Part shown: in pieces, positions 1 to 61,300 of the stretch
How positions within the stretch are numbered: the stretch's first letter is position 1
How the letters are laid out: every line of letters begins with the position of its first letter
DNA from: a virus
Strand: one strand, 5' to 3'
DNA: 61,300 nucleotides
IMG/VR virus record: IMGVR_UViG_3300021961_006819
Span: 1-61,300 of that record
Program-made: the position numbers and the translations under genes
The notes under the pieces: model-generated
Databases searched by the model: none
Told to the model about the DNA's origin: nothing
What the model saw: the letters and a program-made list of their open reading frames with translations, nothing else

Positions 1-2
1 TG

Positions 3-383
3 GGTGGTATCTATCGTGCTACAAATTGGTTATTCCAAGACACCAACAAAATCCAACTGATGCCGAACTATGGTATTTGTTTGGAAGGTGAACACGGACA
101 ATACATCCATTCACGGACTGTATTCTCGCGATGGGGTAGTCACAACTTGGAACATCTCAAAACCGAGATTGGTAAAGAGGGATACAAAGAGTTCTGGCGT
201 AGAAAAGAAATGTCCAAACTACGATACATTCAGATTCTACCAACCAACAAGTCAGAGAAGAAGAAGTTACTGAAATCTCTCAAACATCCTTGTGAAACAC
301 CGCCAAAGGATATTAAGGATATCTTACCAGCAGCAGAACGATACGAAACTTACGAGCCGGAAAATAAAGTAAATTTTTGGTAA
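3..383 (+). CDS. Mom-like DNA modification protein, C-terminal fragment
   Basis: The frame is open to the window edge, so this is the 3' part of a longer gene; the first internal ATG is at 60 but the upstream codons look coding. The visible part reads GGIYRATNWLFQDT near its start, then LRYIQIL followed by a Lys-rich KKKLLKSLKHP stretch. Phage Mu Mom-type proteins (GNAT-like fold, adenine methylcarbamoylation) have a G-x-IY-x-A-x-NW motif and a C-terminal RYI-basic-helix segment of this kind. Inferred role: protecting phage DNA from host restriction by modifying adenines. It ends in KVNFW. It lies upstream of a promoter and the replication genes. The Mom assignment is motif-based, and the catalytic N-terminal part is outside the window. 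Confidence 0.6.
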   Translation, partial: GGIYRATNWLFQDTNKIQLMPNYGICLEGEHGQYIHSRTVFSRWGSHNLEHLKTEIGKEGYKEFWRRKEMSKLRYIQILPTNKSEKKKLLKSLKHPCETPPKDIKDILPAAERYETYEPENKVNFW

Positions 384-388
384 ATAAG

Positions 389-420
389 TTTGGTAGTTAC
401 GAATTTATTTTGTATATTTG
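389..420 (+). promoter_or_regulatory. Bacteroidota-type promoter
   Basis: TTTG at 389-392, a 20-base spacer, then TATATTTG at 413-420. This matches the Bacteroidota sigma-A consensus (-33 TTTG, -7 TAnnTTTG). It sits in the gap before the gene at 475. Confidence 0.85.
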
Positions 421-426
421 TATAAC

Positions 427-448
427 AATGAGGTCGGAGAACCTCGTT
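427..448 (+). promoter_or_regulatory. 5' leader hairpin
   Basis: AATGAGGT (427-434) pairs with ACCTCGTT (441-448) around a 6-base loop, with one G-T pair. It begins about where transcription from the promoter at 389-420 should start, so it would form the 5' end of the mRNA for the gene at 475. It could stabilise the transcript or control translation; no U-tract follows, so it is not a terminator. Confidence 0.4.
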
Positions 449-474
449 AAGTAATAACTAAAAGGAAAAGTAAA

Positions 475-1746
475 ATGAAACACAATTTCAAAGCCCCCTC
501 AATCAAAGAGGTACATATTGGGGATGTACCAAGCGTTTACGAAGGTTATCTTTACCGATTTACCGATTTAGATACCGGTAAAATGTATGTTGGAATCCAT
601 AAGGGTTCTGTTGATGATGAATATTGGCATTCATCAACAAATGATGAATTTGCTGAAGTATTTCAAGATTCAAACTCAAATCTAAAATTTGAAATTTTGG
701 AATATGGCGATTATGCAGAAATGACTGTATCCGAACACCGAATTCTAAAAGAAAACGATGCTCGTAATAATCCAATGTTTTTCAATAAAACAAATGGAGC
801 ACCAAAGTTTACTCAACCAAGAAACGATTTGATGAAAGAACTGGCCGATTCAATTATGAAACGCGAGTTTCCAATTACAATGGAGCCGGTTTATGATGTA
901 TTTCAACTACCACGACTCCAAGTTCGTTTAGTGGAGGATAAAGAACTACGAAGGGAAATCAAAGAAAATATTGATGAAGCCGGTGGTAATACCGATAAGT
1001 GTAATCCTATTGTAATATATGAAGGTAGACAATTTGGTAACGATATTGTTGGGGATGGTAACCATACATTAAATGGTGCAAATGATTCTAAACATTGTAC
1101 TCAAGTTCCTGTAATCAGAATTCCATACGAAGTTCATAGTGAATACACTAATATGGAACTTAAAGGAGTTAGTAATCTACTAAACAAAAAGCCAGAAATT
1201 ATCAAAAAGGCCATTAGTGAGGATGATGCTGTTAAATACATTGTTGGAACTTATAGTGAGGGAACTCAACACGATTCTGTTGGTAATAAACAATTTTTAT
1301 TAGATTGTGGATTCACAAAACGGGCAATAACTTCAATATTAAAAAAAGCAAAGGTTGAAATTGATAAAAACAATTTGGCTTTGGGTAACAAACTTTGGAT
1401 TGACTATAAGAGTAAAACTCACAAACCAACTTTAGACACGACTGTTGAGGGATTTAGGGACTCAAACACAATTTCACTGGTCTACTCATCCGCAATGTTT
1501 AAGTGGGATAATATCTTCAATAGTATCTTCGCTCACACCAAATACAATGATAAAACCAAATCATACGAACCAACAAAAACCAATGTAATCATTACGGTCT
1601 ATCACCCAAATCCGATTGCAGAAGAGAATTGGAAGATGGTTCACCAACCAGACGCACTTCGTAAACTAAAGTATTACCTGTCACCTCTTGGTTATACTTA
1701 TAAAATCCACGAGATGACATCCACTATGTACAACGGATTGGTATAA
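475..1746 (+). CDS. GIY-YIG nuclease domain fused to ParB-like domain
   Basis: A 423-residue protein. Residues about 24-105 look like a GIY-YIG endonuclease domain: GYLYRFTDLDTGKMYVGIH gives the paired GIY/YIG-type strands, followed by an invariant-type Glu in the SEHRIL helix. Residues about 150-240 contain GDGNHTLNGA, resembling the DGNHR element of ParB/Srx-like domains. The C-terminal 180 residues I do not recognise. GIY-YIG proteins cut DNA and often act as homing or restriction-type nucleases; the ParB-like part could be a nuclease or CTPase-type DNA-binding module. It has its own promoter and leader hairpin. Its TAATGA end overlaps the next start. The fusion is seen in the sequence; any role in host genome breakdown or homing is inference. 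Confidence 0.6.
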   Translation: MKHNFKAPSIKEVHIGDVPSVYEGYLYRFTDLDTGKMYVGIHKGSVDDEYWHSSTNDEFAEVFQDSNSNLKFEILEYGDYAEMTVSEHRILKENDARNNPMFFNKTNGAPKFTQPRNDLMKELADSIMKREFPITMEPVYDVFQLPRLQVRLVEDKELRREIKENIDEAGGNTDKCNPIVIYEGRQFGNDIVGDGNHTLNGANDSKHCTQVPVIRIPYEVHSEYTNMELKGVSNLLNKKPEIIKKAISEDDAVKYIVGTYSEGTQHDSVGNKQFLLDCGFTKRAITSILKKAKVEIDKNNLALGNKLWIDYKSKTHKPTLDTTVEGFRDSNTISLVYSSAMFKWDNIFNSIFAHTKYNDKTKSYEPTKTNVIITVYHPNPIAEENWKMVHQPDALRKLKYYLSPLGYTYKIHEMTSTMYNGLV

Positions 1747-2876
1747 TGAGTTTTTGGGAATCAGTAGATTACAAAAATGCCAGAAAGGTATTGGTAATCC
1801 CGAACATTACGAACTCATCTAACATTGAAAAGGATTCATTCATTGATGTAATTCACAATCACATCAAAGCGTTAGAAAACTATGGTGAATACTATTGGAA
1901 TGTATTAGTTCCAAAGGGTAGCGTTACTAAAAAGTTGAACCTACCAAATGTAAAACAAGTTGAGATTCACATTCCAGGTGATATGATGAATCAGAGAGCG
2001 TTCCCATCGAGTGACCTCATAAAAGTTCTGAAGGATATTGACTATGATGTAATCTATTCACATTTGCCAGATTGGCCTCAAGTGGGTAGATACAAGAAAT
2101 CAATGGACACAAAAATTGTAGGTTATTGTCATTGGTGGGAGATGAAATCGTGTAACGGACCTGACAATAGAGAAGGTAAGGCAAAGTGGTTGTGGTTACC
2201 TATTGAATTATTGGGTGTATCACAAATGGAGGTATGTTATCTTAATACTCAAGACCAGAAGAATCGTGTATTGGCTGAAGCAAAGGAAATCTTCAATGAA
2301 GAGTTTGCTCAAAAGTTAGATGGTATTCTAAAGGTTTGGAATTTGGGTGTACCGCAAGATAAGATTGTCGATGGTATCAAAGAATCAAAAGAAAACATCA
2401 TAGTATTTAACCACCGACCAGCCGCATATAAAGGGTATCCAAAATTTATTGAGTTGATGGAAGAGTATCGTACTCAACGACAAGATTTTACTGTGTGGAT
2501 TCCACAATTAAGTGGTAAAGTTCCTTTTGGTTGGATTGACAATACAAAATTAGCAAAGAACGAATACTATCAACAATTACAAAAGTGTAAAGTAGGTGTT
2601 CAGATGCGTCAAACCAACTATGGATGGTCAGTAAGTGGTACTGATTGTATGATGAATGGAACTCCAATGATTTGGCAAGAATCTGATTGTTATCACGAAA
2701 TTGACCCCAATGGAATGTTCTTCAAAACAAAGAAGGAGTTCTTTGGGTATTTAGACAAGATGTTGGATGATGACAATTTTAGAAAAGAACAAGACAATAT
2801 GTCAGTTGTAAGGGCTGTGGAACTATCTTTGAATGAAGATAAAATGATTCAAGAACTACATAAAGAGTTAAATTAA
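1746..2876 (+). CDS. GT-B-like glycosyltransferase, possible DNA glycosyltransferase
   Basis: A 376-residue protein with a GT-B look: an N-terminal Rossmann-type start (RKVLVIPNIT) and a C-terminal half with KVGVQMRQTNYGWSVSGTD followed by MMNGTPMIWQESDCYHEI. The latter corresponds to the nucleotide-sugar-binding region of family 1/4 glycosyltransferases. It overlaps its neighbours at ATG/TAA on both sides and sits directly before DNA polymerase. That location, away from the large glycan block at 11.6-25 kb, suggests it may glycosylate modified bases in phage DNA, as T4 glucosyltransferases do. Its first codons are the same as those of the gene at 6140 (MSFW then an acidic residue). The target is inference; a surface-glycan role is possible. 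Confidence 0.55.
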   Translation: MSFWESVDYKNARKVLVIPNITNSSNIEKDSFIDVIHNHIKALENYGEYYWNVLVPKGSVTKKLNLPNVKQVEIHIPGDMMNQRAFPSSDLIKVLKDIDYDVIYSHLPDWPQVGRYKKSMDTKIVGYCHWWEMKSCNGPDNREGKAKWLWLPIELLGVSQMEVCYLNTQDQKNRVLAEAKEIFNEEFAQKLDGILKVWNLGVPQDKIVDGIKESKENIIVFNHRPAAYKGYPKFIELMEEYRTQRQDFTVWIPQLSGKVPFGWIDNTKLAKNEYYQQLQKCKVGVQMRQTNYGWSVSGTDCMMNGTPMIWQESDCYHEIDPNGMFFKTKKEFFGYLDKMLDDDNFRKEQDNMSVVRAVELSLNEDKMIQELHKELN

Positions 2877-5389
2877 TGTATCAAAATGTTTACTACGATA
2901 AAGAGAATTCAGTCATCCATTGTTGGGATGACCAAAAAGGTTATTTTACAAGTAAGTACCGTAGATATGCTTATGTTCGAGATGGGAATGGTGCTTTTAC
3001 TTCTATTCACGGAGAGCGTCTTAAAAAGATAAACTTTTGGAAATCAGAGGATAATCTTAAACTCTACGAATCCGATGTAAACGAGGTTACACGATTCCTT
3101 ATCGACCAATATGGTGAATCCGATGAGGTGTCCGTAGGTCATACTACTTTAACCTTTGACATTGAGGTTGAGATGAATAGTGGTTTGCCGGACATTGATA
3201 AAGCCGGTAACGCTATCACTTCAATTGCAGGTCACGATTCGGTGACTAACGACTACTTTGTATATGTTGTATCAGACAGCTATGTAGACAAAACGATTAA
3301 GGGTGCTCAAGTTCGTTCATTTAAGACCGAAGCTGACCTACTCGAAGCGTTCTTGAACAAATGGCAAGAAATCAACCCAACGATTGTTACGGGTTGGAAC
3401 ATTGACTACTTTGATATTACCTATCTCTACAACCGATTACGAAATGTATTGGGTGAGAGGATGGCTAACAAATTGTCATCCATAGGTAAGGTCAGTTGGA
3501 ACAAGTATCGCAAACGCTACATCATTGCAGGTGTATCGTGTTTGGACTACCTTGCTCTATACAAAAACTTTACCTATCAAGAGTTCCCTAACTACCGATT
3601 GGACACCATTGCTAACATTGTGTTAGGTCGTGGTAAGATTGAGTACGAAGGTAACCTTGACCAATTGTTCCGAGATGACTTGGAAAAGTTCATTGAGTAC
3701 AACTTGGTAGATGTGGAGTTGGTTGTTGAAATGGATAGAAAACTTCAGTTTATTGAACTCGCACAGGCGATTTGCCACGCGGGGCATGTTTTCTATGAAG
3801 ATTTCTTATTCTCCTCAAAATGGTTAGAGGGTGCTATCTTGACTTTCTTACGGAGGTCAAATCGTGTGGCGCCAGACAAACCACTACGAGCTGCCAAAAA
3901 CGATGATGGGTCTGATGGTGAGGGTAAGTTCACCGGCGCATATGTAAAAGAACCCAAGCCGGGTCTTTACAAATGGGTATATGACTTGGACTTGACATCG
4001 CTGTATCCATCCATCATTATGACTCTTAATGTTAGTCCTGAAACCAAGATTGGTAAACTGAAATCATTTTCTTCAGAGGATTATATGAAGAATCGAATTG
4101 AAGAATATTCAATCATTGATGAGAGTGGTAAGGAATTCCCACCACTTTCTCGTGAGGAGTTCCAAAAATTGATTGAAGATTCAAATTATTCTATTTCATC
4201 GAATGGTGTTTTATACACGCAGGATAAGGTGGGTGTTATTCCAGAGATTCTGAATGTTTGGTTTGACAAACGAGTGGAGTACAAAGACCTTATGAAGAAA
4301 TATGGTAAAGAGGGTAACGATGAACTTTATAAGTTCTACTCTCAACGCCAGTTGGTTCAAAAGATTATGTTGAACTCTCTCTATGGTGTATTGGGTCTAC
4401 CATCATTTCGATTCTACGATGTGGATAATGCAGAGGCTACCACAATCACAGGTCAGACGGTAATTAAAACTACCGAGATGATTGCTAACCAATACTACAA
4501 AAGTATCATTGGTAAAGAGGATGATTACAATGTGTATACCGATACCGACTCCGTATTCTATCAGGCAGCTCCCCTTGTAAAAGCAAGAAACCCTGAAATT
4601 GATGTAGAGTCCGATGAACAAATGGTCCCCGCTATTTTGTCAGTTGCTCAAGAGGTACAAGCTCACATCAACAAAGTGTATGACACTATGTCCAAGAAAT
4701 TGTTTAATGTGGATTCTCACCGATTTGACATCAAACAAGAAACCATTGCAAAGGGTGGATTTTGGGTATCGAAGAAGAGATACGCCCAATGGATTATCAA
4801 CGACAACACTGTACCCGTTGATAAGATGGATGTTAAGGGTTTGGATGTTCGTAGGTCTTCGTTCCCTACCTACTTTAAAAAGGTGATGGAAACTGTATTG
4901 TTGGATATCCTAAAGGGTGTTGACAAGAAGATTATCGATGAGAAAATCCTTACATTCAAACAAGAGATGCCGGACCAAAACTTCGTAGACATTGCAAAGA
5001 ACTCCGCTATTAAGGAGATGTCAAAGTATATGTTTAAGAATCAGGCGTTGGGTGAGTACGCTAAAGGAACACCGGCCCACAACAAAGCGGCTATCACTTA
5101 CAATCAGTTGTTGAAACATTTCAACGCCCCTTACAAATATGAACCTATGAAAGATGGTGATAAGGTTAAGTGGGTGTATCTGAAGAAGAATCCACTTGGA
5201 TTAGACGCTGTTGCTTTCACCGGTCATAACGACCCACCACAAATCAATCAGTTTATTCAACAATATATTGATTATGATTTAATTTGGGAAAAGGAGTTAA
5301 ACAACAAGTTGGATGACTTCTATAACGCTATGGGTTGGGACAAACCAAATCCCAATCTCGCAGCGGCATCACAATTTTTTGCATTTTAA
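2876..5389 (+). CDS. Family B DNA polymerase (T4 gp43-like)
   Basis: An 837-residue replicative polymerase with proofreading exonuclease. Exonuclease motifs: FDIEVEM (D95, E97), GWNIDYFD (D about 177) and YNLVDVELV (D about 279). Polymerase motif A is DLDLTSLYPSI at about 370-380, motif B KIMLNSLYG at about 496-504, and motif C YTDTDS at about 554-559. All catalytic acids are present, so the enzyme should be active. The C-terminus ends SQFFAF, which resembles the short hydrophobic clamp-binding tails of T4-type polymerases. It is slightly shorter than T4 gp43 (898). It is followed at once by a promoter and the sliding clamp gene, as expected for a T4-type replisome. The start ATG overlaps the upstream stop. 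Confidence 0.97.
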   Translation: MYQNVYYDKENSVIHCWDDQKGYFTSKYRRYAYVRDGNGAFTSIHGERLKKINFWKSEDNLKLYESDVNEVTRFLIDQYGESDEVSVGHTTLTFDIEVEMNSGLPDIDKAGNAITSIAGHDSVTNDYFVYVVSDSYVDKTIKGAQVRSFKTEADLLEAFLNKWQEINPTIVTGWNIDYFDITYLYNRLRNVLGERMANKLSSIGKVSWNKYRKRYIIAGVSCLDYLALYKNFTYQEFPNYRLDTIANIVLGRGKIEYEGNLDQLFRDDLEKFIEYNLVDVELVVEMDRKLQFIELAQAICHAGHVFYEDFLFSSKWLEGAILTFLRRSNRVAPDKPLRAAKNDDGSDGEGKFTGAYVKEPKPGLYKWVYDLDLTSLYPSIIMTLNVSPETKIGKLKSFSSEDYMKNRIEEYSIIDESGKEFPPLSREEFQKLIEDSNYSISSNGVLYTQDKVGVIPEILNVWFDKRVEYKDLMKKYGKEGNDELYKFYSQRQLVQKIMLNSLYGVLGLPSFRFYDVDNAEATTITGQTVIKTTEMIANQYYKSIIGKEDDYNVYTDTDSVFYQAAPLVKARNPEIDVESDEQMVPAILSVAQEVQAHINKVYDTMSKKLFNVDSHRFDIKQETIAKGGFWVSKKRYAQWIINDNTVPVDKMDVKGLDVRRSSFPTYFKKVMETVLLDILKGVDKKIIDEKILTFKQEMPDQNFVDIAKNSAIKEMSKYMFKNQALGEYAKGTPAHNKAAITYNQLLKHFNAPYKYEPMKDGDKVKWVYLKKNPLGLDAVAFTGHNDPPQINQFIQQYIDYDLIWEKELNNKLDDFYNAMGWDKPNPNLAAASQFFAF

Positions 5390-5421
5390 TTTGGAAATGT
5401 GAAAACTATTTCGTATATTTG
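5390..5421 (+). promoter_or_regulatory. Bacteroidota-type promoter before sliding clamp
   Basis: TTTG at 5390-5393, a 20-base spacer and TATATTTG at 5414-5421, just after the polymerase stop codon. It gives the clamp gene its own transcript, consistent with the clamp being needed in larger amounts than polymerase. Confidence 0.85.
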
Positions 5422-5444
5422 TATCATTAAATAACAATTAAATT

Positions 5445-6140
5445 ATGAAGAAAAGCTCATTTGAAGGGTTTATTGCCCGCTACAGTTTGGGTGGTGAAGT
5501 TGAATCCGTAAAAATCAACTCTACCGATGAAGGAATGTCTGTAAAATTCATCTCTGATGACAAAACCCTATTGGGTAGTGTTGAGAGTGAAGATAAAGAT
5601 TTACCTAACGGAGAGTTTGGTGTATACACCACTTCCCAACTCAAAGGTCTGCTCGGTGTTTTGGATTCAAACATCGATGTAACTGAAGGAGAAGCAAGTT
5701 TGGTCTTCGGTGATAAAGGTACATCAGTAAACTATATGTTGGCTGACCTGTCCGTTATCCCTGTCGTACCCGAACTTAAACAACTCCCTCCTTTTGGTTC
5801 TACTATTACTTTGGATGAAGAGTTTGTAAGTAAATTCATCAAATCCAAAGGTGCTTTGAGTGACTCCGACACTTTCACTTTCAAGAGTAAAGGTGGTAAG
5901 AGTGAAGTTATTTTGGGTTACTCCAAAATCAACTCAAACCGAATCTCAATCAATGTTCAGGCAACTTGTGAAAATGATGTTGAACCCATCTCTTTCTCTG
6001 CTAAATACTTGAAGGAGATTCTTAACGCAAATCGTGGTGCAAAGTCATCTTCATTGAAGGTGTCTTCTCAAGGATTGGCTCACGCTTCCTTTGAACACGA
6101 TGGTTACAAGTCAAACTATTACCTTGTAGAGATTAAGTAA
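5445..6140 (+). CDS. Sliding clamp (T4 gp45-like)
   Basis: A 231-residue protein, almost the length of T4 gp45 (228). It has the two-domain, beta-rich, acidic pattern of PCNA-like clamps and ends YLVEIK like other trimeric clamps. It lies between polymerase and the clamp loader genes, with its own promoter at 5390. Clamps ring the DNA and tether polymerase; in T4 the clamp also activates late transcription. The call rests on length, fold pattern and position more than on a single diagnostic motif. The start ATG at 5445 follows an AT-rich leader, and the stop overlaps the next ATG (TAATG). Confidence 0.85.
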   Translation: MKKSSFEGFIARYSLGGEVESVKINSTDEGMSVKFISDDKTLLGSVESEDKDLPNGEFGVYTTSQLKGLLGVLDSNIDVTEGEASLVFGDKGTSVNYMLADLSVIPVVPELKQLPPFGSTITLDEEFVSKFIKSKGALSDSDTFTFKSKGGKSEVILGYSKINSNRISINVQATCENDVEPISFSAKYLKEILNANRGAKSSSLKVSSQGLAHASFEHDGYKSNYYLVEIK

Positions 6141-7330
6141 TGAGTTTTTGGGATACAGAACCAGCGAAGCCAACATTCGACTACGATGTAGAGAAAAAGA
6201 AGTTCATAGATAATATGGACTATCTTTCCTCTATGTCAGTAGAAGAACAAACGCTGTATAAAAAGTGGCAGGAGTGGAACTCCGACCTTGCATCTTCTAT
6301 GAAGAAGAAAGCCAGTTTGGCTCTACACTACGATTCACTTTGGATGCCAACGGACATCTATAACAAAGAACAAACAATTAAGGAAATCGAAGACCTCGAC
6401 CCTTATGTTGAGATTGTAGATGACCCGAAGGAATCCACACGCTGGACTGAAATCCGAAAGCTTATTCATACGATGTCATTTGACGCTAACCCAGGTCGTA
6501 ATGTAAAAATCTATGTTAAGGACCGAGTTAGTGGAAAAATCCTTGGATTAGTATCCTTGGGTTCAGATGTAACATCGTTGGGAGTGAGGGATACCTACAT
6601 TGGGTGGACACAGGACAACAAATACAAAGATGGTCGGTTGAATCACACCACCATAGCTACCACTATCGTATGTACACAACCATTGGGGTACAATTTCTTG
6701 GGTGGTAAGCTGGTCGCTTGTATGGCGACCTCGCCTGAAGTTCGTAAACATTGGAAAGACAAGTACGGACAAACACTCATCGCAGTAGGCACCACCTCTT
6801 TGTATGGTATCCACTCCCAATATAACGGAATTCCACATTTCAAAACCTTGGGCGAATCCGCAGGTAAGGTTGCTACCAAACCTGATGATTCAGTATACGA
6901 AGTTTGGCATCATTGGATGAAGGAAAACAAACCTGAAGAATACGCCAGACAAACCGCTGAAAAGGAAGGTGTAGATGGACCTGCTACCGGAGTGAAACAA
7001 AAGATTATCAATATGATTTTCAAAGAAGTCGGTATCAAGGCATCCCACTACCAACACGGATTCAAACGAGGTGTGTATTTCGCCCAAATGTACGATAATG
7101 GTAATGAGTTTCTCCGTAACGAGATTACTGAAGACCAACTCGTAATGAAAGACAAATTTGTTGAGGGTGATGAGTACACAATGAAGTGGTGGAAACCAAA
7201 AGCTATCCGTAGATACACCACATTATTCGATGAAGGTCGTATCAAAGATGAATCATTGTTTTACATCGACATCATTGGTATGTCGTGGGAAGACGCAAAA
7301 GCAAAATATCTCAAAGAAGTAGGAAGATGA
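6140..7330 (+). CDS. DruA/DUF4338-like protein inside the replisome operon
   Basis: A 396-residue protein. The central part (about 125-245) reads GLVSLGSDVTSLGVRDTYIGW, LNHTTIATTIVCTQPLGYNFLGGKL, then WKDKYGQTLIAVGTTSLYG. This order is what I know from DUF4338 proteins (the family of DruA in Druantia defence), which are related in layout to Mom-type proteins: G-x-S, IGW, a conserved loop, then a YG-x-x-P/L-I-A-V strand. Biochemical function of the family is unsettled. It sits between the clamp and the clamp loader with 1-4 base overlaps, which suggests a DNA-linked role such as modification. It starts with MSFWD, like the glycosyltransferase at 1746. The family link is by eye. Confidence 0.5.
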   Translation: MSFWDTEPAKPTFDYDVEKKKFIDNMDYLSSMSVEEQTLYKKWQEWNSDLASSMKKKASLALHYDSLWMPTDIYNKEQTIKEIEDLDPYVEIVDDPKESTRWTEIRKLIHTMSFDANPGRNVKIYVKDRVSGKILGLVSLGSDVTSLGVRDTYIGWTQDNKYKDGRLNHTTIATTIVCTQPLGYNFLGGKLVACMATSPEVRKHWKDKYGQTLIAVGTTSLYGIHSQYNGIPHFKTLGESAGKVATKPDDSVYEVWHHWMKENKPEEYARQTAEKEGVDGPATGVKQKIINMIFKEVGIKASHYQHGFKRGVYFAQMYDNGNEFLRNEITEDQLVMKDKFVEGDEYTMKWWKPKAIRRYTTLFDEGRIKDESLFYIDIIGMSWEDAKAKYLKEVGR

Positions 7331-8244
7331 GTAACTCACTATGGGTCGAGAAGTATCGACCAGACACATTAGAAGGTTATGTTGGAAATGAACATATCCT
7401 TGAGAAAGTAAAGATTTACATTCAGAACGAGGATGTACCTCATTTGTTGTTGTATGGTCAAGCCGGTACAGGTAAAACCACACTCGCAAAAATCATTACC
7501 AATCAGATTGATTGTGATTTGATGTACATCAACGCTTCTGATGAAAACTCCGTAGATGCGGTCCGTGATAAGATTCGTGGATTCGCATCCTCTATGGGAT
7601 TCCGTAAGTGGAAGGTGATTATCTTGGATGAGGCTGACTATTTGACACCCAACGCCCAAGCCGCTCTCCGTAACCTTATGGAAACCTTTTCAAAATCTAC
7701 TCGTTTCATTTTAACTTGTAACTATGTAGAGAAAGTGATTGACCCCATTCAATCTCGTTGCCAGACATTCGCTATTACACCTCCATCAAAGAAAGAGGTT
7801 GCTAAACGATTGGTTGACATCTTGAACGAGGAAGGTGTTGAGTATCAGAAAGAAGACCTTGCTGTTTTAGTTAATAGTGGGTATCCCGACATCCGTAGGG
7901 TTCTGAACGCAGCTCAACGACAAGTCATCAATGGTAAGATGGTGATTGACGCATCATCAAACATTCAGGCAAACTATGCTGACAATGTGGTAGAGGAATT
8001 GATTAAACTAACTGATTCTAAAGCTACATTCACAAATGTTCGCCAGATTATTGCTGATTCAAAAGTTCGTGATTTCTCACCTCTATATAAAACACTTTAT
8101 GATAGGGTTGATGAATACGCGAATGGTAAAGTAGGTCAGACCATCTTAAACATCGCAGATGGTCAGTACAAAGACCCAATGGTAGTTGATAAAGAAATCA
8201 ATGTAATGGCGATGATGATTAACATTATTATGACAATTAAATAG
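7327..8244 (+). CDS. Clamp loader large subunit (T4 gp44-like AAA+ ATPase)
   Basis: I chose ATG 7327, not the earlier in-frame 7285, because it overlaps the upstream stop (ATGA) and gives the classic N-terminus SLWVEKYRPDTLEGYVG. The product is 305 residues. Walker A GQAGTGKTT lies near residue 43, Walker B VIILDEADYL near 97, and the SRC arginine-finger motif near 142. The length fits T4 gp44 (319). It loads the sliding clamp onto primer-template junctions with ATP, in complex with the small subunit encoded at 8682. Confidence 0.95.
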   Translation: MSNSLWVEKYRPDTLEGYVGNEHILEKVKIYIQNEDVPHLLLYGQAGTGKTTLAKIITNQIDCDLMYINASDENSVDAVRDKIRGFASSMGFRKWKVIILDEADYLTPNAQAALRNLMETFSKSTRFILTCNYVEKVIDPIQSRCQTFAITPPSKKEVAKRLVDILNEEGVEYQKEDLAVLVNSGYPDIRRVLNAAQRQVINGKMVIDASSNIQANYADNVVEELIKLTDSKATFTNVRQIIADSKVRDFSPLYKTLYDRVDEYANGKVGQTILNIADGQYKDPMVVDKEINVMAMMINIIMTIK

Positions 8245-8245
8245 T

Positions 8246-8416
8246 ATGGCAAATTCACAAGAACTATTTGAGCAGATGCAGAAGTTGTTTGCTCAATTCG
8301 AAACGGAACACAATGGTACAACCAAAGCATCTAAAACTCGTGCTCGTAAAACAATCAATGAGTTGAAAAAATTGGTTACCGACTATCGCAAATCTTCAGT
8401 AGAAGAAAGTAAGTAA
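8246..8416 (+). CDS. Histone H1-like (Hc1-type) small DNA-binding protein
   Basis: A 56-residue protein starting one base after the clamp loader stop. It has a helical N-terminus (SQELFEQMQKLFAQFET) then TRARKTINELKKLVTDYRK. Bacteroidota encode short Hc1/H1-like proteins with the same layout, in which a Lys/Ala segment is followed by TRARKA-x-x-EL-x-K-L-x-x-x-(Y/F)R. That resemblance is what I rely on. Such proteins coat or compact DNA. Placement among replisome genes suggests it acts on phage DNA or displaces the host nucleoid protein. Confidence 0.65.
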   Translation: MANSQELFEQMQKLFAQFETEHNGTTKASKTRARKTINELKKLVTDYRKSSVEESK

Positions 8417-8419
8417 GTT

Positions 8420-8698
8420 ATGGCAAAGAAACAAGGAAAAGTAATCCCTATGGGGGGTCAGAAACAATCCGCACCACAAATGCAGATTGACCCATTTAAG
8501 TTACCAACGGTAACCTGTCCAAATTGTGAAGGTATCTTCTTCACCGAACTGACAATGTTTAAAGAAGTTCCGGCTCTACAATCACCAAATGGTCAGCAAT
8601 CAATGTTGCCTATCCCTGTGGTAGTTTGTAATGATTGTGGAACAGTCCATCCAAAGTTCACCCCACGAGAATTCTTTGAGAATGGCGAAGAAAAGTGA
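8420..8698 (+). CDS. Zinc-ribbon protein
   Basis: A 92-residue protein with two CxxC knuckles (TCPNCEG near residue 35 and VCNDCGTVHP near residue 75) spaced about 35 residues apart, as in a zinc ribbon. The N-terminus is short and basic (MAKKQGKVIPMGG). Function is unknown; zinc ribbons of this size in T4-like phages are often linked to transcription or DNA metabolism. Its end overlaps the start of the clamp loader small subunit by 17 bases, so translation is probably coupled. Confidence 0.6.
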   Translation: MAKKQGKVIPMGGQKQSAPQMQIDPFKLPTVTCPNCEGIFFTELTMFKEVPALQSPNGQQSMLPIPVVVCNDCGTVHPKFTPREFFENGEEK

Positions 8699-9137
8699 TG
8701 AAAATGTCGTAAAGGCAAAGTCACTATTTGACCACTTGGGGGGGATTACCTACAAAAAAGATAAGTGGGAATCCCTCTCCGAGATGGACAAGAAATCCTT
8801 TGAGATGTATATGGTCAATCGGTTTCTATCTATGAACCTCGACTACCTTGAGTTGGTAAATGAGATTCAACGCTATACTAATGGTCAGTTGAAATCTCGT
8901 GAACTATACAAAGTGTACTTGGATATTCTACCAAAGAAGAAATCGTTTGACAAATACATTAAGGGTAAGTCGGAATCGAAGTGGGATAAGAATGTGATAA
9001 AATATCTTTGTGAGTATTTCAAGCTATCATCCCGTGAGGTTGAAGATTATCTTGAAATCCTATCAAAAGATGAAGTTAAGTCAATCATCCAAAAATTTGG
9101 AGTAGATAAAAAAGAAATAGACAAATGGCTGAAGTAA
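8682..9137 (+). CDS. Clamp loader small subunit (T4 gp62-like)
   Basis: Start ATG 8682 gives MAKKSDENVV and 151 residues; the open frame continues upstream to 8631 but those codons lie inside the zinc-ribbon gene. The helical protein contains MVNRFLSMNLDYLELVNEI, ILPKKKSFDKYIKG and VIKYLCEYFKLSSREVEDYLEIL. These match the pattern of T4 gp62-type subunits (FMVNRALS..., PK-x-K-x-x-x-W, IK...YF-x-x-S-x-x-x-A-x-x-Y-x-x-IL). It follows the large subunit after two tiny genes, as in T4-type replisome clusters. One copy joins four large subunits in the loader. Confidence 0.75.
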   Translation: MAKKSDENVVKAKSLFDHLGGITYKKDKWESLSEMDKKSFEMYMVNRFLSMNLDYLELVNEIQRYTNGQLKSRELYKVYLDILPKKKSFDKYIKGKSESKWDKNVIKYLCEYFKLSSREVEDYLEILSKDEVKSIIQKFGVDKKEIDKWLK

Positions 9138-9541
9138 TTAGAGAAGCAAAAAACAAAGTAACTTGGTTGGGAGAAGAAGAACAACCAATCTATGGTGGTA
9201 TGGAACAATCCGCAATTCAGTATTGTGAGGAGAACTATCCCCAAATGATGGCGGAGTACAAACGGATTATGTATGAACAATACGAAACCTTTTGTAAAAA
9301 ACAACGAAACTACGGACCGGGCAACATCTCCGTAGGAACAACTCTACAAACCAAAGATGATATTAAATTGTCACTTACAGGATTGTGGTTCAGAATCAAC
9401 GATAAAATTCAGAGATTGAAACAAATGGTTATTTTGGGTCAACCTGATGAAGTTGGTGAATCAGTTCAAGATACCTTTGCCGACCTTTCGGTGTATGGCA
9501 TCATTGCCCAAATCGTTCAGAACGGAAAGTGGGGAAAATAA
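9125..9541 (+). CDS. DUF1599 / nucleotide modification associated domain 1 protein
   Basis: A 138-residue protein containing NYGPGNIS, KLSLTGLWFRINDKIQRLKQ and VGESVQDTFADLSVYGIIAQIV. These are the hallmark segments of the DUF1599 family, annotated as nucleotide modification associated domain 1 and resembling all-alpha NTP pyrophosphatases. The acidic D/E pattern in the last segment could bind metal. Family members occur in phages with modified bases, probably cleansing or handling modified nucleotides. It overlaps the clamp loader small subunit by 13 bases, tying it to DNA synthesis. Confidence 0.85.
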   Translation: MAEVIREAKNKVTWLGEEEQPIYGGMEQSAIQYCEENYPQMMAEYKRIMYEQYETFCKKQRNYGPGNISVGTTLQTKDDIKLSLTGLWFRINDKIQRLKQMVILGQPDEVGESVQDTFADLSVYGIIAQIVQNGKWGK

Positions 9542-9565
9542 TTTAACCATTTGTTAACATTAACA

Positions 9566-9597
9566 TTTGGTTATTTCAAAATTATTTCTTATATTTG
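9566..9597 (+). promoter_or_regulatory. Bacteroidota-type promoter, near-leaderless
   Basis: TTTG at 9566-9569, a 20-base spacer and TATATTTG at 9590-9597. The next ATG is at 9603, only 6 bases past the -7 element, so the transcript would be leaderless or nearly so. Confidence 0.8.
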
Positions 9598-9602
9598 TAT
9601 AG

Positions 9603-10550
9603 ATGAAAAAGTCAGTAGTATCAAACATATTCAATTTCCCTGTGTATGAGGAGCAGAAGGGTGATGTGAAAATCTCCTATTCTCAATACACGATGTGGGC
9701 TAATTGTCCTAAACAATGGAAGCTGACTTATGTGGATGGTCACAAATTCGATGACCCATCAATCCACCTAATCTTCGGTACAGCAATGCACGAAGTAATC
9801 CAAGAGTGGTTGAAGGTCATTTATAGTGAGAGTGCATCTAAAGCCGACACTATGGACCTCAACAAGATGTTGTTGGAAACTATGGCTACTGAATACAAAA
9901 AGTCAATGGCTATCTATGGTGTTAAGTTTACTACAAAAGACCAAATGAATGAGTTCTACGCCGATGGTGTAGAAATCCTTGACTTTCTCCGTAAGAATCG
10001 TTCTGAATATTTCTCAACTCGTAAGATGAGGTTAGTAGGTGTGGAACTTCCCATCTACTATCCCGCATCCGAGTCCAACGAACACATTATGATGAAGGGT
10101 TTCCTTGATTTGGTGTTTGAGATTGTAGAAGATGGTACGATTGAGATTTGGGACATCAAGACATCCACAAATGGGTGGAACAAATATCAGAAAGATGATA
10201 AGACCAAAACCGCTCAGTTAGTTCTTTATAAGAAGTTCTTCTCTGACCAGTATGGTTACCCTTTAGAAAAGATTCAAGTTCGTTACTTCATCGTAAAGAG
10301 AAAGTTGTGGGAAGAGGCGATGTTCGCCCAAAAACGAGTACAAGAGTTTGTACCTGCTCACGGAGTTCCTACGATGAGAAAGATATTAAAAGAGTTCAAC
10401 CGATTTATTGATGAAGGTTTCAATAAAGATGGTACATATAAGGTTGATGGGGAGTTCCTCGCTATCGCAGGTAAGAGTGGTAAGAATTGTAAGTTTTGTC
10501 CATTCAAAGATAGTGAGTTGTGTTCCAAGAAAGACCGAATCAAAGAGTAA
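9603..10550 (+). CDS. PD-(D/E)XK nuclease of the Cas4/RecB type with probable Fe-S cluster
   Basis: A 315-residue protein. Motifs in order: YSQYTMWANCPKQWKLTY (N-terminal Cys), GTAMHEVIQEW (motif I His), MKGFLDLVFE (Asp), IEIWDIKTS (D-x-K) and C-terminal CKFCPFKDSELC. One upstream and three downstream cysteines fit the 4Fe-4S arrangement of AddB/Cas4 nucleases. It probably processes DNA ends during recombination-dependent replication. The start is set by the promoter 6 bases upstream. T4-like phages of cyanobacteria carry a similar gene near the replisome. Confidence 0.85.
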   Translation: MKKSVVSNIFNFPVYEEQKGDVKISYSQYTMWANCPKQWKLTYVDGHKFDDPSIHLIFGTAMHEVIQEWLKVIYSESASKADTMDLNKMLLETMATEYKKSMAIYGVKFTTKDQMNEFYADGVEILDFLRKNRSEYFSTRKMRLVGVELPIYYPASESNEHIMMKGFLDLVFEIVEDGTIEIWDIKTSTNGWNKYQKDDKTKTAQLVLYKKFFSDQYGYPLEKIQVRYFIVKRKLWEEAMFAQKRVQEFVPAHGVPTMRKILKEFNRFIDEGFNKDGTYKVDGEFLAIAGKSGKNCKFCPFKDSELCSKKDRIKE

Positions 10551-10561
10551 ATTAATCCGTT

Positions 10562-11131
10562 ATGTTTTATAAATTCGACAAAGAGTTCCTTGAGTGGAAG
10601 AAAGATTCTAAAAAGATGAAGTTATTCGTAGCTTCTATTGTAGTGGTAATTCTATCATCATTCGTGGTAGGTAGGTATGTACGATTCGCATCATTGGATA
10701 AGTTTGAGAAAGAAGTAATGATTCTCAATCTTCAGAAAGAACGAGATAGGTTTACTGAAGATAAGTTGGTAAACGAGTTGAAACGACTAAACATCCGTTA
10801 TCCTCACATTGTAATGGCTCAATCCATTTTGGAAACCGGTCATTGGAAGAGTCAAGTGTTCAAATCCAATCACAACCTATTTGGTATGAAACAGGCGAAC
10901 CTTCGAATAAACACCGCTAAAGGTACAAACCTAAATCACGCCTATTACGAAAACTGGCAAGAGAGCTTGTATGACTATGCATTTTATCAATGTAGGTATA
11001 TGAGTAACGCAAGAACCGAAGAGGAATATTTCCTTGCGTTGAATGCTTCATATGCTGAAGCTGGTGGTCAATATTCAATAGCTCTAAAAAATGTTATCGA
11101 GAAAGAAAAACTACGCGAAAAGTTCGAATAA
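10562..11131 (+). CDS. Membrane-anchored glucosaminidase (peptidoglycan hydrolase)
   Basis: A 189-residue protein with one membrane helix at about 21-40 (LFVASIVVVILSSFVVG) preceded by lysines, so the catalytic part should face the periplasm. The domain carries MAQSILETGHWKS with the catalytic Glu, NLFGMK, and YENWQESLYDYAFY, typical of the glucosaminidase family. It hydrolyses the glycan strand of peptidoglycan. A signal-anchor lysis enzyme or a local wall-remodelling enzyme are both possible; a separate endolysin lies at 25864. Confidence 0.85.
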   Translation: MFYKFDKEFLEWKKDSKKMKLFVASIVVVILSSFVVGRYVRFASLDKFEKEVMILNLQKERDRFTEDKLVNELKRLNIRYPHIVMAQSILETGHWKSQVFKSNHNLFGMKQANLRINTAKGTNLNHAYYENWQESLYDYAFYQCRYMSNARTEEEYFLALNASYAEAGGQYSIALKNVIEKEKLREKFE

Positions 11132-11168
11132 GGTGAAGGTAAATTACCGATTCAAAAAGGATAGACAT

Positions 11169-11564
11169 ATGAGAGTTGCTTTGATTGGAGATGAGAAATA
11201 TGAAAATCGTAATGAAATCAAAGACCTCGTATTCAAACTAAAACAAAAATATGGAGATGACCTCATTCTCATCACCCGTGGTAATCAGGTGGGTGTAGAG
11301 AAATGGGTTCGTAAATTCGCTTTGGAAATGGGGTGTAAGTACATCGAGTACAACCCCGCTTCTACTCCAATGAATCTCTACAGTGGTATGACTGAAGAGT
11401 ATTACGACAAACCATACCACCCAACTCAACCATTACATCAATACAATTGTGTGGTTGAAAATGCCGATAAGTTAATTTATTTTGGTGAAATAAAAAGGAA
11501 CGAATATAACCACTTTAATCGTGTATTACAACGATGGGGAAAGAAGGTTAATTTTGTTCAATAA
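11169..11564 (+). CDS. SLOG/DUF2493-like nucleotide-binding protein
   Basis: ATG 11169 gives MRVALIGDEKYENRNEI and 131 residues; the open frame upstream to 11091 overlaps the previous gene and looks non-coding. The pattern VALIGDEKY, LILITRGNQVGVEKWVRKFA, then YIEYNP is the Rossmann-like layout of SLOG/DUF2493 proteins (GSR..., H/TRGxxxGxD, YPADW). These bind nucleotides or ADP-ribose-like ligands. The usual Asp after the glycine motif is Glu here. Function in the phage is unknown. Confidence 0.55.
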   Translation: MRVALIGDEKYENRNEIKDLVFKLKQKYGDDLILITRGNQVGVEKWVRKFALEMGCKYIEYNPASTPMNLYSGMTEEYYDKPYHPTQPLHQYNCVVENADKLIYFGEIKRNEYNHFNRVLQRWGKKVNFVQ

Positions 11565-11596
11565 TTTGGATTCACCAAATATTTTCCGTATATTTA
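11565..11596 (+). promoter_or_regulatory. Bacteroidota-type promoter before glycan block
   Basis: TTTG at 11565-11568, a 20-base spacer and TATATTTA at 11589-11596 (last base differs from consensus). It is the first promoter of the glycosyltransferase block that starts at 11624. Confidence 0.7.
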
Positions 11597-11623
11597 TAGA
11601 ATATAAAATCAAGAAAGTTACGA

Positions 11624-13042
11624 ATGGAATTACAATTGCCTAAATTACGCAAGGTAGACCCGAATAAACCCAAAAAGAAGAAGATTCTTCTACTTTCGGA
11701 TGACCTACGATTACATAGTGGTATTGCAACTCAATCTAAAGAAATGGTTCTTTCCACAATTCACAAGTATGATTGGGTTCAGTTAGGAGCCGCTCTAAAA
11801 CACCCAGACCACGGAAAGGTTTTTGATATATCAGCTGATGTATCCAAAGAAACCGGAGTATCTGATGCTAATGTGAAGATTTATGCACATACCGGATATG
11901 GCACTCCTGATGTGTTGAGGGAACTCTTGAATGTAGAGAAGCCGGATGCTATTCTACACTTTACCGACCCTCGTTTTTGGGGTTGGTTATATAATATGGA
12001 GAACGAACTACGCCAGTTTATTCCCATTATGTATTATAATATTTGGGACTCTATTCCAGACCCAATGTGGAATGCTCCGTTCTACGCAAGTTGTGACTTG
12101 TTGATGTCCATCTCAAAACAAACCTATGGTATCAACAAACGAACTCTTGAAAAGTATGGTATGCCTAAAGAAGATTGGTCATACAAATATATTCCCCACG
12201 GAGTATCTAAATTATTCAAACCACTACCTAAAGATGATTCAAAGTTAGTTGAGTTTAACCAACGATATGGTTTAAATCAATATGATTTTGTGGTTCTTTG
12301 GAACAACCGAAATATTCGTAGAAAACAACCCGGTGATGTTATTCTCGCGTTTAACGAGTTTGCTAAACAACATCAAGATAAGAAAGTTTGTTTATTTATG
12401 CATACTCAACAAGTTGATGAAAACGGAACTGATTTAAACGAAGTCATCAAATGGAATGGTCATTATGGTGACTATAAGTTTACGAATGCAAGATTCTCAA
12501 CGGAAGAATTAAACCTATTCTACAATTCGGGCGATATCATTCTAAACATCGCATCCAATGAAGGATTTGGACTTGCAAGTTGTGAAGCTCTCCGAGCCGG
12601 CACTCCAATTGTTGTGAATGTTACTGGTGGACTACAAGACCAATGTGGTTTTGATTACGCAGGTGAGGGTGATTTGACCGCAGAAGATTATGTAAAGATT
12701 GGTTCACTCCATAATCGTAGGGAGTGGAAAGATAACCCATCATTAGCGTGGGGAGTTTGGTCTTTCCCAGTTTGGCCATCTAATCTTTCACTTCAGGGTT
12801 CACCCGTGACTCCGTATATTTTTGATGACCGATGTGATTTTAATGAGGTTGCAGAACAATTAAGTATTGCATTCCAAAAAGGTAGAGAAAAACTTACCGA
12901 GTATGGTCAGTTTGGTCACGATTGGCTTGTATCAGATGCCGGTATGGCTTCTGAATCTATGGGGGAACGATTTATTGACGCTATTGATGGGTGTTTCCAA
13001 AATTGGACACCTCGTAAACGATTTGAAATGTATTCAGTATGA
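11624..13042 (+). CDS. GT4-type glycosyltransferase
   Basis: A 472-residue GT-B enzyme. The N-terminal domain starts KILLLSDDLRLHSGIATQSKEM (the glycine-rich acceptor loop). The C-terminal domain has WNNRNIRRKQPGDVILAFNEF and ASNEGFGLASCEALRAGTPIV, the E-x(7)-E nucleotide-sugar motif of family 4. It transfers a sugar from a nucleotide donor. It begins with MELQLPKLRKVDP before the enzyme fold, and nearly the same peptide closes the next protein. It overlaps the next gene by 4 bases. Confidence 0.9.
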   Translation: MELQLPKLRKVDPNKPKKKKILLLSDDLRLHSGIATQSKEMVLSTIHKYDWVQLGAALKHPDHGKVFDISADVSKETGVSDANVKIYAHTGYGTPDVLRELLNVEKPDAILHFTDPRFWGWLYNMENELRQFIPIMYYNIWDSIPDPMWNAPFYASCDLLMSISKQTYGINKRTLEKYGMPKEDWSYKYIPHGVSKLFKPLPKDDSKLVEFNQRYGLNQYDFVVLWNNRNIRRKQPGDVILAFNEFAKQHQDKKVCLFMHTQQVDENGTDLNEVIKWNGHYGDYKFTNARFSTEELNLFYNSGDIILNIASNEGFGLASCEALRAGTPIVVNVTGGLQDQCGFDYAGEGDLTAEDYVKIGSLHNRREWKDNPSLAWGVWSFPVWPSNLSLQGSPVTPYIFDDRCDFNEVAEQLSIAFQKGREKLTEYGQFGHDWLVSDAGMASESMGERFIDAIDGCFQNWTPRKRFEMYSV

Positions 13043-14310
13043 AAAAGTTATGTGTAGTTAGTTGCCCAATCGCAACACGAAGTGGTTATGGTTCTCGTTC
13101 ACGAGATTTTGTTCGCTCTTTAATTGAGGTAAAGGGTGAAGAGTGGGATATTAAGATTCTACCTCAACGATGGGGAAATACACCCCAAAACGCATTGACA
13201 TCGGAAGATACGGATTTAACATCTCGTATTATTGGTAATATGCAACAAAAGCCAGATGTGTGGATTCAGATTACAATTCCCAATGAGTTTCAAGCGGTGG
13301 GTCACTTTAACATTGGAGTATCTGCGGTAATTGAAACTACCGAAGCCAGTCCGCAATTTATTGAGGGTTGTAATCGTATGGATTTGAATATTGTATCATC
13401 TAAACACTCCGCATCAACTCTTCAAACTTCATATGAAAAACTTGATGAAAAAACTAAACAAAAAATTGGTGATTTAAAACTAATCAAGCCCGTTGAGGTT
13501 CTATTTGAGGGATTTGATGAAAACATCTATGATAATAAGTTACCTGTACACAAATCGATAAATGATGTGATGTCATCCATTAAAGAAGAATTTGCCTTTC
13601 TATTTGTTGGCCATTGGCTACAGGGTAATTTGGGTCAGGATAGAAAAAATGTTAGTGGTTTAATAAAAATATTCTTGGAAACATTCAAGAATAAATCTAA
13701 AAAACCCGCACTTATTTTAAAGACATCCATCACATCACCTGGTATTACAAATGTTCACGAACTTCGTAAACGAGTCGAGATGATTAAGAGTACTGTTGAC
13801 TCAAAAAACCTACCAAGTATTTATATCCTCGATGGTGACCTTTCGGATGAAGAGATGAACTCTTTATATAACCACCCAAAAGTAAAGGTGAATGTTTCAT
13901 TTACACGAGGTGAGGGATTTGGTAGACCCCTATTGGAAGCTTGTGTAAGTGGTAAACCAATTGTAGTTTCTAATTGGAGTGGTCATTTAGATTTTTTACA
14001 TCCCGATTACAACTTTTTAGTGGGTGGGTCACTTGAACAAGTTGATGAGTCCGCCGCCAATGATTGGATTCGTAAAGAATCGAAGTGGTTTACTATTAAT
14101 TATAATGAGGGTGGTGGTATTATGAAATGGATTTACGATAATTATAAGAAAGCGGAAGAGAAATCTCGTAAGAATCGTAAGTATGTAAAAGATAACTTCA
14201 CAATTCGGAAAATGACCGAATTACTTGGTGATATTTTACAAAAACATAACGCGGGAAAAGGACCACAACAAGTTACACTTCAGTTACCTAAATTGAAGAA
14301 GGTTGAATAA
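13039..14310 (+). CDS. GT4-type glycosyltransferase with C-terminal LQLPKLKKVE tail
   Basis: A 423-residue GT-B protein. It starts KLCVVSCPIATRSGYGSRSRDFV, and the catalytic E-x(7)-E region is FTRGEGFGRPLLEACVSGKPIVVSNWSGH. It pairs with the preceding GT4 gene through an ATGA overlap, so the two probably act in one pathway. The last residues VTLQLPKLKKVE repeat the start of the preceding protein (LQLPKLRKV). Acceptor and donor are unknown. Confidence 0.9.
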   Translation: MKKLCVVSCPIATRSGYGSRSRDFVRSLIEVKGEEWDIKILPQRWGNTPQNALTSEDTDLTSRIIGNMQQKPDVWIQITIPNEFQAVGHFNIGVSAVIETTEASPQFIEGCNRMDLNIVSSKHSASTLQTSYEKLDEKTKQKIGDLKLIKPVEVLFEGFDENIYDNKLPVHKSINDVMSSIKEEFAFLFVGHWLQGNLGQDRKNVSGLIKIFLETFKNKSKKPALILKTSITSPGITNVHELRKRVEMIKSTVDSKNLPSIYILDGDLSDEEMNSLYNHPKVKVNVSFTRGEGFGRPLLEACVSGKPIVVSNWSGHLDFLHPDYNFLVGGSLEQVDESAANDWIRKESKWFTINYNEGGGIMKWIYDNYKKAEEKSRKNRKYVKDNFTIRKMTELLGDILQKHNAGKGPQQVTLQLPKLKKVE

Positions 14311-14312
14311 TA

Positions 14313-14810
14313 ATGAACTATACAACACAACATCGAAATAAATTATCAGACCCGACCCGTATCTCCAAATCACAATTGGAGAGGGGTCAGGTGGTAAAAG
14401 TCCGTTATAGAAAAGCAGACAATTCAATGGGTGATTATTTCGTATTTGTGTTACAACCCAAATACCACGGATATTTTCATTGCTTGGATTTAAAAGTAAT
14501 AGCCCCGGCATCTATGATAAAACTCGCAAAGGATTTGGGTGAAACCTTTTGTACGGGAGCTCGTGTAAAGAAATTGGATTTAACTAAACTCCTAATCACG
14601 GAAAATTCAAAGGGATTTTACATTGGTAATATTAGACATAAGAAACTCCAAGAGGGGTATAGAACTTTTATTGAACCAAATATAATGTCTATACTTGCTT
14701 ACAACTATGACTACGGAATCCACGACAAAATCGCAACCAAAGCAGAACGAATCAAAGCCGAGGGTAAACGACAAGATGACCAAGACGCAATGGGAACTTA
14801 CACAGGTTAA
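14313..14810 (+). CDS. Hypothetical protein, SH3-like beta-rich
   Basis: A 165-residue protein I do not recognise with certainty. It has an early beta-rich segment (GQVVKVRYRKADNSMGDYFVFVLQPKYHGYFHCLDLKVI) that looks like a small barrel, then a basic region and a charged C-terminus with KAEGKRQDDQDAMG. Similar proteins occur in marine T4-like phages as conserved hypotheticals, as far as I recall. It sits between glycosyltransferases with gaps of 2-5 bases and is probably co-transcribed. Confidence 0.65.
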   Translation: MNYTTQHRNKLSDPTRISKSQLERGQVVKVRYRKADNSMGDYFVFVLQPKYHGYFHCLDLKVIAPASMIKLAKDLGETFCTGARVKKLDLTKLLITENSKGFYIGNIRHKKLQEGYRTFIEPNIMSILAYNYDYGIHDKIATKAERIKAEGKRQDDQDAMGTYTG

Positions 14811-14815
14811 AAATT

Positions 14816-15433
14816 ATGAAAATCAGTTACGCAGTTACGGTATGTAACGAAATCGAGGAAATCAAACGATTGATTCCTTTCTTGGTAGAGAAGAAACAAC
14901 CACAAGATGAGATTGTGGTTTTAATCGACTTGAAGAACGGCTCCGCCGAAGTGCTTGAATGGTTGGGGATGTGGGAAGATGATATCTTCATTATGGGTGA
15001 ACAATTTGATGGTCACTTTGGTAATTGGAAGAATCGACTTACCGACTATTGTAGTGGTGATTATGTTTTTCAGATTGATGCGGATGAGATTCCCCACGAA
15101 GCTCTTATGTTAAACATTCATTCGATTCTTGAAGAAAATGATGTGGATGCCATTCTTGTACCACGAGTAAACACGGTTGAAGGTTTGACGCCAGAACACA
15201 TTCAGAAGTGGGGTTGGAATCTAAATGAAAAGGGTTGGGTAAATTGGCCAGACCCACAATGGAGAGTTTATAAAAACAATAGGTCAGTTCGTTGGGAAAA
15301 CAAGGTTCACGAAAAACTCGTTGGATACGAAACCCTTTCTAACTTTCCGTGGATTGAAGAATTATCCCTTTATCATCACAAACAAATTCAAAGACAAGAG
15401 CGACAAAACGAATATTACGAAACCCTATCGTGA
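14816..15433 (+). CDS. GT2-type glycosyltransferase
   Basis: A 205-residue GT-A enzyme: ISYAVTVCNEIEEIKRLI at the start, then FQIDADEIPHE with the DxD-type metal site, then WRVYKNNRSVRWENKVHEKL and YHHKQIQRQERQNEYYE as in family 2 enzymes of the waaE/kdtX kind. It ends at a TGA at 15431-15433. The reading frame after this TGA continues open straight into the next gene (see findings), so the two may once have been one polypeptide. Confidence 0.85.
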   Translation: MKISYAVTVCNEIEEIKRLIPFLVEKKQPQDEIVVLIDLKNGSAEVLEWLGMWEDDIFIMGEQFDGHFGNWKNRLTDYCSGDYVFQIDADEIPHEALMLNIHSILEENDVDAILVPRVNTVEGLTPEHIQKWGWNLNEKGWVNWPDPQWRVYKNNRSVRWENKVHEKLVGYETLSNFPWIEELSLYHHKQIQRQERQNEYYETLS

Positions 15434-15484
15434 TGGGAGTTTTGGAAACGATTCGTGTGTCCTAAAGAAAATTTTCAATTTCCT

Positions 15485-17173
15485 ATGTTATTAGATTGTA
15501 CATTAAGAGATGGTGGTTACTACACCAATTGGAACTTTGACACTCAAATGGTCAAAGAAATGATTCAAGCCCTTGACCTTTCGGGTGTCGATGTGATTGA
15601 ATTGGGTTATAAATCCCCCGTAAAGGGTGGTAAGTTTCGTAAATGTAACGATAGGTTCATTTGGGAAGTTTTGGAATATAGATTGCCCGTAAACTCTCGT
15701 TTGGCGTTTATGATTGATGCTAAAGATTTCATCAAAGGTGATGATGTTGATTACTCTCTCATTGATGATGTCATTCACAACCAATGGCAATCTCCTTTCG
15801 AGATTTGTAGATTGGCAATCAAACATTCCGAGATTGAACCATCCTTAAAGATTGGAGAATACATTAAATCAAAGGGATACCAACTTGCGGTAAACCTTAT
15901 GGGTATCTCACTTTTGAGTGATGAACAAATTAACGACTTTGGTAAGTTCTCCTATTTAGACCCCATCGCATTATACTTTGCGGATTCTTATGGAAATCTT
16001 GAACCTACACGAACAAAACAATTAGTATCGTTATTCAAAACCTTTGGGTGTGCCGTTGGTGTTCATACACACGACAACCTTGGACTTGCTTTCGCAAATT
16101 GTTTGTCTTCCTTGGAAGAGGGTGCAAGTTGGATTGATGGAACTCTACTTGGTATGGGTCGTGGGGTAGGTAATGTTAAAACCGAACAATTGGTTACATA
16201 CCTACAATACAAAACACAAGCGTACAATTCCAAACCTATTCAAAAAATTCTTACGGATTGGATGATTCCTTTGATGGAAACACACAAATGGGGATTCACA
16301 CACAATTATATGGTAAGTGGATTGAAACACATTCACCCATTGTATCCACAAACACTTCAGTCATCTTTCTTGAATCCAAATCGTATTGAGGATATTCTTT
16401 TGGATATTGAAGATTCCACCTCATACGATTACTCAAAGATTGAAGACCAACTGAAACCAAAAGTAGCTGTGGTCATTCCGGCCCGTTACAAATCTTCAAG
16501 ATTTCCTGGCAAACCTCTTGCTAAAATTAAGGGTAAGGAAATGATTATTTGGGTAGCGGAAACTGCTGAAAAAGCCGTAGGTCGTGAGAATGTTTACATT
16601 GCAACCGAAAACGAAGAAATTGTTGATGTGGTTAAGGGTTACGGATACAAAGTAGTCCTAACATCAGATTCGTGTCCTACGGGTACGGACCGAGTGGCTG
16701 AGGCGGCTTTGGAGATTGATGCTGATATCATCATCAACATTCAGGGAGATGAACCCCTGTTAGACCCTTCGGACATCACCAAAGTTATTGAGTATAAGAT
16801 GTGTTACCCAAATCATATTGTGAATTGTATGGCATATCTAAACAAACACGAGAATGTAGAAGATAAGAAGATTCCAAAGGTAATTACCTCATTGGATGAT
16901 GAGTTGATTTATATTTCTCGTAATCCGATTCCTGGCACAAAGACCGGCAATGGTTCTAATCCAAAGAAACAAGTTTGTATCTACGGATTCAATCGTGAAC
17001 ATTTGAAGGAGTTCGCTGGGATGGGTAAAAAGACACCACTCGAATTTGAAGAAGATATCGAAATCATCAGATTCTTGGAAATGGGTCATAAAATTAAAAT
17101 GGTTATGTTGGATTCCAACTCACACGCAGTTGATTATCCGGAAGATATTAAAATTGTAGAAGAAATGTTATGA
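15485..17173 (+). CDS. Aldolase (HMGL-like) fused to CMP-Kdo synthetase-like domain
   Basis: A two-domain enzyme of 562 residues from ATG 15485; a GTG at 15455 in the same frame would add ten residues. Domain 1 (about 1-290) begins MLLDCTLRDGGYYTNW and has VGVHTHDNLGLAFANC, as in HMGL-like/4-hydroxy-2-oxovalerate aldolases. Domain 2 (about 325-562) has VVIPARYKSSRFPGKPL, NIQGDEPLLDPSDI and PLEFEEDIEIIRFLE, the signatures of 3-deoxy-manno-octulosonate cytidylyltransferase (KdsB). Known chemistry: aldol formation of a keto-acid sugar, then activation with CTP. Inference: a one-protein route to a CMP-activated 2-keto sugar. The sialyltransferase-like genes at 17170 and 22084 would use it. Confidence 0.85.
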   Translation: MLLDCTLRDGGYYTNWNFDTQMVKEMIQALDLSGVDVIELGYKSPVKGGKFRKCNDRFIWEVLEYRLPVNSRLAFMIDAKDFIKGDDVDYSLIDDVIHNQWQSPFEICRLAIKHSEIEPSLKIGEYIKSKGYQLAVNLMGISLLSDEQINDFGKFSYLDPIALYFADSYGNLEPTRTKQLVSLFKTFGCAVGVHTHDNLGLAFANCLSSLEEGASWIDGTLLGMGRGVGNVKTEQLVTYLQYKTQAYNSKPIQKILTDWMIPLMETHKWGFTHNYMVSGLKHIHPLYPQTLQSSFLNPNRIEDILLDIEDSTSYDYSKIEDQLKPKVAVVIPARYKSSRFPGKPLAKIKGKEMIIWVAETAEKAVGRENVYIATENEEIVDVVKGYGYKVVLTSDSCPTGTDRVAEAALEIDADIIINIQGDEPLLDPSDITKVIEYKMCYPNHIVNCMAYLNKHENVEDKKIPKVITSLDDELIYISRNPIPGTKTGNGSNPKKQVCIYGFNREHLKEFAGMGKKTPLEFEEDIEIIRFLEMGHKIKMVMLDSNSHAVDYPEDIKIVEEML

Positions 17174-17964
17174 AACAAAAAACAATAGAGTTACAAAAAG
17201 AACTACAATCATTACAATATATGGATGAGAGATTATCCGTATTGAAAAATCAATATGATGGTGAAACCGCATATATTATTGCGGCCGGACCATCCCTAAA
17301 CAATTATTCAATTAATCAATTGAAAAAAGTATTGGGAGATAAGTTGGTATTTTGTATTAAACAACCATACCATAATCTAAAAGATATTACTGACTTTTTG
17401 TTTCTTAATTTTACAAATCTATCACCATATCAGTTTCAATCCGATACGATTGTATCTTGGGCTTATTGGTTTCAACAACATCCTCAAGTTATTGCCGACC
17501 AAAAGTGGAAGGCTGATTTGTTGTTCCCCATCTTCAGAAATGAAAATATTGATAACAAGATAAGTCAATCTATTGCGTATAGAAACGACTTTGAAAATAT
17601 TTCATTCGAAAAGAGTATCGAGCGACCTTGGGGGCCAGGTCTAATGTATGAACTTGCTATTCCAATGGCTCTACATTTAGGATGTAAAAAGATTGTTACT
17701 ATTGGGTGGGATATTGGAGATATTAATATGTGGTCAAATCCAAGTGATGAAAATGAAAGACACTTTGTTGAACACTTTTATTCTCCCGAAACACCAATGT
17801 ATGATAAATTCAAAATGGATGCCGAAGAGGTTATGTTGATTACCAAATCCGTAACCGATTTAAGTAATTATCTAAAATCTATGGGTGTTGAGTTCCAAAT
17901 CATATCAGACCGAAATCCGGCCGATAGTTCTATCCAAAGAATTGAATTAGAAGACATAAAATGA
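17170..17964 (+). CDS. DUF115/GT29-like transferase, probable CMP-sugar user
   Basis: A 264-residue protein with AYIIAAGPSLNNYSINQLKK near residue 33 and GPGLMYELAIPMALHLGCKKIVTIGWD near 155. The GPSL motif and the later GxD strand occur in DUF115 (motility accessory factor) and GT29 sialyltransferase-like enzymes that transfer nonulosonic or Kdo-type sugars from CMP. It overlaps the CMP-Kdo-synthetase-like gene by 4 bases, which supports a CMP-sugar donor. The acceptor is unknown. Confidence 0.6.
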   Translation: MKQKTIELQKELQSLQYMDERLSVLKNQYDGETAYIIAAGPSLNNYSINQLKKVLGDKLVFCIKQPYHNLKDITDFLFLNFTNLSPYQFQSDTIVSWAYWFQQHPQVIADQKWKADLLFPIFRNENIDNKISQSIAYRNDFENISFEKSIERPWGPGLMYELAIPMALHLGCKKIVTIGWDIGDINMWSNPSDENERHFVEHFYSPETPMYDKFKMDAEEVMLITKSVTDLSNYLKSMGVEFQIISDRNPADSSIQRIELEDIK

Positions 17965-18347
17965 ACATAGAAGAATATAATATCCTACAAAAGAATGAAA
18001 ACGCCAATCAGATTGCGATAGATTTTGATGGAGTAATCCATAAGAATTCTTTAGGATTTCACGATGGTAGTGTTTATGATGAACCTATTGAGGGTTCGTT
18101 GGAAGCAATTCGCAAATTATATGATATGGGTTACTCCATAGTTATATTCACCGCCAAAGCAAAGTCAGATAGACCTCTTGTAAATGGTAAAACTGGTGAA
18201 GAGTTGATTTGGGAGTGGCTGGAAAAATATAATGTTTCTCAATACATCAAGTCGATAACATCGGAGAAGCCAAGAGCCAAGTATTACATCGATGATAATG
18301 CTGTAAGGTTTACTAATTGGGTTGATGTTTTAGGTTTGGTAATGTAA
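17961..18347 (+). CDS. HAD-family phosphatase
   Basis: A 128-residue HAD protein: IAIDFDGVIH (nucleophile DxD), VIFTAKAKSD (motif II Thr), and YYIDDNAVRF (acidic motif). No cap domain. Small HAD enzymes dephosphorylate sugar phosphates; in Kdo synthesis KdsC does this step. Coming directly after the aldolase/CMP-transferase and the GPSL transferase, it may complete the keto-sugar pathway. The link is contextual. Confidence 0.75.
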   Translation: MNIEEYNILQKNENANQIAIDFDGVIHKNSLGFHDGSVYDEPIEGSLEAIRKLYDMGYSIVIFTAKAKSDRPLVNGKTGEELIWEWLEKYNVSQYIKSITSEKPRAKYYIDDNAVRFTNWVDVLGLVM

Positions 18348-18366
18348 AAAATATTTTGTATATTTG
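18335..18366 (+). promoter_or_regulatory. Bacteroidota-type promoter inside gene end
   Basis: TTTG 18335-18338, a 20-base spacer, TATATTTG 18359-18366. The -33 element lies in the last codons of the HAD gene. It drives the aminotransferase at 18382 and the rest of the glycan block. Confidence 0.85.
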
Positions 18367-18381
18367 TAAAAATAAATTGTT

Positions 18382-19566
18382 ATGAAAGAGCAAATACCTT
18401 TATTTAAAGTGTTTATGAGTCCCACCGCTAAAGATGAGGTGGCTAAAGTTCTTGATAGTGGATTCATAGGTCAAGGTGCTGTTGTAGAAAAATTCGAAAA
18501 GAACCTGTCCGATTTCCTTGAGAACGATAGAGTATTGACTCTCAATTCGGGTACATCAGGTCTTCATCTAGCCTTACATCTTTTGAAAGCTCCAAAGAAA
18601 TCAACTCAAGTATTTCACGGAGTCGCTTCAATTGATTCATATTGGCCCGGTCTTGAAGATGGTGATGAAGTTTTGGCTACATCGCTGACTTGTACGGCTT
18701 CCAATTTTCCAATTCTGGCTAATAATCTAAAGATTAAGTGGGTAGATATCAATCCTACAACATTAAACATTGATTTGGATGACTTGGAAAGAAAGTTAAG
18801 TCCAAAGACAAAAGTTATTATGTTGGTACATTGGGGTGGATATCCGAATGATTTGAATCGTATTCAACAAATTCAAGAAAAAGCCAAACGGATGTATGGT
18901 TTTAAACCTGCTGTTATTGAAGATGGTGCTCACTCATTTGGTACAAGATATATGGGTAAACCACTTGGAAACCACGGAAATATTGTAATGCACTCGTTGC
19001 AGGCAATTAAACATATCACTTCAGTTGATGGTGGTATTTTGATACTACCTCACCAAGAACTTTATAGTAGAGGTAAGTTGATTCGTTGGTATGGTATTGA
19101 CCGAGATTCTAATCGTAAGGATTTCCGATGTGAAGCTGATATTCCGGAATGGGGATTTAAATTCCATATGAATGATGTGAATGCGGCTGTGGGTATAGAG
19201 AACTTGAAACACGCCAAGAATATTATTACGACTCACCAGGACAACGCCAAGTTCTACGACCAAAATCTTCAAAATATTAGTGGTCTTGAAACCTTGAAAC
19301 GAGAGGTTGGCCACGAATCTGCGTTTTGGATTTATTCAATGTTGGTAGATGACCGAGATGGATTTATGAAATGGATGAAAGAATGTAACATCATCGTTTC
19401 TCAAGTACACGAACGAAACGATAAACATTCTTGTGTTAGGGAGTACACATCAGCCCTTCCACAACTTGATAGAACCATTGGTAAGGTAGTTTCAATTCCA
19501 GTTGGTTGGTGGGTTAACGCTGAACAGCGTGAATATATTGTAGATTGTATCAAAAAAGGTTGGTAA
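18382..19566 (+). CDS. DegT/DnrJ/EryC1-type sugar aminotransferase
   Basis: A 394-residue PLP enzyme: GFIGQGAVVEKFEKNL, then LTLNSGTSGLHLALHLL, IEDGAHSFGTRYMGKPLG (Asp holding the pyridine N) and HSLQAIKHITSVDGG with the PLP-binding Lys. These enzymes transfer an amino group to a nucleotide-linked keto sugar. Residues 75-95 carry an insertion (STQVFHGVASIDSYW) relative to usual members. It has its own promoter at 18335. Probable role: an amino sugar for the phage-encoded glycan. Confidence 0.92.
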   Translation: MKEQIPLFKVFMSPTAKDEVAKVLDSGFIGQGAVVEKFEKNLSDFLENDRVLTLNSGTSGLHLALHLLKAPKKSTQVFHGVASIDSYWPGLEDGDEVLATSLTCTASNFPILANNLKIKWVDINPTTLNIDLDDLERKLSPKTKVIMLVHWGGYPNDLNRIQQIQEKAKRMYGFKPAVIEDGAHSFGTRYMGKPLGNHGNIVMHSLQAIKHITSVDGGILILPHQELYSRGKLIRWYGIDRDSNRKDFRCEADIPEWGFKFHMNDVNAAVGIENLKHAKNIITTHQDNAKFYDQNLQNISGLETLKREVGHESAFWIYSMLVDDRDGFMKWMKECNIIVSQVHERNDKHSCVREYTSALPQLDRTIGKVVSIPVGWWVNAEQREYIVDCIKKGW

Positions 19567-20156
19567 TGTATATTGAACCGAGTATTGAGTCATCCTATCA
19601 TTTTAACAATAAGGGAGCTCATCCAAGTCAAAATGTAAACCTCTATTTTCAACCCAATATTGGTGTTGAAATCTATAACATCGTTATGGAAAAAAAACCA
19701 AAGGTGGTTGTTGAATTTGGAGTTTTGAATGGATTTTCAACAGTATGTATCGCACAAGCTCTTCGTGACCTTGGTGGTGGTAAATTATACTCTTACGATT
19801 TGTGGGAAAAATATCCATATAAGAGAGGTAATAAAGAAATAGTTGCTTCTAATTTAGAATACTACAACTTAACTAAATATGTTGAATTGTGTGATGGTGA
19901 CTTTATGGAATGGTGTAATCAAAGACACGAATGTGATTTACTTCATCTTGATGTAAATAATGATGGTAACATTATTGAGATGGTAAATGAGAAAATAGAT
20001 TGGTGTGATATCATTTTCGAAGGTGGCTCAGTAGAACGAGATAATTGTTGGTGGATGAGAGAATTTAATAGACGCCCAATTAACGAAGTAAAAGAATTAA
20101 CTAACTACAAAGTTTTGGTGGAGGATTTCCCATCAATATCAATTATAGAAAGATAA
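19566..20156 (+). CDS. SAM-dependent methyltransferase
   Basis: Start ATG 19566 overlaps the aminotransferase stop (TAATG) and gives MYIEPSIESSYHFNNKG, 196 residues; the upstream in-frame ATG at 19545 is inside the previous gene. KVVVEFGVLNGFSTVCIAQAL is SAM motif I, YSYDLW the acidic end of beta 2, and DLLHLDVNNDG motif IV, as in class I methyltransferases acting on sugars (Methyltransf_24 type). Likely adds a methyl group to a sugar of the glycan. Confidence 0.75.
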   Translation: MYIEPSIESSYHFNNKGAHPSQNVNLYFQPNIGVEIYNIVMEKKPKVVVEFGVLNGFSTVCIAQALRDLGGGKLYSYDLWEKYPYKRGNKEIVASNLEYYNLTKYVELCDGDFMEWCNQRHECDLLHLDVNNDGNIIEMVNEKIDWCDIIFEGGSVERDNCWWMREFNRRPINEVKELTNYKVLVEDFPSISIIER

Positions 20157-20157
20157 T

Positions 20158-21057
20158 ATGCCTCATTTTTTTAGAATGTATGGTGAGTCGGTTCAAGACC
20201 TTGGGGAAGTTCCTCGTTTAGGTTGGTCTTCCGATGACGCATATATGATTGATGATGAATACCTTCAACGAGGTAGATTTCTGATAATGAGGATGTGTAA
20301 TGGTTTTGGGGATTGGGGTATCATTTCATCGATGCCAAGATTGTTAAAGCAGAAATATCCACATTCTAAAATATATGTTCCAAGTGAAACATTCATAAAA
20401 AAGATATTTGGAGATTCATCTGCTTGGAAACATTGGCCTCAAGCTGAATTAAATTCTTATCGGACATTTGTAAACAACCCATATATAGATGGATTTGTAG
20501 ATTCGTTTGATGATGAGGTCTACCACGACCATTACAGAATATATGACAGGATGAATGTAAATATCCCTTTGGTAAAACAAATGTTGAAATTTTGGGGATT
20601 GTCTGAAGATGAAATGATTGATTATGAACCAGAACTATATTTTAGTGATGATGAAAAAGAACAAGGTGATGCTCTAATCAGAGAATACTTTGGAGAATCT
20701 AACTTTGGTGGATTCATAGCAACAAGTAGTCAGCTTGGGGCTGGTCGTTTCTTTGATGAACATAGAAATAATCTAATCATTAATGAGTTAAAAAAACACG
20801 ACTTAAAATATGTGTACTATGGTGGTGTTGATATAAAAGACACTCCGTTCGGTGAGTATGTTAATGTGGGTTTGGATTTTGCTAAAGTCCCAACTTCATT
20901 GAGAGTTCAATTATACATCCGTTCAAAGGCAAAAGTGAACATTGGGTATCAAAGTTCTATTCACGAATTGATTTGTAGATACTCGCCGATTGTATGTACT
21001 GAAATGGATGGTGGCCCGAGAGAAAATTACTTTGATAAAATAACTTACTTGAAATGA
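20158..21057 (+). CDS. Heptosyltransferase-like (GT9-type) glycosyltransferase
   Basis: A 299-residue protein with MRMCNGFGDWGIISSMPRL followed by KYPHSKIYVPSETF. This is the pattern of GT9 enzymes (GxGD, two hydrophobic turns, R-x-LK-x-x-YP). The C-terminal part SKAKVNIGYQSSIHELICRYSPIV corresponds to the donor-binding half. GT9 enzymes build LPS cores. One base separates it from the previous gene, and ATGA links it to the next. Confidence 0.65.
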   Translation: MPHFFRMYGESVQDLGEVPRLGWSSDDAYMIDDEYLQRGRFLIMRMCNGFGDWGIISSMPRLLKQKYPHSKIYVPSETFIKKIFGDSSAWKHWPQAELNSYRTFVNNPYIDGFVDSFDDEVYHDHYRIYDRMNVNIPLVKQMLKFWGLSEDEMIDYEPELYFSDDEKEQGDALIREYFGESNFGGFIATSSQLGAGRFFDEHRNNLIINELKKHDLKYVYYGGVDIKDTPFGEYVNVGLDFAKVPTSLRVQLYIRSKAKVNIGYQSSIHELICRYSPIVCTEMDGGPRENYFDKITYLK

Positions 21058-22106
21058 AATTAAACTACAAATATATCATAGGAACACATACTATGTTCTA
21101 TGAGATTGAGATTCTATCAGAATTTGTTGACTCTCTGATTCAATGCGCAACCGAGGTTGATAATCGTGAAAACATAACATATGATTTTACATTCAATATC
21201 AGCGAATATCTTGAAGCCGTAGATACTACACAAATCACAAAAGAAAAACTTGTGTGGATGTTTGAGAAACAAATGGAAAGATTGACCAATGTTGGTGTTA
21301 ATGTTAGATACAACATCTATTCAGATGATTCTAAATTGTATAGTATTGCGGACTATCGTAGGGACTTTAATTATCATAATTGTTCAGACCACGATTATTT
21401 GATTTGGGGTGAAACTGATTCACTATTTCCCAAACAATTATTTGAGGGTTTGGAAACAATTAAAAATTATGCCGTAAGTCAAAACATTCATAGATACACG
21501 GTTTGGTTTGCTGAACGAAAGATGTGGGATGACTCTTGGAAACCATTAGAACATATTGATTTTGAAAATGAGAAGTATATTTCCATCAAAGATTTTGCTA
21601 CCGAAGAGGAGTATAAGAAGAAGATTTTAGAATCACCACATAGCATTCGATATGTAATGAATCTTGATGAGATGAATGAAATCAATAACAAGTACGCCGA
21701 TTTTAACATTCAAGTATTACAATATCCAAAGTTTAACGGATGTGGTCTTGTTATGAGTTCCGACTTTGTAAAAGCTGGTGTAAACATACCAAGAGGTATT
21801 TTTGGAGTCGTAGCGGAGGACACCGCTATGATGATATCAGCTCAACAAGTTATGGGTAAGGCATATATTCAGTTTATTGTTAAAAATGTATTGTTAGTCC
21901 ACAATAGAGAACACACTCGTAAGCGAATGTATTGTGTAGATAAGGAAACTCAATCTGAAAGTGGTATGGGTGATTCATATAAACACGGTAAAGGTAACTG
22001 GTTTGATAGAATTCTTGATATGTGTAAACAAAATGTAAATCTATTGGGTTACAGACAAGATAGGTTTTTTACAATAGAAGATTTTGAAAATGAAAATAGA
22101 GCTTGA
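21054..22106 (+). CDS. GT-A-like glycosyltransferase
   Basis: A 350-residue protein. The beginning YKYIIGTHTMFYEIEILSEFVDSL resembles GT2-type starts and DHDYLIWGETDSLFPKQLFEGL contains the ExD metal site. NGCGLVMSSDFVKAGVNIPRGIFGVVAEDTAM has the conserved ED-type acid near the acceptor site. Family is uncertain. It overlaps the next gene by 23 bases. Confidence 0.6.
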   Translation: MKLNYKYIIGTHTMFYEIEILSEFVDSLIQCATEVDNRENITYDFTFNISEYLEAVDTTQITKEKLVWMFEKQMERLTNVGVNVRYNIYSDDSKLYSIADYRRDFNYHNCSDHDYLIWGETDSLFPKQLFEGLETIKNYAVSQNIHRYTVWFAERKMWDDSWKPLEHIDFENEKYISIKDFATEEEYKKKILESPHSIRYVMNLDEMNEINNKYADFNIQVLQYPKFNGCGLVMSSDFVKAGVNIPRGIFGVVAEDTAMMISAQQVMGKAYIQFIVKNVLLVHNREHTRKRMYCVDKETQSESGMGDSYKHGKGNWFDRILDMCKQNVNLLGYRQDRFFTIEDFENENRA

Positions 22107-22860
22107 TTATTTTATTGAAGAACCCAATAGAGTAGACCCCAGCGTAATCCCAAGTATTGATGTTTCATATGAGGATGTGAAATCCATCTACAATCAGTCA
22201 AACATCAGTAGAAAGTATAACGACTATTTGAAGGGCAAGTCGGTAATTCTTGTCGGACCTGCATCATACCTTGAAGGTAAAAGTCGTGGTGATGAATTTG
22301 ACTCATTTGATGTTGTTGTTAGATTGAATCGTTCGTATCCGGTCAACAACACAATTGACTATGGAAAAAAATGTGACATCCGATATCATAATATGAGCCA
22401 AAACGCAGCACAAGGTGGTCCGTTTCTCCGTGAACAAATGGAATCTGATGGTGTTATGTTTATATCATCACCATTTCCAAAACACCTATCATATTTTCAT
22501 AATGATATAAAAGTATGTGAATCTCATATGAAAGGTAGTCAGGTTCAGTTTCATCAATGGGCCGACCTCGAACAATTCTTAACACTACATATGATTCTAC
22601 AAACAAGGCCAAATATTGGAGTATGTGCTATTCTTGACTTGTTAAATTACGATATAAAACAACTACATATTAGTGGAATTACCTTTTTTGAAGATGGATA
22701 TTCTTCGGAGTACAAAGATAGGGATGATGACCTCGTTCCAGCATATCATCAGAACAGAGTTATAAATCACGCCCAAAAACCACAAAAAGAATTGATAAAA
22801 TTAATTTCAGAAAATGATAGTAGAATTACTATGGATAAAGAAGTAAAGGAGTCGTTATGA
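22084..22860 (+). CDS. GT29 sialyltransferase-like enzyme
   Basis: A 258-residue protein. The L-motif-like part is SVILVGPASYLEGKSRGDEFDSFDVVVRLNRSYP with YGKKCDIRY. The S-motif-like part is RPNIGVCAILDLLNYDIKQLHISGITFFEDG. This order (VGNSPSL, F-D-x-V-V-R-x-N, T-G, GFDFF) is typical of family 29, which uses CMP-sialic acid or CMP-Kdo-like donors. A phage-encoded CMP-sugar synthetase lies upstream at 15485, giving a donor source. Translation starts inside the previous gene. Confidence 0.75.
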   Translation: MKMKIELDYFIEEPNRVDPSVIPSIDVSYEDVKSIYNQSNISRKYNDYLKGKSVILVGPASYLEGKSRGDEFDSFDVVVRLNRSYPVNNTIDYGKKCDIRYHNMSQNAAQGGPFLREQMESDGVMFISSPFPKHLSYFHNDIKVCESHMKGSQVQFHQWADLEQFLTLHMILQTRPNIGVCAILDLLNYDIKQLHISGITFFEDGYSSEYKDRDDDLVPAYHQNRVINHAQKPQKELIKLISENDSRITMDKEVKESL

Positions 22861-23813
22861 AAATAGCATTTTTTAGTGAGATGGGATTTGTTGGTAAAAT
22901 ACCAAGAACCCATAGAAATATGAGAGTTGAATTTGCTCAGATGTGTGCTCTAAACGCAGACCATTATCCGATGTTACAAATTCAACAAGTAAAAGAAGAA
23001 TATGATTTTGCTATTTTGTTGGTAGGTAAATCCACCAATTTTAGAAACCAAATAGCAAATATTGATGTTGTAACCGAAGCGAGAAGATTTGCCAAAAAGG
23101 TTCTATGGATGCAAGAGGGGCCACATTGGGTATTTCAAGATATGCCATTAGAACATCAGTTTTGGCATTATAGTGTTTTAGCCGCAGCCGATGGATTGTT
23201 AAGTGAAAACAAAACTGACATTCCGTACTTTAAAGGTATAATGGGCGATGATAAGTGGGTTGAGGACATTCCAAGTTTGATGATTACTGACCTTGTTAAA
23301 GATGTTGAGTACGCTGAGAAAGAAGAGAAAGTTGTAGTTGGTGGAAATTTTGTAAGATGGTATGGTGGATTTGATTCTTATGTATGTGCTAGAGATTTAA
23401 ATATTCCAATTTGGGCGCCATCTATGGGGCGGAAGATTGAAAATGAAGATTTGATAGAAGATATGAACTACTTTCCATATATGGAATGGGTTGATTGGAT
23501 TAAGACACTATCATCTTTTAAATACGCAATCCATCTTATGCCAACAACCGGCGCCGGAACATTTCCTATGAATTGTGCTTACTTGGGTATTCCGTGTGTT
23601 GCGTATAACGACTTGGATACTCAAGTTAATTTACACCCCGACTTGTCAGTAAATCCAAGTGATGTTCAGAGTGCTAGAAAACTTCTGAACAAATTAAAGA
23701 ATGACCCTATCTTTTATAAAGATATGAGTGATAAATGTAGATACTTATATAAAGAACACCATTCGGAAGAATCGTTTCTATTAGATTTTAGTAAAAAGTT
23801 ACAAACATTATGA
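22857..23813 (+). CDS. GT-B-like glycosyltransferase
   Basis: A 318-residue protein. It starts KIAFFSEMGFVGKIPRTHRNMRVEF (GT4-like). The C-terminal part has HLMPTTGAGTFPMNCAYLGIPCVAYNDLDTQ, similar to the donor-binding loop of GT-B enzymes, though the usual Glu pair is not obvious. It is linked by 4-base overlaps to both neighbours. Donor and acceptor are unknown. Confidence 0.6.
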   Translation: MKIAFFSEMGFVGKIPRTHRNMRVEFAQMCALNADHYPMLQIQQVKEEYDFAILLVGKSTNFRNQIANIDVVTEARRFAKKVLWMQEGPHWVFQDMPLEHQFWHYSVLAAADGLLSENKTDIPYFKGIMGDDKWVEDIPSLMITDLVKDVEYAEKEEKVVVGGNFVRWYGGFDSYVCARDLNIPIWAPSMGRKIENEDLIEDMNYFPYMEWVDWIKTLSSFKYAIHLMPTTGAGTFPMNCAYLGIPCVAYNDLDTQVNLHPDLSVNPSDVQSARKLLNKLKNDPIFYKDMSDKCRYLYKEHHSEESFLLDFSKKLQTL

Positions 23814-24997
23814 TTACAAAAAAAGATATTAGTTTTATACAACCATCACGAAACAACTTGAAATACCTCAAGTGGTCGTATGAGGGTATTAGGAAGAATG
23901 CAGGGCCTGAACCTACCATCTGCGTTGCTGATGATTTCAGTAACGATGGAACTTGGGAGTGGTGTGAAGAGATGATGTCTAAAGACCCAAACTTTAAGGC
24001 ACTTCGTAATGAAGGGCCAGCTAGATTGGGTCACACCATTCTCTATGACCGACTTATCAACGAGTTAGCGACAACATCAATCGTAGGTATTTACCACGCA
24101 GATATGTGGTTGTGTCCTGGTGCTCTTGAATCCGTATTGGAACACATCAAACCATTAACGGTAGTATCACTCACTCGTATTGAGCCCGACCTACACCCAG
24201 CCGGACCGGAGAAGGTGTTGATTCGAAACGCACCCACCGAGCCGGAGCATTTTGATGAGGTTTGGTTCAACGATTTCTTCAACGAGTATCTACCTCAAGT
24301 AAAGGGTAAAACTACCGAAGGTATCTTTGCACCTTGGTTCTTGTTCAAAGAGGATTTCACATCCATCGGAGGACACGACCCATTGTATGCTCCTCAATCC
24401 AAAGAGGACTCTGACATCTTCAACCGATTCTTACTAAACGGATATCAGTTTGTTCAAACTTGGGAAGGTGCCGTATTCCATTTGACTTGTAGAGGTTCAC
24501 GATTCAATCCAACATTAACCACGCCTGGTCAAAACTCTAACGAGTGGGAGGCTCAAAACATTAGGTCTACTCGTAATTTTATCCGTAAGTGGGGGCACTT
24601 TGTAAAACACGATAAGTTGATGAAACCTATCGTTCCTCACAAATATGATATTGAGTTTAAGATTACAAATTGTGGTCCTAAACAACTTGAGGAATTAGAA
24701 CCTTGGTGTGATAGAATGACTATTGATATGAGTAAAATGGACATAGATTGGTATATTACCAAAGAACAATCAAACACCAAGTTTGACTTATCTAAAAAGT
24801 TCAATACGAACGAGAATTCAGACATTATTGTACAATTTGACGCTTTACGACTTACAAATCAGTCATATCAGTTCCTTACAAATTTGTCAGAAATCTTCGA
24901 TTTTAATCAATTTGATGTTGGTGAGTATGAATTTGATATATTTAATATAAAGGTCAACCGAGTAAAACATTACGAAGACAGGTTAGTTAAACTATGA
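23810..24997 (+). CDS. GT2-type glycosyltransferase with extra C-terminal domain
   Basis: A 395-residue protein. The catalytic GT-A domain (about 1-250) has DISFIQPSRNNLKYLKWSYEGI, CVADDFSNDGTWEW, IVGIYHADMWLCPGALE (DxM in place of DxD) and GGHDPLYAPQSKEDSDIFNRFLL. The C-terminal 130 residues are unrelated to the enzyme core and unrecognised. It closes the glycosyltransferase block. Confidence 0.8.
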   Translation: MITKKDISFIQPSRNNLKYLKWSYEGIRKNAGPEPTICVADDFSNDGTWEWCEEMMSKDPNFKALRNEGPARLGHTILYDRLINELATTSIVGIYHADMWLCPGALESVLEHIKPLTVVSLTRIEPDLHPAGPEKVLIRNAPTEPEHFDEVWFNDFFNEYLPQVKGKTTEGIFAPWFLFKEDFTSIGGHDPLYAPQSKEDSDIFNRFLLNGYQFVQTWEGAVFHLTCRGSRFNPTLTTPGQNSNEWEAQNIRSTRNFIRKWGHFVKHDKLMKPIVPHKYDIEFKITNCGPKQLEELEPWCDRMTIDMSKMDIDWYITKEQSNTKFDLSKKFNTNENSDIIVQFDALRLTNQSYQFLTNLSEIFDFNQFDVGEYEFDIFNIKVNRVKHYEDRLVKL

Positions 24998-25239
24998 GAT
25001 ATTTCATATTACTACCAGGGGATACGGAAGAAGATGTTGATTTCTCAACCAACATATTAGGAGAAGTATCCTTCAAGAATTTCTGGGCCGATAGAGGTTT
25101 TGAGATTCTTGTTCGATTGGTAGAAAAATATCCTGACACCTTGACCGAGGTGACAATTAAAGATGAAAAAAATAAATCTTATTCCGTAGAAGAATTCTTG
25201 GAGTCCATTAAAAATTTAAAGGTAATTCGCAATGGCTAA
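24994..25239 (+). CDS. Small conserved phage protein
   Basis: An 81-residue acidic protein, MRYFILLPGDTEEDVDFSTNILGEVSFKNFWADRG at the start, with no membrane segment or known motif. It resembles conserved hypotheticals of marine T4-like phages as I remember them (LGEVSFK-x-F...RG). An ATGA overlap with the preceding gene and an 8-base overlap with the next suggest a continuous operon. Confidence 0.7.
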   Translation: MRYFILLPGDTEEDVDFSTNILGEVSFKNFWADRGFEILVRLVEKYPDTLTEVTIKDEKNKSYSVEEFLESIKNLKVIRNG

Positions 25240-25414
25240 AATTAATATTAATAGTATCGATTGGGAAGAGGAATCAGCTGGTTATGAAAAATTTACAAAA
25301 TCAAATAGGAAAAAAACTCCTAATGAAGAGGACATTCTCCAATCACAAGGGAAGCTTGGTAGAGGGAGAAAAGGTGACTCTTTTATTAGTCAACGAACAA
25401 AAGCAAGAAGGTAA
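25232..25414 (+). CDS. Small hypothetical protein, possibly frameshifted
   Basis: A 60-residue protein beginning MAKININSIDWEEES and ending in a basic GKLGRGRKGDS...KARR tail. From about 25323 a second frame (+1) also looks coding and runs to 25475. Either two short genes overlap, or the true product changes frame near 25350. See the finding for this region. Confidence 0.45.
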   Translation: MAKININSIDWEEESAGYEKFTKSNRKKTPNEEDILQSQGKLGRGRKGDSFISQRTKARR

Positions 25415-25475
25415 AGTTGAAGACCCCTTTGGTATAGAGTGGGTAATTCCTTTAGAATTTCTCCATACTTATTAG
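25323..25475 (+). CDS. Small overlapping ORF (EDPFGIEWVIP)
   Basis: A 50-residue frame from ATG 25323. The end GEKVTLLLVNEQKQEGKVEDPFGIEWVIPLEFL reads like a small beta-barrel protein more convincingly than the overlapping frame does after 25350. It has no obvious ribosome-binding site of its own. It could be the C-terminal part of the 25232 gene reached by frameshift. Confidence 0.4.
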   Translation: MKRTFSNHKGSLVEGEKVTLLLVNEQKQEGKVEDPFGIEWVIPLEFLHTY

Positions 25476-25488
25476 TAAGGAGATTTAT

Positions 25489-25794
25489 ATGCCCGCAAAG
25501 TCAAAAGCACAACAAAGGTTTATGGGGTTGGTTTACGCTCTCAAAAAGGGGGGTGTAAAACCATCTGATGTTTCTCAAGATGTGAGAGATACTGCTAAAT
25601 CTATGACTACAAAACAGGCAAAAGATTTCGCAGGAACTAAACACGAAAATCTTCCTAACAAGTTAGAACAAGCTATGGAACGACTCATCAAATCAGTTGA
25701 TGAGAAATGGTCTGAAAAGTATAAAAAGTCGATTGATTGTAACAACCCAAAGGGATTCAGTCAAAAAGCTCATTGTGCTGGCCGTAAAAAATAA
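25489..25794 (+). CDS. DUF3008-like virion-associated small protein
   Basis: A 101-residue basic protein. The N-terminus MPAKSKAQQRFMGLVYALKKGG and the SMTTKQAKDFAGTKHENLP segment match DUF3008-type proteins. The tail KKSIDCNNPKGFSQKAHCAGRKK is a Cys/His motif I know from many marine myovirus structural-region proteins. AAGGAG-type Shine-Dalgarno (25478) precedes the ATG. Probably virion-associated; exact role unknown. Confidence 0.7.
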   Translation: MPAKSKAQQRFMGLVYALKKGGVKPSDVSQDVRDTAKSMTTKQAKDFAGTKHENLPNKLEQAMERLIKSVDEKWSEKYKKSIDCNNPKGFSQKAHCAGRKK

Positions 25795-25806
25795 AACAAT
25801 TTGATG

Positions 25807-25825
25807 GTGAGGGTACATCCCTCAC
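25807..25825 (+). terminator. Hairpin terminator
   Basis: GTGAGGG (25807-25813) pairs with CCCTCAC (25819-25825) around TACAT, followed by a T/A-rich stretch. It ends the glycan/small-gene transcript ahead of the lysis genes. Confidence 0.65.
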
Positions 25826-25845
25826 TATTTATTTATAAATGTGTC

Positions 25846-25853
25846 TATAAATA
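25846..25853 (+). promoter_or_regulatory. T4-late-like TATAAATA box
   Basis: An exact TATAAATA octamer between the terminator hairpin and the endolysin start. This is the T4 late promoter -10 element. The spacing to the ATG (25864) would leave a very short leader containing AGGAG. Related strings TATTTATA/CTATTTAT occur before genes at 38912 and 39322. A coincidence in AT-rich DNA is possible. Confidence 0.35.
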
Positions 25854-25863
25854 GGAGTTTAAA

Positions 25864-26694
25864 ATGGCAGTTTACAAAAAAGGTGATAACAACGAGTTTA
25901 TCAAAGAGATTCAAAAAGTTTTGGGAGTAGAACAAGTAGGTAATTTTGGTCCTAAAACTGAAACTGCCGTAAAAGAGTTCCAAAAGAAACACGGATTGAC
26001 AGCCGATGGTATTGTTGGTCCTGGTACTTTAGAGAAAATGGGACTTAAAGCTCCCACAACCGCACCGACAAGTGCTCCTGCACCAAACAACAAACCTACC
26101 GCTGGTGCTAAATACTCAAAAGAGTCAATCGAGAAAACCGTAAAAGCTAAAGGTTACAAGTGGTTCGAAGGTAAGGATTACTTATTGAACATCGTTGGTG
26201 TTCGTAATTCAGATACCGGAACTAAAGTAACAAACGCGTTTGATGATAAGATTACTCTTTCATACCAAGTTAATGGTGAGTGGATTTACAAAGAGTGGAT
26301 GAACACAACTGACCCTGGTACAAAAGGTGTTAAAGAATACCACAACGCAGCCGGTGTTGCAAGATTGGTTCCTGGTCAATATGTTGACTCACACGCTTTG
26401 GGATTACACCAAGGTAAGTACGAAGCGCTCAAACAATTTGGTAAGGTTAAGGTCTATCGTGATGCGAATCGTGATATGAACTACGATGAGAAAGTAATCC
26501 AAGAAGGTGTATTTGGTATTAACATCCACAAAGCAGGTAAAGATTCTACTTATGTAGAGAACTGGTCTGAAGGATGTCAAGTATTCAAGAGAGAGGCTGA
26601 CTTTAACGAGTTTATGGATATTGTAAGAAAGTCAAAAGCCGCAGGTAACGCTAAATTTACTTACACTTTGATTGAAAGTAAAGATATCAAGTAA
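25864..26694 (+). CDS. Endolysin: peptidoglycan-binding domain plus L,D-transpeptidase-like domain
   Basis: A 276-residue protein. Residues about 5-60 form a PG_binding_1 domain (IKEIQKVLG...FGPKTETAVKEFQKKHGLTADGIVGPGTLEKMG). A Pro/Thr/Ala linker (about 62-85) follows. The catalytic-looking part ends GVFGINIHKAG...WSEGCQVFKR, with His and the S-x-G-C cysteine placed as in YkuD-type L,D-transpeptidases (H...SHGC). Such an enzyme acts on peptidoglycan stem peptides. The holin candidate follows directly, supporting a lysis role. AGGAG precedes the ATG. Confidence 0.75.
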   Translation: MAVYKKGDNNEFIKEIQKVLGVEQVGNFGPKTETAVKEFQKKHGLTADGIVGPGTLEKMGLKAPTTAPTSAPAPNNKPTAGAKYSKESIEKTVKAKGYKWFEGKDYLLNIVGVRNSDTGTKVTNAFDDKITLSYQVNGEWIYKEWMNTTDPGTKGVKEYHNAAGVARLVPGQYVDSHALGLHQGKYEALKQFGKVKVYRDANRDMNYDEKVIQEGVFGINIHKAGKDSTYVENWSEGCQVFKREADFNEFMDIVRKSKAAGNAKFTYTLIESKDIK

Positions 26695-26730
26695 TTATAT
26701 TAACAATCAGTTATTTAAGGAGGTTACGCT

Positions 26731-27003
26731 ATGTTTTCATATATAAGGAGAAAATTTATGGCATTTAGTGACATTTTTAAGGACAACAACGAATACAACG
26801 AAAAGAACATCGTTGGTTTTATGTCGTTCGCTGTAATGGCTATCTTCGCAGGTGCGGATGTTGTTACAGGTATTATGGGTCAACATTTGGTGATTTCTGA
26901 CACCATCTTTAACTCATTCGTTATCATTGTTCTTGGTTCTTTCGGTATCGATGGTGTAACCAAGATTTTCAGTAAAAAAGATGATTCTTCTGAAGAAGGA
27001 TAA
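26731..27003 (+). CDS. Holin candidate with dual start
   Basis: 90 residues from ATG 26731 or 81 from ATG 26758. Two membrane segments: about IVGFMSFAVMAIFAGADVVTGIMG and FNSFVIIVLGSFGIDGV, with a charged C-terminus (KKDDSSEEG). Each start has its own Shine-Dalgarno: AAGGAGGT at 26717 for the first and AAGGAG at 26746 for the second. The second site is itself translated as IRRK in the longer form. Position after the endolysin and the size fit a holin. The longer form gains three positive charges at its N-terminus, like the lambda S107 antiholin. Holin identity is inference from topology and neighbours. Confidence 0.6.
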   Translation: MFSYIRRKFMAFSDIFKDNNEYNEKNIVGFMSFAVMAIFAGADVVTGIMGQHLVISDTIFNSFVIIVLGSFGIDGVTKIFSKKDDSSEEG

Positions 27004-27009
27004 ATAAAC

Positions 27010-27090
27010 TAATAGGGGGTCGCCTGATATATTTTAGTGTATTTAGGTGATTGAGTATTGAGAGTTTAATCGGCGGCTCCCTATTTTTAT
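27010..27090 (+). terminator. Long stem intrinsic terminator after lysis genes
   Basis: ATAGGGGGTCGCC near 27012 pairs with GGCGGCTCCCTAT near 27072 over 13 positions with G-T pairs, enclosing a loop of about 45 bases with further internal pairing. It is followed by ATTTTTATTTTTTT. The U-tract and GC stem make this a strong terminator. The large loop is unusual and might hold a small RNA. Confidence 0.8.
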
Positions 27091-27141
27091 TTTTTTAAAT
27101 TGTTACGAACAATAAGTTATACATTTAAATGGAGAGATTAA

Positions 27142-29052
27142 ATGAAAAAACTATCATTGTTGTTCGTGACATTACTCACGACACTAAACTTATTTGGTCA
27201 AAATGGTAAGAATGAAACCTTGACCGCACCGAACTCGAATTCACCATATTTCTTGGTGGATACTTCTTTTATACAGGGTTCGATTCTTGAAGATACAACT
27301 ACTATCTATCTTCACTTTGCTAACCCAACATCTACAAAGATTACCGCATTTCAGGTTAGATTCTTTTACGATACTGCAAACTTTAAAGCCCCTCAAGTAA
27401 AGTGGGGACCTGTTGCGTTATCAGTAACCGACAAGTATGGTGCTTACTACTCATCCTCAAATTGGGTGAATGTTTCTTTGGTATACACCGGAAACTCATC
27501 TACATTCGAGTGGTCTGATGGTGCTATTTTAAAAGTAATCTTCCCTCATAAGAGTGGATTTGACGCATCTGCAGTAGATTCATTGAAGGTTACCCCATTG
27601 AGTTCAAACTTCTCAAACATCGCAACCTCAAATACGGGTGTTGATATGACATTGGGTGTTTACTCTTATAATGGTGAGTTCTTACAACCAACCTTAAACT
27701 TCCCATTCTGGGTTAAAACTGTTTTGGGTGCTGGTACTAAAGGAATCTCCGTTCAATACCATCAAAAGAAAAAGACCGCTTCAACTTGGAATGCCGGTGA
27801 TGTATTCAGAACTGATTCAACCGGTCTTGCTATGATGGAAATCCCATACGACACTTCATTCTATAATGTCAAGTTCACGGTGGCTACCGACTCACTCTCC
27901 GATGGTTCTGCTATCTCAATCGTAGACGCATATAGATTGACTGAAGTATCCGTACAAACTGATACCTTATCTACATACGAGTATCAAGAGGGTGATGTTA
28001 ACTTGGATGGTAACCATTCCATCTCTGACGCATTCTTGGTATTCAATCGTTTGGCTACATCTGCTACAACTTGGAACTCTTTAGTGAGTGGTCAACATAA
28101 CCTTAAATTATTCAGAAAGACCGAATACGATTCAATCGTAAACTCATCCACATTCTTGACCACGAAGAGAGGTACATACACAATCGATAAAACAATCAAC
28201 GGATTGGATTCGGTTGTTTACTATTCTTATGTATTGGGTGATGTTACCTCTACCGGTTACAACACCACATCTTACTTGGTTGCCAAGATTGCTCCGGGCA
28301 ACACGGGAACAACTTATGTTCTTGACCAACAAAAGATATTGCAACACATTGATGACTCTATTCAGTTTGTAATTCCAAAGTTGACTATCTCCGCCGACAA
28401 CACCGCTGACATTCCTGTAACTCTTGTTACTCACGGAAACAAAGTGGGTGCTGCTCAAATCGGATTGGAGTACGACACTAATGTATTCAAGTTCTTGTCT
28501 TTGGATATGGGTTCTACAATGAGTCGCTGGACTTCATTCTTAACTAACGAGAATGGTAAAGTTCTTTGGGGTGGCCACGAATCACAAATGGACCCTGCTC
28601 TTGTAACTCAAAACACTCAAGTGTTCACATTCAAGTTCCAAATCAAATCTACCAATTGGGAAGAAACCCCAATCAGAGTATTCTCTAAAGCTGCTGGTGA
28701 TGAGAACGCAAGAGATTTGAACATCATCAAAACCCCTACCGATGCTACTGTTATTTATCGTAGAAAAAGGGATGATTTGGTTACCGAGTTGGTTGATGGA
28801 TTCCGTGTGTATCCTAACCCAGTTACCGAAGGATATGTATTGTTCGATTACTATATGGAAACTGAACACGAATTGTCAGTTGGTCTGATTAACCCAATGG
28901 GTCAGTTAGTAACCTTTGACAAACAACAAGTATACCAAGGTGGTGAGGTTGTCACCGGTATGTTGAATATGGATAATGTTGCTAATGGAAACTACATTCT
29001 CCTTCTTTCAACCCCAACAAAAACCAAATATTATAGAATCAGTAAATTTTAA
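27142..29052 (+). CDS. T9SS type A secreted protein with cohesin/dockerin-like domains
   Basis: A 636-residue exported protein. Signal peptide 1-19 (MKKLSLLFVTLLTTLNLFGQ). Two cohesin-like beta domains: about 35-165 and about 395-530 (VIPKLTISADNTADIPVTLVTHG...GAAQIGLEYDTNVFKFL). A dockerin-like calcium loop GDVNLDGNHSISDAFLVF lies at about 284-301. Residues about 553-636 (FRVYPNPVTEGYVLFDY...MGQLV...NGNYILLL...YRISKF) match the T9SS type A C-terminal sorting domain (TIGR04183-like). Known: these tails send proteins through the type IX system to the cell surface. Seen here in a phage genome between lysis and structural genes. Its role, surface remodelling or virion decoration, is inference. 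It has a GGAGAG Shine-Dalgarno. Confidence 0.8.
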   Translation: MKKLSLLFVTLLTTLNLFGQNGKNETLTAPNSNSPYFLVDTSFIQGSILEDTTTIYLHFANPTSTKITAFQVRFFYDTANFKAPQVKWGPVALSVTDKYGAYYSSSNWVNVSLVYTGNSSTFEWSDGAILKVIFPHKSGFDASAVDSLKVTPLSSNFSNIATSNTGVDMTLGVYSYNGEFLQPTLNFPFWVKTVLGAGTKGISVQYHQKKKTASTWNAGDVFRTDSTGLAMMEIPYDTSFYNVKFTVATDSLSDGSAISIVDAYRLTEVSVQTDTLSTYEYQEGDVNLDGNHSISDAFLVFNRLATSATTWNSLVSGQHNLKLFRKTEYDSIVNSSTFLTTKRGTYTIDKTINGLDSVVYYSYVLGDVTSTGYNTTSYLVAKIAPGNTGTTYVLDQQKILQHIDDSIQFVIPKLTISADNTADIPVTLVTHGNKVGAAQIGLEYDTNVFKFLSLDMGSTMSRWTSFLTNENGKVLWGGHESQMDPALVTQNTQVFTFKFQIKSTNWEETPIRVFSKAAGDENARDLNIIKTPTDATVIYRRKRDDLVTELVDGFRVYPNPVTEGYVLFDYYMETEHELSVGLINPMGQLVTFDKQQVYQGGEVVTGMLNMDNVANGNYILLLSTPTKTKYYRISKF

Positions 29053-29061
29053 GGAGTCGTT

Positions 29062-29451
29062 ATGAGCGAAGAAACCCAAGAAGGTGGATTGTCCACATTA
29101 AAGAAAACAGTAATCGGTATCGCCACTACCGCAGTTACAGCCGCAGGTGCGTATGTAACTACCCACATCGAAGCTATCTTTGGTGGTGGTGAAGAGGAAG
29201 TTAAAACGGAGCAAGTTGCCCAACCAGCAGCTGCCGCCGCTGCCGCCCCAATCATCCTGAATATCGAAAACAACAACACCCAACAACAAAACAATAGTGG
29301 TGGTGGTAAAACAATCATCAAGGAAACCGTGAGAGAAGTTCCCGCTGCCAGTTCAACTCCTGCTCCAGTAGTAGAAGAGAAGCCAGAAACTCCAGCAGAG
29401 AGAATGGCAAGATTGAAGAAACAACGAGAAGACCAAAACGGGGGTAAGTAA
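29062..29451 (+). CDS. Ala-rich membrane-tethered protein
   Basis: 129 residues: a short acidic N-terminus, a hydrophobic stretch (about 16-40, VIGIATTAVTAAGAYVTTHIEAIF), then Ala/Pro/Asn/Gln low-complexity and a charged coiled end (ERMARLKKQREDQNGGK). AAGGAG precedes the start. It sits between two exported proteins and may be a membrane-linked partner. No family recognised. Confidence 0.6.
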   Translation: MSEETQEGGLSTLKKTVIGIATTAVTAAGAYVTTHIEAIFGGGEEEVKTEQVAQPAAAAAAAPIILNIENNNTQQQNNSGGGKTIIKETVREVPAASSTPAPVVEEKPETPAERMARLKKQREDQNGGK

Positions 29452-30191
29452 TGAGAACTCGTAAAGATGTTATCCTCGAAAATATCTTCGCTCCAATCGG
29501 ATTGTTGATGGTGATTGGTGGTATGCTGTTGGTAGGTACTATGGCTACTTCTTGTAAGTCATCTATTGGTGTAACACAATACCAAGCTAATTTTGAAAAA
29601 GCTGACGCATTAGAAACCCTTCCACCATATACAGGTGAAAGACAAATCATCCAACTTTCCAAACTGAATGTAAACAAAGAGTTATGGGAAATGTTTCCAG
29701 AGCTTCGTGACAAACGAGTAGGTTTGGGTGTATCAAATCGTATTGTAGAAAACTTTGAAGTAACAAATCGTTTCAAGTATGCTGAAGAGAAAGACGCTAT
29801 TGTCAATCAGATGTTAGATGCTTGGGAAACCGATTTGAATGGTTTGGGTAATGGTGAAACAAAACTTTCTATGGAAGGTATTGCTATCCCTAAATACATC
29901 GTATATGCTGAGATTTATGATTTCGCAGTATCTTATGGTGAAACCTACGACAAAGGTAAATTAAACAAAACAAACACTACAATCATTGGTATTCAAATCC
30001 GTATGGTAAATGTAGATAACTCTCAATATATCGTGGCTTCAGGTCAAGGTACATCAACTCAAGTTGGTGAGGGTTACTTCAGAAATCCACAAATGGGATT
30101 TGACCAATCTACCGTTGGTATTGCTACCCAGAGAGCTTTGGAGGTTGCTACAATGAACCTCGTGAAGCGTATGGAAGCATATGGATGGTAA
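29451..30191 (+). CDS. CsgG-like lipoprotein (curli-type outer-membrane secretion pore family)
   Basis: A 246-residue protein. A membrane/signal segment (about 12-38) ends in TMATSC, a lipobox-like site. The body has VGLGVSNRIVENFEVTNRFKYAEE, a tyrosine/aspartate-rich strand (KYIVYAEIYDFAVSYGE), IIGIQIRMVNVDNSQYIVASGQG and FDQSTVGIATQRALEVATMNLVKRM. This order is that of CsgG-family proteins, which assemble outer-membrane channels for curli fibres. It neighbours a Gly/Ser-rich exported protein (30181), a plausible client. The family call is by pattern; whether it makes a pore is untested. Confidence 0.6.
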   Translation: MRTRKDVILENIFAPIGLLMVIGGMLLVGTMATSCKSSIGVTQYQANFEKADALETLPPYTGERQIIQLSKLNVNKELWEMFPELRDKRVGLGVSNRIVENFEVTNRFKYAEEKDAIVNQMLDAWETDLNGLGNGETKLSMEGIAIPKYIVYAEIYDFAVSYGETYDKGKLNKTNTTIIGIQIRMVNVDNSQYIVASGQGTSTQVGEGYFRNPQMGFDQSTVGIATQRALEVATMNLVKRMEAYGW

Positions 30192-31767
30192 GAAATTAAT
30201 ATTATTTTTAATCTTTGTATTGAGTGGCTTGGGTGTATACGCTCAGGCCACTTATACATATATAGACCCGTGTACTGGTGCACCGGTCACCATTCCCATT
30301 CAACAAGGTGGGGTAACAATGTCCTATGGGGGACAAGTCCAATTCTTTACTTATGCACAATTACAAGCCGGTGCTTACCAATCTTGGGTAGCCGGAATCA
30401 ACGCAACATTTCCACCAGGAACTGACCCTTGTGCTGGTCAAGGTGAGGCGGTAACAAACAATTTTAATACAAACTTGGGAAGTAATACTGCTACTACAAT
30501 TACAGGTATTGTTAGTATGGCTGCAAGTTTAGGTTCATCAATGAGTGGTGCGGCTTCAACCGCAGGTGGAATTAGTTCATCTGCAGCTGGAGGTGCTTCT
30601 GCCGGTGGTGGTAATTCTAATAACAATGATAACGGAGATAATAATGGTAATTCTAACAACTCTAACAATAGTGGTTCTTCTACTGGCTCTAATAGTAGCG
30701 GGAATTCTTCAGGTTCTTCAACATCAGGAGGAACGAGTGGGTCGAATGGCGGGTCATCTTCTAATGGCGGTAACAGTGGTTCTGGGGGCTCTTCCGGCGG
30801 TTCTTCTGGTTCTTCAGGCGGTGGGTCTACTGGCGGAGGAGGCTCAAACGGAGGTTCGAGTGGAGGTTCATCGGGTGGAAACAATGGCTCCGGTGGCGGA
30901 AGTACCGGTGGTTCTGGAGGTGGCGGAGGTGGAAGCACCGACCCCAACTCTGGAGTAAGTGGAACTGGTAGTACCGGTGGTGGAACTACTGAAAGTGGTG
31001 GAACTGAATCTACGGGCGCCGTGGGTGAAGGAACTACTACAACTACATCCGGTGGTGATTCTGAATCATCTGGTGATGGTGATGGTGGTGGTGGAGGAGG
31101 AGGCGGCAAACCCAAATCGAAACAAGAGAAAGTTGGTAGAGGTGCTTTGATTGGTGCTGGTGACTTTGTAATTATCCGTAACTCCGCAAACATCCAAGAC
31201 ACGGGCGTGGACAACTTCAAGTTCAATATGTCCCTTACTCACCTTAACACCAAACAAACATTCATTAAAGGTGTGAATCTAAACTATCAGACGGGTGAAA
31301 ATGTTGCGAATGTGACTTTGTATGGTTCATACAAAACACCATCCTTTATGGGAATCTTTTCAAACTCAACAATGTCAAACTTCACTACGGATTGGTTCAA
31401 TACCACATCGTTAATGGCGGCTCAAAAAGTAAAGTCGGTTACCGGTATGGTTGGTACGAACTTTACCTATGGATACTTGGGTAAGGGCCAGTTCTCCAAC
31501 TGGTCAATCATTGGTGGTGGATTCACGAATTTCAAGGGTGGTAGAAACTTTGGAGCTAATGTATTGTTATTGGGAGTGTATTCTCCATACATTTTCTACT
31601 ATGAAGGACAATGGTATAAATCTGGAATACTACTTATACCTATGATGAACACCGATTTTAAGGTGAGTGATTCATTCAAATGGAGTATCTCATTTTCAGG
31701 AGTTTATCAGTATGGAGCCGACATCCTAAACTGGCAATTATCAACGGGAACAAAGATTTTGTTATGA
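30181..31767 (+). CDS. Gly/Ser-rich exported protein with beta-barrel-like C-terminus
   Basis: A 528-residue protein: signal peptide about 1-22 (LILFLIFVLSGLGVYAQ), an N-terminal domain to about 100, and a 170-residue low-complexity stretch (about 140-310) of Gly, Ser, Asn and Thr. The C-terminal 200 residues have alternating beta strands (FNMSLTHLN, NVTLYGSYKT, VTGMVGTNFTYGYLG, KWSISFSGVYQYG), typical of outer-membrane barrels. It overlaps the CsgG-like gene by 11 bases and the next gene by 4. It could be a surface fibre or adhesin anchored in the outer membrane. No family recognised. Confidence 0.65.
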   Translation: MDGKKLILFLIFVLSGLGVYAQATYTYIDPCTGAPVTIPIQQGGVTMSYGGQVQFFTYAQLQAGAYQSWVAGINATFPPGTDPCAGQGEAVTNNFNTNLGSNTATTITGIVSMAASLGSSMSGAASTAGGISSSAAGGASAGGGNSNNNDNGDNNGNSNNSNNSGSSTGSNSSGNSSGSSTSGGTSGSNGGSSSNGGNSGSGGSSGGSSGSSGGGSTGGGGSNGGSSGGSSGGNNGSGGGSTGGSGGGGGGSTDPNSGVSGTGSTGGGTTESGGTESTGAVGEGTTTTTSGGDSESSGDGDGGGGGGGGKPKSKQEKVGRGALIGAGDFVIIRNSANIQDTGVDNFKFNMSLTHLNTKQTFIKGVNLNYQTGENVANVTLYGSYKTPSFMGIFSNSTMSNFTTDWFNTTSLMAAQKVKSVTGMVGTNFTYGYLGKGQFSNWSIIGGGFTNFKGGRNFGANVLLLGVYSPYIFYYEGQWYKSGILLIPMMNTDFKVSDSFKWSISFSGVYQYGADILNWQLSTGTKILL

Positions 31768-32882
31768 GAAAGTTTATTTTAACTCTGATTTTTGTACTAA
31801 TAGTACAAATTTGGGGATATTCTCAAACCATAACTCTTACCCCAATAGGAAATCATAGTGTTAGTGGTATACCAATAAAAATGGAACACTATGTCACTAC
31901 AACAAATTCAAGCACATTTGTAAGAGTATTCAGAACCCATTATGGAAATGGTAATACATCACAATACGCTCAATACCCATCCACTCGTTCTGAAATGGAT
32001 AAGTTATTTAATACTACATTTGCAGCAACAACTTGGTGGTGGCAAGGAAATATAAATGGTGGTACATCATTAAACTTTACGGCATACACAACACTAACTT
32101 CAGCCGGAGTATCCGTACCATCGGGTGGTGATTACTATGCCACGGAAGTAACATTCAACTTTGTTGCGGCAGAAACAGGCACCTACTCTTTTGGTATAAC
32201 ATCTGATGATGGTTCTGATTTAACAATCAACGGAACTTCGGTAATTGAATATTATGGTGGTAAGGGGATTGGTACTTACAAATATGGTAGTTACTCTATG
32301 ACAAAGGGTAATTCATATACAATTGTAGCACGAATGCAGGAATATGGTGGTGGTGATGGTTTGATAGTTAAATGGAAAAGACCTTCACAATCATCGTATA
32401 GTTTACAATTATCAGAGGTAGGTACTACTTCATCTACTTGGACTACACAATCTACACAAAATACTAATAGTAGTGGTCAGGCCACTTGGTCAAATAGTTC
32501 CTCGTGGCCGTATCGTGTGACAATTAATGTTTCGAATGTATTTCATACCATCACTACGGATGATATGAATTATATGTTCGATGTTAGATTGGGTACTCAT
32601 ACCATTTCAGGTTGGGATTTCTATACTTGTGATTGTAACAACTCATCCACATTCACACTTGATGATATTGAATTTTGTTATACATTGTGGTTAAATGGAT
32701 ACTATCACAACAAGTATATCTTTACTCAAGCTGAAAAAACTACCATTGAATCAAATCCCAACACTAATTATTATAACACATATTCACCATCCCAAAATAG
32801 AACAATTCAAAACGAAAGTCAGTTTTATATTATGGGAACTGGTAAACATAAAACAACAACTCAATATTTGAGAATAGAATGA
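31764..32882 (+). CDS. Secreted PA14-like protein with dockerin-like module
   Basis: I chose ATG 31764, overlapping the upstream stop; it gives a clear signal peptide (MRKFILTLIFVLIVQIWGYSQ) and 372 residues. Residues about 100-215 resemble a PA14 domain (TGTYSFGITSDDGSDLTINGTSVIEYYGGKG...VARMQEYGGGDGLIVKW), which binds carbohydrates. Near residue 283 GWDFYTCDCNNSSTFTLDDIEF is a degenerate dockerin-like loop. It is followed by YIFTQAEKTTIESN and NRTIQNESQFYIMGTG, shared with the next gene and the T9SS protein at 27142. There is no obvious T9SS tail. Confidence 0.7.
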   Translation: MRKFILTLIFVLIVQIWGYSQTITLTPIGNHSVSGIPIKMEHYVTTTNSSTFVRVFRTHYGNGNTSQYAQYPSTRSEMDKLFNTTFAATTWWWQGNINGGTSLNFTAYTTLTSAGVSVPSGGDYYATEVTFNFVAAETGTYSFGITSDDGSDLTINGTSVIEYYGGKGIGTYKYGSYSMTKGNSYTIVARMQEYGGGDGLIVKWKRPSQSSYSLQLSEVGTTSSTWTTQSTQNTNSSGQATWSNSSSWPYRVTINVSNVFHTITTDDMNYMFDVRLGTHTISGWDFYTCDCNNSSTFTLDDIEFCYTLWLNGYYHNKYIFTQAEKTTIESNPNTNYYNTYSPSQNRTIQNESQFYIMGTGKHKTTTQYLRIE

Positions 32883-34033
32883 AATGGTTATTACTATTTT
32901 TACCAACCCTAACATTTGCCCAAACTATCACGGTAGTTCCGTTAGGTAATATTCGTAAGGATAGTATCCCAATCAAAGTCGAACATTATAGTTCGGCATC
33001 AACCACTGGTGCTATCACCAAAATCACATCCAACATTCCAACTGATAGAGGTCGAACGGGGTTAACTCAAATATGGAATACCGCAAACTCCGACCAAGGT
33101 AATTTGACGGTAAACTTCCCAAGTGGGTATGGATTTGCCGTTGGGACAACAACATACTCAAACGCAACCCTACACGCAAATGCTTGGTTTGCTCTTGGAA
33201 CATCGACATATAATAGTTACGCAGGAAACGCATCAAATCCAAATGTCCCAACCATCCACTTCACATCGGTAAACAATTCAAATACAGACAATAATATGTC
33301 GTGGGCTGGGACTGAAACTTATTATGACTCTACATTGAGTGCTGATGTATTTAGAGTGAGATACGAAGGTAGTTACAAATACAATGTTAGTGGTATCAAC
33401 ACAAAAATAGATTTGATATTCTTTAAATCAGATTGGACTAAATGTTATGTCCTAACACGAACATTCCTTGCGGATGGTTCTGGTATAGAACAAATCGGTC
33501 TATCAAATGGTTCATCGTGGTTGGCGTCAATCACCAACTCAAGTTTCTCAAGTGGGGAGTGTTACCAACTGACATCATCTGCGACGGTAGCCGCTTGGAC
33601 ATCCCAAGGAACAAAATACACCGACTCTACCGGTAAAGTGGTATTCACAAATAGTAGTGGCGCTCAATATAGAGTGACCTTACCATCTATGACTTATGCC
33701 GCCGACACCTCAACTCGTTCATATTTCAGTAGTAGAATCCTACAACTGGATTCCGTGGTTGGATTTGATTGGTATTGTTTGGATGTTTATAGTGATAACA
33801 AAATAGATGTGGCTGATATACAAGCCGCATATTATTCACATAATCAGTCCACCTTACGAAATGGTCTTTGGTTTACTCAATCCGAGTATAACTCAATTGT
33901 AAATTCAACTACAAACCCAAAATCGACATATCCACCCTATTCTTCTGCGGTGATATCGAATCAAAATACATTTTATATAATAGTTATGACATATCCACCC
34001 AAATCATTTAAAAAAGTAGGAGAATTAAAATGA
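32879..34033 (+). CDS. Secreted protein, paralogue of the preceding gene in its ends
   Basis: A 384-residue protein. Signal peptide MKWLLLFLPTLTFAQ then TITVVPLGNIRKDSIPIKVEHY, matching the preceding protein (TITLTPIGNHSVSGIPIKMEHY). The middle is a different beta-rich domain. The C-terminus GFDWYCLDVYSDNKIDVADIQAAYYSHNQ has a better dockerin-like loop (D-x-Y-x-D-x-K-x-D-x-x-D), followed by LWFTQSEYNSIVNS and SNQNTFYII, the shared end module. The two genes look like duplicates with swapped middles. 4-base overlaps on both sides. Confidence 0.7.
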   Translation: MKWLLLFLPTLTFAQTITVVPLGNIRKDSIPIKVEHYSSASTTGAITKITSNIPTDRGRTGLTQIWNTANSDQGNLTVNFPSGYGFAVGTTTYSNATLHANAWFALGTSTYNSYAGNASNPNVPTIHFTSVNNSNTDNNMSWAGTETYYDSTLSADVFRVRYEGSYKYNVSGINTKIDLIFFKSDWTKCYVLTRTFLADGSGIEQIGLSNGSSWLASITNSSFSSGECYQLTSSATVAAWTSQGTKYTDSTGKVVFTNSSGAQYRVTLPSMTYAADTSTRSYFSSRILQLDSVVGFDWYCLDVYSDNKIDVADIQAAYYSHNQSTLRNGLWFTQSEYNSIVNSTTNPKSTYPPYSSAVISNQNTFYIIVMTYPPKSFKKVGELK

Positions 34034-34428
34034 ACCCAATCGTATGTTACTTCGTTGCTTCAGTAATGTCTTTAGCATCTATCAAAGATATCCCACAAGA
34101 AAAGTTCACCTTTGGTGTTAGACAAATCACGGAAGAGATTCTCGCCGAATCCGCACCTATTTGTCCTGATGGTTCACCTGTTTATGTGGTTGTAGAATCT
34201 ATTGAAGCTCCAACCAACGCAGTTAGAATCGGACCATTCGAATTCAAACAAAAAAAGACCATCGTTACAGTTAAAGTAACCAAAGATGGTAAGGAAACCA
34301 TTGGGGTTGGAACTGCTAAAATGAATGTCGCAGCCACTCTTTTACAACTCCAAGACCCAGACCTTCCGTTCGAACAAACGGAATTTTCAATTGCTATGAA
34401 AAAAGCGATTGAATCCGCGCTTAGGTAA
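34030..34428 (+). CDS. Hypothetical protein linked to the exported block
   Basis: 132 residues. A hydrophobic start (MNPIVCYFVASVMSLAS) may be a weak signal peptide, then TFGVRQITEEILAE, VYVVVESIEAPTNAVRIGPFEF, and IVTVKVTKDGKETIGVGTAKMNVAATLL. The alternating strands and helix resemble one half of a CsgG-like fold, but I cannot call it. TAGGAG precedes the start. It closes the exported block. Confidence 0.55.
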   Translation: MNPIVCYFVASVMSLASIKDIPQEKFTFGVRQITEEILAESAPICPDGSPVYVVVESIEAPTNAVRIGPFEFKQKKTIVTVKVTKDGKETIGVGTAKMNVAATLLQLQDPDLPFEQTEFSIAMKKAIESALR

Positions 34429-34461
34429 TATTTATTATTACATATTTGTATAGAGGTCTGA

Positions 34462-35274
34462 ATGAATAAACTGATTCGTGAATGCATCATCGTGGCCAAG
34501 AAGGTCGGAGATGCGGTGATTATGGCGAAAAACCGAGATAGGGCCTACAAACCCCAATTGGAAATTGTCCACGAGATTGTGGATGGTGTTGAGATTGCAT
34601 ATCTACGAGATATGGTTACGGATTGGTCTGAAGGACTAAACGAATATGGTATTGGTGTATTGAATACCGCACTAATGGTTGGATACGATGAGAATGAGAA
34701 GAAAATCGTAAAGAAGGGTGGTAAACCTTCTAAAGATGGCGCAAGAATCCGACAAGCACTAACAAGTAAAACTTTAAGACAAGCCGTAGAAACTGTTGCC
34801 AAAATGGGAGTGAAGGGACATACCTTCGTTTCAGACCCTCAAAAGATGGTATCTATGGAAATGACCTCTAAACATAACCCTAAATTAGACATCAGAGATT
34901 TATCCTCTGATAACTTTGTTAGGACAAACCACGGTTATCATTACTATGATGCCGGATACACAAAAGGTGATGATTACCTTTCATCTAAAATCAGAAAGAT
35001 TTCTGCTGAAAAGGTACTTGGAGCCGCCGAAGAAGCTATGGACATCCTTGATGGATTGAAGAAACAATTCTACGCAAGTGATTCTCATTTGAATATGAGA
35101 AGGGATACGGAAAAAATGTCTACCTCTTCACAATTGATGTTGAATCTTACGGACCGAGAAATGACTCTTCACTACTTCAAGTCAAAGGTGGAGAAGTTCA
35201 ACGGAATCGTAAATAGATTGCCGGAAGGACACACTCCGAAAATTAAGATTCATATTCAAGAAGTGGAGTTGTAA
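34462..35274 (+). CDS. Ntn-hydrolase (AAT/C45)-like phage protein
   Basis: A 270-residue protein with AKNRDRAYKPQLEIVHEIVDGVEIAYLRD, WSEGLNEYGIGVLNTAL, GHTFVSDPQKMVSMEMT and FVRTNHGYHY. These correspond to the strands of the acyl-CoA:6-aminopenicillanate acyltransferase / C45 peptidase family (NRD..., G-x-N-x-x-G-V, GH-x-F-x-x-D, NH). The usual nucleophile Cys is not at the expected processed N-terminus; C8 is the only early Cys. It may cleave amide bonds during assembly. A weak promoter-like CATATTTG lies at 34441. Confidence 0.5.
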   Translation: MNKLIRECIIVAKKVGDAVIMAKNRDRAYKPQLEIVHEIVDGVEIAYLRDMVTDWSEGLNEYGIGVLNTALMVGYDENEKKIVKKGGKPSKDGARIRQALTSKTLRQAVETVAKMGVKGHTFVSDPQKMVSMEMTSKHNPKLDIRDLSSDNFVRTNHGYHYYDAGYTKGDDYLSSKIRKISAEKVLGAAEEAMDILDGLKKQFYASDSHLNMRRDTEKMSTSSQLMLNLTDREMTLHYFKSKVEKFNGIVNRLPEGHTPKIKIHIQEVEL

Positions 35275-35275
35275 A

Positions 35276-35419
35276 ATGGCAAAAGCTAAAGCACAAACGG
35301 CGTCTTCGTTCAAAGAGAAGCCAAAAGTATCAAGACCAGGCGTTCACGCCAAAACCAGAACATCATCTTTGAAGTCCTCAAAGAATTACAAAAAGAAATA
35401 TAGAGGACAAGGTAAGTAA
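35276..35419 (+). CDS. Tiny basic phage protein (PGVHAKTR type)
   Basis: 47 residues, very basic: MAKAKAQTASSFKEK then RPGVHAKTRTSSLKSSKNYKKKYRGQGK. The PGVHAKT and NYKK-x-YRGQG strings are typical of tiny conserved proteins in marine T4-like phages. Too short for an ORF finder set at 60 residues, but it fits the gap exactly between its neighbours. Function unknown, probably nucleic-acid binding. Confidence 0.75.
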   Translation: MAKAKAQTASSFKEKPKVSRPGVHAKTRTSSLKSSKNYKKKYRGQGK

Positions 35420-35420
35420 G

Positions 35421-35543
35421 ATGGGAAGGTCAGAAAAGAAAAGATTACTTTCTGCTAAACCAAAAAGTAGAAAGAGTCAATTAAAGTTTCAGAAACGAAT
35501 GGAAGAAAACCATCGTGTACTGAAATCACTTGAACAAAAATAA
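35421..35543 (+). CDS. Tiny basic hypothetical protein
   Basis: 40 residues starting two bases after the previous stop, MGRSEKKRLLSAKPKSRKSQ, strongly basic and helical. It fits the gap before the gene at 35563. No family recognised. Confidence 0.55.
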   Translation: MGRSEKKRLLSAKPKSRKSQLKFQKRMEENHRVLKSLEQK

Positions 35544-35562
35544 TTTAATACTTATATACGAT

Positions 35563-36660
35563 ATGCCATTAGTAAAGACAAAACGAGGAATAGAAAGACA
35601 AGCTCTTCAAGCCATCCACAATCCTCCATCTGCAACTCAAACTGTAAAAGTCAGTAAAGAGAATCAAGATGAGAAGAGAAAGATGGTAAAGGAGCTTATT
35701 CCGTTTTTGGCATATCTCTATAAAAAGTATATGGGTGCTACAATCTCCGAGAGAGTTGTGGAATCTTATTTGGAATCAAGAACCAATACCCACCTTACTA
35801 AACTCACCGAAGTTAAAAAAAAAAGTTCTAATCAACCTGAATACAAAGAGGTAGACCCAACTTTGGCTTCTCCACGAGGATTTGAAAGTCCTATGGATGT
35901 TGAAGATGAGTTGGATATGGTAGGTGATGAACTAACCGAAGACATTAACATCCCATTGAATGTGGGTGATACTGTTTTGGGTGGTAAGTTTAAGAACAAA
36001 CGAATTGTCGTAAAATCTATTGGTAAGAACGAAAAGGGTGAGATTACCATCAATGGTAAACCTCTTCTCAAATATAGATTAGTAAGTGAAGCAAACGCAG
36101 TAAGTGGTGGTAAGGTCAACAAATACATTACAGGTAAGAATCTTACATTAAAGGGTAAGAAGTATTCCGATATTGAGTTTGAGGTATTGAGTATTGATAA
36201 CAAATCTCAATTAGTCAAGTTGAAAGTATTAGCACCTAAAGGCATCTTTGGTCAAGAAATGAATGTTCCCTTCAAAACAATCAGAAGAGGTCCATTCTTA
36301 AAAACCAATACATCTATCAACGAAATCCCAATGGCGGACCTTCAGAAGATTGACCAATTTGCAGACAAACAATTGAACCCAATTGATGTTGTAATTACCG
36401 ACAAACATTTCTTTGATAGATTGAACGACCCTCGTAATGGTAAGGAAATATCAAACGCAGAGTTGATTGGATTCTTTAAGAGATTGGGTAAACACAAAAA
36501 AGAGTTCTTGGATTTCTTGGAGAAATACAAAGAGGTAGTTGCTACTGATGATAGAACAAACATCAATATCCCATTTATGAAACAGGCGAACAAAGCTATT
36601 GCCAAGACCATTATGAGGAAAAATAATTTTAAAACTCCTGGTGAAAAGTTGGAATTCTAA
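35563..36660 (+). CDS. Conserved T4-like structural-region protein
   Basis: ATG 35563 gives MPLVKTKRGIERQALQAIHNPP, 365 residues; the in-frame ATG at 35530 overlaps the previous gene. The C-terminal ~90 residues (VVITDKHFFDRLNDPRNGKEIS...FFKRLGKHKKEF...INIPFMKQ...IAKTIMRKNNFKTPGEKLEF) are a conserved module I recall from marine myovirus proteins. The middle has a beta-rich GDTVLGGKFKNKRIVVKSI section. Likely virion- or assembly-associated. Confidence 0.7.
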   Translation: MPLVKTKRGIERQALQAIHNPPSATQTVKVSKENQDEKRKMVKELIPFLAYLYKKYMGATISERVVESYLESRTNTHLTKLTEVKKKSSNQPEYKEVDPTLASPRGFESPMDVEDELDMVGDELTEDINIPLNVGDTVLGGKFKNKRIVVKSIGKNEKGEITINGKPLLKYRLVSEANAVSGGKVNKYITGKNLTLKGKKYSDIEFEVLSIDNKSQLVKLKVLAPKGIFGQEMNVPFKTIRRGPFLKTNTSINEIPMADLQKIDQFADKQLNPIDVVITDKHFFDRLNDPRNGKEISNAELIGFFKRLGKHKKEFLDFLEKYKEVVATDDRTNINIPFMKQANKAIAKTIMRKNNFKTPGEKLEF

Positions 36661-36679
36661 TAATTTATTCGTATATTTG
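36648..36679 (+). promoter_or_regulatory. Bacteroidota-type promoter
   Basis: GTTG (36648-36651, one mismatch to TTTG), a 20-base spacer and TATATTTG (36672-36679). The ATG of the HExxH gene follows two bases later (36682), so the mRNA would be essentially leaderless or start inside the gene. Confidence 0.7.
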
Positions 36680-36681
36680 TA

Positions 36682-37443
36682 ATGAAGCTGAAACAACTCA
36701 TATTAGAAGGAATGTACGATAAACTGACAGGTGATATCAATAAGGCGGTATTCTCCAAGATGAAAGACGCCATCAAGGGTAGTGGTACTCAAGAGAAACC
36801 CAAGAAGTACAAGGGGTATGAAGTTCGTAAAGACCCAATCCCAACCCTATCACTACAACATATGTTTCAATCGGAAAAGAAGACCATCTATGTTGGTGAG
36901 TTCAACGACCCTGTAAGTGGTGTTGATGTTGAAGTAGAATTGAAATTTGCTATTAGTGAAGATGGTGTTAAGCCAGGCGCATTCTTTATCGATGGTTCTG
37001 CTGAAGCCGATTCCGATTACCCATCTATTGAGGTAAACATTGGAATCCATCCAAATGATGAAAAGGGTTCTATCTTCTCAAAGATTCAGCCAGTTCTTCG
37101 TGATTTAGTAAGACACGAGATTGAACACTTGACTCACGGAAAGGATTCCGCCGCCGTAAAACTATCAAAGGTTCTTCGTGGTGATGAAGCTATGAGAGTT
37201 AAGATTCGCCAGAATCCTGAATTGTTCTACAAATACTTCTTACTACCAAAAGAGGTAGATGCTAACATCCACGGATTGTATTCAAAAGCAAAGACAATGA
37301 AGAAACCATACCAAGATGTGGTTGATGACTATTTAGATTCATTGGTAGATGATGGTATCATCACACCGAAGAATAGACAATTGATTTATAAAACTTGGAA
37401 AGCCAGAATCCCAAAGATTGGCGGTCTTCCTACATTGAAGTGA
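36682..37443 (+). CDS. HExxH metallopeptidase-like phage protein
   Basis: A 253-residue protein with LVRHEIEHLTHGKDS near residue 148. HEIEH is a zinc-peptidase HExxH motif, and acidic residues further on could supply the third ligand. The N-terminus MKLKQLILEGMYDKLTGDI resembles starts of other phage structural-region proteins. It may process a virion or host protein. The start is fixed by the promoter immediately upstream, though an internal start is possible. Confidence 0.65.
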   Translation: MKLKQLILEGMYDKLTGDINKAVFSKMKDAIKGSGTQEKPKKYKGYEVRKDPIPTLSLQHMFQSEKKTIYVGEFNDPVSGVDVEVELKFAISEDGVKPGAFFIDGSAEADSDYPSIEVNIGIHPNDEKGSIFSKIQPVLRDLVRHEIEHLTHGKDSAAVKLSKVLRGDEAMRVKIRQNPELFYKYFLLPKEVDANIHGLYSKAKTMKKPYQDVVDDYLDSLVDDGIITPKNRQLIYKTWKARIPKIGGLPTLK

Positions 37444-37447
37444 TACT

Positions 37448-38317
37448 ATGGATTTCAGTAATAACTCAAACTTAAAAGATTATCTCCGTAGAAAAGAGAT
37501 GGAAACGGAAGCCAAAAAAGCCAACCGAAATAGAATTATTGAACAACAAAACCGTGAGAGTTTCTTGAAGTATCAAGATTTTCTTCGTAGTCAACTCGCC
37601 GGTGATTATGAAATTCCAAATGAACCAATTGTTATTGATGGGTTAGTATTATACTATGACGCGGGTCTACAAACATCATACGCAGGTACAGGTACAACTA
37701 TCCGAGATATAACCGGGAATGGTAGACACGGAACAATTGCAGGTTCGCCAAACTATAATACAAAGGGTTGGTTTGATTTTGTAAACGACTCAATCATTAC
37801 TCCTGATTTAGACCAGTTAGTGACTATTGGCGATGAAGCACATTCCGTAGAGGTTTGGGTATATCCTACTAATAATGGTGTAATTGCATCATATCAAGGT
37901 TCTGGTGCTATAAACTCCGGTTATCACTTTAGTGCTATCGAATTGGTATCGGGTCAAGTAGAGTTTGGATTGTGGAATGGTGCAAGTATTACAAGTACAG
38001 GTCCAACCGGTGCTCTTACTTTAAACGAATGGCATCAACTTGTGTTAACATACAATGGACACGGTTCGCCTGTTAAAGGTTATATTGATGGTGTATTAGT
38101 AGACCAAACTGCAAATATGAACTTTAACTCACCGATGGATGATGCTATTTCTCAATTCAGAATTGCGTTTGGAACTCAAGATAATACTGACCAAGGTAAT
38201 GGTACTTATTTCGATGGTAGAATTTCGATTATGAAAGTATATGATAAAGAGTTAACCTCCGCCGAAGTGGTACAAAACTATACATCACATCATAGAAGAT
38301 TTGTTTACAATGGGTAA
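37448..38317 (+). CDS. LamG/concanavalin-like domain protein
   Basis: A 289-residue protein: a charged helical start (about 1-45) and then a LamG-type jelly roll (GLVLYYDAG...IRDITGNGRHGTIAG...HSVEVWVYPT...NEWHQLVLTYNGHG...GYIDGVLVDQT...FDGRISIMKVYDKELTSAEVVQNY). LamG domains bind carbohydrates; in phages they occur on capsid decorations and tail fibres. A carbohydrate-binding virion surface protein is likely. It overlaps the next gene by 8 bases. Confidence 0.85.
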   Translation: MDFSNNSNLKDYLRRKEMETEAKKANRNRIIEQQNRESFLKYQDFLRSQLAGDYEIPNEPIVIDGLVLYYDAGLQTSYAGTGTTIRDITGNGRHGTIAGSPNYNTKGWFDFVNDSIITPDLDQLVTIGDEAHSVEVWVYPTNNGVIASYQGSGAINSGYHFSAIELVSGQVEFGLWNGASITSTGPTGALTLNEWHQLVLTYNGHGSPVKGYIDGVLVDQTANMNFNSPMDDAISQFRIAFGTQDNTDQGNGTYFDGRISIMKVYDKELTSAEVVQNYTSHHRRFVYNG

Positions 38318-38879
38318 GGTATTAAGAGTATTCGACTTTGATGACACACTTGCAAAGAGTGTATCATACATCTATGTAAAACATTCGGATGGTACGGAAA
38401 CCAAAATGGACCCTGCTGAATATGCAAAGTATGTTCCACAAAAGGGGGATGTATTTGATTTCAAGGATTTCAATCGAATGTTGAACAAACCACAACTTAT
38501 TAAAAAGAATGTGGATTTACTTCGTAGGATGTTGTCAAACCCGGATAAAAAAGTAACAATTCTTACCGCTCGTAAATTAGGATTTCCTGTAAAGTATTGG
38601 TTCAAAAAAGAGTTGGGATTGGATGTTTATGTGGTTGGGTTGGGAAATGCTGACCCTCAAGCCAAAGCCGATTGGATTGAAAAACATATTGAAAAAGGTT
38701 ATACCGACATCGCTTTTATGGATGATTCAATCAAAAATGTAAAAGCAGTTCAAGGATTGCAGAAAAAACATCCAAACATCACAATCAAGTCCGTACTCGC
38801 CGTAGAACATTTATCGAGAGAAGAAACAAAAGAACTGATAGAAAATTATATTTCAGACACAAATTCTCTCTATTTATAG
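38310..38879 (+). CDS. HAD-superfamily (SAK-type) phosphatase
   Basis: ATG 38310 gives MGKVLRVFDFDDTLAKS, 189 residues (an upstream TTG at 38301 is in frame). FDFDDTL is HAD motif I, VTILTARK motif II, and IAFMDDSIKN motif IV. T4-like phages of marine hosts carry close relatives, some named Swiss-army-knife RNA repair-like. Substrate unknown. Confidence 0.8.
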   Translation: MGKVLRVFDFDDTLAKSVSYIYVKHSDGTETKMDPAEYAKYVPQKGDVFDFKDFNRMLNKPQLIKKNVDLLRRMLSNPDKKVTILTARKLGFPVKYWFKKELGLDVYVVGLGNADPQAKADWIEKHIEKGYTDIAFMDDSIKNVKAVQGLQKKHPNITIKSVLAVEHLSREETKELIENYISDTNSLYL

Positions 38880-38911
38880 TCAGTTGTTGTTCAAAAACGA
38901 GGAATACCAAA

Positions 38912-39295
38912 ATGGCTAATACGCAAAAAGATATTTTAGAACAAATACTCGTAGAAATTGCTACGATGAAGACAAAACTCCCAAATGGTGAGTTAAAGCG
39001 TATGGAGGAATCCATTCGTGATTTAAGAGATAACTACACAACACTTAAAGAAGATGTGTCAGATATCAAATATACATTACTAAATCCCGAAGATGGGATT
39101 ATTGTTCGTGTGAATAAGAACACGGATTACCGACACGAACGAGAACACAAACAAGAATACTACGATAAAATTGTAACCGACTTTGAAAAGATGAAAGATT
39201 GGAAAGAGAGTGTTACTAAAGCTCTTTGGATAGTTTTCACCGCATTAGTTGGTATTGTGGGTTACATTTTATCAGGCGTAATGCCAAATACTTAA
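38912..39295 (+). CDS. Coiled-coil protein with C-terminal membrane anchor
   Basis: 127 residues: a long heptad-like helix (about 5-100), then one membrane helix ALWIVFTALVGIVGYILSG at the end. The layout is like XhlA haemolysin-type or spanin/holin-accessory proteins. CTATTTATAG lies about 40 bases upstream and resembles a late element in inverse form. Role in lysis or membrane attachment is inference. Confidence 0.6.
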   Translation: MANTQKDILEQILVEIATMKTKLPNGELKRMEESIRDLRDNYTTLKEDVSDIKYTLLNPEDGIIVRVNKNTDYRHEREHKQEYYDKIVTDFEKMKDWKESVTKALWIVFTALVGIVGYILSGVMPNT

Positions 39296-39321
39296 TTTTA
39301 TTAAATTTCCCAACTCTATTT

Positions 39322-39537
39322 ATGGATGATTATCAACATATGGCTATGGATGAAGTGTACGACATTTTATTGTACAATCCAGACACAGTTGATATTGAAT
39401 TAAAAAGAAACCTCATTAAAAACCTAACGGAGTATTACACCGAAAAAGAAGAGTATGAGAAGTGTGTAAACCTCCAAGAAGTGCTAAGAGTGATGGAGAA
39501 CGGAAATGAAAATAATAATCAAACGAGTTGGTGGTGA
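39322..39537 (+). CDS. Small acidic hypothetical protein
   Basis: ATG 39322 (after CTATTT) gives 71 residues, MDDYQHMAMDEVYDILLYNPDT, ending NNNQTSWW. A TPR-like helical pair is possible (KRNLIKNLTEYYTEKEEYEKCVNLQEVLR). It overlaps the next gene by 32 bases. The in-frame ATG at 39226 lies inside the previous gene and is less likely. Confidence 0.6.
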   Translation: MDDYQHMAMDEVYDILLYNPDTVDIELKRNLIKNLTEYYTEKEEYEKCVNLQEVLRVMENGNENNNQTSWW

Positions 39538-39694
39538 TGTAGAAACCATCAGTAAAGAATACCTTGTATATGTAACAACGGATACTGAAACCTCCATTAG
39601 AGCCGAGGTGTGTGATTGGGATGAACTCAATCCACTTGTTCAGAAACTCAAAGAAGAATACCCTATCAAAGAAACAATCTATTTTGACCTTTAA
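39506..39694 (+). CDS. Small hypothetical protein before ClpS
   Basis: 62 residues, MKIIIKRVGGDVETISKEYLVYVTTDTE, a compact beta/alpha protein with no known motif. It overlaps both neighbours (32 and 1 bases), so translation is coupled with clpS. Confidence 0.6.
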   Translation: MKIIIKRVGGDVETISKEYLVYVTTDTETSIRAEVCDWDELNPLVQKLKEEYPIKETIYFDL

Positions 39695-39927
39695 TGGATT
39701 CCCGACTATATTTATTAAATGATGATGTTCACACTTTTGATGATGTGATATTCACGCTTCGTAAACACTTTGGATATTCCATCCTACACGGAGCGTCTAT
39801 CGCAACCATCGTTCACGAAAAAGGTGAGTGTGAGGTCAAAAGTGGTTTCTTTGAAGATTTAGAAATCTACAAAGAAAGTTTAACAAAAGATGGTTTTAAT
39901 GTAAAGATTAAAAAGTATGAATGGTAA
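39694..39927 (+). CDS. clpS: ClpS-like adaptor of the Clp protease
   Basis: 77 residues: LYLLNDDVHTFDDVIFTLRKHFGYSILHGASIATIVHEKGECEVKSGFFEDLEIYKESLTKDGFNVKIKK. This follows ClpS throughout (L-x-NDD-x-x-x-x-x-x-V, a helix, A-x-x-I...VH-x-x-G, then the final beta strand). ClpS delivers proteins with destabilising N-termini to ClpAP. It is almost only the core, without the N-terminal extension that bacterial ClpS uses for delivery. Inference: it redirects or competes with host ClpS during infection. Confidence 0.85.
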   Translation: MDSRLYLLNDDVHTFDDVIFTLRKHFGYSILHGASIATIVHEKGECEVKSGFFEDLEIYKESLTKDGFNVKIKKYEW

Positions 39928-40129
39928 AGAATCAAAAGGTTTAGGTGATACTATTGCAAAAATCACATCTGCTACTAAATTAGACAAGTTAGCAGAAGCG
40001 ATTGCACAAGCAGCCGGTAAGGATGATTGTGGTTGTAAAGCACGCCAGGAAAGATTAAATAATCTATTCCCATATAACAACGAACCCAGAAAAACTTCAC
40101 CTAAATCTAATTTCCCTACCAAGGAGTAA
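39917..40129 (+). CDS. Small conserved phage protein with CGC motif
   Basis: 70 residues: GLGDTIAKITSATKLDKLAEAIAQAAGKDDCGCKARQERLNNLFPYNN. The GLGDTI-x-KIT-x-AT and DCGC-x-x-R-x-x-x-LN strings occur in conserved small proteins of marine T4-like phages. Possibly binds metal through the CGC. It overlaps clpS by 11 bases. Confidence 0.7.
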   Translation: MNGKESKGLGDTIAKITSATKLDKLAEAIAQAAGKDDCGCKARQERLNNLFPYNNEPRKTSPKSNFPTKE

Positions 40130-40131
40130 TA

Positions 40132-41133
40132 ATGGCTAGTTTAAGAGATTTAATTTTGGAAGTAATCACCGAGGAACAACTTGATGAAAAATTGATTACA
40201 TATGGTAATAGAAAGCCATATGGTCAAATAGTGTTCTTGGCCGGTGGTGCTGGTTCTGGTAAGGGATTTGCTATTTCTAACTTCTTGGATTCTGCCGGAT
40301 TCAAAGTTCGTGATGTGGATGAGATGAAAAAACAACTTCAGGTATTGAATCGTTTGGGTAAAATTTCAATTGATGATATCATTAAGAAGTATGGTAAAAA
40401 CATTCCACCAAGAGAAATAGAAAACATTCGTTCTATTCAATCTCAAGGATATAGATTACAAAATATGGACTTGAAACGACCAGAGCAAGTTCAAGCACTT
40501 CACGCTCTTGTTAAGGCAATTGGTATCAAAGATGCATCGCTTGCTAATATGTTGGCGGCTGCAAGTAATCCTGAAGTTCTTCCAAATATTATGTTTGACA
40601 TTACTGCAAAAGATTTGAGTGACATCACCGATGTTTTACCTCAACTAAAAGCAGTTGGATACAAGCCAGAAAATATTCACTTGACTTGGATTCTTACAAA
40701 CTATGTTGTTGCTATGCAAAACAACAAAAGTCGTTCAAGAATGGTTCCTGAAGATATCTTATTGAAGACCCACGAGGGTGCTTCAAATACCATTTGGGGA
40801 TTGGTAACTAAAGCACTTCCAAAAGGTATGAATGGTCGTGTGGATGTAGTTCTTAATAACCCAGAAAATACGGTATATATTAAAAACGCAGCCGGACAAG
40901 ACATTGAAAAAACCCAAGATAAAGTTAAAACACATATGTCTTTGGATGACAAGGGTAAGATAAAAACAACACGAACAGTTGAGAAGGAAAAAGTAAAGTT
41001 TGCTACTAATTTCTTATCATTACCACTTAAAAGCGCGGGTAGTGGTTTTGTTCCTGAAAAAATATGGAGAAATATCTTATTTGGATGGATTAAACAAAAC
41101 GCACCTGATTCAGTTACTTCAAATATGGAATAA
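40132..41133 (+). CDS. P-loop kinase-like protein
   Basis: A 333-residue protein. FLAGGAGSGKGFAISNFL is a Walker A near residue 38, in the zeta-toxin / shikimate-kinase-like style, with RDVDEMK as a possible catalytic Asp shortly after. The rest is helical. Similar proteins sit in structural regions of T4-like phages. A kinase acting on a small molecule or protein is likely; the substrate is unknown. AAGGAG precedes the start. Confidence 0.75.
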   Translation: MASLRDLILEVITEEQLDEKLITYGNRKPYGQIVFLAGGAGSGKGFAISNFLDSAGFKVRDVDEMKKQLQVLNRLGKISIDDIIKKYGKNIPPREIENIRSIQSQGYRLQNMDLKRPEQVQALHALVKAIGIKDASLANMLAAASNPEVLPNIMFDITAKDLSDITDVLPQLKAVGYKPENIHLTWILTNYVVAMQNNKSRSRMVPEDILLKTHEGASNTIWGLVTKALPKGMNGRVDVVLNNPENTVYIKNAAGQDIEKTQDKVKTHMSLDDKGKIKTTRTVEKEKVKFATNFLSLPLKSAGSGFVPEKIWRNILFGWIKQNAPDSVTSNME

Positions 41134-41150
41134 ACATAAAAACAAAAGTT

Positions 41151-41735
41151 ATGCAAATATCAGCTTATATCATCGACAATTTTTATTCCGATGTAGACGC
41201 AGTTAGAGAATTCGCTCTACAACAGGACTTTTCAGTTCGTGGAAACTATCCAGGCCCAAGAACTCAAACTTTCCTCAATGATTCAATGAAAGACACAATT
41301 GAGTCAGTTGTAAAACCAATGTATGGTAATGTTACCTATTGGTCCGAAGAACAATATACAGGCGCTTATCAATATACAACTTCAAGAGATAGAAGTTGGA
41401 TTCACGCAGACCAAACTACAAAGTGGGCCGCTGTTTGTTATTTGACACCAGACGCACCTTTGAGTGCAGGTACGGGCCTTTTCAAACACAAACCAACCGG
41501 TCTTACAATGGCGCCTAAAAACGAGGATGGTTCTTATAATAAAGAATTGCTTCAACAAATCTACAAGGATTCTCAAGATATGACTAAATGGGAAATGGTA
41601 GACCGATTGGGTAATGTTTACAATCGATTGGTATTGTATCGCGGTGACCACTTCCATATGTCGTTGGATTACTTTGGTCAAGACCTTTACGATGGTAGAT
41701 TATTTCAGACATTCTTCTTTGATACTGAACTTTGA
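41151..41735 (+). CDS. DUF6445 / 2-oxoglutarate oxygenase-like protein
   Basis: 194 residues: WIHADQTTKWAAVCYLTPDAPLSAGTGLFKHK and LYRGDHFHMSLDYFGQDLYDGRLFQTFFF. HxD followed downstream by a His/Arg-containing strand is the facial triad layout of Fe(II)/2-oxoglutarate dioxygenases of the DUF6445 type. Likely hydroxylates a protein or sugar. It is coupled by overlap to a sulfotransferase-like gene. Confidence 0.75.
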   Translation: MQISAYIIDNFYSDVDAVREFALQQDFSVRGNYPGPRTQTFLNDSMKDTIESVVKPMYGNVTYWSEEQYTGAYQYTTSRDRSWIHADQTTKWAAVCYLTPDAPLSAGTGLFKHKPTGLTMAPKNEDGSYNKELLQQIYKDSQDMTKWEMVDRLGNVYNRLVLYRGDHFHMSLDYFGQDLYDGRLFQTFFFDTEL

Positions 41736-42340
41736 ACTACTCCCATAAACACAAATTTGTCTGGCACGCCCCATTTAAAGTAGCAAGTAGAGCTACCGCT
41801 GATGTATTTAGGTATACATCAGATATGAATCCCCATTTACCTATGGGAAATAGTCCTATGATATTCACCCACGAAAATATGTGGCCTGAAGAATGTCCAA
41901 TGGATTACTTACATATTGTAAATGTAAGACACCCATACTATCGGTGGATTTCATATTGGAAACACGGCTTAAAAGATGAAAATGAGTTAGACAAATCACT
42001 CAAAGACCCACTTACTGCGTTAAAGTCCGTAACCGATGAAAGGTGTTGGGCTTGGTCTGAATGGAGAATTGTAACTCAATTCCAAGAACGAATAGACCAC
42101 ATTATCCACGCCGAATCCGTATTAGAAGACCTTCGCAAACTACCATTTATTTCAGATGACTTTGAGTGGGATTTTACTCCACGAAGTAAACGACCAACAT
42201 TCATACCTAAAGGAACTACTTGGGATGTAAACGAACTCCGAGAGCTTGTTTACGATAAGTTCAGATGGGATTATGACAATTTTGGATATGGAAAGTGGGA
42301 TAACCACGATAATCTTTGGGATTGTTCGCCAAAGATTTAA
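41732..42340 (+). CDS. Sulfotransferase-like protein (TTG start)
   Basis: The frame has no early ATG; the TTG at 41732 overlaps the previous stop (TTGA) and gives NYSHKHKFVWHAPFKVASRAT, 202 residues. HAPFKVASRAT is a 5'-PAPS-binding-type loop and HIVNVRHPYYRWISYWKHG matches the 3'-phosphate region (RxPxxRxxS/W). It would transfer sulfate from PAPS to a sugar or protein. Some substitutions from consensus (K-x-A-S in place of K-T/G-S/T-x-S/T) leave the activity uncertain. Confidence 0.7.
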   Translation: MNYSHKHKFVWHAPFKVASRATADVFRYTSDMNPHLPMGNSPMIFTHENMWPEECPMDYLHIVNVRHPYYRWISYWKHGLKDENELDKSLKDPLTALKSVTDERCWAWSEWRIVTQFQERIDHIIHAESVLEDLRKLPFISDDFEWDFTPRSKRPTFIPKGTTWDVNELRELVYDKFRWDYDNFGYGKWDNHDNLWDCSPKI

Positions 42341-42360
42341 CATAAACTTAACATTAAAAG

Positions 42361-42391
42361 TTTGTTTTTTCAGAATTATTTCGTATCTTTA
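42361..42391 (+). promoter_or_regulatory. Bacteroidota-type promoter
   Basis: TTTG 42361-42364, a 19-base spacer and TATCTTTA 42384-42391. The following leader ends GAGAGATATGA, part of the shared leader set. Confidence 0.7.
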
Positions 42392-42411
42392 CTATGTAAT
42401 CAATGAGAGAT

Positions 42412-43128
42412 ATGAAACCAATTAAAGAAGAAATCCTCCACCAGTTAGAGAAACCCATTAGTGATTTAACTGCTGAAATCATTCAGAGTGAGAAAGCCTT
42501 TTACCTAAAGAAGACCGGTAGGGAACTCCGAATTACCGAAAGAGATAAAGAGATGATTCGTTTGAGTTTGGTCATTGACCTAATGAAAGCTCTTCAAAAC
42601 TACATCCTTCCTACCGATAAACTGACTGGGTTCAATTGGTATGGTGGTCCGAAAGGAATTGAGATTTCTGCTGGAATTGAACGAGAGGGAACTAAATACT
42701 TCTTCGTTACCGAAGCCATCACTGCTGGTGGTTACAACATCCAACGATTCCACTACCGATATATCGTTAAGAGTAAGATGCCGCGTGTTTATAGTGACCT
42801 CGCTGCCGAATATGTCGCTAAACAAAAGAAGATGAAAACTCTTGACCGATTGGAAAAAGAGTTGAATGACCTCAACAAAATATACGAAGATAAACAAACT
42901 TCGGTTAACACCTACTCCGCAATGACTCGTTCACAACTGATTGAAGCTATGAAAGAGAGTATGTACTCTTGGAGATACGAAGCTTGGAAACGAGATGGTG
43001 ATGATGAGATTTTGGAAGAGGGTATTCGTGGTATGAAACAATGGTACATCGAGTGGCCTAAACGAGATATGAAGAACCTCCTCAAGAGAATCGCCAAACT
43101 AAACATCAAAATTGATAATATAAAATAA
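42412..43128 (+). CDS. Hypothetical coiled-coil protein
   Basis: ATG 42412, in the shared GAGATATGA leader context, gives MKPIKEEILHQLEKP, 238 residues (an in-frame ATG at 42403 would add three). Early part alpha/beta, central section IVKSKMPRVYSDL, then a long charged coiled coil (KKMKTLDRLEKELNDLNKIYEDKQ) and a basic end. No family recognised. Own promoter at 42361. Confidence 0.65.
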   Translation: MKPIKEEILHQLEKPISDLTAEIIQSEKAFYLKKTGRELRITERDKEMIRLSLVIDLMKALQNYILPTDKLTGFNWYGGPKGIEISAGIEREGTKYFFVTEAITAGGYNIQRFHYRYIVKSKMPRVYSDLAAEYVAKQKKMKTLDRLEKELNDLNKIYEDKQTSVNTYSAMTRSQLIEAMKESMYSWRYEAWKRDGDDEILEEGIRGMKQWYIEWPKRDMKNLLKRIAKLNIKIDNIK

Positions 43129-43148
43129 CAATTTCTTAACATTAGAAA

Positions 43149-43180
43149 TTTGGATATATGGAATATATGTCGTACTTTAG
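43149..43180 (+). promoter_or_regulatory. Bacteroidota-type promoter with shared leader
   Basis: TTTG 43149-43152, a 20-base spacer and TACTTTAG 43173-43180 (one mismatch). The leader TAGTGTAAGATTAAGAGATATGAG is nearly that found at 58429. Confidence 0.6.
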
Positions 43181-43199
43181 TAGTGTAAGATTAAGAGAT

Positions 43200-43382
43200 A
43201 TGAGAAATCTGATTTATATTTTGTGTTCCCTTGCTCTGATTGGTGTCGGAGTTGGGATGATGAGAGGTGATGTTCAAGAAGTAATTCACTTCGCAGACCC
43301 ACTCAACGAGTTAGTGTTTACTATGTTGGTATTTTTACTATCAGTCGCAGTATTGTCTAACTTGAAATTCAAATCCAAGTAA
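43200..43382 (+). CDS. Small two-helix membrane protein
   Basis: I chose ATG 43200 over 43158 because the promoter at 43149-43180 would start transcription after 43180 and the leader motif GAGATATGA ends on it. 60 residues, with membrane segments about 3-20 (NLIYILCSLALIGVGVGMM) and 36-53. No family recognised; possibly acts on the host envelope early in infection. Confidence 0.65.
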   Translation: MRNLIYILCSLALIGVGVGMMRGDVQEVIHFADPLNELVFTMLVFLLSVAVLSNLKFKSK

Positions 43383-43383
43383 T

Positions 43384-43566
43384 ATGAAGTGGCAGTATCG
43401 TGAGATGGGTTCTCGTGATAAGAAAGGTAATCTAAAGTATTACAAAGTCACGGTAGAAGATTGGAAGATTATTAATTGTGAATGTCCGGCTCGTGAGTTC
43501 CGTAGATATTCTCCTTGTAAACATATGAAACGACTTAATGAAAAGTGTTCCCACCTTGCCCTCTAA
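43384..43566 (+). CDS. SWIM-type zinc finger protein
   Basis: 60 residues: MKWQYREMGSRDKKGNLKYYKVTVEDWKIINCECPAREFRRYSPCKHMKRL. C-E-C, then C-K-H after eleven residues, is the SWIM finger (CxC-x(n)-CxH). The beta-hairpin before it fits too. SWIM fingers bind DNA or proteins. Two bases after the previous stop. Confidence 0.8.
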   Translation: MKWQYREMGSRDKKGNLKYYKVTVEDWKIINCECPAREFRRYSPCKHMKRLNEKCSHLAL

Positions 43567-43666
43567 TAACCGATTAGGTTATGTTGAATGGATGTTAAAA
43601 ATCCAAAGTGTTCATTACGCCAACAAACCAGCGATGGAACGGGCCTTAAACCGATTAGTCCCATAA
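43538..43666 (+). CDS. Small overlapping hypothetical protein
   Basis: 42 residues from ATG 43538, overlapping the SWIM gene by 29 bases: MKSVPTLPSNNRLGYVEWMLKIQSVHY, ending ERALNRLVP. The amphipathic end and normal codon use suggest a real small gene in what would otherwise be a 187-base gap. Confidence 0.45.
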   Translation: MKSVPTLPSNNRLGYVEWMLKIQSVHYANKPAMERALNRLVP

Positions 43667-43703
43667 AAAAATTGAAAAAATTAACAAAAACTTAACAAAA
43701 ACA

Positions 43704-43735
43704 TTTGGTAGTTCCAAATCTATTTTGTATATTTG
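43704..43735 (+). promoter_or_regulatory. Bacteroidota-type promoter with shared leader
   Basis: TTTG 43704-43707, a 20-base spacer and TATATTTG 43728-43735, then TATGTAAGAGTTAGAGATATGAA. Confidence 0.85.
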
Positions 43736-43753
43736 TATGTAAGAGTTAGAGAT

Positions 43754-44107
43754 ATGAAGAATAAAACGATTTTCACCGACATTGACGGTACTTTGGTTCA
43801 CCAAGTACGATTTGAAGAAATTGACCCTTATAGTAGTGTGGCTTTGCCCGGTGCTGTTGAGAAAATGAACCAATGGTACAACGAAGGTCATCATATTGTG
43901 TTAACCACCGCTCGACCAGAATATCTACGAAATACCACTGTTCTTGAGATGGCGTTGTTAGGTATCCCATTCCACCAATTGGTAATGGGTATCGGCCGAG
44001 CTGAACGAATCCTAATCAACAATGCTAGTGAGGAACGACCTCAAGAGGTTCGAGCCGCCGCTATCCAAGTTGAAAAGAATGGTGGTTTTGAAAATGTAAA
44101 CATCTAA
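43754..44107 (+). CDS. HAD-family phosphatase
   Basis: ATG 43754 is set by the GAGATATGA leader, giving MKNKTIFTDIDGTLVHQ, 117 residues. TDIDGTL is HAD motif I and IVLTTARPEY motif II; the C-terminal RAERILINNAS gives further motif-like residues. Small sugar or nucleotide phosphatase; substrate unknown. Confidence 0.8.
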   Translation: MKNKTIFTDIDGTLVHQVRFEEIDPYSSVALPGAVEKMNQWYNEGHHIVLTTARPEYLRNTTVLEMALLGIPFHQLVMGIGRAERILINNASEERPQEVRAAAIQVEKNGGFENVNI

Positions 44108-44131
44108 TTATTCTCATAAGGAGAAAAAATT

Positions 44132-44377
44132 ATGAGTGAACAAGATTTAATAGACCTTGGGTTCGAGAGAACCGATGAACCGGCGGAAGCTTGGGGTGGT
44201 CAAGATGACTTTTATTACTACTCGTTAAACATTGGTGGTGTTGAATTTATTTCAAACGCAAACGATGAGTGGGATAGCGAAGGTTTATGGGTAGAGATTA
44301 TGGAAACCGACATCCGTTTCAAAGGAAGTGGTGACTTGGAAGATATTATCAGAATCCTTGAACAAAACGAAAGATAA
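44132..44377 (+). CDS. Small acidic hypothetical protein
   Basis: 81 residues, strongly acidic (MSEQDLIDLGFERTDEPAEAWGGQDDFYYYSL). Looks like a compact beta-sheet protein. AAGGAG precedes the start. Possibly an inhibitor mimicking nucleic acid, but nothing proves it. Confidence 0.6.
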   Translation: MSEQDLIDLGFERTDEPAEAWGGQDDFYYYSLNIGGVEFISNANDEWDSEGLWVEIMETDIRFKGSGDLEDIIRILEQNER

Positions 44378-44829
44378 TGGAGTTACCAAAAGTACGACAC
44401 ATTAACAAAGATAAACGCAAGAAGAAAAAACACCACTATAAGGAGTTTGACCCTGTGGTGATTAAATTTTATGGGGAACGACATATATGTTTTGTAGAGA
44501 AACTACAATTCAGTAAAGATAAGTACCCTACTTATAAAGTGAGGTCGGTCACCAATCCTGGTTGTATTTATTATGACTTGGAATTGGATGACCCTGATGA
44601 CCCTTATTGTTATGTATCATCAACCCTAACTAAAAGTTTAACAGATGCCGAATTGGAAAGAATTAGAATACACGCAAACGAATATCGAACAAGAATCGAT
44701 AGAAAGTTCCGTGTGGAAAATCAGCAACAATCCAATGGGGTTGTTAATCTCCGAGTTGATGAAAAACAACAACTCAAAAAACAAATCAAAAAACAAAAAC
44801 AATTTGTAAATGGTGAAAAGTTCTGGTAA
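44377..44829 (+). CDS. Hypothetical basic-ended protein
   Basis: 150 residues. It starts MELPKVRHINKDKRKKKKHH, reminiscent of the MELQLPKLRKV start of the glycosyltransferase at 11624. The middle is beta-rich (PVVIKFYGERHICFVEKLQF) and the C-terminus ends QKQFVNGEKFW. No family recognised. 20-base overlap with tspO. Confidence 0.6.
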   Translation: MELPKVRHINKDKRKKKKHHYKEFDPVVIKFYGERHICFVEKLQFSKDKYPTYKVRSVTNPGCIYYDLELDDPDDPYCYVSSTLTKSLTDAELERIRIHANEYRTRIDRKFRVENQQQSNGVVNLRVDEKQQLKKQIKKQKQFVNGEKFW

Positions 44830-45295
44830 ATTCCTACGCAACTTCGTAGTTCTACTAATAGTAAACTTTGTTGCATTGGCTCTTGGGGCCGCATATACTG
44901 ACCCAGGCGTATCTTCTGATTGGTACAAATCTTTAAATCAAGCACCTTGGACTCCGCCGGGTTGGGTCTTCGGAATGGCTTGGACTACAATTGGAGTTAC
45001 ATACGCATTAATGATGACTTACCTTTCAGTAAGTTCATATCGACATATTGACCAAGTTCACAATTGGTTTTGGTTTAGTGTTGCATTCAACATTATGTGG
45101 AATCCTGTATTCTTTTGGAAACATTTCCTATGGTTGGGTGTTATAGTATTGGTAATCCTATCTTATTTGATTTTCCGATTGGTGGACTTTACTCGTTCAT
45201 CGATGGGGTGGAAGATTGCTTGGTTGGGAATGCCATACTTTATTTGGTTAATGATTGCGACATCTCTGAATTTATACATCGCATTGATGAATTGA
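44810..45295 (+). CDS. tspO: TspO/MBR-family membrane protein
   Basis: 161 residues with five predicted membrane helices and the family signature WYKSLNQAPWTPPGWVFGMAWTTIGVTYALMMTYL, FNIMWNPVFF and many Trp. TspO proteins bind tetrapyrroles and cholesterol-like ligands and regulate stress or pigment handling. Marine cyanophages and pelagiphages are known to carry tspO as an auxiliary gene. The start overlaps the previous gene. A promoter lies right at its end (45296) for groES. Confidence 0.92.
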   Translation: MVKSSGKFLRNFVVLLIVNFVALALGAAYTDPGVSSDWYKSLNQAPWTPPGWVFGMAWTTIGVTYALMMTYLSVSSYRHIDQVHNWFWFSVAFNIMWNPVFFWKHFLWLGVIVLVILSYLIFRLVDFTRSSMGWKIAWLGMPYFIWLMIATSLNLYIALMN

Positions 45296-45327
45296 TTTGG
45301 TAATGTCAGATTTATTTTGTATATTTG
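45296..45327 (+). promoter_or_regulatory. Bacteroidota-type promoter before groES
   Basis: TTTG 45296-45299 overlapping the tspO stop region, a 20-base spacer, TATATTTG 45320-45327. Confidence 0.85.
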
Positions 45328-45347
45328 TTAAAAATAAGGAAAAAGTT

Positions 45348-45638
45348 ATGAAGTACAAACCATTGAATGACTATGTATTAGTCAAGGTTATTAAAGAAGA
45401 AGAGAAGACCAAAGGTGGTCTTTATAAACCATCAGACGCTAAAGAGCAGATGTTGGGTGAAGTTTTGTCAGTAGGTAGTGGTATCTACACATCATCCGGA
45501 ACTCTGATTCCAATGAATCTAAAAGTGGGTGATAGGGTAATCGTACCCAATACGGGCATTCAATTGAAGTTAGAAGGTGAGAAGTATAACCTCTATCGTG
45601 AGGCAGAAATCTTAATGGTAATCGATGAGCTTAACTAA
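45348..45638 (+). CDS. groES: Co-chaperonin GroES
   Basis: ATG 45348 gives MKYKPLNDYVLVKVIKEEEKTKGGLYKPSDAKEQMLGEVLSVG, 96 residues. The KPL-x-D-x-VLVK start, the KTKGGLY mobile loop that contacts GroEL, and GDRVIVPNTG are all present. The phage also encodes GroEL (46961). In T4, gp31 replaces GroES for capsid folding. Start chosen by its position after the promoter. Confidence 0.93.
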   Translation: MKYKPLNDYVLVKVIKEEEKTKGGLYKPSDAKEQMLGEVLSVGSGIYTSSGTLIPMNLKVGDRVIVPNTGIQLKLEGEKYNLYREAEILMVIDELN

Positions 45639-45780
45639 ACGATATATTGATTCATTGTACGAAACAAGTGGTGTAAATCCACTCGTTAATGATTACGAAG
45701 ACGCTGACTACGAATACCAACAATATAAAGATAATCAACCAACACATAGTGATTGGGAAGATTACGATACAGACGAATGA
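45625..45780 (+). CDS. Small acidic hypothetical protein
   Basis: 51 residues overlapping groES by 14 bases: MSLTKRYIDSLYETSGVNPL then an acidic/aromatic end (YEDADYEYQQYKDNQ...DWEDYDTDE). Fills the gap before the membrane protein at 45777 with ATGA coupling. Confidence 0.6.
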   Translation: MSLTKRYIDSLYETSGVNPLVNDYEDADYEYQQYKDNQPTHSDWEDYDTDE

Positions 45781-46121
45781 GAAATTTAACAATAGGACTT
45801 TTACTAATATTCATAGGTCAAGCTATGATATGGTTTCAAACCAACGGACAATTTGTATGGGACTCGTTTAAACGAAATACCTTACTTTTGTCTGTTGGTT
45901 TGGGTTCTATTATTTCCTATTTGTTTATTGTCGGAACTCGTTATCTCGTAGTTCACTTTGATGGGTTATTGTGGCCTGGTCGGTTCATCGCATTTGGTAT
46001 GGGTATCATCTCATTCACCGCATTGACTTGGTACTACCTTGGTGAGGGACTATCCACCAAAACCATCGTATCCCTTATGTTAGCATTTTTACTTGTAGGT
46101 ATTCAGATTCTATGGAAATAG
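45777..46121 (+). CDS. Four-helix membrane protein, SMR/DMT-like
   Basis: ATG 45777 overlaps the previous stop. 114 residues with four membrane helices (LTIGLLLIFIGQAMIWF, LLLSVGLGSIISYLFIVGT, FIAFGMGIISFTALTWYY, IVSLMLAFLLVGIQILWK). Size and layout resemble small-multidrug-resistance-type transporters, though the conserved Glu is not clearly placed. Function unknown. Confidence 0.65.
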   Translation: MRNLTIGLLLIFIGQAMIWFQTNGQFVWDSFKRNTLLLSVGLGSIISYLFIVGTRYLVVHFDGLLWPGRFIAFGMGIISFTALTWYYLGEGLSTKTIVSLMLAFLLVGIQILWK

Positions 46122-46324
46122 CAAATAGAGAATTAAGAAAACACGCCATAATGTTGGCGGATGCAAAGAAGGTTGTGTATGAGAGTAAACACCATCTTGT
46201 AGGTGTTGACGCATACAAAGACAAAAAGAAGATTAACGATTTAGAAATCAAAATTCGTGATAAGGGTCAATTAATGACAATTAAAGACCTCCAATTTTTG
46301 GAAAGTATACACGAAAAATATTGA
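46112..46324 (+). CDS. Small helical hypothetical protein
   Basis: 70 residues, basic and helical (MEIANRELRKHAIMLADAKKVVYESK). No motif. It overlaps the membrane protein gene by 10 bases. Confidence 0.6.
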   Translation: MEIANRELRKHAIMLADAKKVVYESKHHLVGVDAYKDKKKINDLEIKIRDKGQLMTIKDLQFLESIHEKY

Positions 46325-46342
46325 GAAACATATTTATTAATA

Positions 46343-46957
46343 ATGAGTTACGGAAAAGGACATAAGATGCCGAGTGGTTATGTGTTGGGTAAGGGTAGGA
46401 CTCCTATGAACCTTACTGAAGCACAAATTCGGTATGCGATGAAGAACTCCAAGAGTAATAGTGGAGCTGCCCGATTCCTTAACATTTCACTCACCACATT
46501 TCAGAAGTACGCCAAACAATACATTGATGAAACTACCGGCAAATCTCTTTGGGACTTACATAAGAATCAAAAAGGTGAGGGTGTTAAGAAACCATATAAT
46601 GTAGAAAAGGGTAAATACTCACTTACTGAAATCTTGGAAGGTAAACATCCAAATTATTCAGTTCACTTACTGAAGAGTAGATTAATCAACAATGCTGACA
46701 AGATGGAGGATTTCCCTCACGAATGTCATAATTGTGGATACAATGAGAAAAGAATCACCGATGGTAGCATTCCATTGGTGTTAGACCATATGGATGAGGA
46801 TTGGAAGAATCACAAGAAGGAAAATCTCCGTTTCTTGTGTTACAATTGTTTCCATAATCTCCGTGGTAATCTCCGTGGTAAACAACCAGAGTGGAGAGCA
46901 GAGAAAATCAAAGCCGCAATCAAAAAACGAAAACAACAAGAAAAAAAGGAAAAATAA
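46343..46957 (+). CDS. HNH endonuclease with N-terminal helix-turn-helix
   Basis: 204 residues. Residues about 22-55 (LTEAQIRYAMKNSKSNSGAARFLNISLTTFQKYAKQY) look like a helix-turn-helix. C-terminal HNH with two zinc CxxC pairs: CHNCGYNEKR...PLVLDHMDEDWKNHKKENLRFLCYNCFHNLRG, where DH and the later N and H are catalytic. A homing-type nuclease sitting between groES and groEL is plausible, so groES and groEL may once have been adjacent. Confidence 0.85.
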   Translation: MSYGKGHKMPSGYVLGKGRTPMNLTEAQIRYAMKNSKSNSGAARFLNISLTTFQKYAKQYIDETTGKSLWDLHKNQKGEGVKKPYNVEKGKYSLTEILEGKHPNYSVHLLKSRLINNADKMEDFPHECHNCGYNEKRITDGSIPLVLDHMDEDWKNHKKENLRFLCYNCFHNLRGNLRGKQPEWRAEKIKAAIKKRKQQEKKEK

Positions 46958-46960
46958 GTT

Positions 46961-48550
46961 ATGGGTAAACAAGTATTTTACGGAAATGAATCACGACAAA
47001 AATTATTAGCCGGAGTTAATCAACTTGCTGACGCAGTTGTGGTAACACTTGGACCTCGTGGTCGTAATGTAATCATTGAAACGGACACGACTCCACATAT
47101 TACAAAGGATGGTGTTACAGTTGCAAAATCAATCGAGTTCACCGACAAGACAATGAACTTGGGTGCTCGTGTAATCAAAGAGGCAGCACAACAAACTGCT
47201 GACCACGCGGGTGATGGTACAACCACATCCACGGTTCTTGCTCGTGAAATCTTCAGTAATGGAATGGAGGCGATTGAGAAGGGTGTGAATCCTATTGAGT
47301 TGAAACGAGGTATGGATATTGCCGTAAAGTCAATCGTTAGTAACTTGGTTCAGAACATTTCGACCAAAGTAGAAACGAACGACCAAATCAAACAAGTCGC
47401 AACTATCTCCGCAAATGGTGATGAGGTAATCGGTTCTATGTTGGCTGATGCTATGGCTCAAGTGGGTCGTGATGGTGTAATCACTATCGAAGAAGGAAAC
47501 TCAAATGAGGATGAACTCAAAATTGTAGAAGGTCTTCAGTTTGATAAAGGTTACCTTTCTCACTACTTTATGAACAATCAGTCAAAACTGAATTGTGAAT
47601 TGACCGAACCACAAATCCTACTCTACGATGGTCATATTTCAGAGATGGATGACATCGTGGGTATCCTTGAGAATGTATCAAGTAAGAACAAGGCGATTGC
47701 CGTGATTGCTCACGAAATCGATGGACAAGCTCTCGCTACTATGGTGGTGAACGCAGCCCGTGGTACATTGAAGTGTGTTGCTGTGAAAGCTCCCGGCTTC
47801 GGTAACGAACGAAGTGAGATGATGAAAGATATCGCAGCTCTAACCGGCGCTACTCTTTTTGGTGGTATTGGTAAAGAACTCGAAGACATCACTATGGATG
47901 ACTTGGGTGAAGCCGAGAAAATGGTAGTAACCAAATCAGACACCACAATCATTGGTGGTATGGGTGCTAACGAAGACATCCAAACTCGTGTTCAACAAAT
48001 CAAAACCGAGATTGAAGAATCCTCTTCAGATTATGAAAAGGAGAAACTCCACAAACGATTGGCTAAATTGAGTGGTGGTGTTGCAGTTATCCGTGTTGGT
48101 GCTGAATCTGAAATCGAGATGAGGGAGAAGAAAGACCGAATTGATGACGCTCTTCTCGCTACCAAAGCCGCAGTTGAAGAGGGAATCGTGCCGGGTGGCG
48201 GTGCCGCTCTGATTCACGCAAGTGACACGGTTTATATGGGTGAAACCCAACTATCAGCTGACCAAGAAACTGGCTTCAACATTGTGTGTAGTGCGTGTCA
48301 CGCTCCATTCAACGCAATCCTAAAGAACGCCGGTCTTCAGTATTTGTCAGATGGACAAAATCACGGACATACTTATGGTTATAATGTAGTGACTGAACAA
48401 TATTGTGACTTGTTAGAGGCCGGTGTAATTGACCCAACCAAAGTAACTCGTACCGCTATTGAGAAGGCCGTATCGGTTGCATCTACATTGTTAACGACTG
48501 AATGTATGATTGTAAACGAGCCGGAAGAAAAGGGTGAATCGCAAGCTTAA
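46961..48550 (+). CDS. groEL: Chaperonin GroEL
   Basis: 529 residues, full length except for the Gly-Met tail. VVVTLGPRGRNVIIE, ITKDGVTVAKSIE, DHAGDGTTTSTVLA (ATP site near residue 85-90), apical-domain core and VEEGIVPGGGAALIHA are all present. It folds proteins with GroES. The C-terminus ends NEPEEKGESQA in place of the GGM repeats, so the cavity floor differs from host GroEL. The next gene starts inside its end. Three bases follow the HNH gene. Confidence 0.96.
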   Translation: MGKQVFYGNESRQKLLAGVNQLADAVVVTLGPRGRNVIIETDTTPHITKDGVTVAKSIEFTDKTMNLGARVIKEAAQQTADHAGDGTTTSTVLAREIFSNGMEAIEKGVNPIELKRGMDIAVKSIVSNLVQNISTKVETNDQIKQVATISANGDEVIGSMLADAMAQVGRDGVITIEEGNSNEDELKIVEGLQFDKGYLSHYFMNNQSKLNCELTEPQILLYDGHISEMDDIVGILENVSSKNKAIAVIAHEIDGQALATMVVNAARGTLKCVAVKAPGFGNERSEMMKDIAALTGATLFGGIGKELEDITMDDLGEAEKMVVTKSDTTIIGGMGANEDIQTRVQQIKTEIEESSSDYEKEKLHKRLAKLSGGVAVIRVGAESEIEMREKKDRIDDALLATKAAVEEGIVPGGGAALIHASDTVYMGETQLSADQETGFNIVCSACHAPFNAILKNAGLQYLSDGQNHGHTYGYNVVTEQYCDLLEAGVIDPTKVTRTAIEKAVSVASTLLTTECMIVNEPEEKGESQA

Positions 48551-49235
48551 AAAATATCATCTAAAGTACGAATACCTAAAACTTGAGGATGCGGATGTTG
48601 GTGATGAACTTAAAGAATATATCAGAGATTTTGAAGATAGATTCAACAAGTATTATCGTAAACCAAAACCAAATTCAAAAAATAAAGAAGTTTGGGTAAA
48701 CGAGGAAACGGGGGAGGTTAGAGATACACCTCCTCCGTTTGATGATTTTACTAAACATTGGGATAACTACAAAAAAGAATCCGAAGAAAAAGAACGAAAG
48801 CACAAAGAAAAAGTTGAAGAACTTAAAAATAGACCTGAAAAGCTCAAAAAACTCTACAAAAAATTGGCCGCTTATACTCATCCTGATAGAGGTGGTTCTA
48901 ATGATTTATTTCAAAAAGTAAACAAATCATATGAATCAAACGACCTAATGACTCTATTGAATCTTGCAGGAGAGTATGAATTAGAATACGACATTGATAA
49001 TTCAGATGAAAAAATTCTTGAAAAGAATCTCCGTGAGTTAGAAAAGGAAATTGAAAGAAAGAAAAATACACTCGCTTGGGCTTGGGGAACTGGTGATAAA
49101 AATACAAGAATTAATGTTGTAAAAGAAGTGGAAAAACAAACTGGTTGGGAAGTTGATGATGTTGATTTACCAGAAGACCTTGTAGACAAATCGAAAGAAA
49201 TTTTGTTAATTTCAACAGGCAGTTTGGATAATTAA
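48534..49235 (+). CDS. J-domain (DnaJ-like) protein, GTG start
   Basis: 233 residues; the GTG at 48534 lies in the groEL end (17-base overlap). The J-domain is near residues 100-140: LKKLYKKLAAYTHPDRGGSNDLFQKVNKSYESND, with the HPD signature. A long charged segment precedes it and a coiled segment (ILEKNLRELEKEIERKKN) follows. J-proteins stimulate DnaK. The phage thus encodes parts of two chaperone systems here; no DnaK is in the window. Confidence 0.85.
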   Translation: MNRKLKKYHLKYEYLKLEDADVGDELKEYIRDFEDRFNKYYRKPKPNSKNKEVWVNEETGEVRDTPPPFDDFTKHWDNYKKESEEKERKHKEKVEELKNRPEKLKKLYKKLAAYTHPDRGGSNDLFQKVNKSYESNDLMTLLNLAGEYELEYDIDNSDEKILEKNLRELEKEIERKKNTLAWAWGTGDKNTRINVVKEVEKQTGWEVDDVDLPEDLVDKSKEILLISTGSLDN

Positions 49236-49254
49236 AATTTGTGTTGTATATTTG
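49223..49254 (+). promoter_or_regulatory. Bacteroidota-type promoter
   Basis: TTTG 49223-49226 inside the J-protein end, a 20-base spacer, TATATTTG 49247-49254. Confidence 0.85.
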
Positions 49255-49277
49255 TATCAAATAAAAACTAAAAAACA

Positions 49278-49844
49278 ATGGCAAATAATGTTACGACTTG
49301 GATTAAGGTAGAACAAGGCTCACCTGCCGTGTATGAAAAACTCAAAAGTATCTTTAACGATGCTCAAAATTGGGAAGCGTGGGATTCTACAAAGTTCTAC
49401 GAAGCTCTATACCCAGAACACGCTGGGGAAGATTACAATCGTGAAACATTCACTAAACGAATGGGTGCTAAATGGTGTTATGTAGAATGGTGTGATTTAT
49501 CAGATGATTATTTTGAACTCACAACCATTTCCGCTTGGGATTGGTGTAGTGGTGCATTCGAACGACTCCACCTACTACTTCACGAGGTTGATGAGGATGT
49601 GGTCCTTACTTGTACATTCGAAGATGAGGGTTACAACTTTGTTGGTGGTGCTGCCGTCAAAGAACCTGGTGATGTCTATGATTATCAAGATGACACTCTT
49701 TCATATCCAAACGAGGATGATTACGAATCAGAAGAAGCATATCAAGCGGCTTGTGAGGAATTCTATGATATTGTAGCAGATTCTATGGCGTCTTGTCGTG
49801 ATGAGGCGTTGGAAGATGCTACTTGGGAAGATGGTGATGAATAA
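49278..49844 (+). CDS. Acidic ferredoxin-fold-like (Api92-like) protein
   Basis: 188 residues, very acidic, many Trp. MANNVTTWIKVEQGSPAVYEKLKSIF at the start, KWCYVEWCDLSDDYFELTTISAWDWCSGAFERL in the middle. The N-V-x-W/N-x-L/I-x-V...S-x-W-x-P/C pattern resembles Api92/DUF1281 proteins, but the match is loose. Acidity could mean DNA mimicry. Own promoter at 49223. Confidence 0.55.
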   Translation: MANNVTTWIKVEQGSPAVYEKLKSIFNDAQNWEAWDSTKFYEALYPEHAGEDYNRETFTKRMGAKWCYVEWCDLSDDYFELTTISAWDWCSGAFERLHLLLHEVDEDVVLTCTFEDEGYNFVGGAAVKEPGDVYDYQDDTLSYPNEDDYESEEAYQAACEEFYDIVADSMASCRDEALEDATWEDGDE

Positions 49845-51527
49845 ATGATTTCGGTAGGGTTTTCAATAGGACACGATAGAGGCGCAGTTCTTATTCGTGA
49901 TGGTGAAGTTGTTGTAGGTATTTCGAGGGAGAGATTATCACGAATCAAATCGGATGAATCTTTTCAGAATGAGATGATTCCTGTGGATTGTATTGATTAT
50001 TGTCTTCAGTCAGAAGGATTGACTTATGATGATGTAGACATTTATTGTTATAATTCCACAATGGTTGAGGATATTGAAGCTCAATTTATAGAGTTGTTAA
50101 ATCAACCAATTGAAAAATTATATTTTATTCCCCATCACCTAGCGCACGCTTATTCAACATACTATTCATCACCATTCGAATCATCGGTGGTGGTTGTTGC
50201 TGACGCTATGGGTAGCGTTGCTACCAAAGATAGTAAAACTTGGGAATGGTTTTCCAAAGGTTACAATCTTACCGATACTTCTGATGAAGAATATGATTGG
50301 GCAGAGGGGATTACAATTTACGATGTATCTGACAACAATTTTAATGAGGTCTATAAAAAATGGATTAAGTTTGAATTTCCGTGGGAAGTTGAAGGAGAAC
50401 AAACATCGGTGGGTGGATACTATGGAATCGGAACACTTCAGTTAGTATACAACCCAATCAATAATACTTGGCAAGCCGGTAAATTGATGGGACTTGCTTC
50501 ATATGCGGAATCGGAGTATGTGGATTCAATTCCACGCCAGACATATCGTGATGGTATGGATGTCTTTATCCCAACAATGAAACACCGACCTGATGTAGAT
50601 TATCGTGATGACTTTCAGTTAAAGGCAAATGTTGCAGGAGTTTATCAGAGAGAACAAGAAGAAATCTCTATGGAATTGGCTCGTATAGGTAAGGAACTTA
50701 CAAATCAAGAAAACATTTGTGTTGCTGGTGGTTCGTTTCTAAATTGTAATACCAACGAAAAAATTATCAAAAGTGAACTATTCCGAGGTACATACTTTGT
50801 ACCACCCGCAGATGATAGTGGAATTCCATTGGGATGTGCTTGGGGTGGATATATTAAATTAAACCCCGAGTTTAAGAAACCAATACGAATTCAATCACCA
50901 TATTTGGGTAGAGAATATTCTCGACAGGAAATCATAGACGCCATTCAAGCAAATGATATTGTCCATCACATTTACTATCCAAACTTTAGTGAATTGGCTG
51001 ATAGAGTTGCTGAATTGTTAGATGAGGGTAAAGTCATTGGTTGGATGCAAGGTGGTTCGGAAATTGGACCTCGTGCTCTTGGTAATCGTTCAATCCTTGC
51101 AAATCCAACAAAATCTTGGATGACTAATTATGTAAATGAATTGAAAGGTAGAGAGTGGTATAGACCATTCGCACCATCAGTTCTACACGATAAACAATCT
51201 CAAGTTTTTGACTTGGATACATTCTCACCATATATGTTAGTTACGGCTAATGTCAAAGATGAGTGGAAATCTAAAATTCCTGCGGTGACTCACATTGATG
51301 GAACATCTCGTTACCAATCAGTCAGTCCCTTTATGAATCCACGCTATTACACTCTGATTGAATCCTTTTACTCAAGAACGGGTGTTCCATTGGTACTAAA
51401 TACATCATTCAACGGACCGGGAGAACCCATCGTTGAAACACCCGAAAACGCAATAAATACATTTCTAAATCGTGGATTACACTATTTAGTAATAGGTAAC
51501 TATCTAATCTTTAAAATCAACAAGTAA
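49845..51527 (+). CDS. NodU/CmcH-family carbamoyltransferase
   Basis: 560 residues. N-terminal Kae1-like ATPase part: VGFSIGHDRGAVLIRDGEVVVGISRERLSR, PHHLAHAYSTYYSSPFE, VVADAMGS. C-terminal part: WMQGGSEIGPRALGNRSILANP, GREWYRPFAPSVL, LVLNTSFNGPGEPIVETPENA. These are the hallmarks of O-carbamoyltransferases such as NodU/TobZ, which move a carbamoyl group from carbamoyl phosphate through an adenylate. In phages these can modify DNA bases or sugars. It could work with the Mom-like protein or the glycan pathway; the substrate is open. Confidence 0.92.
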   Translation: MISVGFSIGHDRGAVLIRDGEVVVGISRERLSRIKSDESFQNEMIPVDCIDYCLQSEGLTYDDVDIYCYNSTMVEDIEAQFIELLNQPIEKLYFIPHHLAHAYSTYYSSPFESSVVVVADAMGSVATKDSKTWEWFSKGYNLTDTSDEEYDWAEGITIYDVSDNNFNEVYKKWIKFEFPWEVEGEQTSVGGYYGIGTLQLVYNPINNTWQAGKLMGLASYAESEYVDSIPRQTYRDGMDVFIPTMKHRPDVDYRDDFQLKANVAGVYQREQEEISMELARIGKELTNQENICVAGGSFLNCNTNEKIIKSELFRGTYFVPPADDSGIPLGCAWGGYIKLNPEFKKPIRIQSPYLGREYSRQEIIDAIQANDIVHHIYYPNFSELADRVAELLDEGKVIGWMQGGSEIGPRALGNRSILANPTKSWMTNYVNELKGREWYRPFAPSVLHDKQSQVFDLDTFSPYMLVTANVKDEWKSKIPAVTHIDGTSRYQSVSPFMNPRYYTLIESFYSRTGVPLVLNTSFNGPGEPIVETPENAINTFLNRGLHYLVIGNYLIFKINK

Positions 51528-51528
51528 A

Positions 51529-52119
51529 ATGAAAAAAATTACACTCTTTCTAACTCTTCTTGTCCTTACGACAACATCCGTATTTGGACAACTCCGTGAT
51601 TCCATTTGGTGGAACACTCCGTACTTCGAAATTGTTTATTCCGAGGTTCTCGAACAACCCAAGTGGGTTCACTATCGTGTAGCTTGTCCAACCGGCAACG
51701 CAAGTCGTAGTGGTATGGATTTCTACAAAGAACAAGGAATCAAAACATCAGACCACAAAGATTACGAAAACAATGTGTGGGATAAGGGTCATATGGCACC
51801 TGCTGCAGATTTCAATTGTACTCGTGATATGTTGTACGAAACATTCACTTATATGAACTGCGCTCTTCAACATCAGTCACTCAATCGTGGTGTATGGAAA
51901 CATTTGGAAGCCAGAGAACGACAACTCGCCAGTCAGTTCCCAGTAGTTGATATTACAATCCGTATCGTATTTGATAAGAAACCAACCAAGGTCGAGGGAG
52001 GGGCTTCAATTCCGAGTGGCTTTTATAAAACTATTAAGTACGGAAATGTGACCGAGATTTACTATTTCCCAAACACAACCCCAACTTCAACGGACTTTAA
52101 CACTTATCGTACTAATTGA
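51529..52119 (+). CDS. Secreted DNA/RNA non-specific endonuclease
   Basis: 196 residues. Signal peptide MKKITLFLTLLVLTTTSVFGQ. The catalytic motif is WDKGHMAPAADFNCTRDMLYETFTYMNCALQHQSLNRGVWKHLE. D-K/R-G-H (His general base) and the later N-x-x-x-Q-x-x-x-x-N-x-x-x-W metal site are typical of the NUC/S1-type (Serratia nuclease) family. It would act in the periplasm or outside the cell. A phage gene for an exported nuclease may salvage host DNA or destroy incoming DNA. Next gene by overlap. Confidence 0.88.
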   Translation: MKKITLFLTLLVLTTTSVFGQLRDSIWWNTPYFEIVYSEVLEQPKWVHYRVACPTGNASRSGMDFYKEQGIKTSDHKDYENNVWDKGHMAPAADFNCTRDMLYETFTYMNCALQHQSLNRGVWKHLEARERQLASQFPVVDITIRIVFDKKPTKVEGGASIPSGFYKTIKYGNVTEIYYFPNTTPTSTDFNTYRTN

Positions 52120-53162
52120 TGAGAAAACTCTTATTACCCATATTGGGATTGTTATTTATCGCGGGATGCGGTGAAGACCCAGTACCACCATCCCCAAAAG
52201 ATTATGAAGGAATCTTGGTGGTTAATGACATTGATTCGAATACAACTTGGTATTCAGATTCAATCTATACCATTCGTGGAAGAATTGCAGTAAAGGAAGG
52301 CGCTACTCTAACTATCCAACCAGGATGTATTATTAAGGGAGAGCCGGGGTCTGGCGCAAACGCATCGTGTTTAGTTATCGCTCAAGGTGCTAAGATTTAC
52401 GCTCTTGGAACTGAATCTTCTCCAATCATCTTTACATCAACAGCAGATTCAATTCAACCAGGTCAAATCGTATCCCCAAATTTAGATGAAACTTATACAG
52501 GTCTTTGGGGTGGTTTAATCATTCTTGGATACGCTCCTATTTCTACAACAATCTCACCTGTTCAGATTGAGGGAATCCCATCATCAGACCCAAGTGGTCT
52601 TTATGGTGGACTTGATTCACTTGATAATTCAGGCGCATTACAATATGTATCCATCCGCCACGGAGGAACAAACATCGGTCAAGGAAACGAAATCAATGGT
52701 CTGACTTTGGGTGGTGTTGGATTCCTTACAATAATAGACCACATTGAGGTTGTTGGAAACCAAGACGATGGTATTGAAATCTTTGGAGGAAATGTTGGAG
52801 TACGACACGCAGTTGTATGGGGCCAACAAGATGATGGATTTGATTTGGACCAAGGATATTCCGGACTGATTAATAGTTTCATTCATATTGAGGGTGGTGG
52901 TGTACACGACCACGCTCTTGAAATTGATGGGGGTGAAGGTTCTTGGAATAAATCATTCACTATGACCAACGGAATGGTAGTAAGTCAAGATACTGCTCAA
53001 TTAGCATTCCGTGATGATGCTATGGGATATATTTCAATCTTTGGAACATTTAAGACAAAACCATCAGCCGGAACTTCGGTAATGGTTGATACACTATTTA
53101 CTAACACTGTTGACCTAACCGAGTTCAATTGGACTTGGAGTCACGCCGCAGGAAAAATCTAA
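52119..53162 (+). CDS. Lipoprotein with beta-helix-like repeats
   Basis: ATG 52119 gives MRKLLLPILGLLFIAGC, a signal with lipobox (FIAGC), 347 residues. The body contains IRGRIAVKEGATLTIQPGCIIKG, YVSIRHGG, IDHIEVVGNQDDGIEIFGGNVGVRHAVVWGQQDDGFDLDQGY, typical of right-handed beta-helix surface lipoproteins of Bacteroidota. In the host such proteins are outer-membrane anchored. Neighbours are also exported. Possible receptor masking or glycan binding. Confidence 0.75.
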   Translation: MRKLLLPILGLLFIAGCGEDPVPPSPKDYEGILVVNDIDSNTTWYSDSIYTIRGRIAVKEGATLTIQPGCIIKGEPGSGANASCLVIAQGAKIYALGTESSPIIFTSTADSIQPGQIVSPNLDETYTGLWGGLIILGYAPISTTISPVQIEGIPSSDPSGLYGGLDSLDNSGALQYVSIRHGGTNIGQGNEINGLTLGGVGFLTIIDHIEVVGNQDDGIEIFGGNVGVRHAVVWGQQDDGFDLDQGYSGLINSFIHIEGGGVHDHALEIDGGEGSWNKSFTMTNGMVVSQDTAQLAFRDDAMGYISIFGTFKTKPSAGTSVMVDTLFTNTVDLTEFNWTWSHAAGKI

Positions 53163-53165
53163 ACT

Positions 53166-54740
53166 ATGAAACGATTCCTCACATCCCTACTGATTCTCGC
53201 ATCATTTGCAAGTTTTGGTTCTCACCTCGCCGGTGGTGATATTCAATACAAATATATTGGAGATTCAACCGGAGTAAATAGACACTACAAAGTAATCTTA
53301 CGAGTATATAGGGATGTGACCGGAATCGGAATGCCCACTACGGAGAATGTGACGGTTTCATCAGGATGTTTTACAAATATAAATGTTCCGATGAACCTCA
53401 CCGCCGGAAGTGGTGTGGTATCTCCAACTTTATTCGACTGTGTGAATCCATCTCCAAATGTAAAAACCTTGGAGGTGTATCGTTATATAGGGTATGTAAT
53501 TTTACCAAGTAATTGTTCTGATATTACATTTTGGTATTCGAATTGTTGTAGACCGCCAGGAATTACAAATATTAACACTTCAAATGGTGGGGGTTCGGAT
53601 GGATTCTATTTTGATGCAAAATTAAACAATACTCAAGGTCAGAACTCATCTCCTATATTTGTATCAGAGCCAGTTCGAGCATTTTGTGTGGGTAATCCTT
53701 TCAGTTGGAAACAATCCACAATTGAGTACGATGGTGATTCGGTGGTGTATTCTCTTATTAATTGTAGAGAAAACGCATATCCAAACCAAACCGACATTCC
53801 ATTTGACGCGGGGTGGAGTAAGAATCAGCCGGTTACATCCGCATATTTTAGTATAAATCCCAATACAGGTCTTATCTCATTCCTACCAACCAACCAAGAA
53901 ATTGATGTCTTGTCGGTATTGGTAGAAGAATATAGATGGGATACGATTAATTTGTGGTGGTATCCGATAGGAACTGCTTCCAGAGATATGATGATATCAA
54001 TCGCATCAACTTGTAATCCAATCGCAATGAGTGGGGTTCAGTTTGATTCGAATACATATCCTCTTGATTCAATCACAGGGTTACCATATAAAGAAGTACA
54101 ATGTGGTGATACTGCGTTCGGAATCAAATTCCATATTGCATTAGATGGATACTCAATCAATGACATAGATTTCCGTATGACCAATACAATGACCTCACAG
54201 CCAGAAGCGATTACAAAGATTTGGTCGGATGTGGATGTGAATTATGAAACCGATTCAGTTCGTGTGGTTATGTTCGCTCCATTCAGTCAAGAAGGAAATT
54301 ATTACCTATATTCCAAGAAGGGGAACGATGGGAACACGCTTATAAACAAATGTGGAATCCCAATGAACGAGTTTGATACAATATTAGTCAAAGTTGTGAA
54401 TTGTCCACCTTGTCCACCAGACCCACCTATTGGAACTATTGACCAAGAATTGGAGGGAATCCCACCAAGTCCACTACCACAACCCGTGGTGATTCCGAAT
54501 GTGATGACTCCAAATGGTGATAATAAAAATGATTTGTTCACTATTGAAAATTTAATGGACTGGGAATATAGAGAATTAATTATATTCAATCGTTGGGGTG
54601 GTATTGTATATTACAATTACAACTATCAAAATGATTGGGATGGTGGAAGCGTTTCAGATGGTGTTTACTTTGGTGTATTGAATATATCCTATAAAGATAT
54701 TATAGAAGAACACCACTTTGATGTAACTATAACGAGATAA
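53166..54740 (+). CDS. T9SS type B (gliding-motility C-terminal) secreted surface protein
   Basis: 524 residues. Signal peptide 1-18, then SHLAGGDIQYKYIGD...YKVILRVYRDVTG, a widespread start of Bacteroidota surface proteins. Cys-rich beta domains follow (about 20-420). A Pro-rich linker (PPCPPDPPIGTIDQ) precedes a C-terminal domain of about 85 residues: VIPNVMTPNGDNKNDLFTIENL...LIIFNRWGGIVYY...DWDGG...GVYFGVL. This is the CHU_C/TIGR04131-type T9SS sorting tail. It implies export through host T9SS to the surface. A second T9SS protein (type A) is at 27142. Confidence 0.85.
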   Translation: MKRFLTSLLILASFASFGSHLAGGDIQYKYIGDSTGVNRHYKVILRVYRDVTGIGMPTTENVTVSSGCFTNINVPMNLTAGSGVVSPTLFDCVNPSPNVKTLEVYRYIGYVILPSNCSDITFWYSNCCRPPGITNINTSNGGGSDGFYFDAKLNNTQGQNSSPIFVSEPVRAFCVGNPFSWKQSTIEYDGDSVVYSLINCRENAYPNQTDIPFDAGWSKNQPVTSAYFSINPNTGLISFLPTNQEIDVLSVLVEEYRWDTINLWWYPIGTASRDMMISIASTCNPIAMSGVQFDSNTYPLDSITGLPYKEVQCGDTAFGIKFHIALDGYSINDIDFRMTNTMTSQPEAITKIWSDVDVNYETDSVRVVMFAPFSQEGNYYLYSKKGNDGNTLINKCGIPMNEFDTILVKVVNCPPCPPDPPIGTIDQELEGIPPSPLPQPVVIPNVMTPNGDNKNDLFTIENLMDWEYRELIIFNRWGGIVYYNYNYQNDWDGGSVSDGVYFGVLNISYKDIIEEHHFDVTITR

Positions 54741-54741
54741 T

Positions 54742-54912
54742 ATGCCAGAAAAGAAACCATTTTCAGATACATTTATGGCATCGCTCATATGGAATACAAA
54801 CCCAGGACAAATGTTGGGTGTTGTTCTTATAATGATGAAGATGGCTAAAGAAATGGATGATGGTACTGATTGGGATGAGTATTGGAGTAGAGTTGGATTC
54901 ATAAAAGAATAA
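54742..54912 (+). CDS. Small hypothetical protein
   Basis: 56 residues one base after the previous stop: MPEKKPFSDTFMASLIWNTNP, a Met-rich helix, then an acidic-aromatic end (DDGTDWDEYWSRVGFIKE). No family recognised. Confidence 0.6.
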   Translation: MPEKKPFSDTFMASLIWNTNPGQMLGVVLIMMKMAKEMDDGTDWDEYWSRVGFIKE

Positions 54913-54915
54913 GTG

Positions 54916-55320
54916 ATGATTAAATTGGTTGTTGGAATGTTAGTAGATGAGGATAAATTCCTTATAGGTCGTAGAAAGCCGGACAATAAGAATTACCCCG
55001 ATATGTGGGAATTGCCGGGTGGAAAGATTGAAGAAGGTGAAACGCCTTGGGAAGCAATCAATAGAGAATGGAAGGAAGAACTCGACATTAACATCAGAGT
55101 TCTCCATCAAATCCCCGAAAGAGAGATGTTAGAAACTATGGTGTATCCTTTCATTATTAGGTATGAAAGTGGTAAAGCTAAAAAAAACGACCATAGTGAT
55201 ATAAAATTTATAAAAATTTCGGATATAAACGACTATTTATTCACTCCTATAAGTAAAAAAATTATACATATAGTAAAGGGAAGTTATTCACTATTTTTAA
55301 AAGAACCACCACAGGAGTAA
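54916..55320 (+). CDS. Nudix hydrolase (MutT-like)
   Basis: 134 residues from ATG 54916 (GTG 54913 also in frame). IKLVVGMLVDEDKFLIGRRKP, WELPGGKIEEGETPWEAINREWKEELDI is a complete Nudix box (G-x5-E-x7-REU-x-EE-x-G/D-U). Hydrolyses nucleoside diphosphate derivatives; close relatives clean oxidised dNTPs or remove mRNA caps. Useful to a phage with modified nucleotides. Confidence 0.9.
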   Translation: MIKLVVGMLVDEDKFLIGRRKPDNKNYPDMWELPGGKIEEGETPWEAINREWKEELDINIRVLHQIPEREMLETMVYPFIIRYESGKAKKNDHSDIKFIKISDINDYLFTPISKKIIHIVKGSYSLFLKEPPQE

Positions 55321-55331
55321 GGAGCCAACAA

Positions 55332-55505
55332 ATGAAAACCATCATCGAACGAGTTCAGAAATGGAACAAGTTCAAAAAGAAGTCCGTAGGAAACAAATCC
55401 AAACAAGTCAGTATCGTAGAAAAACCCACCGATTGTATAGGGTGGACAATGGCAGACAATTCAGAGAAACCATTCATTCCAGAATTTATTAAGAACAATG
55501 AGTAA
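55332..55505 (+). CDS. Small hypothetical protein
   Basis: 57 residues, basic at the start (MKTIIERVQKWNKFKKKSVG) with a single Cys and an acidic end. AGGAG-type site upstream. It overlaps the next gene by 8 bases. No family recognised. Confidence 0.6.
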   Translation: MKTIIERVQKWNKFKKKSVGNKSKQVSIVEKPTDCIGWTMADNSEKPFIPEFIKNNE

Positions 55506-55740
55506 CGACAAATCCTTCACCGACCCACAATTGGATGGTCACGAACGATTTCGTGTGTCCAAAGAAAATTTTGGAGTATCTAACGATACCCGCAAAATTA
55601 TTCTTGAGAAACTTAATGAGTTTGAGATATGGGATACAACGCTTGGTGATGGTCTTGAGGATTTAGATTGGAATGATGATGAGTATGATAATTGGTATCC
55701 AGATTTCCCCAGTTCAAGTTCGTATGAAATAAAAGGATAA
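55498..55740 (+). CDS. Small acidic hypothetical protein
   Basis: 80 residues: MSNDKSFTDPQLDGHERFRVSKENFGVSND and an acidic tail (DLDWNDDEYDNWYPDF). The ERFRVSKENF part is encoded by DNA much like that at 15447-15475 in the spacer after the GT2 gene. No family recognised. Confidence 0.6.
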   Translation: MSNDKSFTDPQLDGHERFRVSKENFGVSNDTRKIILEKLNEFEIWDTTLGDGLEDLDWNDDEYDNWYPDFPSSSSYEIKG

Positions 55741-55744
55741 AACT

Positions 55745-55906
55745 ATGACACTACAAGAAGAATTAAATTATTGGAATGAGTTATACTCTCAAGAGATTCA
55801 AACGAATCCAAGTTCAGTATACGCAAGTGAATTAAATGATTATCGTAAGGAATGTTTACGAGAGTTAAATGGTGAAACCATTGTAAGAACACGACCAAGT
55901 GTATAA
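55745..55906 (+). CDS. Small hypothetical protein
   Basis: 53 residues: MTLQEELNYWNELYSQEIQT, helical, basic at its end (GETIVRTRPSV). It fits the gap exactly. No family recognised. Confidence 0.55.
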   Translation: MTLQEELNYWNELYSQEIQTNPSSVYASELNDYRKECLRELNGETIVRTRPSV

Positions 55907-55925
55907 TTAAAACAAATATAAAGAT

Positions 55926-56288
55926 ATGAAAGCAAAAGTTATTGATGTACATTACAGGAAAGACAGCGAGTCATTCCCAGAATGGATGAAGTATGAAATC
56001 ACCTTACTAAATGAGGATGGTACAACGGAAAGAATCCCTGCGTATGGAAAAGACCTTCAAGACGCATTGGATAGGGTTGTCCACGATAGAAAGGTTGAGA
56101 GAATCTCCGAGAAGGTTGAGAAAGTTCCCCTAGCGGTATGGCTTCTCTTATGGTTCTCTTATTTGGGAATTCTTATCATTGCGTATACCATCACAGATAA
56201 TCCATTTATAATTCTTGGTGGAATCATTGGTATTGGTGGTGTAGTCGCTTCCTTGAATTGGTGGTCTAAATTCCGTAACAAACCATAA
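55926..56288 (+). CDS. Small two-helix membrane protein
   Basis: 120 residues. A soluble N-terminal part (about 1-65) with a beta hairpin is followed by two membrane helices (VPLAVWLLLWFSYLGILIIAYTI and FIILGGIIGIGGVVASL) and a basic end. The leader AAGATATGA resembles the shared leader. Overlap TAATG with the next gene. Confidence 0.6.
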   Translation: MKAKVIDVHYRKDSESFPEWMKYEITLLNEDGTTERIPAYGKDLQDALDRVVHDRKVERISEKVEKVPLAVWLLLWFSYLGILIIAYTITDNPFIILGGIIGIGGVVASLNWWSKFRNKP

Positions 56289-56434
56289 TGATACAAAACG
56301 AAGAATGGGTTGGGATAGATAATGAGGTCGTTCATTACTATGATTCTATGAAAGAATGTATCCAAGGTGGTCACAAAGTGAATATGACAAAACGATACTA
56401 CATTCATCACTATAAAGAAGAACACAAATTGTAG
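56288..56434 (+). CDS. Small His/Tyr-rich hypothetical protein
   Basis: 48 residues, MIQNEEWVGIDNEVVHYYDS, ending KRYYIHHYKEEHKL. Coupled to the previous gene by one-base overlap. Possibly binds metal through its His residues; no family recognised. Confidence 0.5.
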   Translation: MIQNEEWVGIDNEVVHYYDSMKECIQGGHKVNMTKRYYIHHYKEEHKL

Positions 56435-56445
56435 GGATATGAACA

Positions 56446-56562
56446 ATGAAAATAATAGCGTATCAACTCCTCTCTATGACAATCATAGGAATATTGGTGA
56501 TGATACCTATCGTATTAATTTATATACAAGATAAGAAATGGAATCGTACAAAGAAGAAGTAG
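56446..56562 (+). CDS. Tiny single-helix membrane protein
   Basis: 38 residues: MKIIAYQLLSMTIIGILVMI, one membrane helix, then a basic tail (DKKWNRTKKK). It overlaps the next gene by 25 bases. A competing frame from ATG 56439 is less protein-like. Confidence 0.45.
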   Translation: MKIIAYQLLSMTIIGILVMIPIVLIYIQDKKWNRTKKK

Positions 56563-56780
56563 ACCAAATCATATTCAGAGATGAGTATGTTATTATCGTT
56601 ACTACAAGTAAGACCTATACCGTAAAGTATAAGGATATGGGTTCAGTAGCGAAGGGATGGTTAGAGAATATTAACGCGTGTGGATTGAGTATCGCCAAAT
56701 TCCCTCAAAATAGAGATAAATACTATACGGGTAAGGAATTAGAAGACCATCACGAATATATTGATACTAAATATGAGTAG
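56538..56780 (+). CDS. Small hypothetical protein
   Basis: 80 residues with a beta hairpin (EEVDQIIFRDEYVIIVTTSKTYTVKYKDM) like a KTSC-type fold and an acidic helical end. No family firmly recognised. The next gene starts inside its end. Confidence 0.6.
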   Translation: MESYKEEVDQIIFRDEYVIIVTTSKTYTVKYKDMGSVAKGWLENINACGLSIAKFPQNRDKYYTGKELEDHHEYIDTKYE

Positions 56781-56952
56781 GATAGAATTAACTCCAAGGG
56801 GATATAGAATCAGAACCTTACTCATCGCTATCGGAATATTTGGTCTTATGAGAATGGGATGGATAGGTGAGGGGATTGGAAGCTTCTTATTTGGGATGTG
56901 TTTTGGATTCATATTCTTATCTATTAAAAATGAACGGAAAAACCGTGAATAA
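56773..56952 (+). CDS. Tiny two-helix membrane protein
   Basis: 59 residues from ATG 56773, which overlaps the previous stop: MSRIELTPRGYRIRTLLIAIGIF, then two hydrophobic stretches and a basic end (KNERKNRE). Confidence 0.55.
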   Translation: MSRIELTPRGYRIRTLLIAIGIFGLMRMGWIGEGIGSFLFGMCFGFIFLSIKNERKNRE

Positions 56953-56968
56953 AAAATAAATCAGTACA

Positions 56969-57127
56969 ATGCTACGATTCATACTAATACTCATTATATC
57001 CTTTATACTAACCTCTCTATTATACAATACAATAGAAGAAGTAATAAACTATACTATGTCTATGACCTTCTTCGTTACATTAGGATGGGAAACCATACGG
57101 GCTATAAGGAATAGGAATAAGGAATGA
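56969..57127 (+). CDS. Tiny membrane protein
   Basis: 52 residues: MLRFILILIISFILTSLLYN (one membrane helix), a polar turn, a second weaker helix and basic tail. ATGA overlap with the Smr gene supports real translation. Confidence 0.55.
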   Translation: MLRFILILIISFILTSLLYNTIEEVINYTMSMTFFVTLGWETIRAIRNRNKE

Positions 57128-57357
57128 CCCACAATAAGAATATTATTGACCTACACGGAGTCCGACACGAATGGGTAGAAGAAGTGTTGGAGAAGGCCCT
57201 ATTAGGATACCACGATACCCAAGGGTGGATAATTATCACAGGCAATTCACCTTTAATGATTGAAATAGTAGAGAGTTGGTTAAGTAGACACTGGTTTGGC
57301 TGGTATAGAGAAGACCATAACTACGGAAGAATTATTCTTACTGAAGATTGGAGATAG
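57124..57357 (+). CDS. Smr-domain protein
   Basis: 77 residues: IIDLHGVRHEWVEEVLEKALLGYHDTQGWIIITGNSPLMIEIVESWLSRH...NYGRIIL. DLHG at the start, then a TGNS in place of the TGxG loop and a final G-R-I-I strand fit a minimal Smr domain. These bind or nick nucleic acids and rescue stalled ribosomes. The TG-x-G glycine is Ser, so activity is uncertain. Last gene before the terminator. Confidence 0.75.
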   Translation: MTHNKNIIDLHGVRHEWVEEVLEKALLGYHDTQGWIIITGNSPLMIEIVESWLSRHWFGWYREDHNYGRIILTEDWR

Positions 57358-57438
57358 GGATTCGGAGGGCTACGGAAACCCTTATCAGAGGATTCAGAGC
57401 TGGAAAACGGCTGGATGATTTACCACCAAAATTTATAG

Positions 57439-57460
57439 ACACCCAATAGGGTGTTTTTTT
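57439..57460 (+). terminator. Rho-independent terminator
   Basis: ACACCC (57439-57444), loop AATA, GGGTGT (57449-57454), then seven Ts. It ends the long rightward transcript before the non-coding region. Confidence 0.9.
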
Positions 57461-57861
57461 ATGCCCAACCCTCCAATTCTCGATTCTCGAATCACGAATC
57501 CAAAAATATTACCTTTAAAAACCCTCAAAAAAGGGGAGAAAGTGGGGAAAGGTGGGGAATAATGGTAAACACTCTTTCGTATAACTCATATTTGGTAAGT
57601 GTATTTCATTATTGGTAAACACACCAGCACCCCACACATAGGGGTCAGAATCCCCAAATCATTTAATTTTTCCCTAATTAACACAAACACACCTCCCATT
57701 TTATACTGGTATTATTATTTAACACTAATTGAGCACATATACTATGTCTTTTTTGGCGGAAAGCAAAATTTTTGCTGGGAAAGTTATTAACAGCCCTTTG
57801 TGGATAACTTTTTCCCATAGATTTTCTCTATAGCGACCACCCAAAAACCCTGACATAATGA

Positions 57862-57950
57862 CTTAAAGTAATACTTTAAGCGTGGAACATTTCTTAAAGT
57901 AAAGCTTTAAGGCCCGACCTGACACGATGTCACTTAAAGTAATACTTTAA
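57862..57950. repeat. Three inverted-repeat iterons (CTTAAAGTA-A-TACTTTAAG)
   Basis: A perfect 9+1+9 palindrome at 57862-57880, a variant at 57893-57911 (CTTAAAG-TAAAG-CTTTAAG) and a near-copy at 57933-57951. The outer two also share flanks: CCTGACA before and CGTGGAACAT after, so each is part of a repeat unit of about 45 bases spaced about 70 bases apart. Dimeric initiator or repressor binding is likely. Confidence 0.8.
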
Positions 57951-57998
57951 CTCCGTGGAACATTGTTGATAACTTTTTTGAAAAAATAAGCCGCAAAG

Positions 57999-58030
57999 CT
58001 TGTGCAATTCGGAAATTTGTCGTATATTTG
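57999..58030 (+). promoter_or_regulatory. Bacteroidota-type promoter next to the origin candidate
   Basis: CTTG 57999-58002 (one mismatch), a 20-base spacer, TATATTTG 58023-58030. It transcribes away from the iterons, through two DnaA-box-like sites; no clear long gene follows at once, so it may make a leader RNA or primer. Confidence 0.65.
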
Positions 58031-58061
58031 TTATGTTGGGGGCGCTGACTATATAAAAAAA

Positions 58062-58187
58062 ATGCGATTAAAAGCTCAAACGCGTGCAAACCCAACGGGA
58101 ATGGGGGTTCCCGATGTGGATAACTTTGTTGATAACTTTATTTTATTTTGTTTGGATATTAAAAGAAATAGTGTTATCTTTGTATAG
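58062..58187 (+). CDS. Doubtful small ORF
   Basis: 41 residues from ATG 58062, MRLKAQTRANPTGMGVPDVD..., running through the hairpin and two DnaA-box-like sites. It follows a promoter, but its sequence is constrained by those sites and it has no ribosome-binding site, so it may not be coding. Confidence 0.25.
   Translation: MRLKAQTRANPTGMGVPDVDNFVDNFILFCLDIKRNSVIFV
58096..58113. other. Hairpin between DnaA-like boxes
   Basis: CGGGAA (58096-58101) and TTCCCG (58108-58113) around a G-rich six-base loop, directly before the TGTGGATAA site at 58115. No T-tract follows, so it is not a terminator. It may be a structural element of the origin candidate. Confidence 0.5.
58151..58182 (+). promoter_or_regulatory. 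Bacteroidota-type promoter
   Basis: TTTG 58151-58154, a 20-base spacer, TATCTTTG 58175-58182, then GTAAGATATG with the gene start at 58194. Confidence 0.8.
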
Positions 58188-58193
58188 TAAGAT

Positions 58194-58376
58194 ATGTTAA
58201 GAGATATAAAAATTAATTACGCTAGCAAGGCTGGCAGTATTACATTCACCAAAGTAGGTGAACTAACGAAGTCAGAAGTCAACGAATGTCTAGCCTATTG
58301 TTGGTGGAGATTCAGAAAATCAATTAGGAAGGAATCTCTTTCCGAATGTGGGATGGAGTTCCAAGTAAAGATTTAA
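58194..58376 (+). CDS. Small early-type hypothetical protein
   Basis: 60 residues: MLRDIKINYASKAGSITFTKVGELTKSEVNECLAYCWWRFRKS. A beta hairpin then a helix; basic. Own promoter 12 bases upstream and GTAAGATATG start context. No family recognised. Confidence 0.6.
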   Translation: MLRDIKINYASKAGSITFTKVGELTKSEVNECLAYCWWRFRKSIRKESLSECGMEFQVKI

Positions 58377-58396
58377 CAATTTAATAACATAAAAGG

Positions 58397-58428
58397 CTTG
58401 TGGATATGAAAATTATTCACTACATTTG
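58397..58428 (+). promoter_or_regulatory. Bacteroidota-type promoter with shared leader
   Basis: CTTG 58397-58400 (one mismatch), a 20-base spacer, TACATTTG 58421-58428. Then TATAGTAAGATTAAGAGATATGA. Confidence 0.7.
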
Positions 58429-58447
58429 TATAGTAAGATTAAGAGAT

Positions 58448-58660
58448 ATGATTGAGTTAAAAGATTGTTACCAAGCGTTCCCCCAAATGGACTCCAATGT
58501 GTATTGGGTGTATAAGAATGGCCACAAAGTTAGTGTGGTGGTTACTGATAGTGAAGAACGGGCTATTAAGTCCTATAAGAGAGAGGAAGCTCGTAAGAGC
58601 CGTATCTCCAACCTTATCGCTACCCATATCAGTATGGAGAACGGAATGTTTGGATTGTAA
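58448..58660 (+). CDS. Small early-type hypothetical protein
   Basis: ATG 58448, placed by the promoter and GAGATATGA leader, gives MIELKDCYQAFPQMDSNVYWVYKNGHKVSVVVTDSEERAI, 70 residues. The in-frame ATG 58400 lies within the promoter and is excluded. A small beta/alpha protein; no family recognised. Confidence 0.65.
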   Translation: MIELKDCYQAFPQMDSNVYWVYKNGHKVSVVVTDSEERAIKSYKREEARKSRISNLIATHISMENGMFGL

Positions 58661-58699
58661 AAAAGTGAAATAAAAACTAAATAGCTAATAGTATATAGT

Positions 58700-58879
58700 A
58701 TGAAGTATAACCAAGGGTATATCCCCAAAATTAATTACTGGGTAGAGAAACTACTCAAGGCATCAACGCCATTAGAACAGGCAAACGCATTAAGTAAGGT
58801 AAGGTACTTCCAGAAGAGGCATAAAGAGGTGTACGGGTCAGTCCCCACCATCCACGACCTCTCATATGGAGTAGAGTAA
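58700..58879 (+). CDS. Small helical hypothetical protein
   Basis: 59 residues: MKYNQGYIPKINYWVEKLLKASTPLEQANALSKVRYFQKRHKEVYG. Mostly helical, basic. Missed by a 60-residue cut-off. No family recognised. Confidence 0.55.
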   Translation: MKYNQGYIPKINYWVEKLLKASTPLEQANALSKVRYFQKRHKEVYGSVPTIHDLSYGVE

Positions 58880-58883
58880 TAGA

Positions 58884-58953
58884 GATAGCCCACAAACCCC
58901 GTAAGCCGTTATAGGCGATGAAAGACACTCGCGCAGGGGGGGTGGGCATTATC
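58884..58953 (+). ncRNA. Candidate structured RNA
   Basis: GCCCAC (58888-58893) pairs with GTGGGC (58942-58947), extended by CCCC with the following G-run and by GATA with TATC outside. Inside is a GCC-GTTATA-GGC hairpin. The region has higher GC than its surroundings and no convincing ORF. Downstream, further hairpins lie at 59027-59042 (GGGGA/TCCCC) and 59051-59062 (CGTG/CACG) before the promoter at 59080. The whole 58880-59080 gap may be a structured RNA. I do not recognise a known class. Confidence 0.35.
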
Positions 58954-59079
58954 TTGTAAACCTATGAGTATCAATGAGTTATGAACGCGTGTAGTCCGTT
59001 TTCATATCGAGCCCGGTTTTTTCGCTGGGGAGAAAAGTCCCCTCCAAGCCCGTGAGGACACGAAATGAAGTAAAATAAA

Positions 59080-59111
59080 TTTGGTTAATTCAGATAAATG
59101 TTGTATATTTG
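59080..59111 (+). promoter_or_regulatory. Bacteroidota-type promoter
   Basis: TTTG 59080-59083, a 20-base spacer, TATATTTG 59104-59111, six bases before the ATG at 59118 (near-leaderless). Confidence 0.85.
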
Positions 59112-59117
59112 TAAACT

Positions 59118-59423
59118 ATGGAAAAGATAATTAGAGATGGTAAGGTAGGTGTACTGATATCTGCCGGATGGGGAGCTGGGTTCTCCTCGTGGGGATTTCC
59201 CCTTGAAGCAGTTTTCTCCCCTACCCTAATCGATATGGTAGAGAGGGAAGATTACCACTCTGCTGTGGAGTATTGTGAAACCAATTGGAAGGGCAACTAT
59301 TGTGGTGGTATCTTTGACTTGGAAGTTTATTGGGTACAAGAAGGTCGTAAGTTTCAGATTACGGAATACGATGGTGCTGAAACTATTGAGTTTGAGGATG
59401 AAATACATTGGATAACCGCCTGA
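59118..59423 (+). CDS. Conserved small phage protein
   Basis: 101 residues: MEKIIRDGKVGVLISAGWGAGFSSWG, then a helix and a beta-rich acidic end. The GKVGVLIS-x-G-x-GAGWxxW-like start is known to me from hypothetical proteins of many phages. Function unknown. First gene of a three-gene overlapping set. Confidence 0.65.
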   Translation: MEKIIRDGKVGVLISAGWGAGFSSWGFPLEAVFSPTLIDMVEREDYHSAVEYCETNWKGNYCGGIFDLEVYWVQEGRKFQITEYDGAETIEFEDEIHWITA

Positions 59424-59638
59424 TGAAGAACCCCCTATACTATGTACAAGCTTACCGATGGGGTAAGATGGACAACCATTCATATGTGGTTGGGGTATGG
59501 GATAATTCTACCCAAGCCCAATCAGCCGCTGTGATGGAAGAGGTCTATCGTGGTGGTAAATACGAATGTGTTGTGTACCTATGTGAACTTAATCAACCCC
59601 TTGAACCTTGGACCGATGATTCAACCGATGACCTCTGA
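59423..59638 (+). CDS. Small hypothetical protein
   Basis: ATG 59423 overlaps the previous stop: MKNPLYYVQAYRWGKMDNHSYVVGVWDNSTQAQSAAVMEE, 71 residues, acidic end. A ferredoxin-like layout is possible. The in-frame TTG at 59408 is less likely. Confidence 0.6.
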   Translation: MKNPLYYVQAYRWGKMDNHSYVVGVWDNSTQAQSAAVMEEVYRGGKYECVVYLCELNQPLEPWTDDSTDDL

Positions 59639-59867
59639 ACAATTATCAGCTCTTCTAAAGATGTGTTATCATTCTGACTATAAGGTAGATAGAGGTTCTC
59701 GTTGGTATCATCTCCATCATATGGGTTATGAACCCTCTACGGATACTCACACCTTTAGGATGTCCTACTCTGAAGGTATAGATGTAGATTTTAATTCTCG
59801 TACCCATATACACACTATTGAATCAGAGTCCCTTCGTTATATGTATAATCATTATATGAGCAAATAA
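59628..59867 (+). CDS. Small hypothetical protein
   Basis: ATG 59628 (or 59616) gives MTSEQLSALLKMCYHSDYKVDRGSRWYHLHHMGYEP, 79 residues with several His. It overlaps the previous gene by 11 bases. The frame upstream to 59550 is inside the previous gene. Confidence 0.55.
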   Translation: MTSEQLSALLKMCYHSDYKVDRGSRWYHLHHMGYEPSTDTHTFRMSYSEGIDVDFNSRTHIHTIESESLRYMYNHYMSK

Positions 59868-59902
59868 TTTTTTATGTCACCAATTTTTAACACCAACGAG
59901 AA

Positions 59903-60034
59903 ATGAAACAAGAAGAACCAAGCAACGATATGTGCGAATGCAAAATCCCACAACCACAAATCAAAGTCAGTGAAAATGGAACATATGCGTACTGCACAAA
60001 ATGCATAAGAACAATTAACACTAACAAGAAATGA
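59903..60034 (+). CDS. Small zinc-ribbon-like protein
   Basis: 43 residues: MKQEEPSNDMCECKIPQPQIKV...AYCTKCIRTINTNKK. CEC and CTKC pairs could hold zinc. It starts on the first junction repeat and ends in the second (INTNKK), with ATGA coupling to the next gene. Confidence 0.55.
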   Translation: MKQEEPSNDMCECKIPQPQIKVSENGTYAYCTKCIRTINTNKK

Positions 60035-60234
60035 AACAGACAGCAGTAGAGTGGCAACACATTGAGTTATCAAAATTTCTTTATGGAAAATCAGAATTTA
60101 CAGACGCAAATGATATTCTAATTAAAGCCAAAGAAATGGAGAAGGAGCAGATGATTGATTGGTATGCTACGGGGCAGGCAGATACAGTAAATATGTATGA
60201 GCAACACCTCAACAAAACCGTTAACACCAAATAG
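60031..60234 (+). CDS. Small Bacteroidota-phage-type protein (AKEMEKEQ)
   Basis: 67 residues: MKQTAVEWQHIELSKFLYG...ILIKAKEMEKEQMIDWYATGQAD. Short proteins starting MKQTAVEWL and containing AKEMEK(E/Q)Q are frequent in Flavobacteria phages and prophages. It ends TVNTK within the third junction repeat. Confidence 0.7.
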   Translation: MKQTAVEWQHIELSKFLYGKSEFTDANDILIKAKEMEKEQMIDWYATGQADTVNMYEQHLNKTVNTK

Positions 60235-60236
60235 AG

Positions 60237-60755
60237 ATGAAAACACCAATACAAGAGTTGATTGAGAAACTTAAGGACTTATATTATTATGACCTTAAAG
60301 AAGGCATACGAAATGGGGCGATACTTGTGGATATTGAGTTGTCGCAAGAACTTCTTGAGAAAGAGAAGAAATTTATGGCAGATGTTTGGCTTGATGCACA
60401 AGTAGCACATCAAGGAGATGGATACATTAAACCATCTGACCCAACATTTGATGAGTATTATGAAAAAACCTTTAACACCAAAAGAGAAATGAAAGAGTAT
60501 AGAAAGATTGCAACAGTCAAAGCTAAGTTGTTTGAAAAAGGCGATGAAGATGGAATGATTCACAAAGACGGTATACTTGGAGTAATGCAAGATGCTAAGT
60601 ACGGACTTAAACCAGACTTGGTGCCATATATCTCAACATTAAAGAATCAGCATCACAGGGGTGAGTTTGGAAAACACTACCTGTGTGTTGGAATCAAAGG
60701 TGAGAAATGGCTCGTAGAGAAAGAAATCTTTGAGAGTACATATGAAGCTATCTAA
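60237..60755 (+). CDS. In-frame fusion of two small phage proteins
   Basis: 172 residues. Part 1 (1-84): MKTPIQELIEKLKDLYYYDLKEGIRNG...YEKTFNTKRE. Part 2 starts at internal ATG 60489 (residue 85): MKEYRKIATVKAKLFEKGDEDGMIH...VPYISTLKNQHHRGEFGKHYLCVGIKGEKWLVEKEIF. Part 2 looks like a stand-alone small protein of the PGDYG/EDG type. The join is a junction repeat lacking its stop codon, so the product may be fused, or made also from the internal start. Confidence 0.65.
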   Translation: MKTPIQELIEKLKDLYYYDLKEGIRNGAILVDIELSQELLEKEKKFMADVWLDAQVAHQGDGYIKPSDPTFDEYYEKTFNTKREMKEYRKIATVKAKLFEKGDEDGMIHKDGILGVMQDAKYGLKPDLVPYISTLKNQHHRGEFGKHYLCVGIKGEKWLVEKEIFESTYEAI

Positions 60756-60786
60756 AACCTTTAACACCAAATAGAAATGGCAAAAT

Positions 60787-60883
60787 AGTCAGGTGGCGGA
60801 TTGGGTAGACGCTAAAACGGTAATAGTCACGTAGATTACCATAGTTTAAAACGTACGAACAGGTTCGATTCCTGTCCTGACTA
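60787..60883 (+). tRNA. tRNA-Leu-like gene with abnormal anticodon arm
   Basis: Acceptor AGTCAGG (60787-60793) pairs with CCTGACT (60876-60882), discriminator A. D-arm GCG...CGC with GGTAGA-type loop as in Leu tRNAs (TGGCGGA..GGGTAGACGC). T-arm ACAGG-TTCGATT-CCTGT is perfect. Between D- and T-arm are 46 bases, longer than usual for type II. The only strong stem there is GGTAAT/ATTACC (60819-60840) with a 10-base loop AGTCACGTAG, not a 7-base anticodon loop. No CCA is encoded. Either an insertion or decay, or a special tRNA-like RNA. Flanked by junction repeats. Confidence 0.6.
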
Positions 60884-60906
60884 CAAGCCTTTAACACCAA
60901 AGAGAA

Positions 60907-61179
60907 ATGAAACATATTATTGAACAATTAAAAGAACAGAGAGAAAAAGCAAAACATAAATTTGTTGAAATGTCTATAATTAAGAGATGTAGCAAAAACG
61001 ATTCAGATATTCCAGATACTGATTCATACCTTGACGAGGTAATAGCAATAGATGAAGCAATATCTGTTTTGGAAAATCACCTACAAAACAAATTGACAGA
61101 AAGTCTATCAGACCACACGAATAGTTATACCTATTACCCACAGGAACACAAAACAATCTTTAACACCAAAGAGAAATGA
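60907..61179 (+). CDS. Small hypothetical protein in junction-repeat array
   Basis: 90 residues: MKHIIEQLKEQREKAKHKFVEMSIIKRC..., helical, ending IFNTKEK in the next junction repeat. ATGA overlap with the last gene. No family recognised. Confidence 0.6.
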   Translation: MKHIIEQLKEQREKAKHKFVEMSIIKRCSKNDSDIPDTDSYLDEVIAIDEAISVLENHLQNKLTESLSDHTNSYTYYPQEHKTIFNTKEK

Positions 61180-61300
61180 CACAAGAAGAATTAGCAGATA
61201 AGATTCTTGCACGTTACGAAGATGACAGAGAATATCATTTTTTCCGGGTAGATAGAGAATGGATTATTGAAGCAATGATTGAGTTTGCAAATAAAGTTAA
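61176..61300 (+). CDS. Small protein, cut by window end
   Basis: At least 41 residues from ATG 61176: MTQEELADKILARYEDDREY, then WIIEAMIEFANK. It starts on the seventh junction repeat. 3' end outside the window. Confidence 0.6.
   Translation, partial: MTQEELADKILARYEDDREYHFFRVDREWIIEAMIEFANKV

Follow-up and report, generated by a model that had tools for sequence, protein, structure and literature searches.

The usual view of large lytic phages is that they destroy the surface of their hosts and do not build on it. Surface adhesins that use the type IX secretion system (T9SS) are familiar from the Bacteroidota cells themselves, where RemA/SprB-like proteins combine a signal peptide and a C-terminal sorting domain with lectin domains displayed on the surface. 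Phage-encoded T9SS cargo has a precedent in Cryophage, for which three such genes were reported in 2020; a role in competition or superinfection exclusion was proposed for them (PMC7468147). Phage clusters for curli (type VIII secretion, T8SS) are known from pelagiphages and from the methylophage Melnitz (PMC7029224, PMC9599517, PMC9004378).

Here we analysed a linear IMG/VR virus record of 61.3 kb (the window), in which seven adjacent genes, overlapping or nearly touching, form an operon (27142-34428; it lies on the plus strand, as do the hairpin and lysis genes upstream of it). This conserved operon appears to use the host T9SS for the display of exchangeable lectins. We think it probable, short of secure, that it is a phage system for placing swappable adhesins on the infected Bacteroidota cell through a cohesin-dockerin scaffold, with export, anchoring, cohesin-dockerin binding, timing and purpose all inferred. 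The domain content, the conservation of the operon and of the sorting tail, the selection on that tail, the CsgG fold, the dockerin-like homology and the swapping of tips are what the analysis shows.

In RemA/SprB-like cargo the adhesin itself normally bears the sorting tail, whereas here the anchor and the adhesin are separate proteins. A similar difference separates the operon from Cryophage. Both systems include phage proteins with type A T9SS tails (with a PA14 protein in the Cryophage set) and vary between phage variants; there, the tail sits on each variable enzyme or PA14 protein. Here a single conserved anchor with a cohesin bears the tail, and the adhesins, which vary, are tail-less with a dockerin-like end. 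The passages of the Cryophage report that we consulted mention neither a cohesin, nor a CsgG-fold protein, nor a conserved operon (PMC7468147). An earlier, sequence-only reading of the window had held that T9SS cargo is not usually found in phages, a statement that the Cryophage genes overtake. In this finding, that reading also did not bring out what is more unusual, namely a conserved operon that joins a CsgG-fold lipoprotein to swappable adhesin tips, and a second T9SS cargo, of type B, at 53166-54740. The operon also resembles the anchoring scaffoldins of cellulosomes in having a predicted surface protein with one or more cohesins, putative partners with dockerin-like ends and modular exchange of the partners' other end. 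Unlike the scaffoldins, it would rely on T9SS and not SLH or sortase anchoring, carries adhesins and not enzymes, has a divergent dockerin and is phage-encoded, and there are no binding data.

The window contains T4-type DNA polymerase, clamp and clamp-loader genes. Relatives with 68-72% identity occur in other viral contigs, one of them 186.6 kb long; the phage contigs with the same locus span 111-270 kb, and a gp23-type major capsid gene is present in 8 of the 14 records that we checked. The locus is also found in a cultured Flavobacterium phage, immuto (vB_FspM_immuto, NC_055915; 160 kb; host Flavobacterium sp. LMO8), where gp013-gp019 form the same module in the same order, except that the adhesin is placed before the anchor. 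These immuto proteins are about 27-42% identical to those of the window and their annotations go no further than hypothetical, cohesin or lectin protein; a search for other cultured phages with the module found none beyond the immuto isolates. Because numerous phage contigs, independent of one another, and also an isolate have the same locus, we can exclude a chimera or a join to a host chromosome, which would have refuted the sequence-only reading. The GC content of the module (0.40) is also near that of the whole window (0.38). The window phage presumably infects Bacteroidota, with the host known only for its relative immuto, a Flavobacterium.

The first gene of the operon (27142-29052), an open reading frame for 636 amino acids exactly where it had been placed from the sequence alone, encodes what HMM matches and an AlphaFold model lead us to read as a T9SS-anchored cohesin scaffold protein, the anchor. 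It begins with a signal peptide, MKKLSLLFVTLLTTLNLFGQ (about residues 1-20; 27142-27201), which we recognised by eye, as we did the similar N-termini in all 34 representatives of the family. At the other end lies a type A T9SS sorting domain (residues 556-635; 28807-29046), which matches TIGR04183 at 23.4 bits against a cut-off of 23; with PF18962 the protein does not reach the cut-off (21 vs 27). Given that the match of the window tail is marginal by itself, we brought in its relatives. Each of the 34 representatives is matched by both tail models, the tail of immuto gp015 scores 44.8 bits, and a profile of the anchor family matches a solved T9SS sorting domain (PDB 8glj_D, E 5.8e-6). The tail is also under purifying selection, with dN/dS of 0.04-0.18 in five close pairs; the pair formed by the window and L005, which is near saturation, gives 0.42. 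The sorting tail and the signal peptide together support the assignment of the anchor as T9SS type A cargo, with export, processing and anchoring by the host inferred. The signal peptide and sorting tail that had been predicted thus both hold, the former on a reading by eye, and the idea of a multi-domain surface protein carried by a phage as T9SS cargo gains support.

Between these ends, the anchor carries a clear cohesin domain (residues 407-537; 28360-28752). PF00963 matches it at 45.9 bits against a cut-off of 24.1 and matches 32/34 family members, and the AlphaFold model (pLDDT 81.5) resembles solved type I cohesins (1g1k, TM 0.75). A second beta-sandwich near the N-terminus (the N-domain, residues 33-184; 27238-27693) gives no cohesin match in the window protein by itself, and a direct hhalign comparison of this domain with the C-terminal cohesin was not significant. 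The same segment alone matches PF00963 in 10 of 23 relatives (best E 1.5e-4), and a search against the PDB returned a weak cohesin match (4ums, E 0.31); for these two reasons we regard the N-domain as probably a second, divergent cohesin. Two cohesin-like domains had been claimed from the letters alone; the C-terminal one stands, and the N-terminal one is only probable.

The region between the two domains (residues 186-375; 27697-28266) is an Ig/SdrD-B-like and dockerin-like module, and the neighbouring adhesins end in a region homologous to it (hhalign Prob 99.5, E 7.7e-23); the anchor N-domain and the anchor cohesin, compared as controls, gave no match. The module contains the predicted dockerin-like calcium loop, DVNLDGNHSISD (residues 285-296; 27994-28029), which is kept in all 42 non-redundant relatives. 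Of the two loops of a dockerin, the second is good here and the first degenerate. Pfam Dockerin_1 remains under its cut-off in the window anchor (14.8 vs 22.9, E 0.03), reaches E <= 0.1 in 15/34 family members (best 7.8e-5) and matches 3/47 adhesins. Because they fall under the Pfam cut-off and lack one canonical loop, the dockerin-like modules may not bind cohesin. In immuto the anchor is naturally divided into two genes, gp014, with the N-domain and the dockerin-like module, and gp015, which starts with a signal peptide of its own and has the cohesin and the T9SS tail; this split suggests that the two halves work together.

Two exported proteins with dockerin-like C-termini are encoded further downstream. 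The first (31764-32882) is an adhesin with a PA14 tip (PF07691, 29.1 bits), and its likely start, 31764, overlaps the preceding stop. The second (32879-34033) has a tip without a known fold. The sequence-only reading had suggested that the anchor could provide docking sites for other exported proteins; this gains support from the finding that exported, tail-less proteins downstream end in a module homologous to one in the anchor itself, with the docking still inferred. Among 47 adhesins scanned, the tips include 16 Lectin_C (C-type lectin), 13 PA14 and 2 LamG domains, and no T9SS tail was found on any of these 47 variable adhesins among Pfam matches at E <= 0.01.

The tips are exchanged between phages. 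Two contigs, L043 and L052, have module genes with 95-100% identity, and their adhesins are 86% identical in the signal peptide and 94% in the dockerin-like end, yet the tip is a different domain. At least three lineages show such swaps, the CsgG-like proteins of the phages concerned being 93-100% identical, and it is mainly the signal peptide and the dockerin-like end of the adhesin that are retained across them.

Similar tips appear in proteins outside the module. The PA14 tip of the window is 45% identical to a domain of an 1822-aa collagen-like protein of a sibling phage, G001, that is likely a tail fibre (its collagen repeats inflate its family scores), and the LamG tip of another adhesin, from L006, resembles an immuto protein annotated as a 'structural protein'. 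The tip domains thus recur in likely virion fibres, a point that we also count in favour of the display model. Capsids and fibres often carry Ig/cohesin-like domains and lectin tips, and the sharing of PA14 and LamG domains with likely virion proteins would be expected if the exported proteins coated or decorated virions. We consider a virion component very unlikely, however: conservation of the signal peptides and T9SS tails extends throughout, the assembly of virions takes place in the cytoplasm, and the structural genes of immuto sit elsewhere in its genome.

The order of the module is anchor, small membrane protein, CsgG-fold protein, Gly/Ser-rich protein, adhesin and small CsgG-like protein, and the first four genes follow this order at all 65 loci that have the five conserved genes, not all of which are independent. 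The conserved second gene (29062-29451) encodes a protein of 129 residues that has a single hydrophobic segment, at its N-terminus, and a tail rich in Pro and Ala. The fourth (30181-31767), also conserved in the module, encodes a signal peptide, an N-domain, a Gly/Ser-rich linker and a C-terminal part whose sequence, on an unverified reading, resembles an outer-membrane beta-barrel; Pfam gave no convincing match to this protein or its relatives. A comparison of the module proteins with PHROGs returned no significant match. Many T9SS cargo proteins are encoded by Bacteroidota and related genomes, so captured host surface genes without a defined phage role could in principle be carried along as neutral cargo. 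This explanation is hardly credible in the face of purifying selection, a gene order conserved over wide divergence and CsgG-like relatives that are nearly absent from genomes.

The third gene (29451-30191) encodes a 246-aa outer-membrane lipoprotein with a predicted CsgG fold. We modelled it with AlphaFold2 using 28 relatives (pLDDT 68) and compared the model with the PDB using Foldseek; the 25 best matches are all CsgG, with E values down to 2.1e-9 and TM about 0.45. The lipobox is clear in several relatives and imperfect in the window protein. Only this fold search shows CsgG. By sequence, the protein was not recognised as CsgG in Pfam, NCBIfam or a PDB profile search, and hhalign of its family against the CsgG of pelagiphage HTVC008M gave only a weak collinear profile match (Prob 14.6). 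The last gene of the operon (34030-34428), conserved in position, encodes a small CsgG-like protein; from its profile similarity to the 29451 family (hhalign Prob 88.5, E 2.7e-6), it is a compact paralogue.

Relatives of this lipoprotein are present in at least 413 viral stretches, and the family is almost absent from cells. A scan of GTDB gave five matches, two of them phage contigs that have all or part of the module. The other three are cellular loci, at none of which did we see an anchor gene; in 395 genomes from a single phylum, a search gave one match, one of the phage contigs already found in GTDB. The three cellular relatives (L093, L094 and L095, from KSB1, Ignavibacteriales and a Bacteroidota MAG) have a different, uncharacterised arrangement, with a second CsgG-like or related gene close by in L093 and L094. 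Another arrangement is seen in L067, L069, L070, L072, L073, L075 and L096, where a 600-aa relative of gp015 lies upstream and the CsgG-like gene adjoins an endolysin. For L070, whose record is 139 kb long, no tail of T9SS type A could be recognised, and this branch may for that reason anchor its protein differently.

The CsgG fold raises the possibility of a phage curli-like (type VIII) fibre system, in which the pore would export the adhesins and a fibre, the T9SS protein would be an accessory anchor, and cells would aggregate as proposed for pelagiphages (PMC9599517, PMC7029224). Like the clusters of pelagiphages and Melnitz, the module is a conserved cluster that combines a CsgG-fold outer-membrane lipoprotein with exported proteins and is absent from the host. 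The HTVC008M cluster even encodes an exported protein, gp018 (10638-11963 of L010), that reads as a PA14-like domain followed by curlin repeats, a parallel to the PA14 and dockerin adhesins. In contrast to those clusters, no curlin repeats, CsgF, FecR or cyclase were recognised in the module; Pfam found neither the curlin subunits CsgA/B nor CsgF, and CsgE was likewise not recognised. The relation to the HTVC008M CsgG is hardly detectable by sequence, and the T9SS/cohesin anchor and the dockerin-like adhesins are additional here. Module proteins tested against HTVC008M gp14, gp17 and gp18 gave no match; 34030 as a counterpart of its CsgF and 30181 as a homologue of gp17/gp18 were both rejected for lack of a profile match. 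We therefore find a curli-like fibre system improbable.

The genes just upstream bear on another explanation. An endolysin-like protein with a PG-binding domain (25864-26694; HMM matches) and a small holin-like membrane protein (26731-27003) directly precede the operon; the latter was recognised from its sequence, recurs beside the module and has no family or PHROG match. Endolysin or holin-like genes lie within 7 kb of the module in 26/33 loci, a proportion for which we have no background rate. Their proximity fits late expression, and it fits equally the hypothesis, made for the CsgGF pore of Melnitz, of a regulator of lysis (PMC9004378). On that view the outer membrane would be opened at the end of infection by the CsgG-fold pore together with the beta-barrel-like and small membrane proteins, with the T9SS protein targeting or gating the pore, and a small membrane protein beside an outer-membrane lipoprotein is indeed a spanin-like layout. 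Lysis is nevertheless an unlikely function, as it leaves unexplained the conserved cohesin, the T9SS tail and the lectin and PA14 tips swapped on a constant rest. In addition, the lysis genes are parted from the operon by a strong hairpin with a T tract, a likely terminator (27011-27095; RNA fold z = -4.74, with none of 200 shuffles as stable). A scan for sigma-70 promoters gave no clear excess over shuffles.

In the surface-display model that we favour, the anchor would be made with a Sec signal, pass the outer membrane through the host T9SS and stay on the surface by the usual T9SS route. Its cohesin or cohesins would bind the adhesins from the downstream genes of the operon by their dockerin-like ends, and the lectin, PA14 or LamG tips, which are exchanged between phages, would face outward. 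Because the adhesins have no T9SS tail, they would get to the surface in one of two ways, carried through the T9SS on the anchor or by way of the operon's own CsgG-type pore; T9SS export by itself does not account for the presence of a CsgG-fold protein. The displayed tips would probably bind surface glycans of the host type. They could mask receptors on the infected cell and its debris, which would exclude superinfection and reduce the loss of progeny, or they could keep nearby host cells within reach ('sibling capture'). The data favour neither purpose over the other.

We also put forward, as a tentative extension about which we are rather more doubtful than confident, that the module is a two-route display machine of aquatic Bacteroidota phages. 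The T9SS-exported anchor and the phage CsgG-type pore would jointly assemble cohesin-dockerin adhesin complexes whose tips are exchanged like those of tail fibres, so that infection would reprogramme what the dying cell binds.

There is a substantial chance that the module is a distinct kind of system; in the open-access literature, to which our search was limited, we found no report of a phage-encoded cohesin/dockerin scaffold or of T9SS combined with CsgG. If the display model is true, this would be a phage-encoded cohesin-dockerin system, and the puzzling phage curli clusters would be linked to a clearer adhesin architecture. The module would also offer a natural T9SS-anchored display scaffold with swappable tips. 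With immuto and its Flavobacterium host both available in culture, the model can already be put to the test.

Several further genes of the window were noted. A second T9SS cargo protein (53166-54740) has a type B (CHU_C) tail, matching TIGR04131 at 37.8 bits against 35 and CHU_C at 62.4 bits. No relatives of this protein were found in the phage collection; type B tails are present in 6/15 large viral records, some of them near the module. Just before it lie an exported DNA/RNA non-specific endonuclease (51529) and a lipoprotein-like protein (52116), together spanning 51529-53162; the nuclease has a PHROG match and adjoins the adhesin module in immuto and several contigs. A long run of glycosyltransferase-like, aminotransferase-like and sugar-pathway-like genes (11624-24997) precedes the lysis genes, and it includes an apparent fusion, by reading, of an aldolase-type domain to a CMP-Kdo-synthetase-like (KdsB) domain (15455-17173). 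A TspO/MBR-like membrane protein (44810-45295) was likewise recognised by reading, and next to it a region at 45297-48550 encodes a phage GroEL, with a PHROG match, and a nearby gene (45297) that reads as GroES-like.
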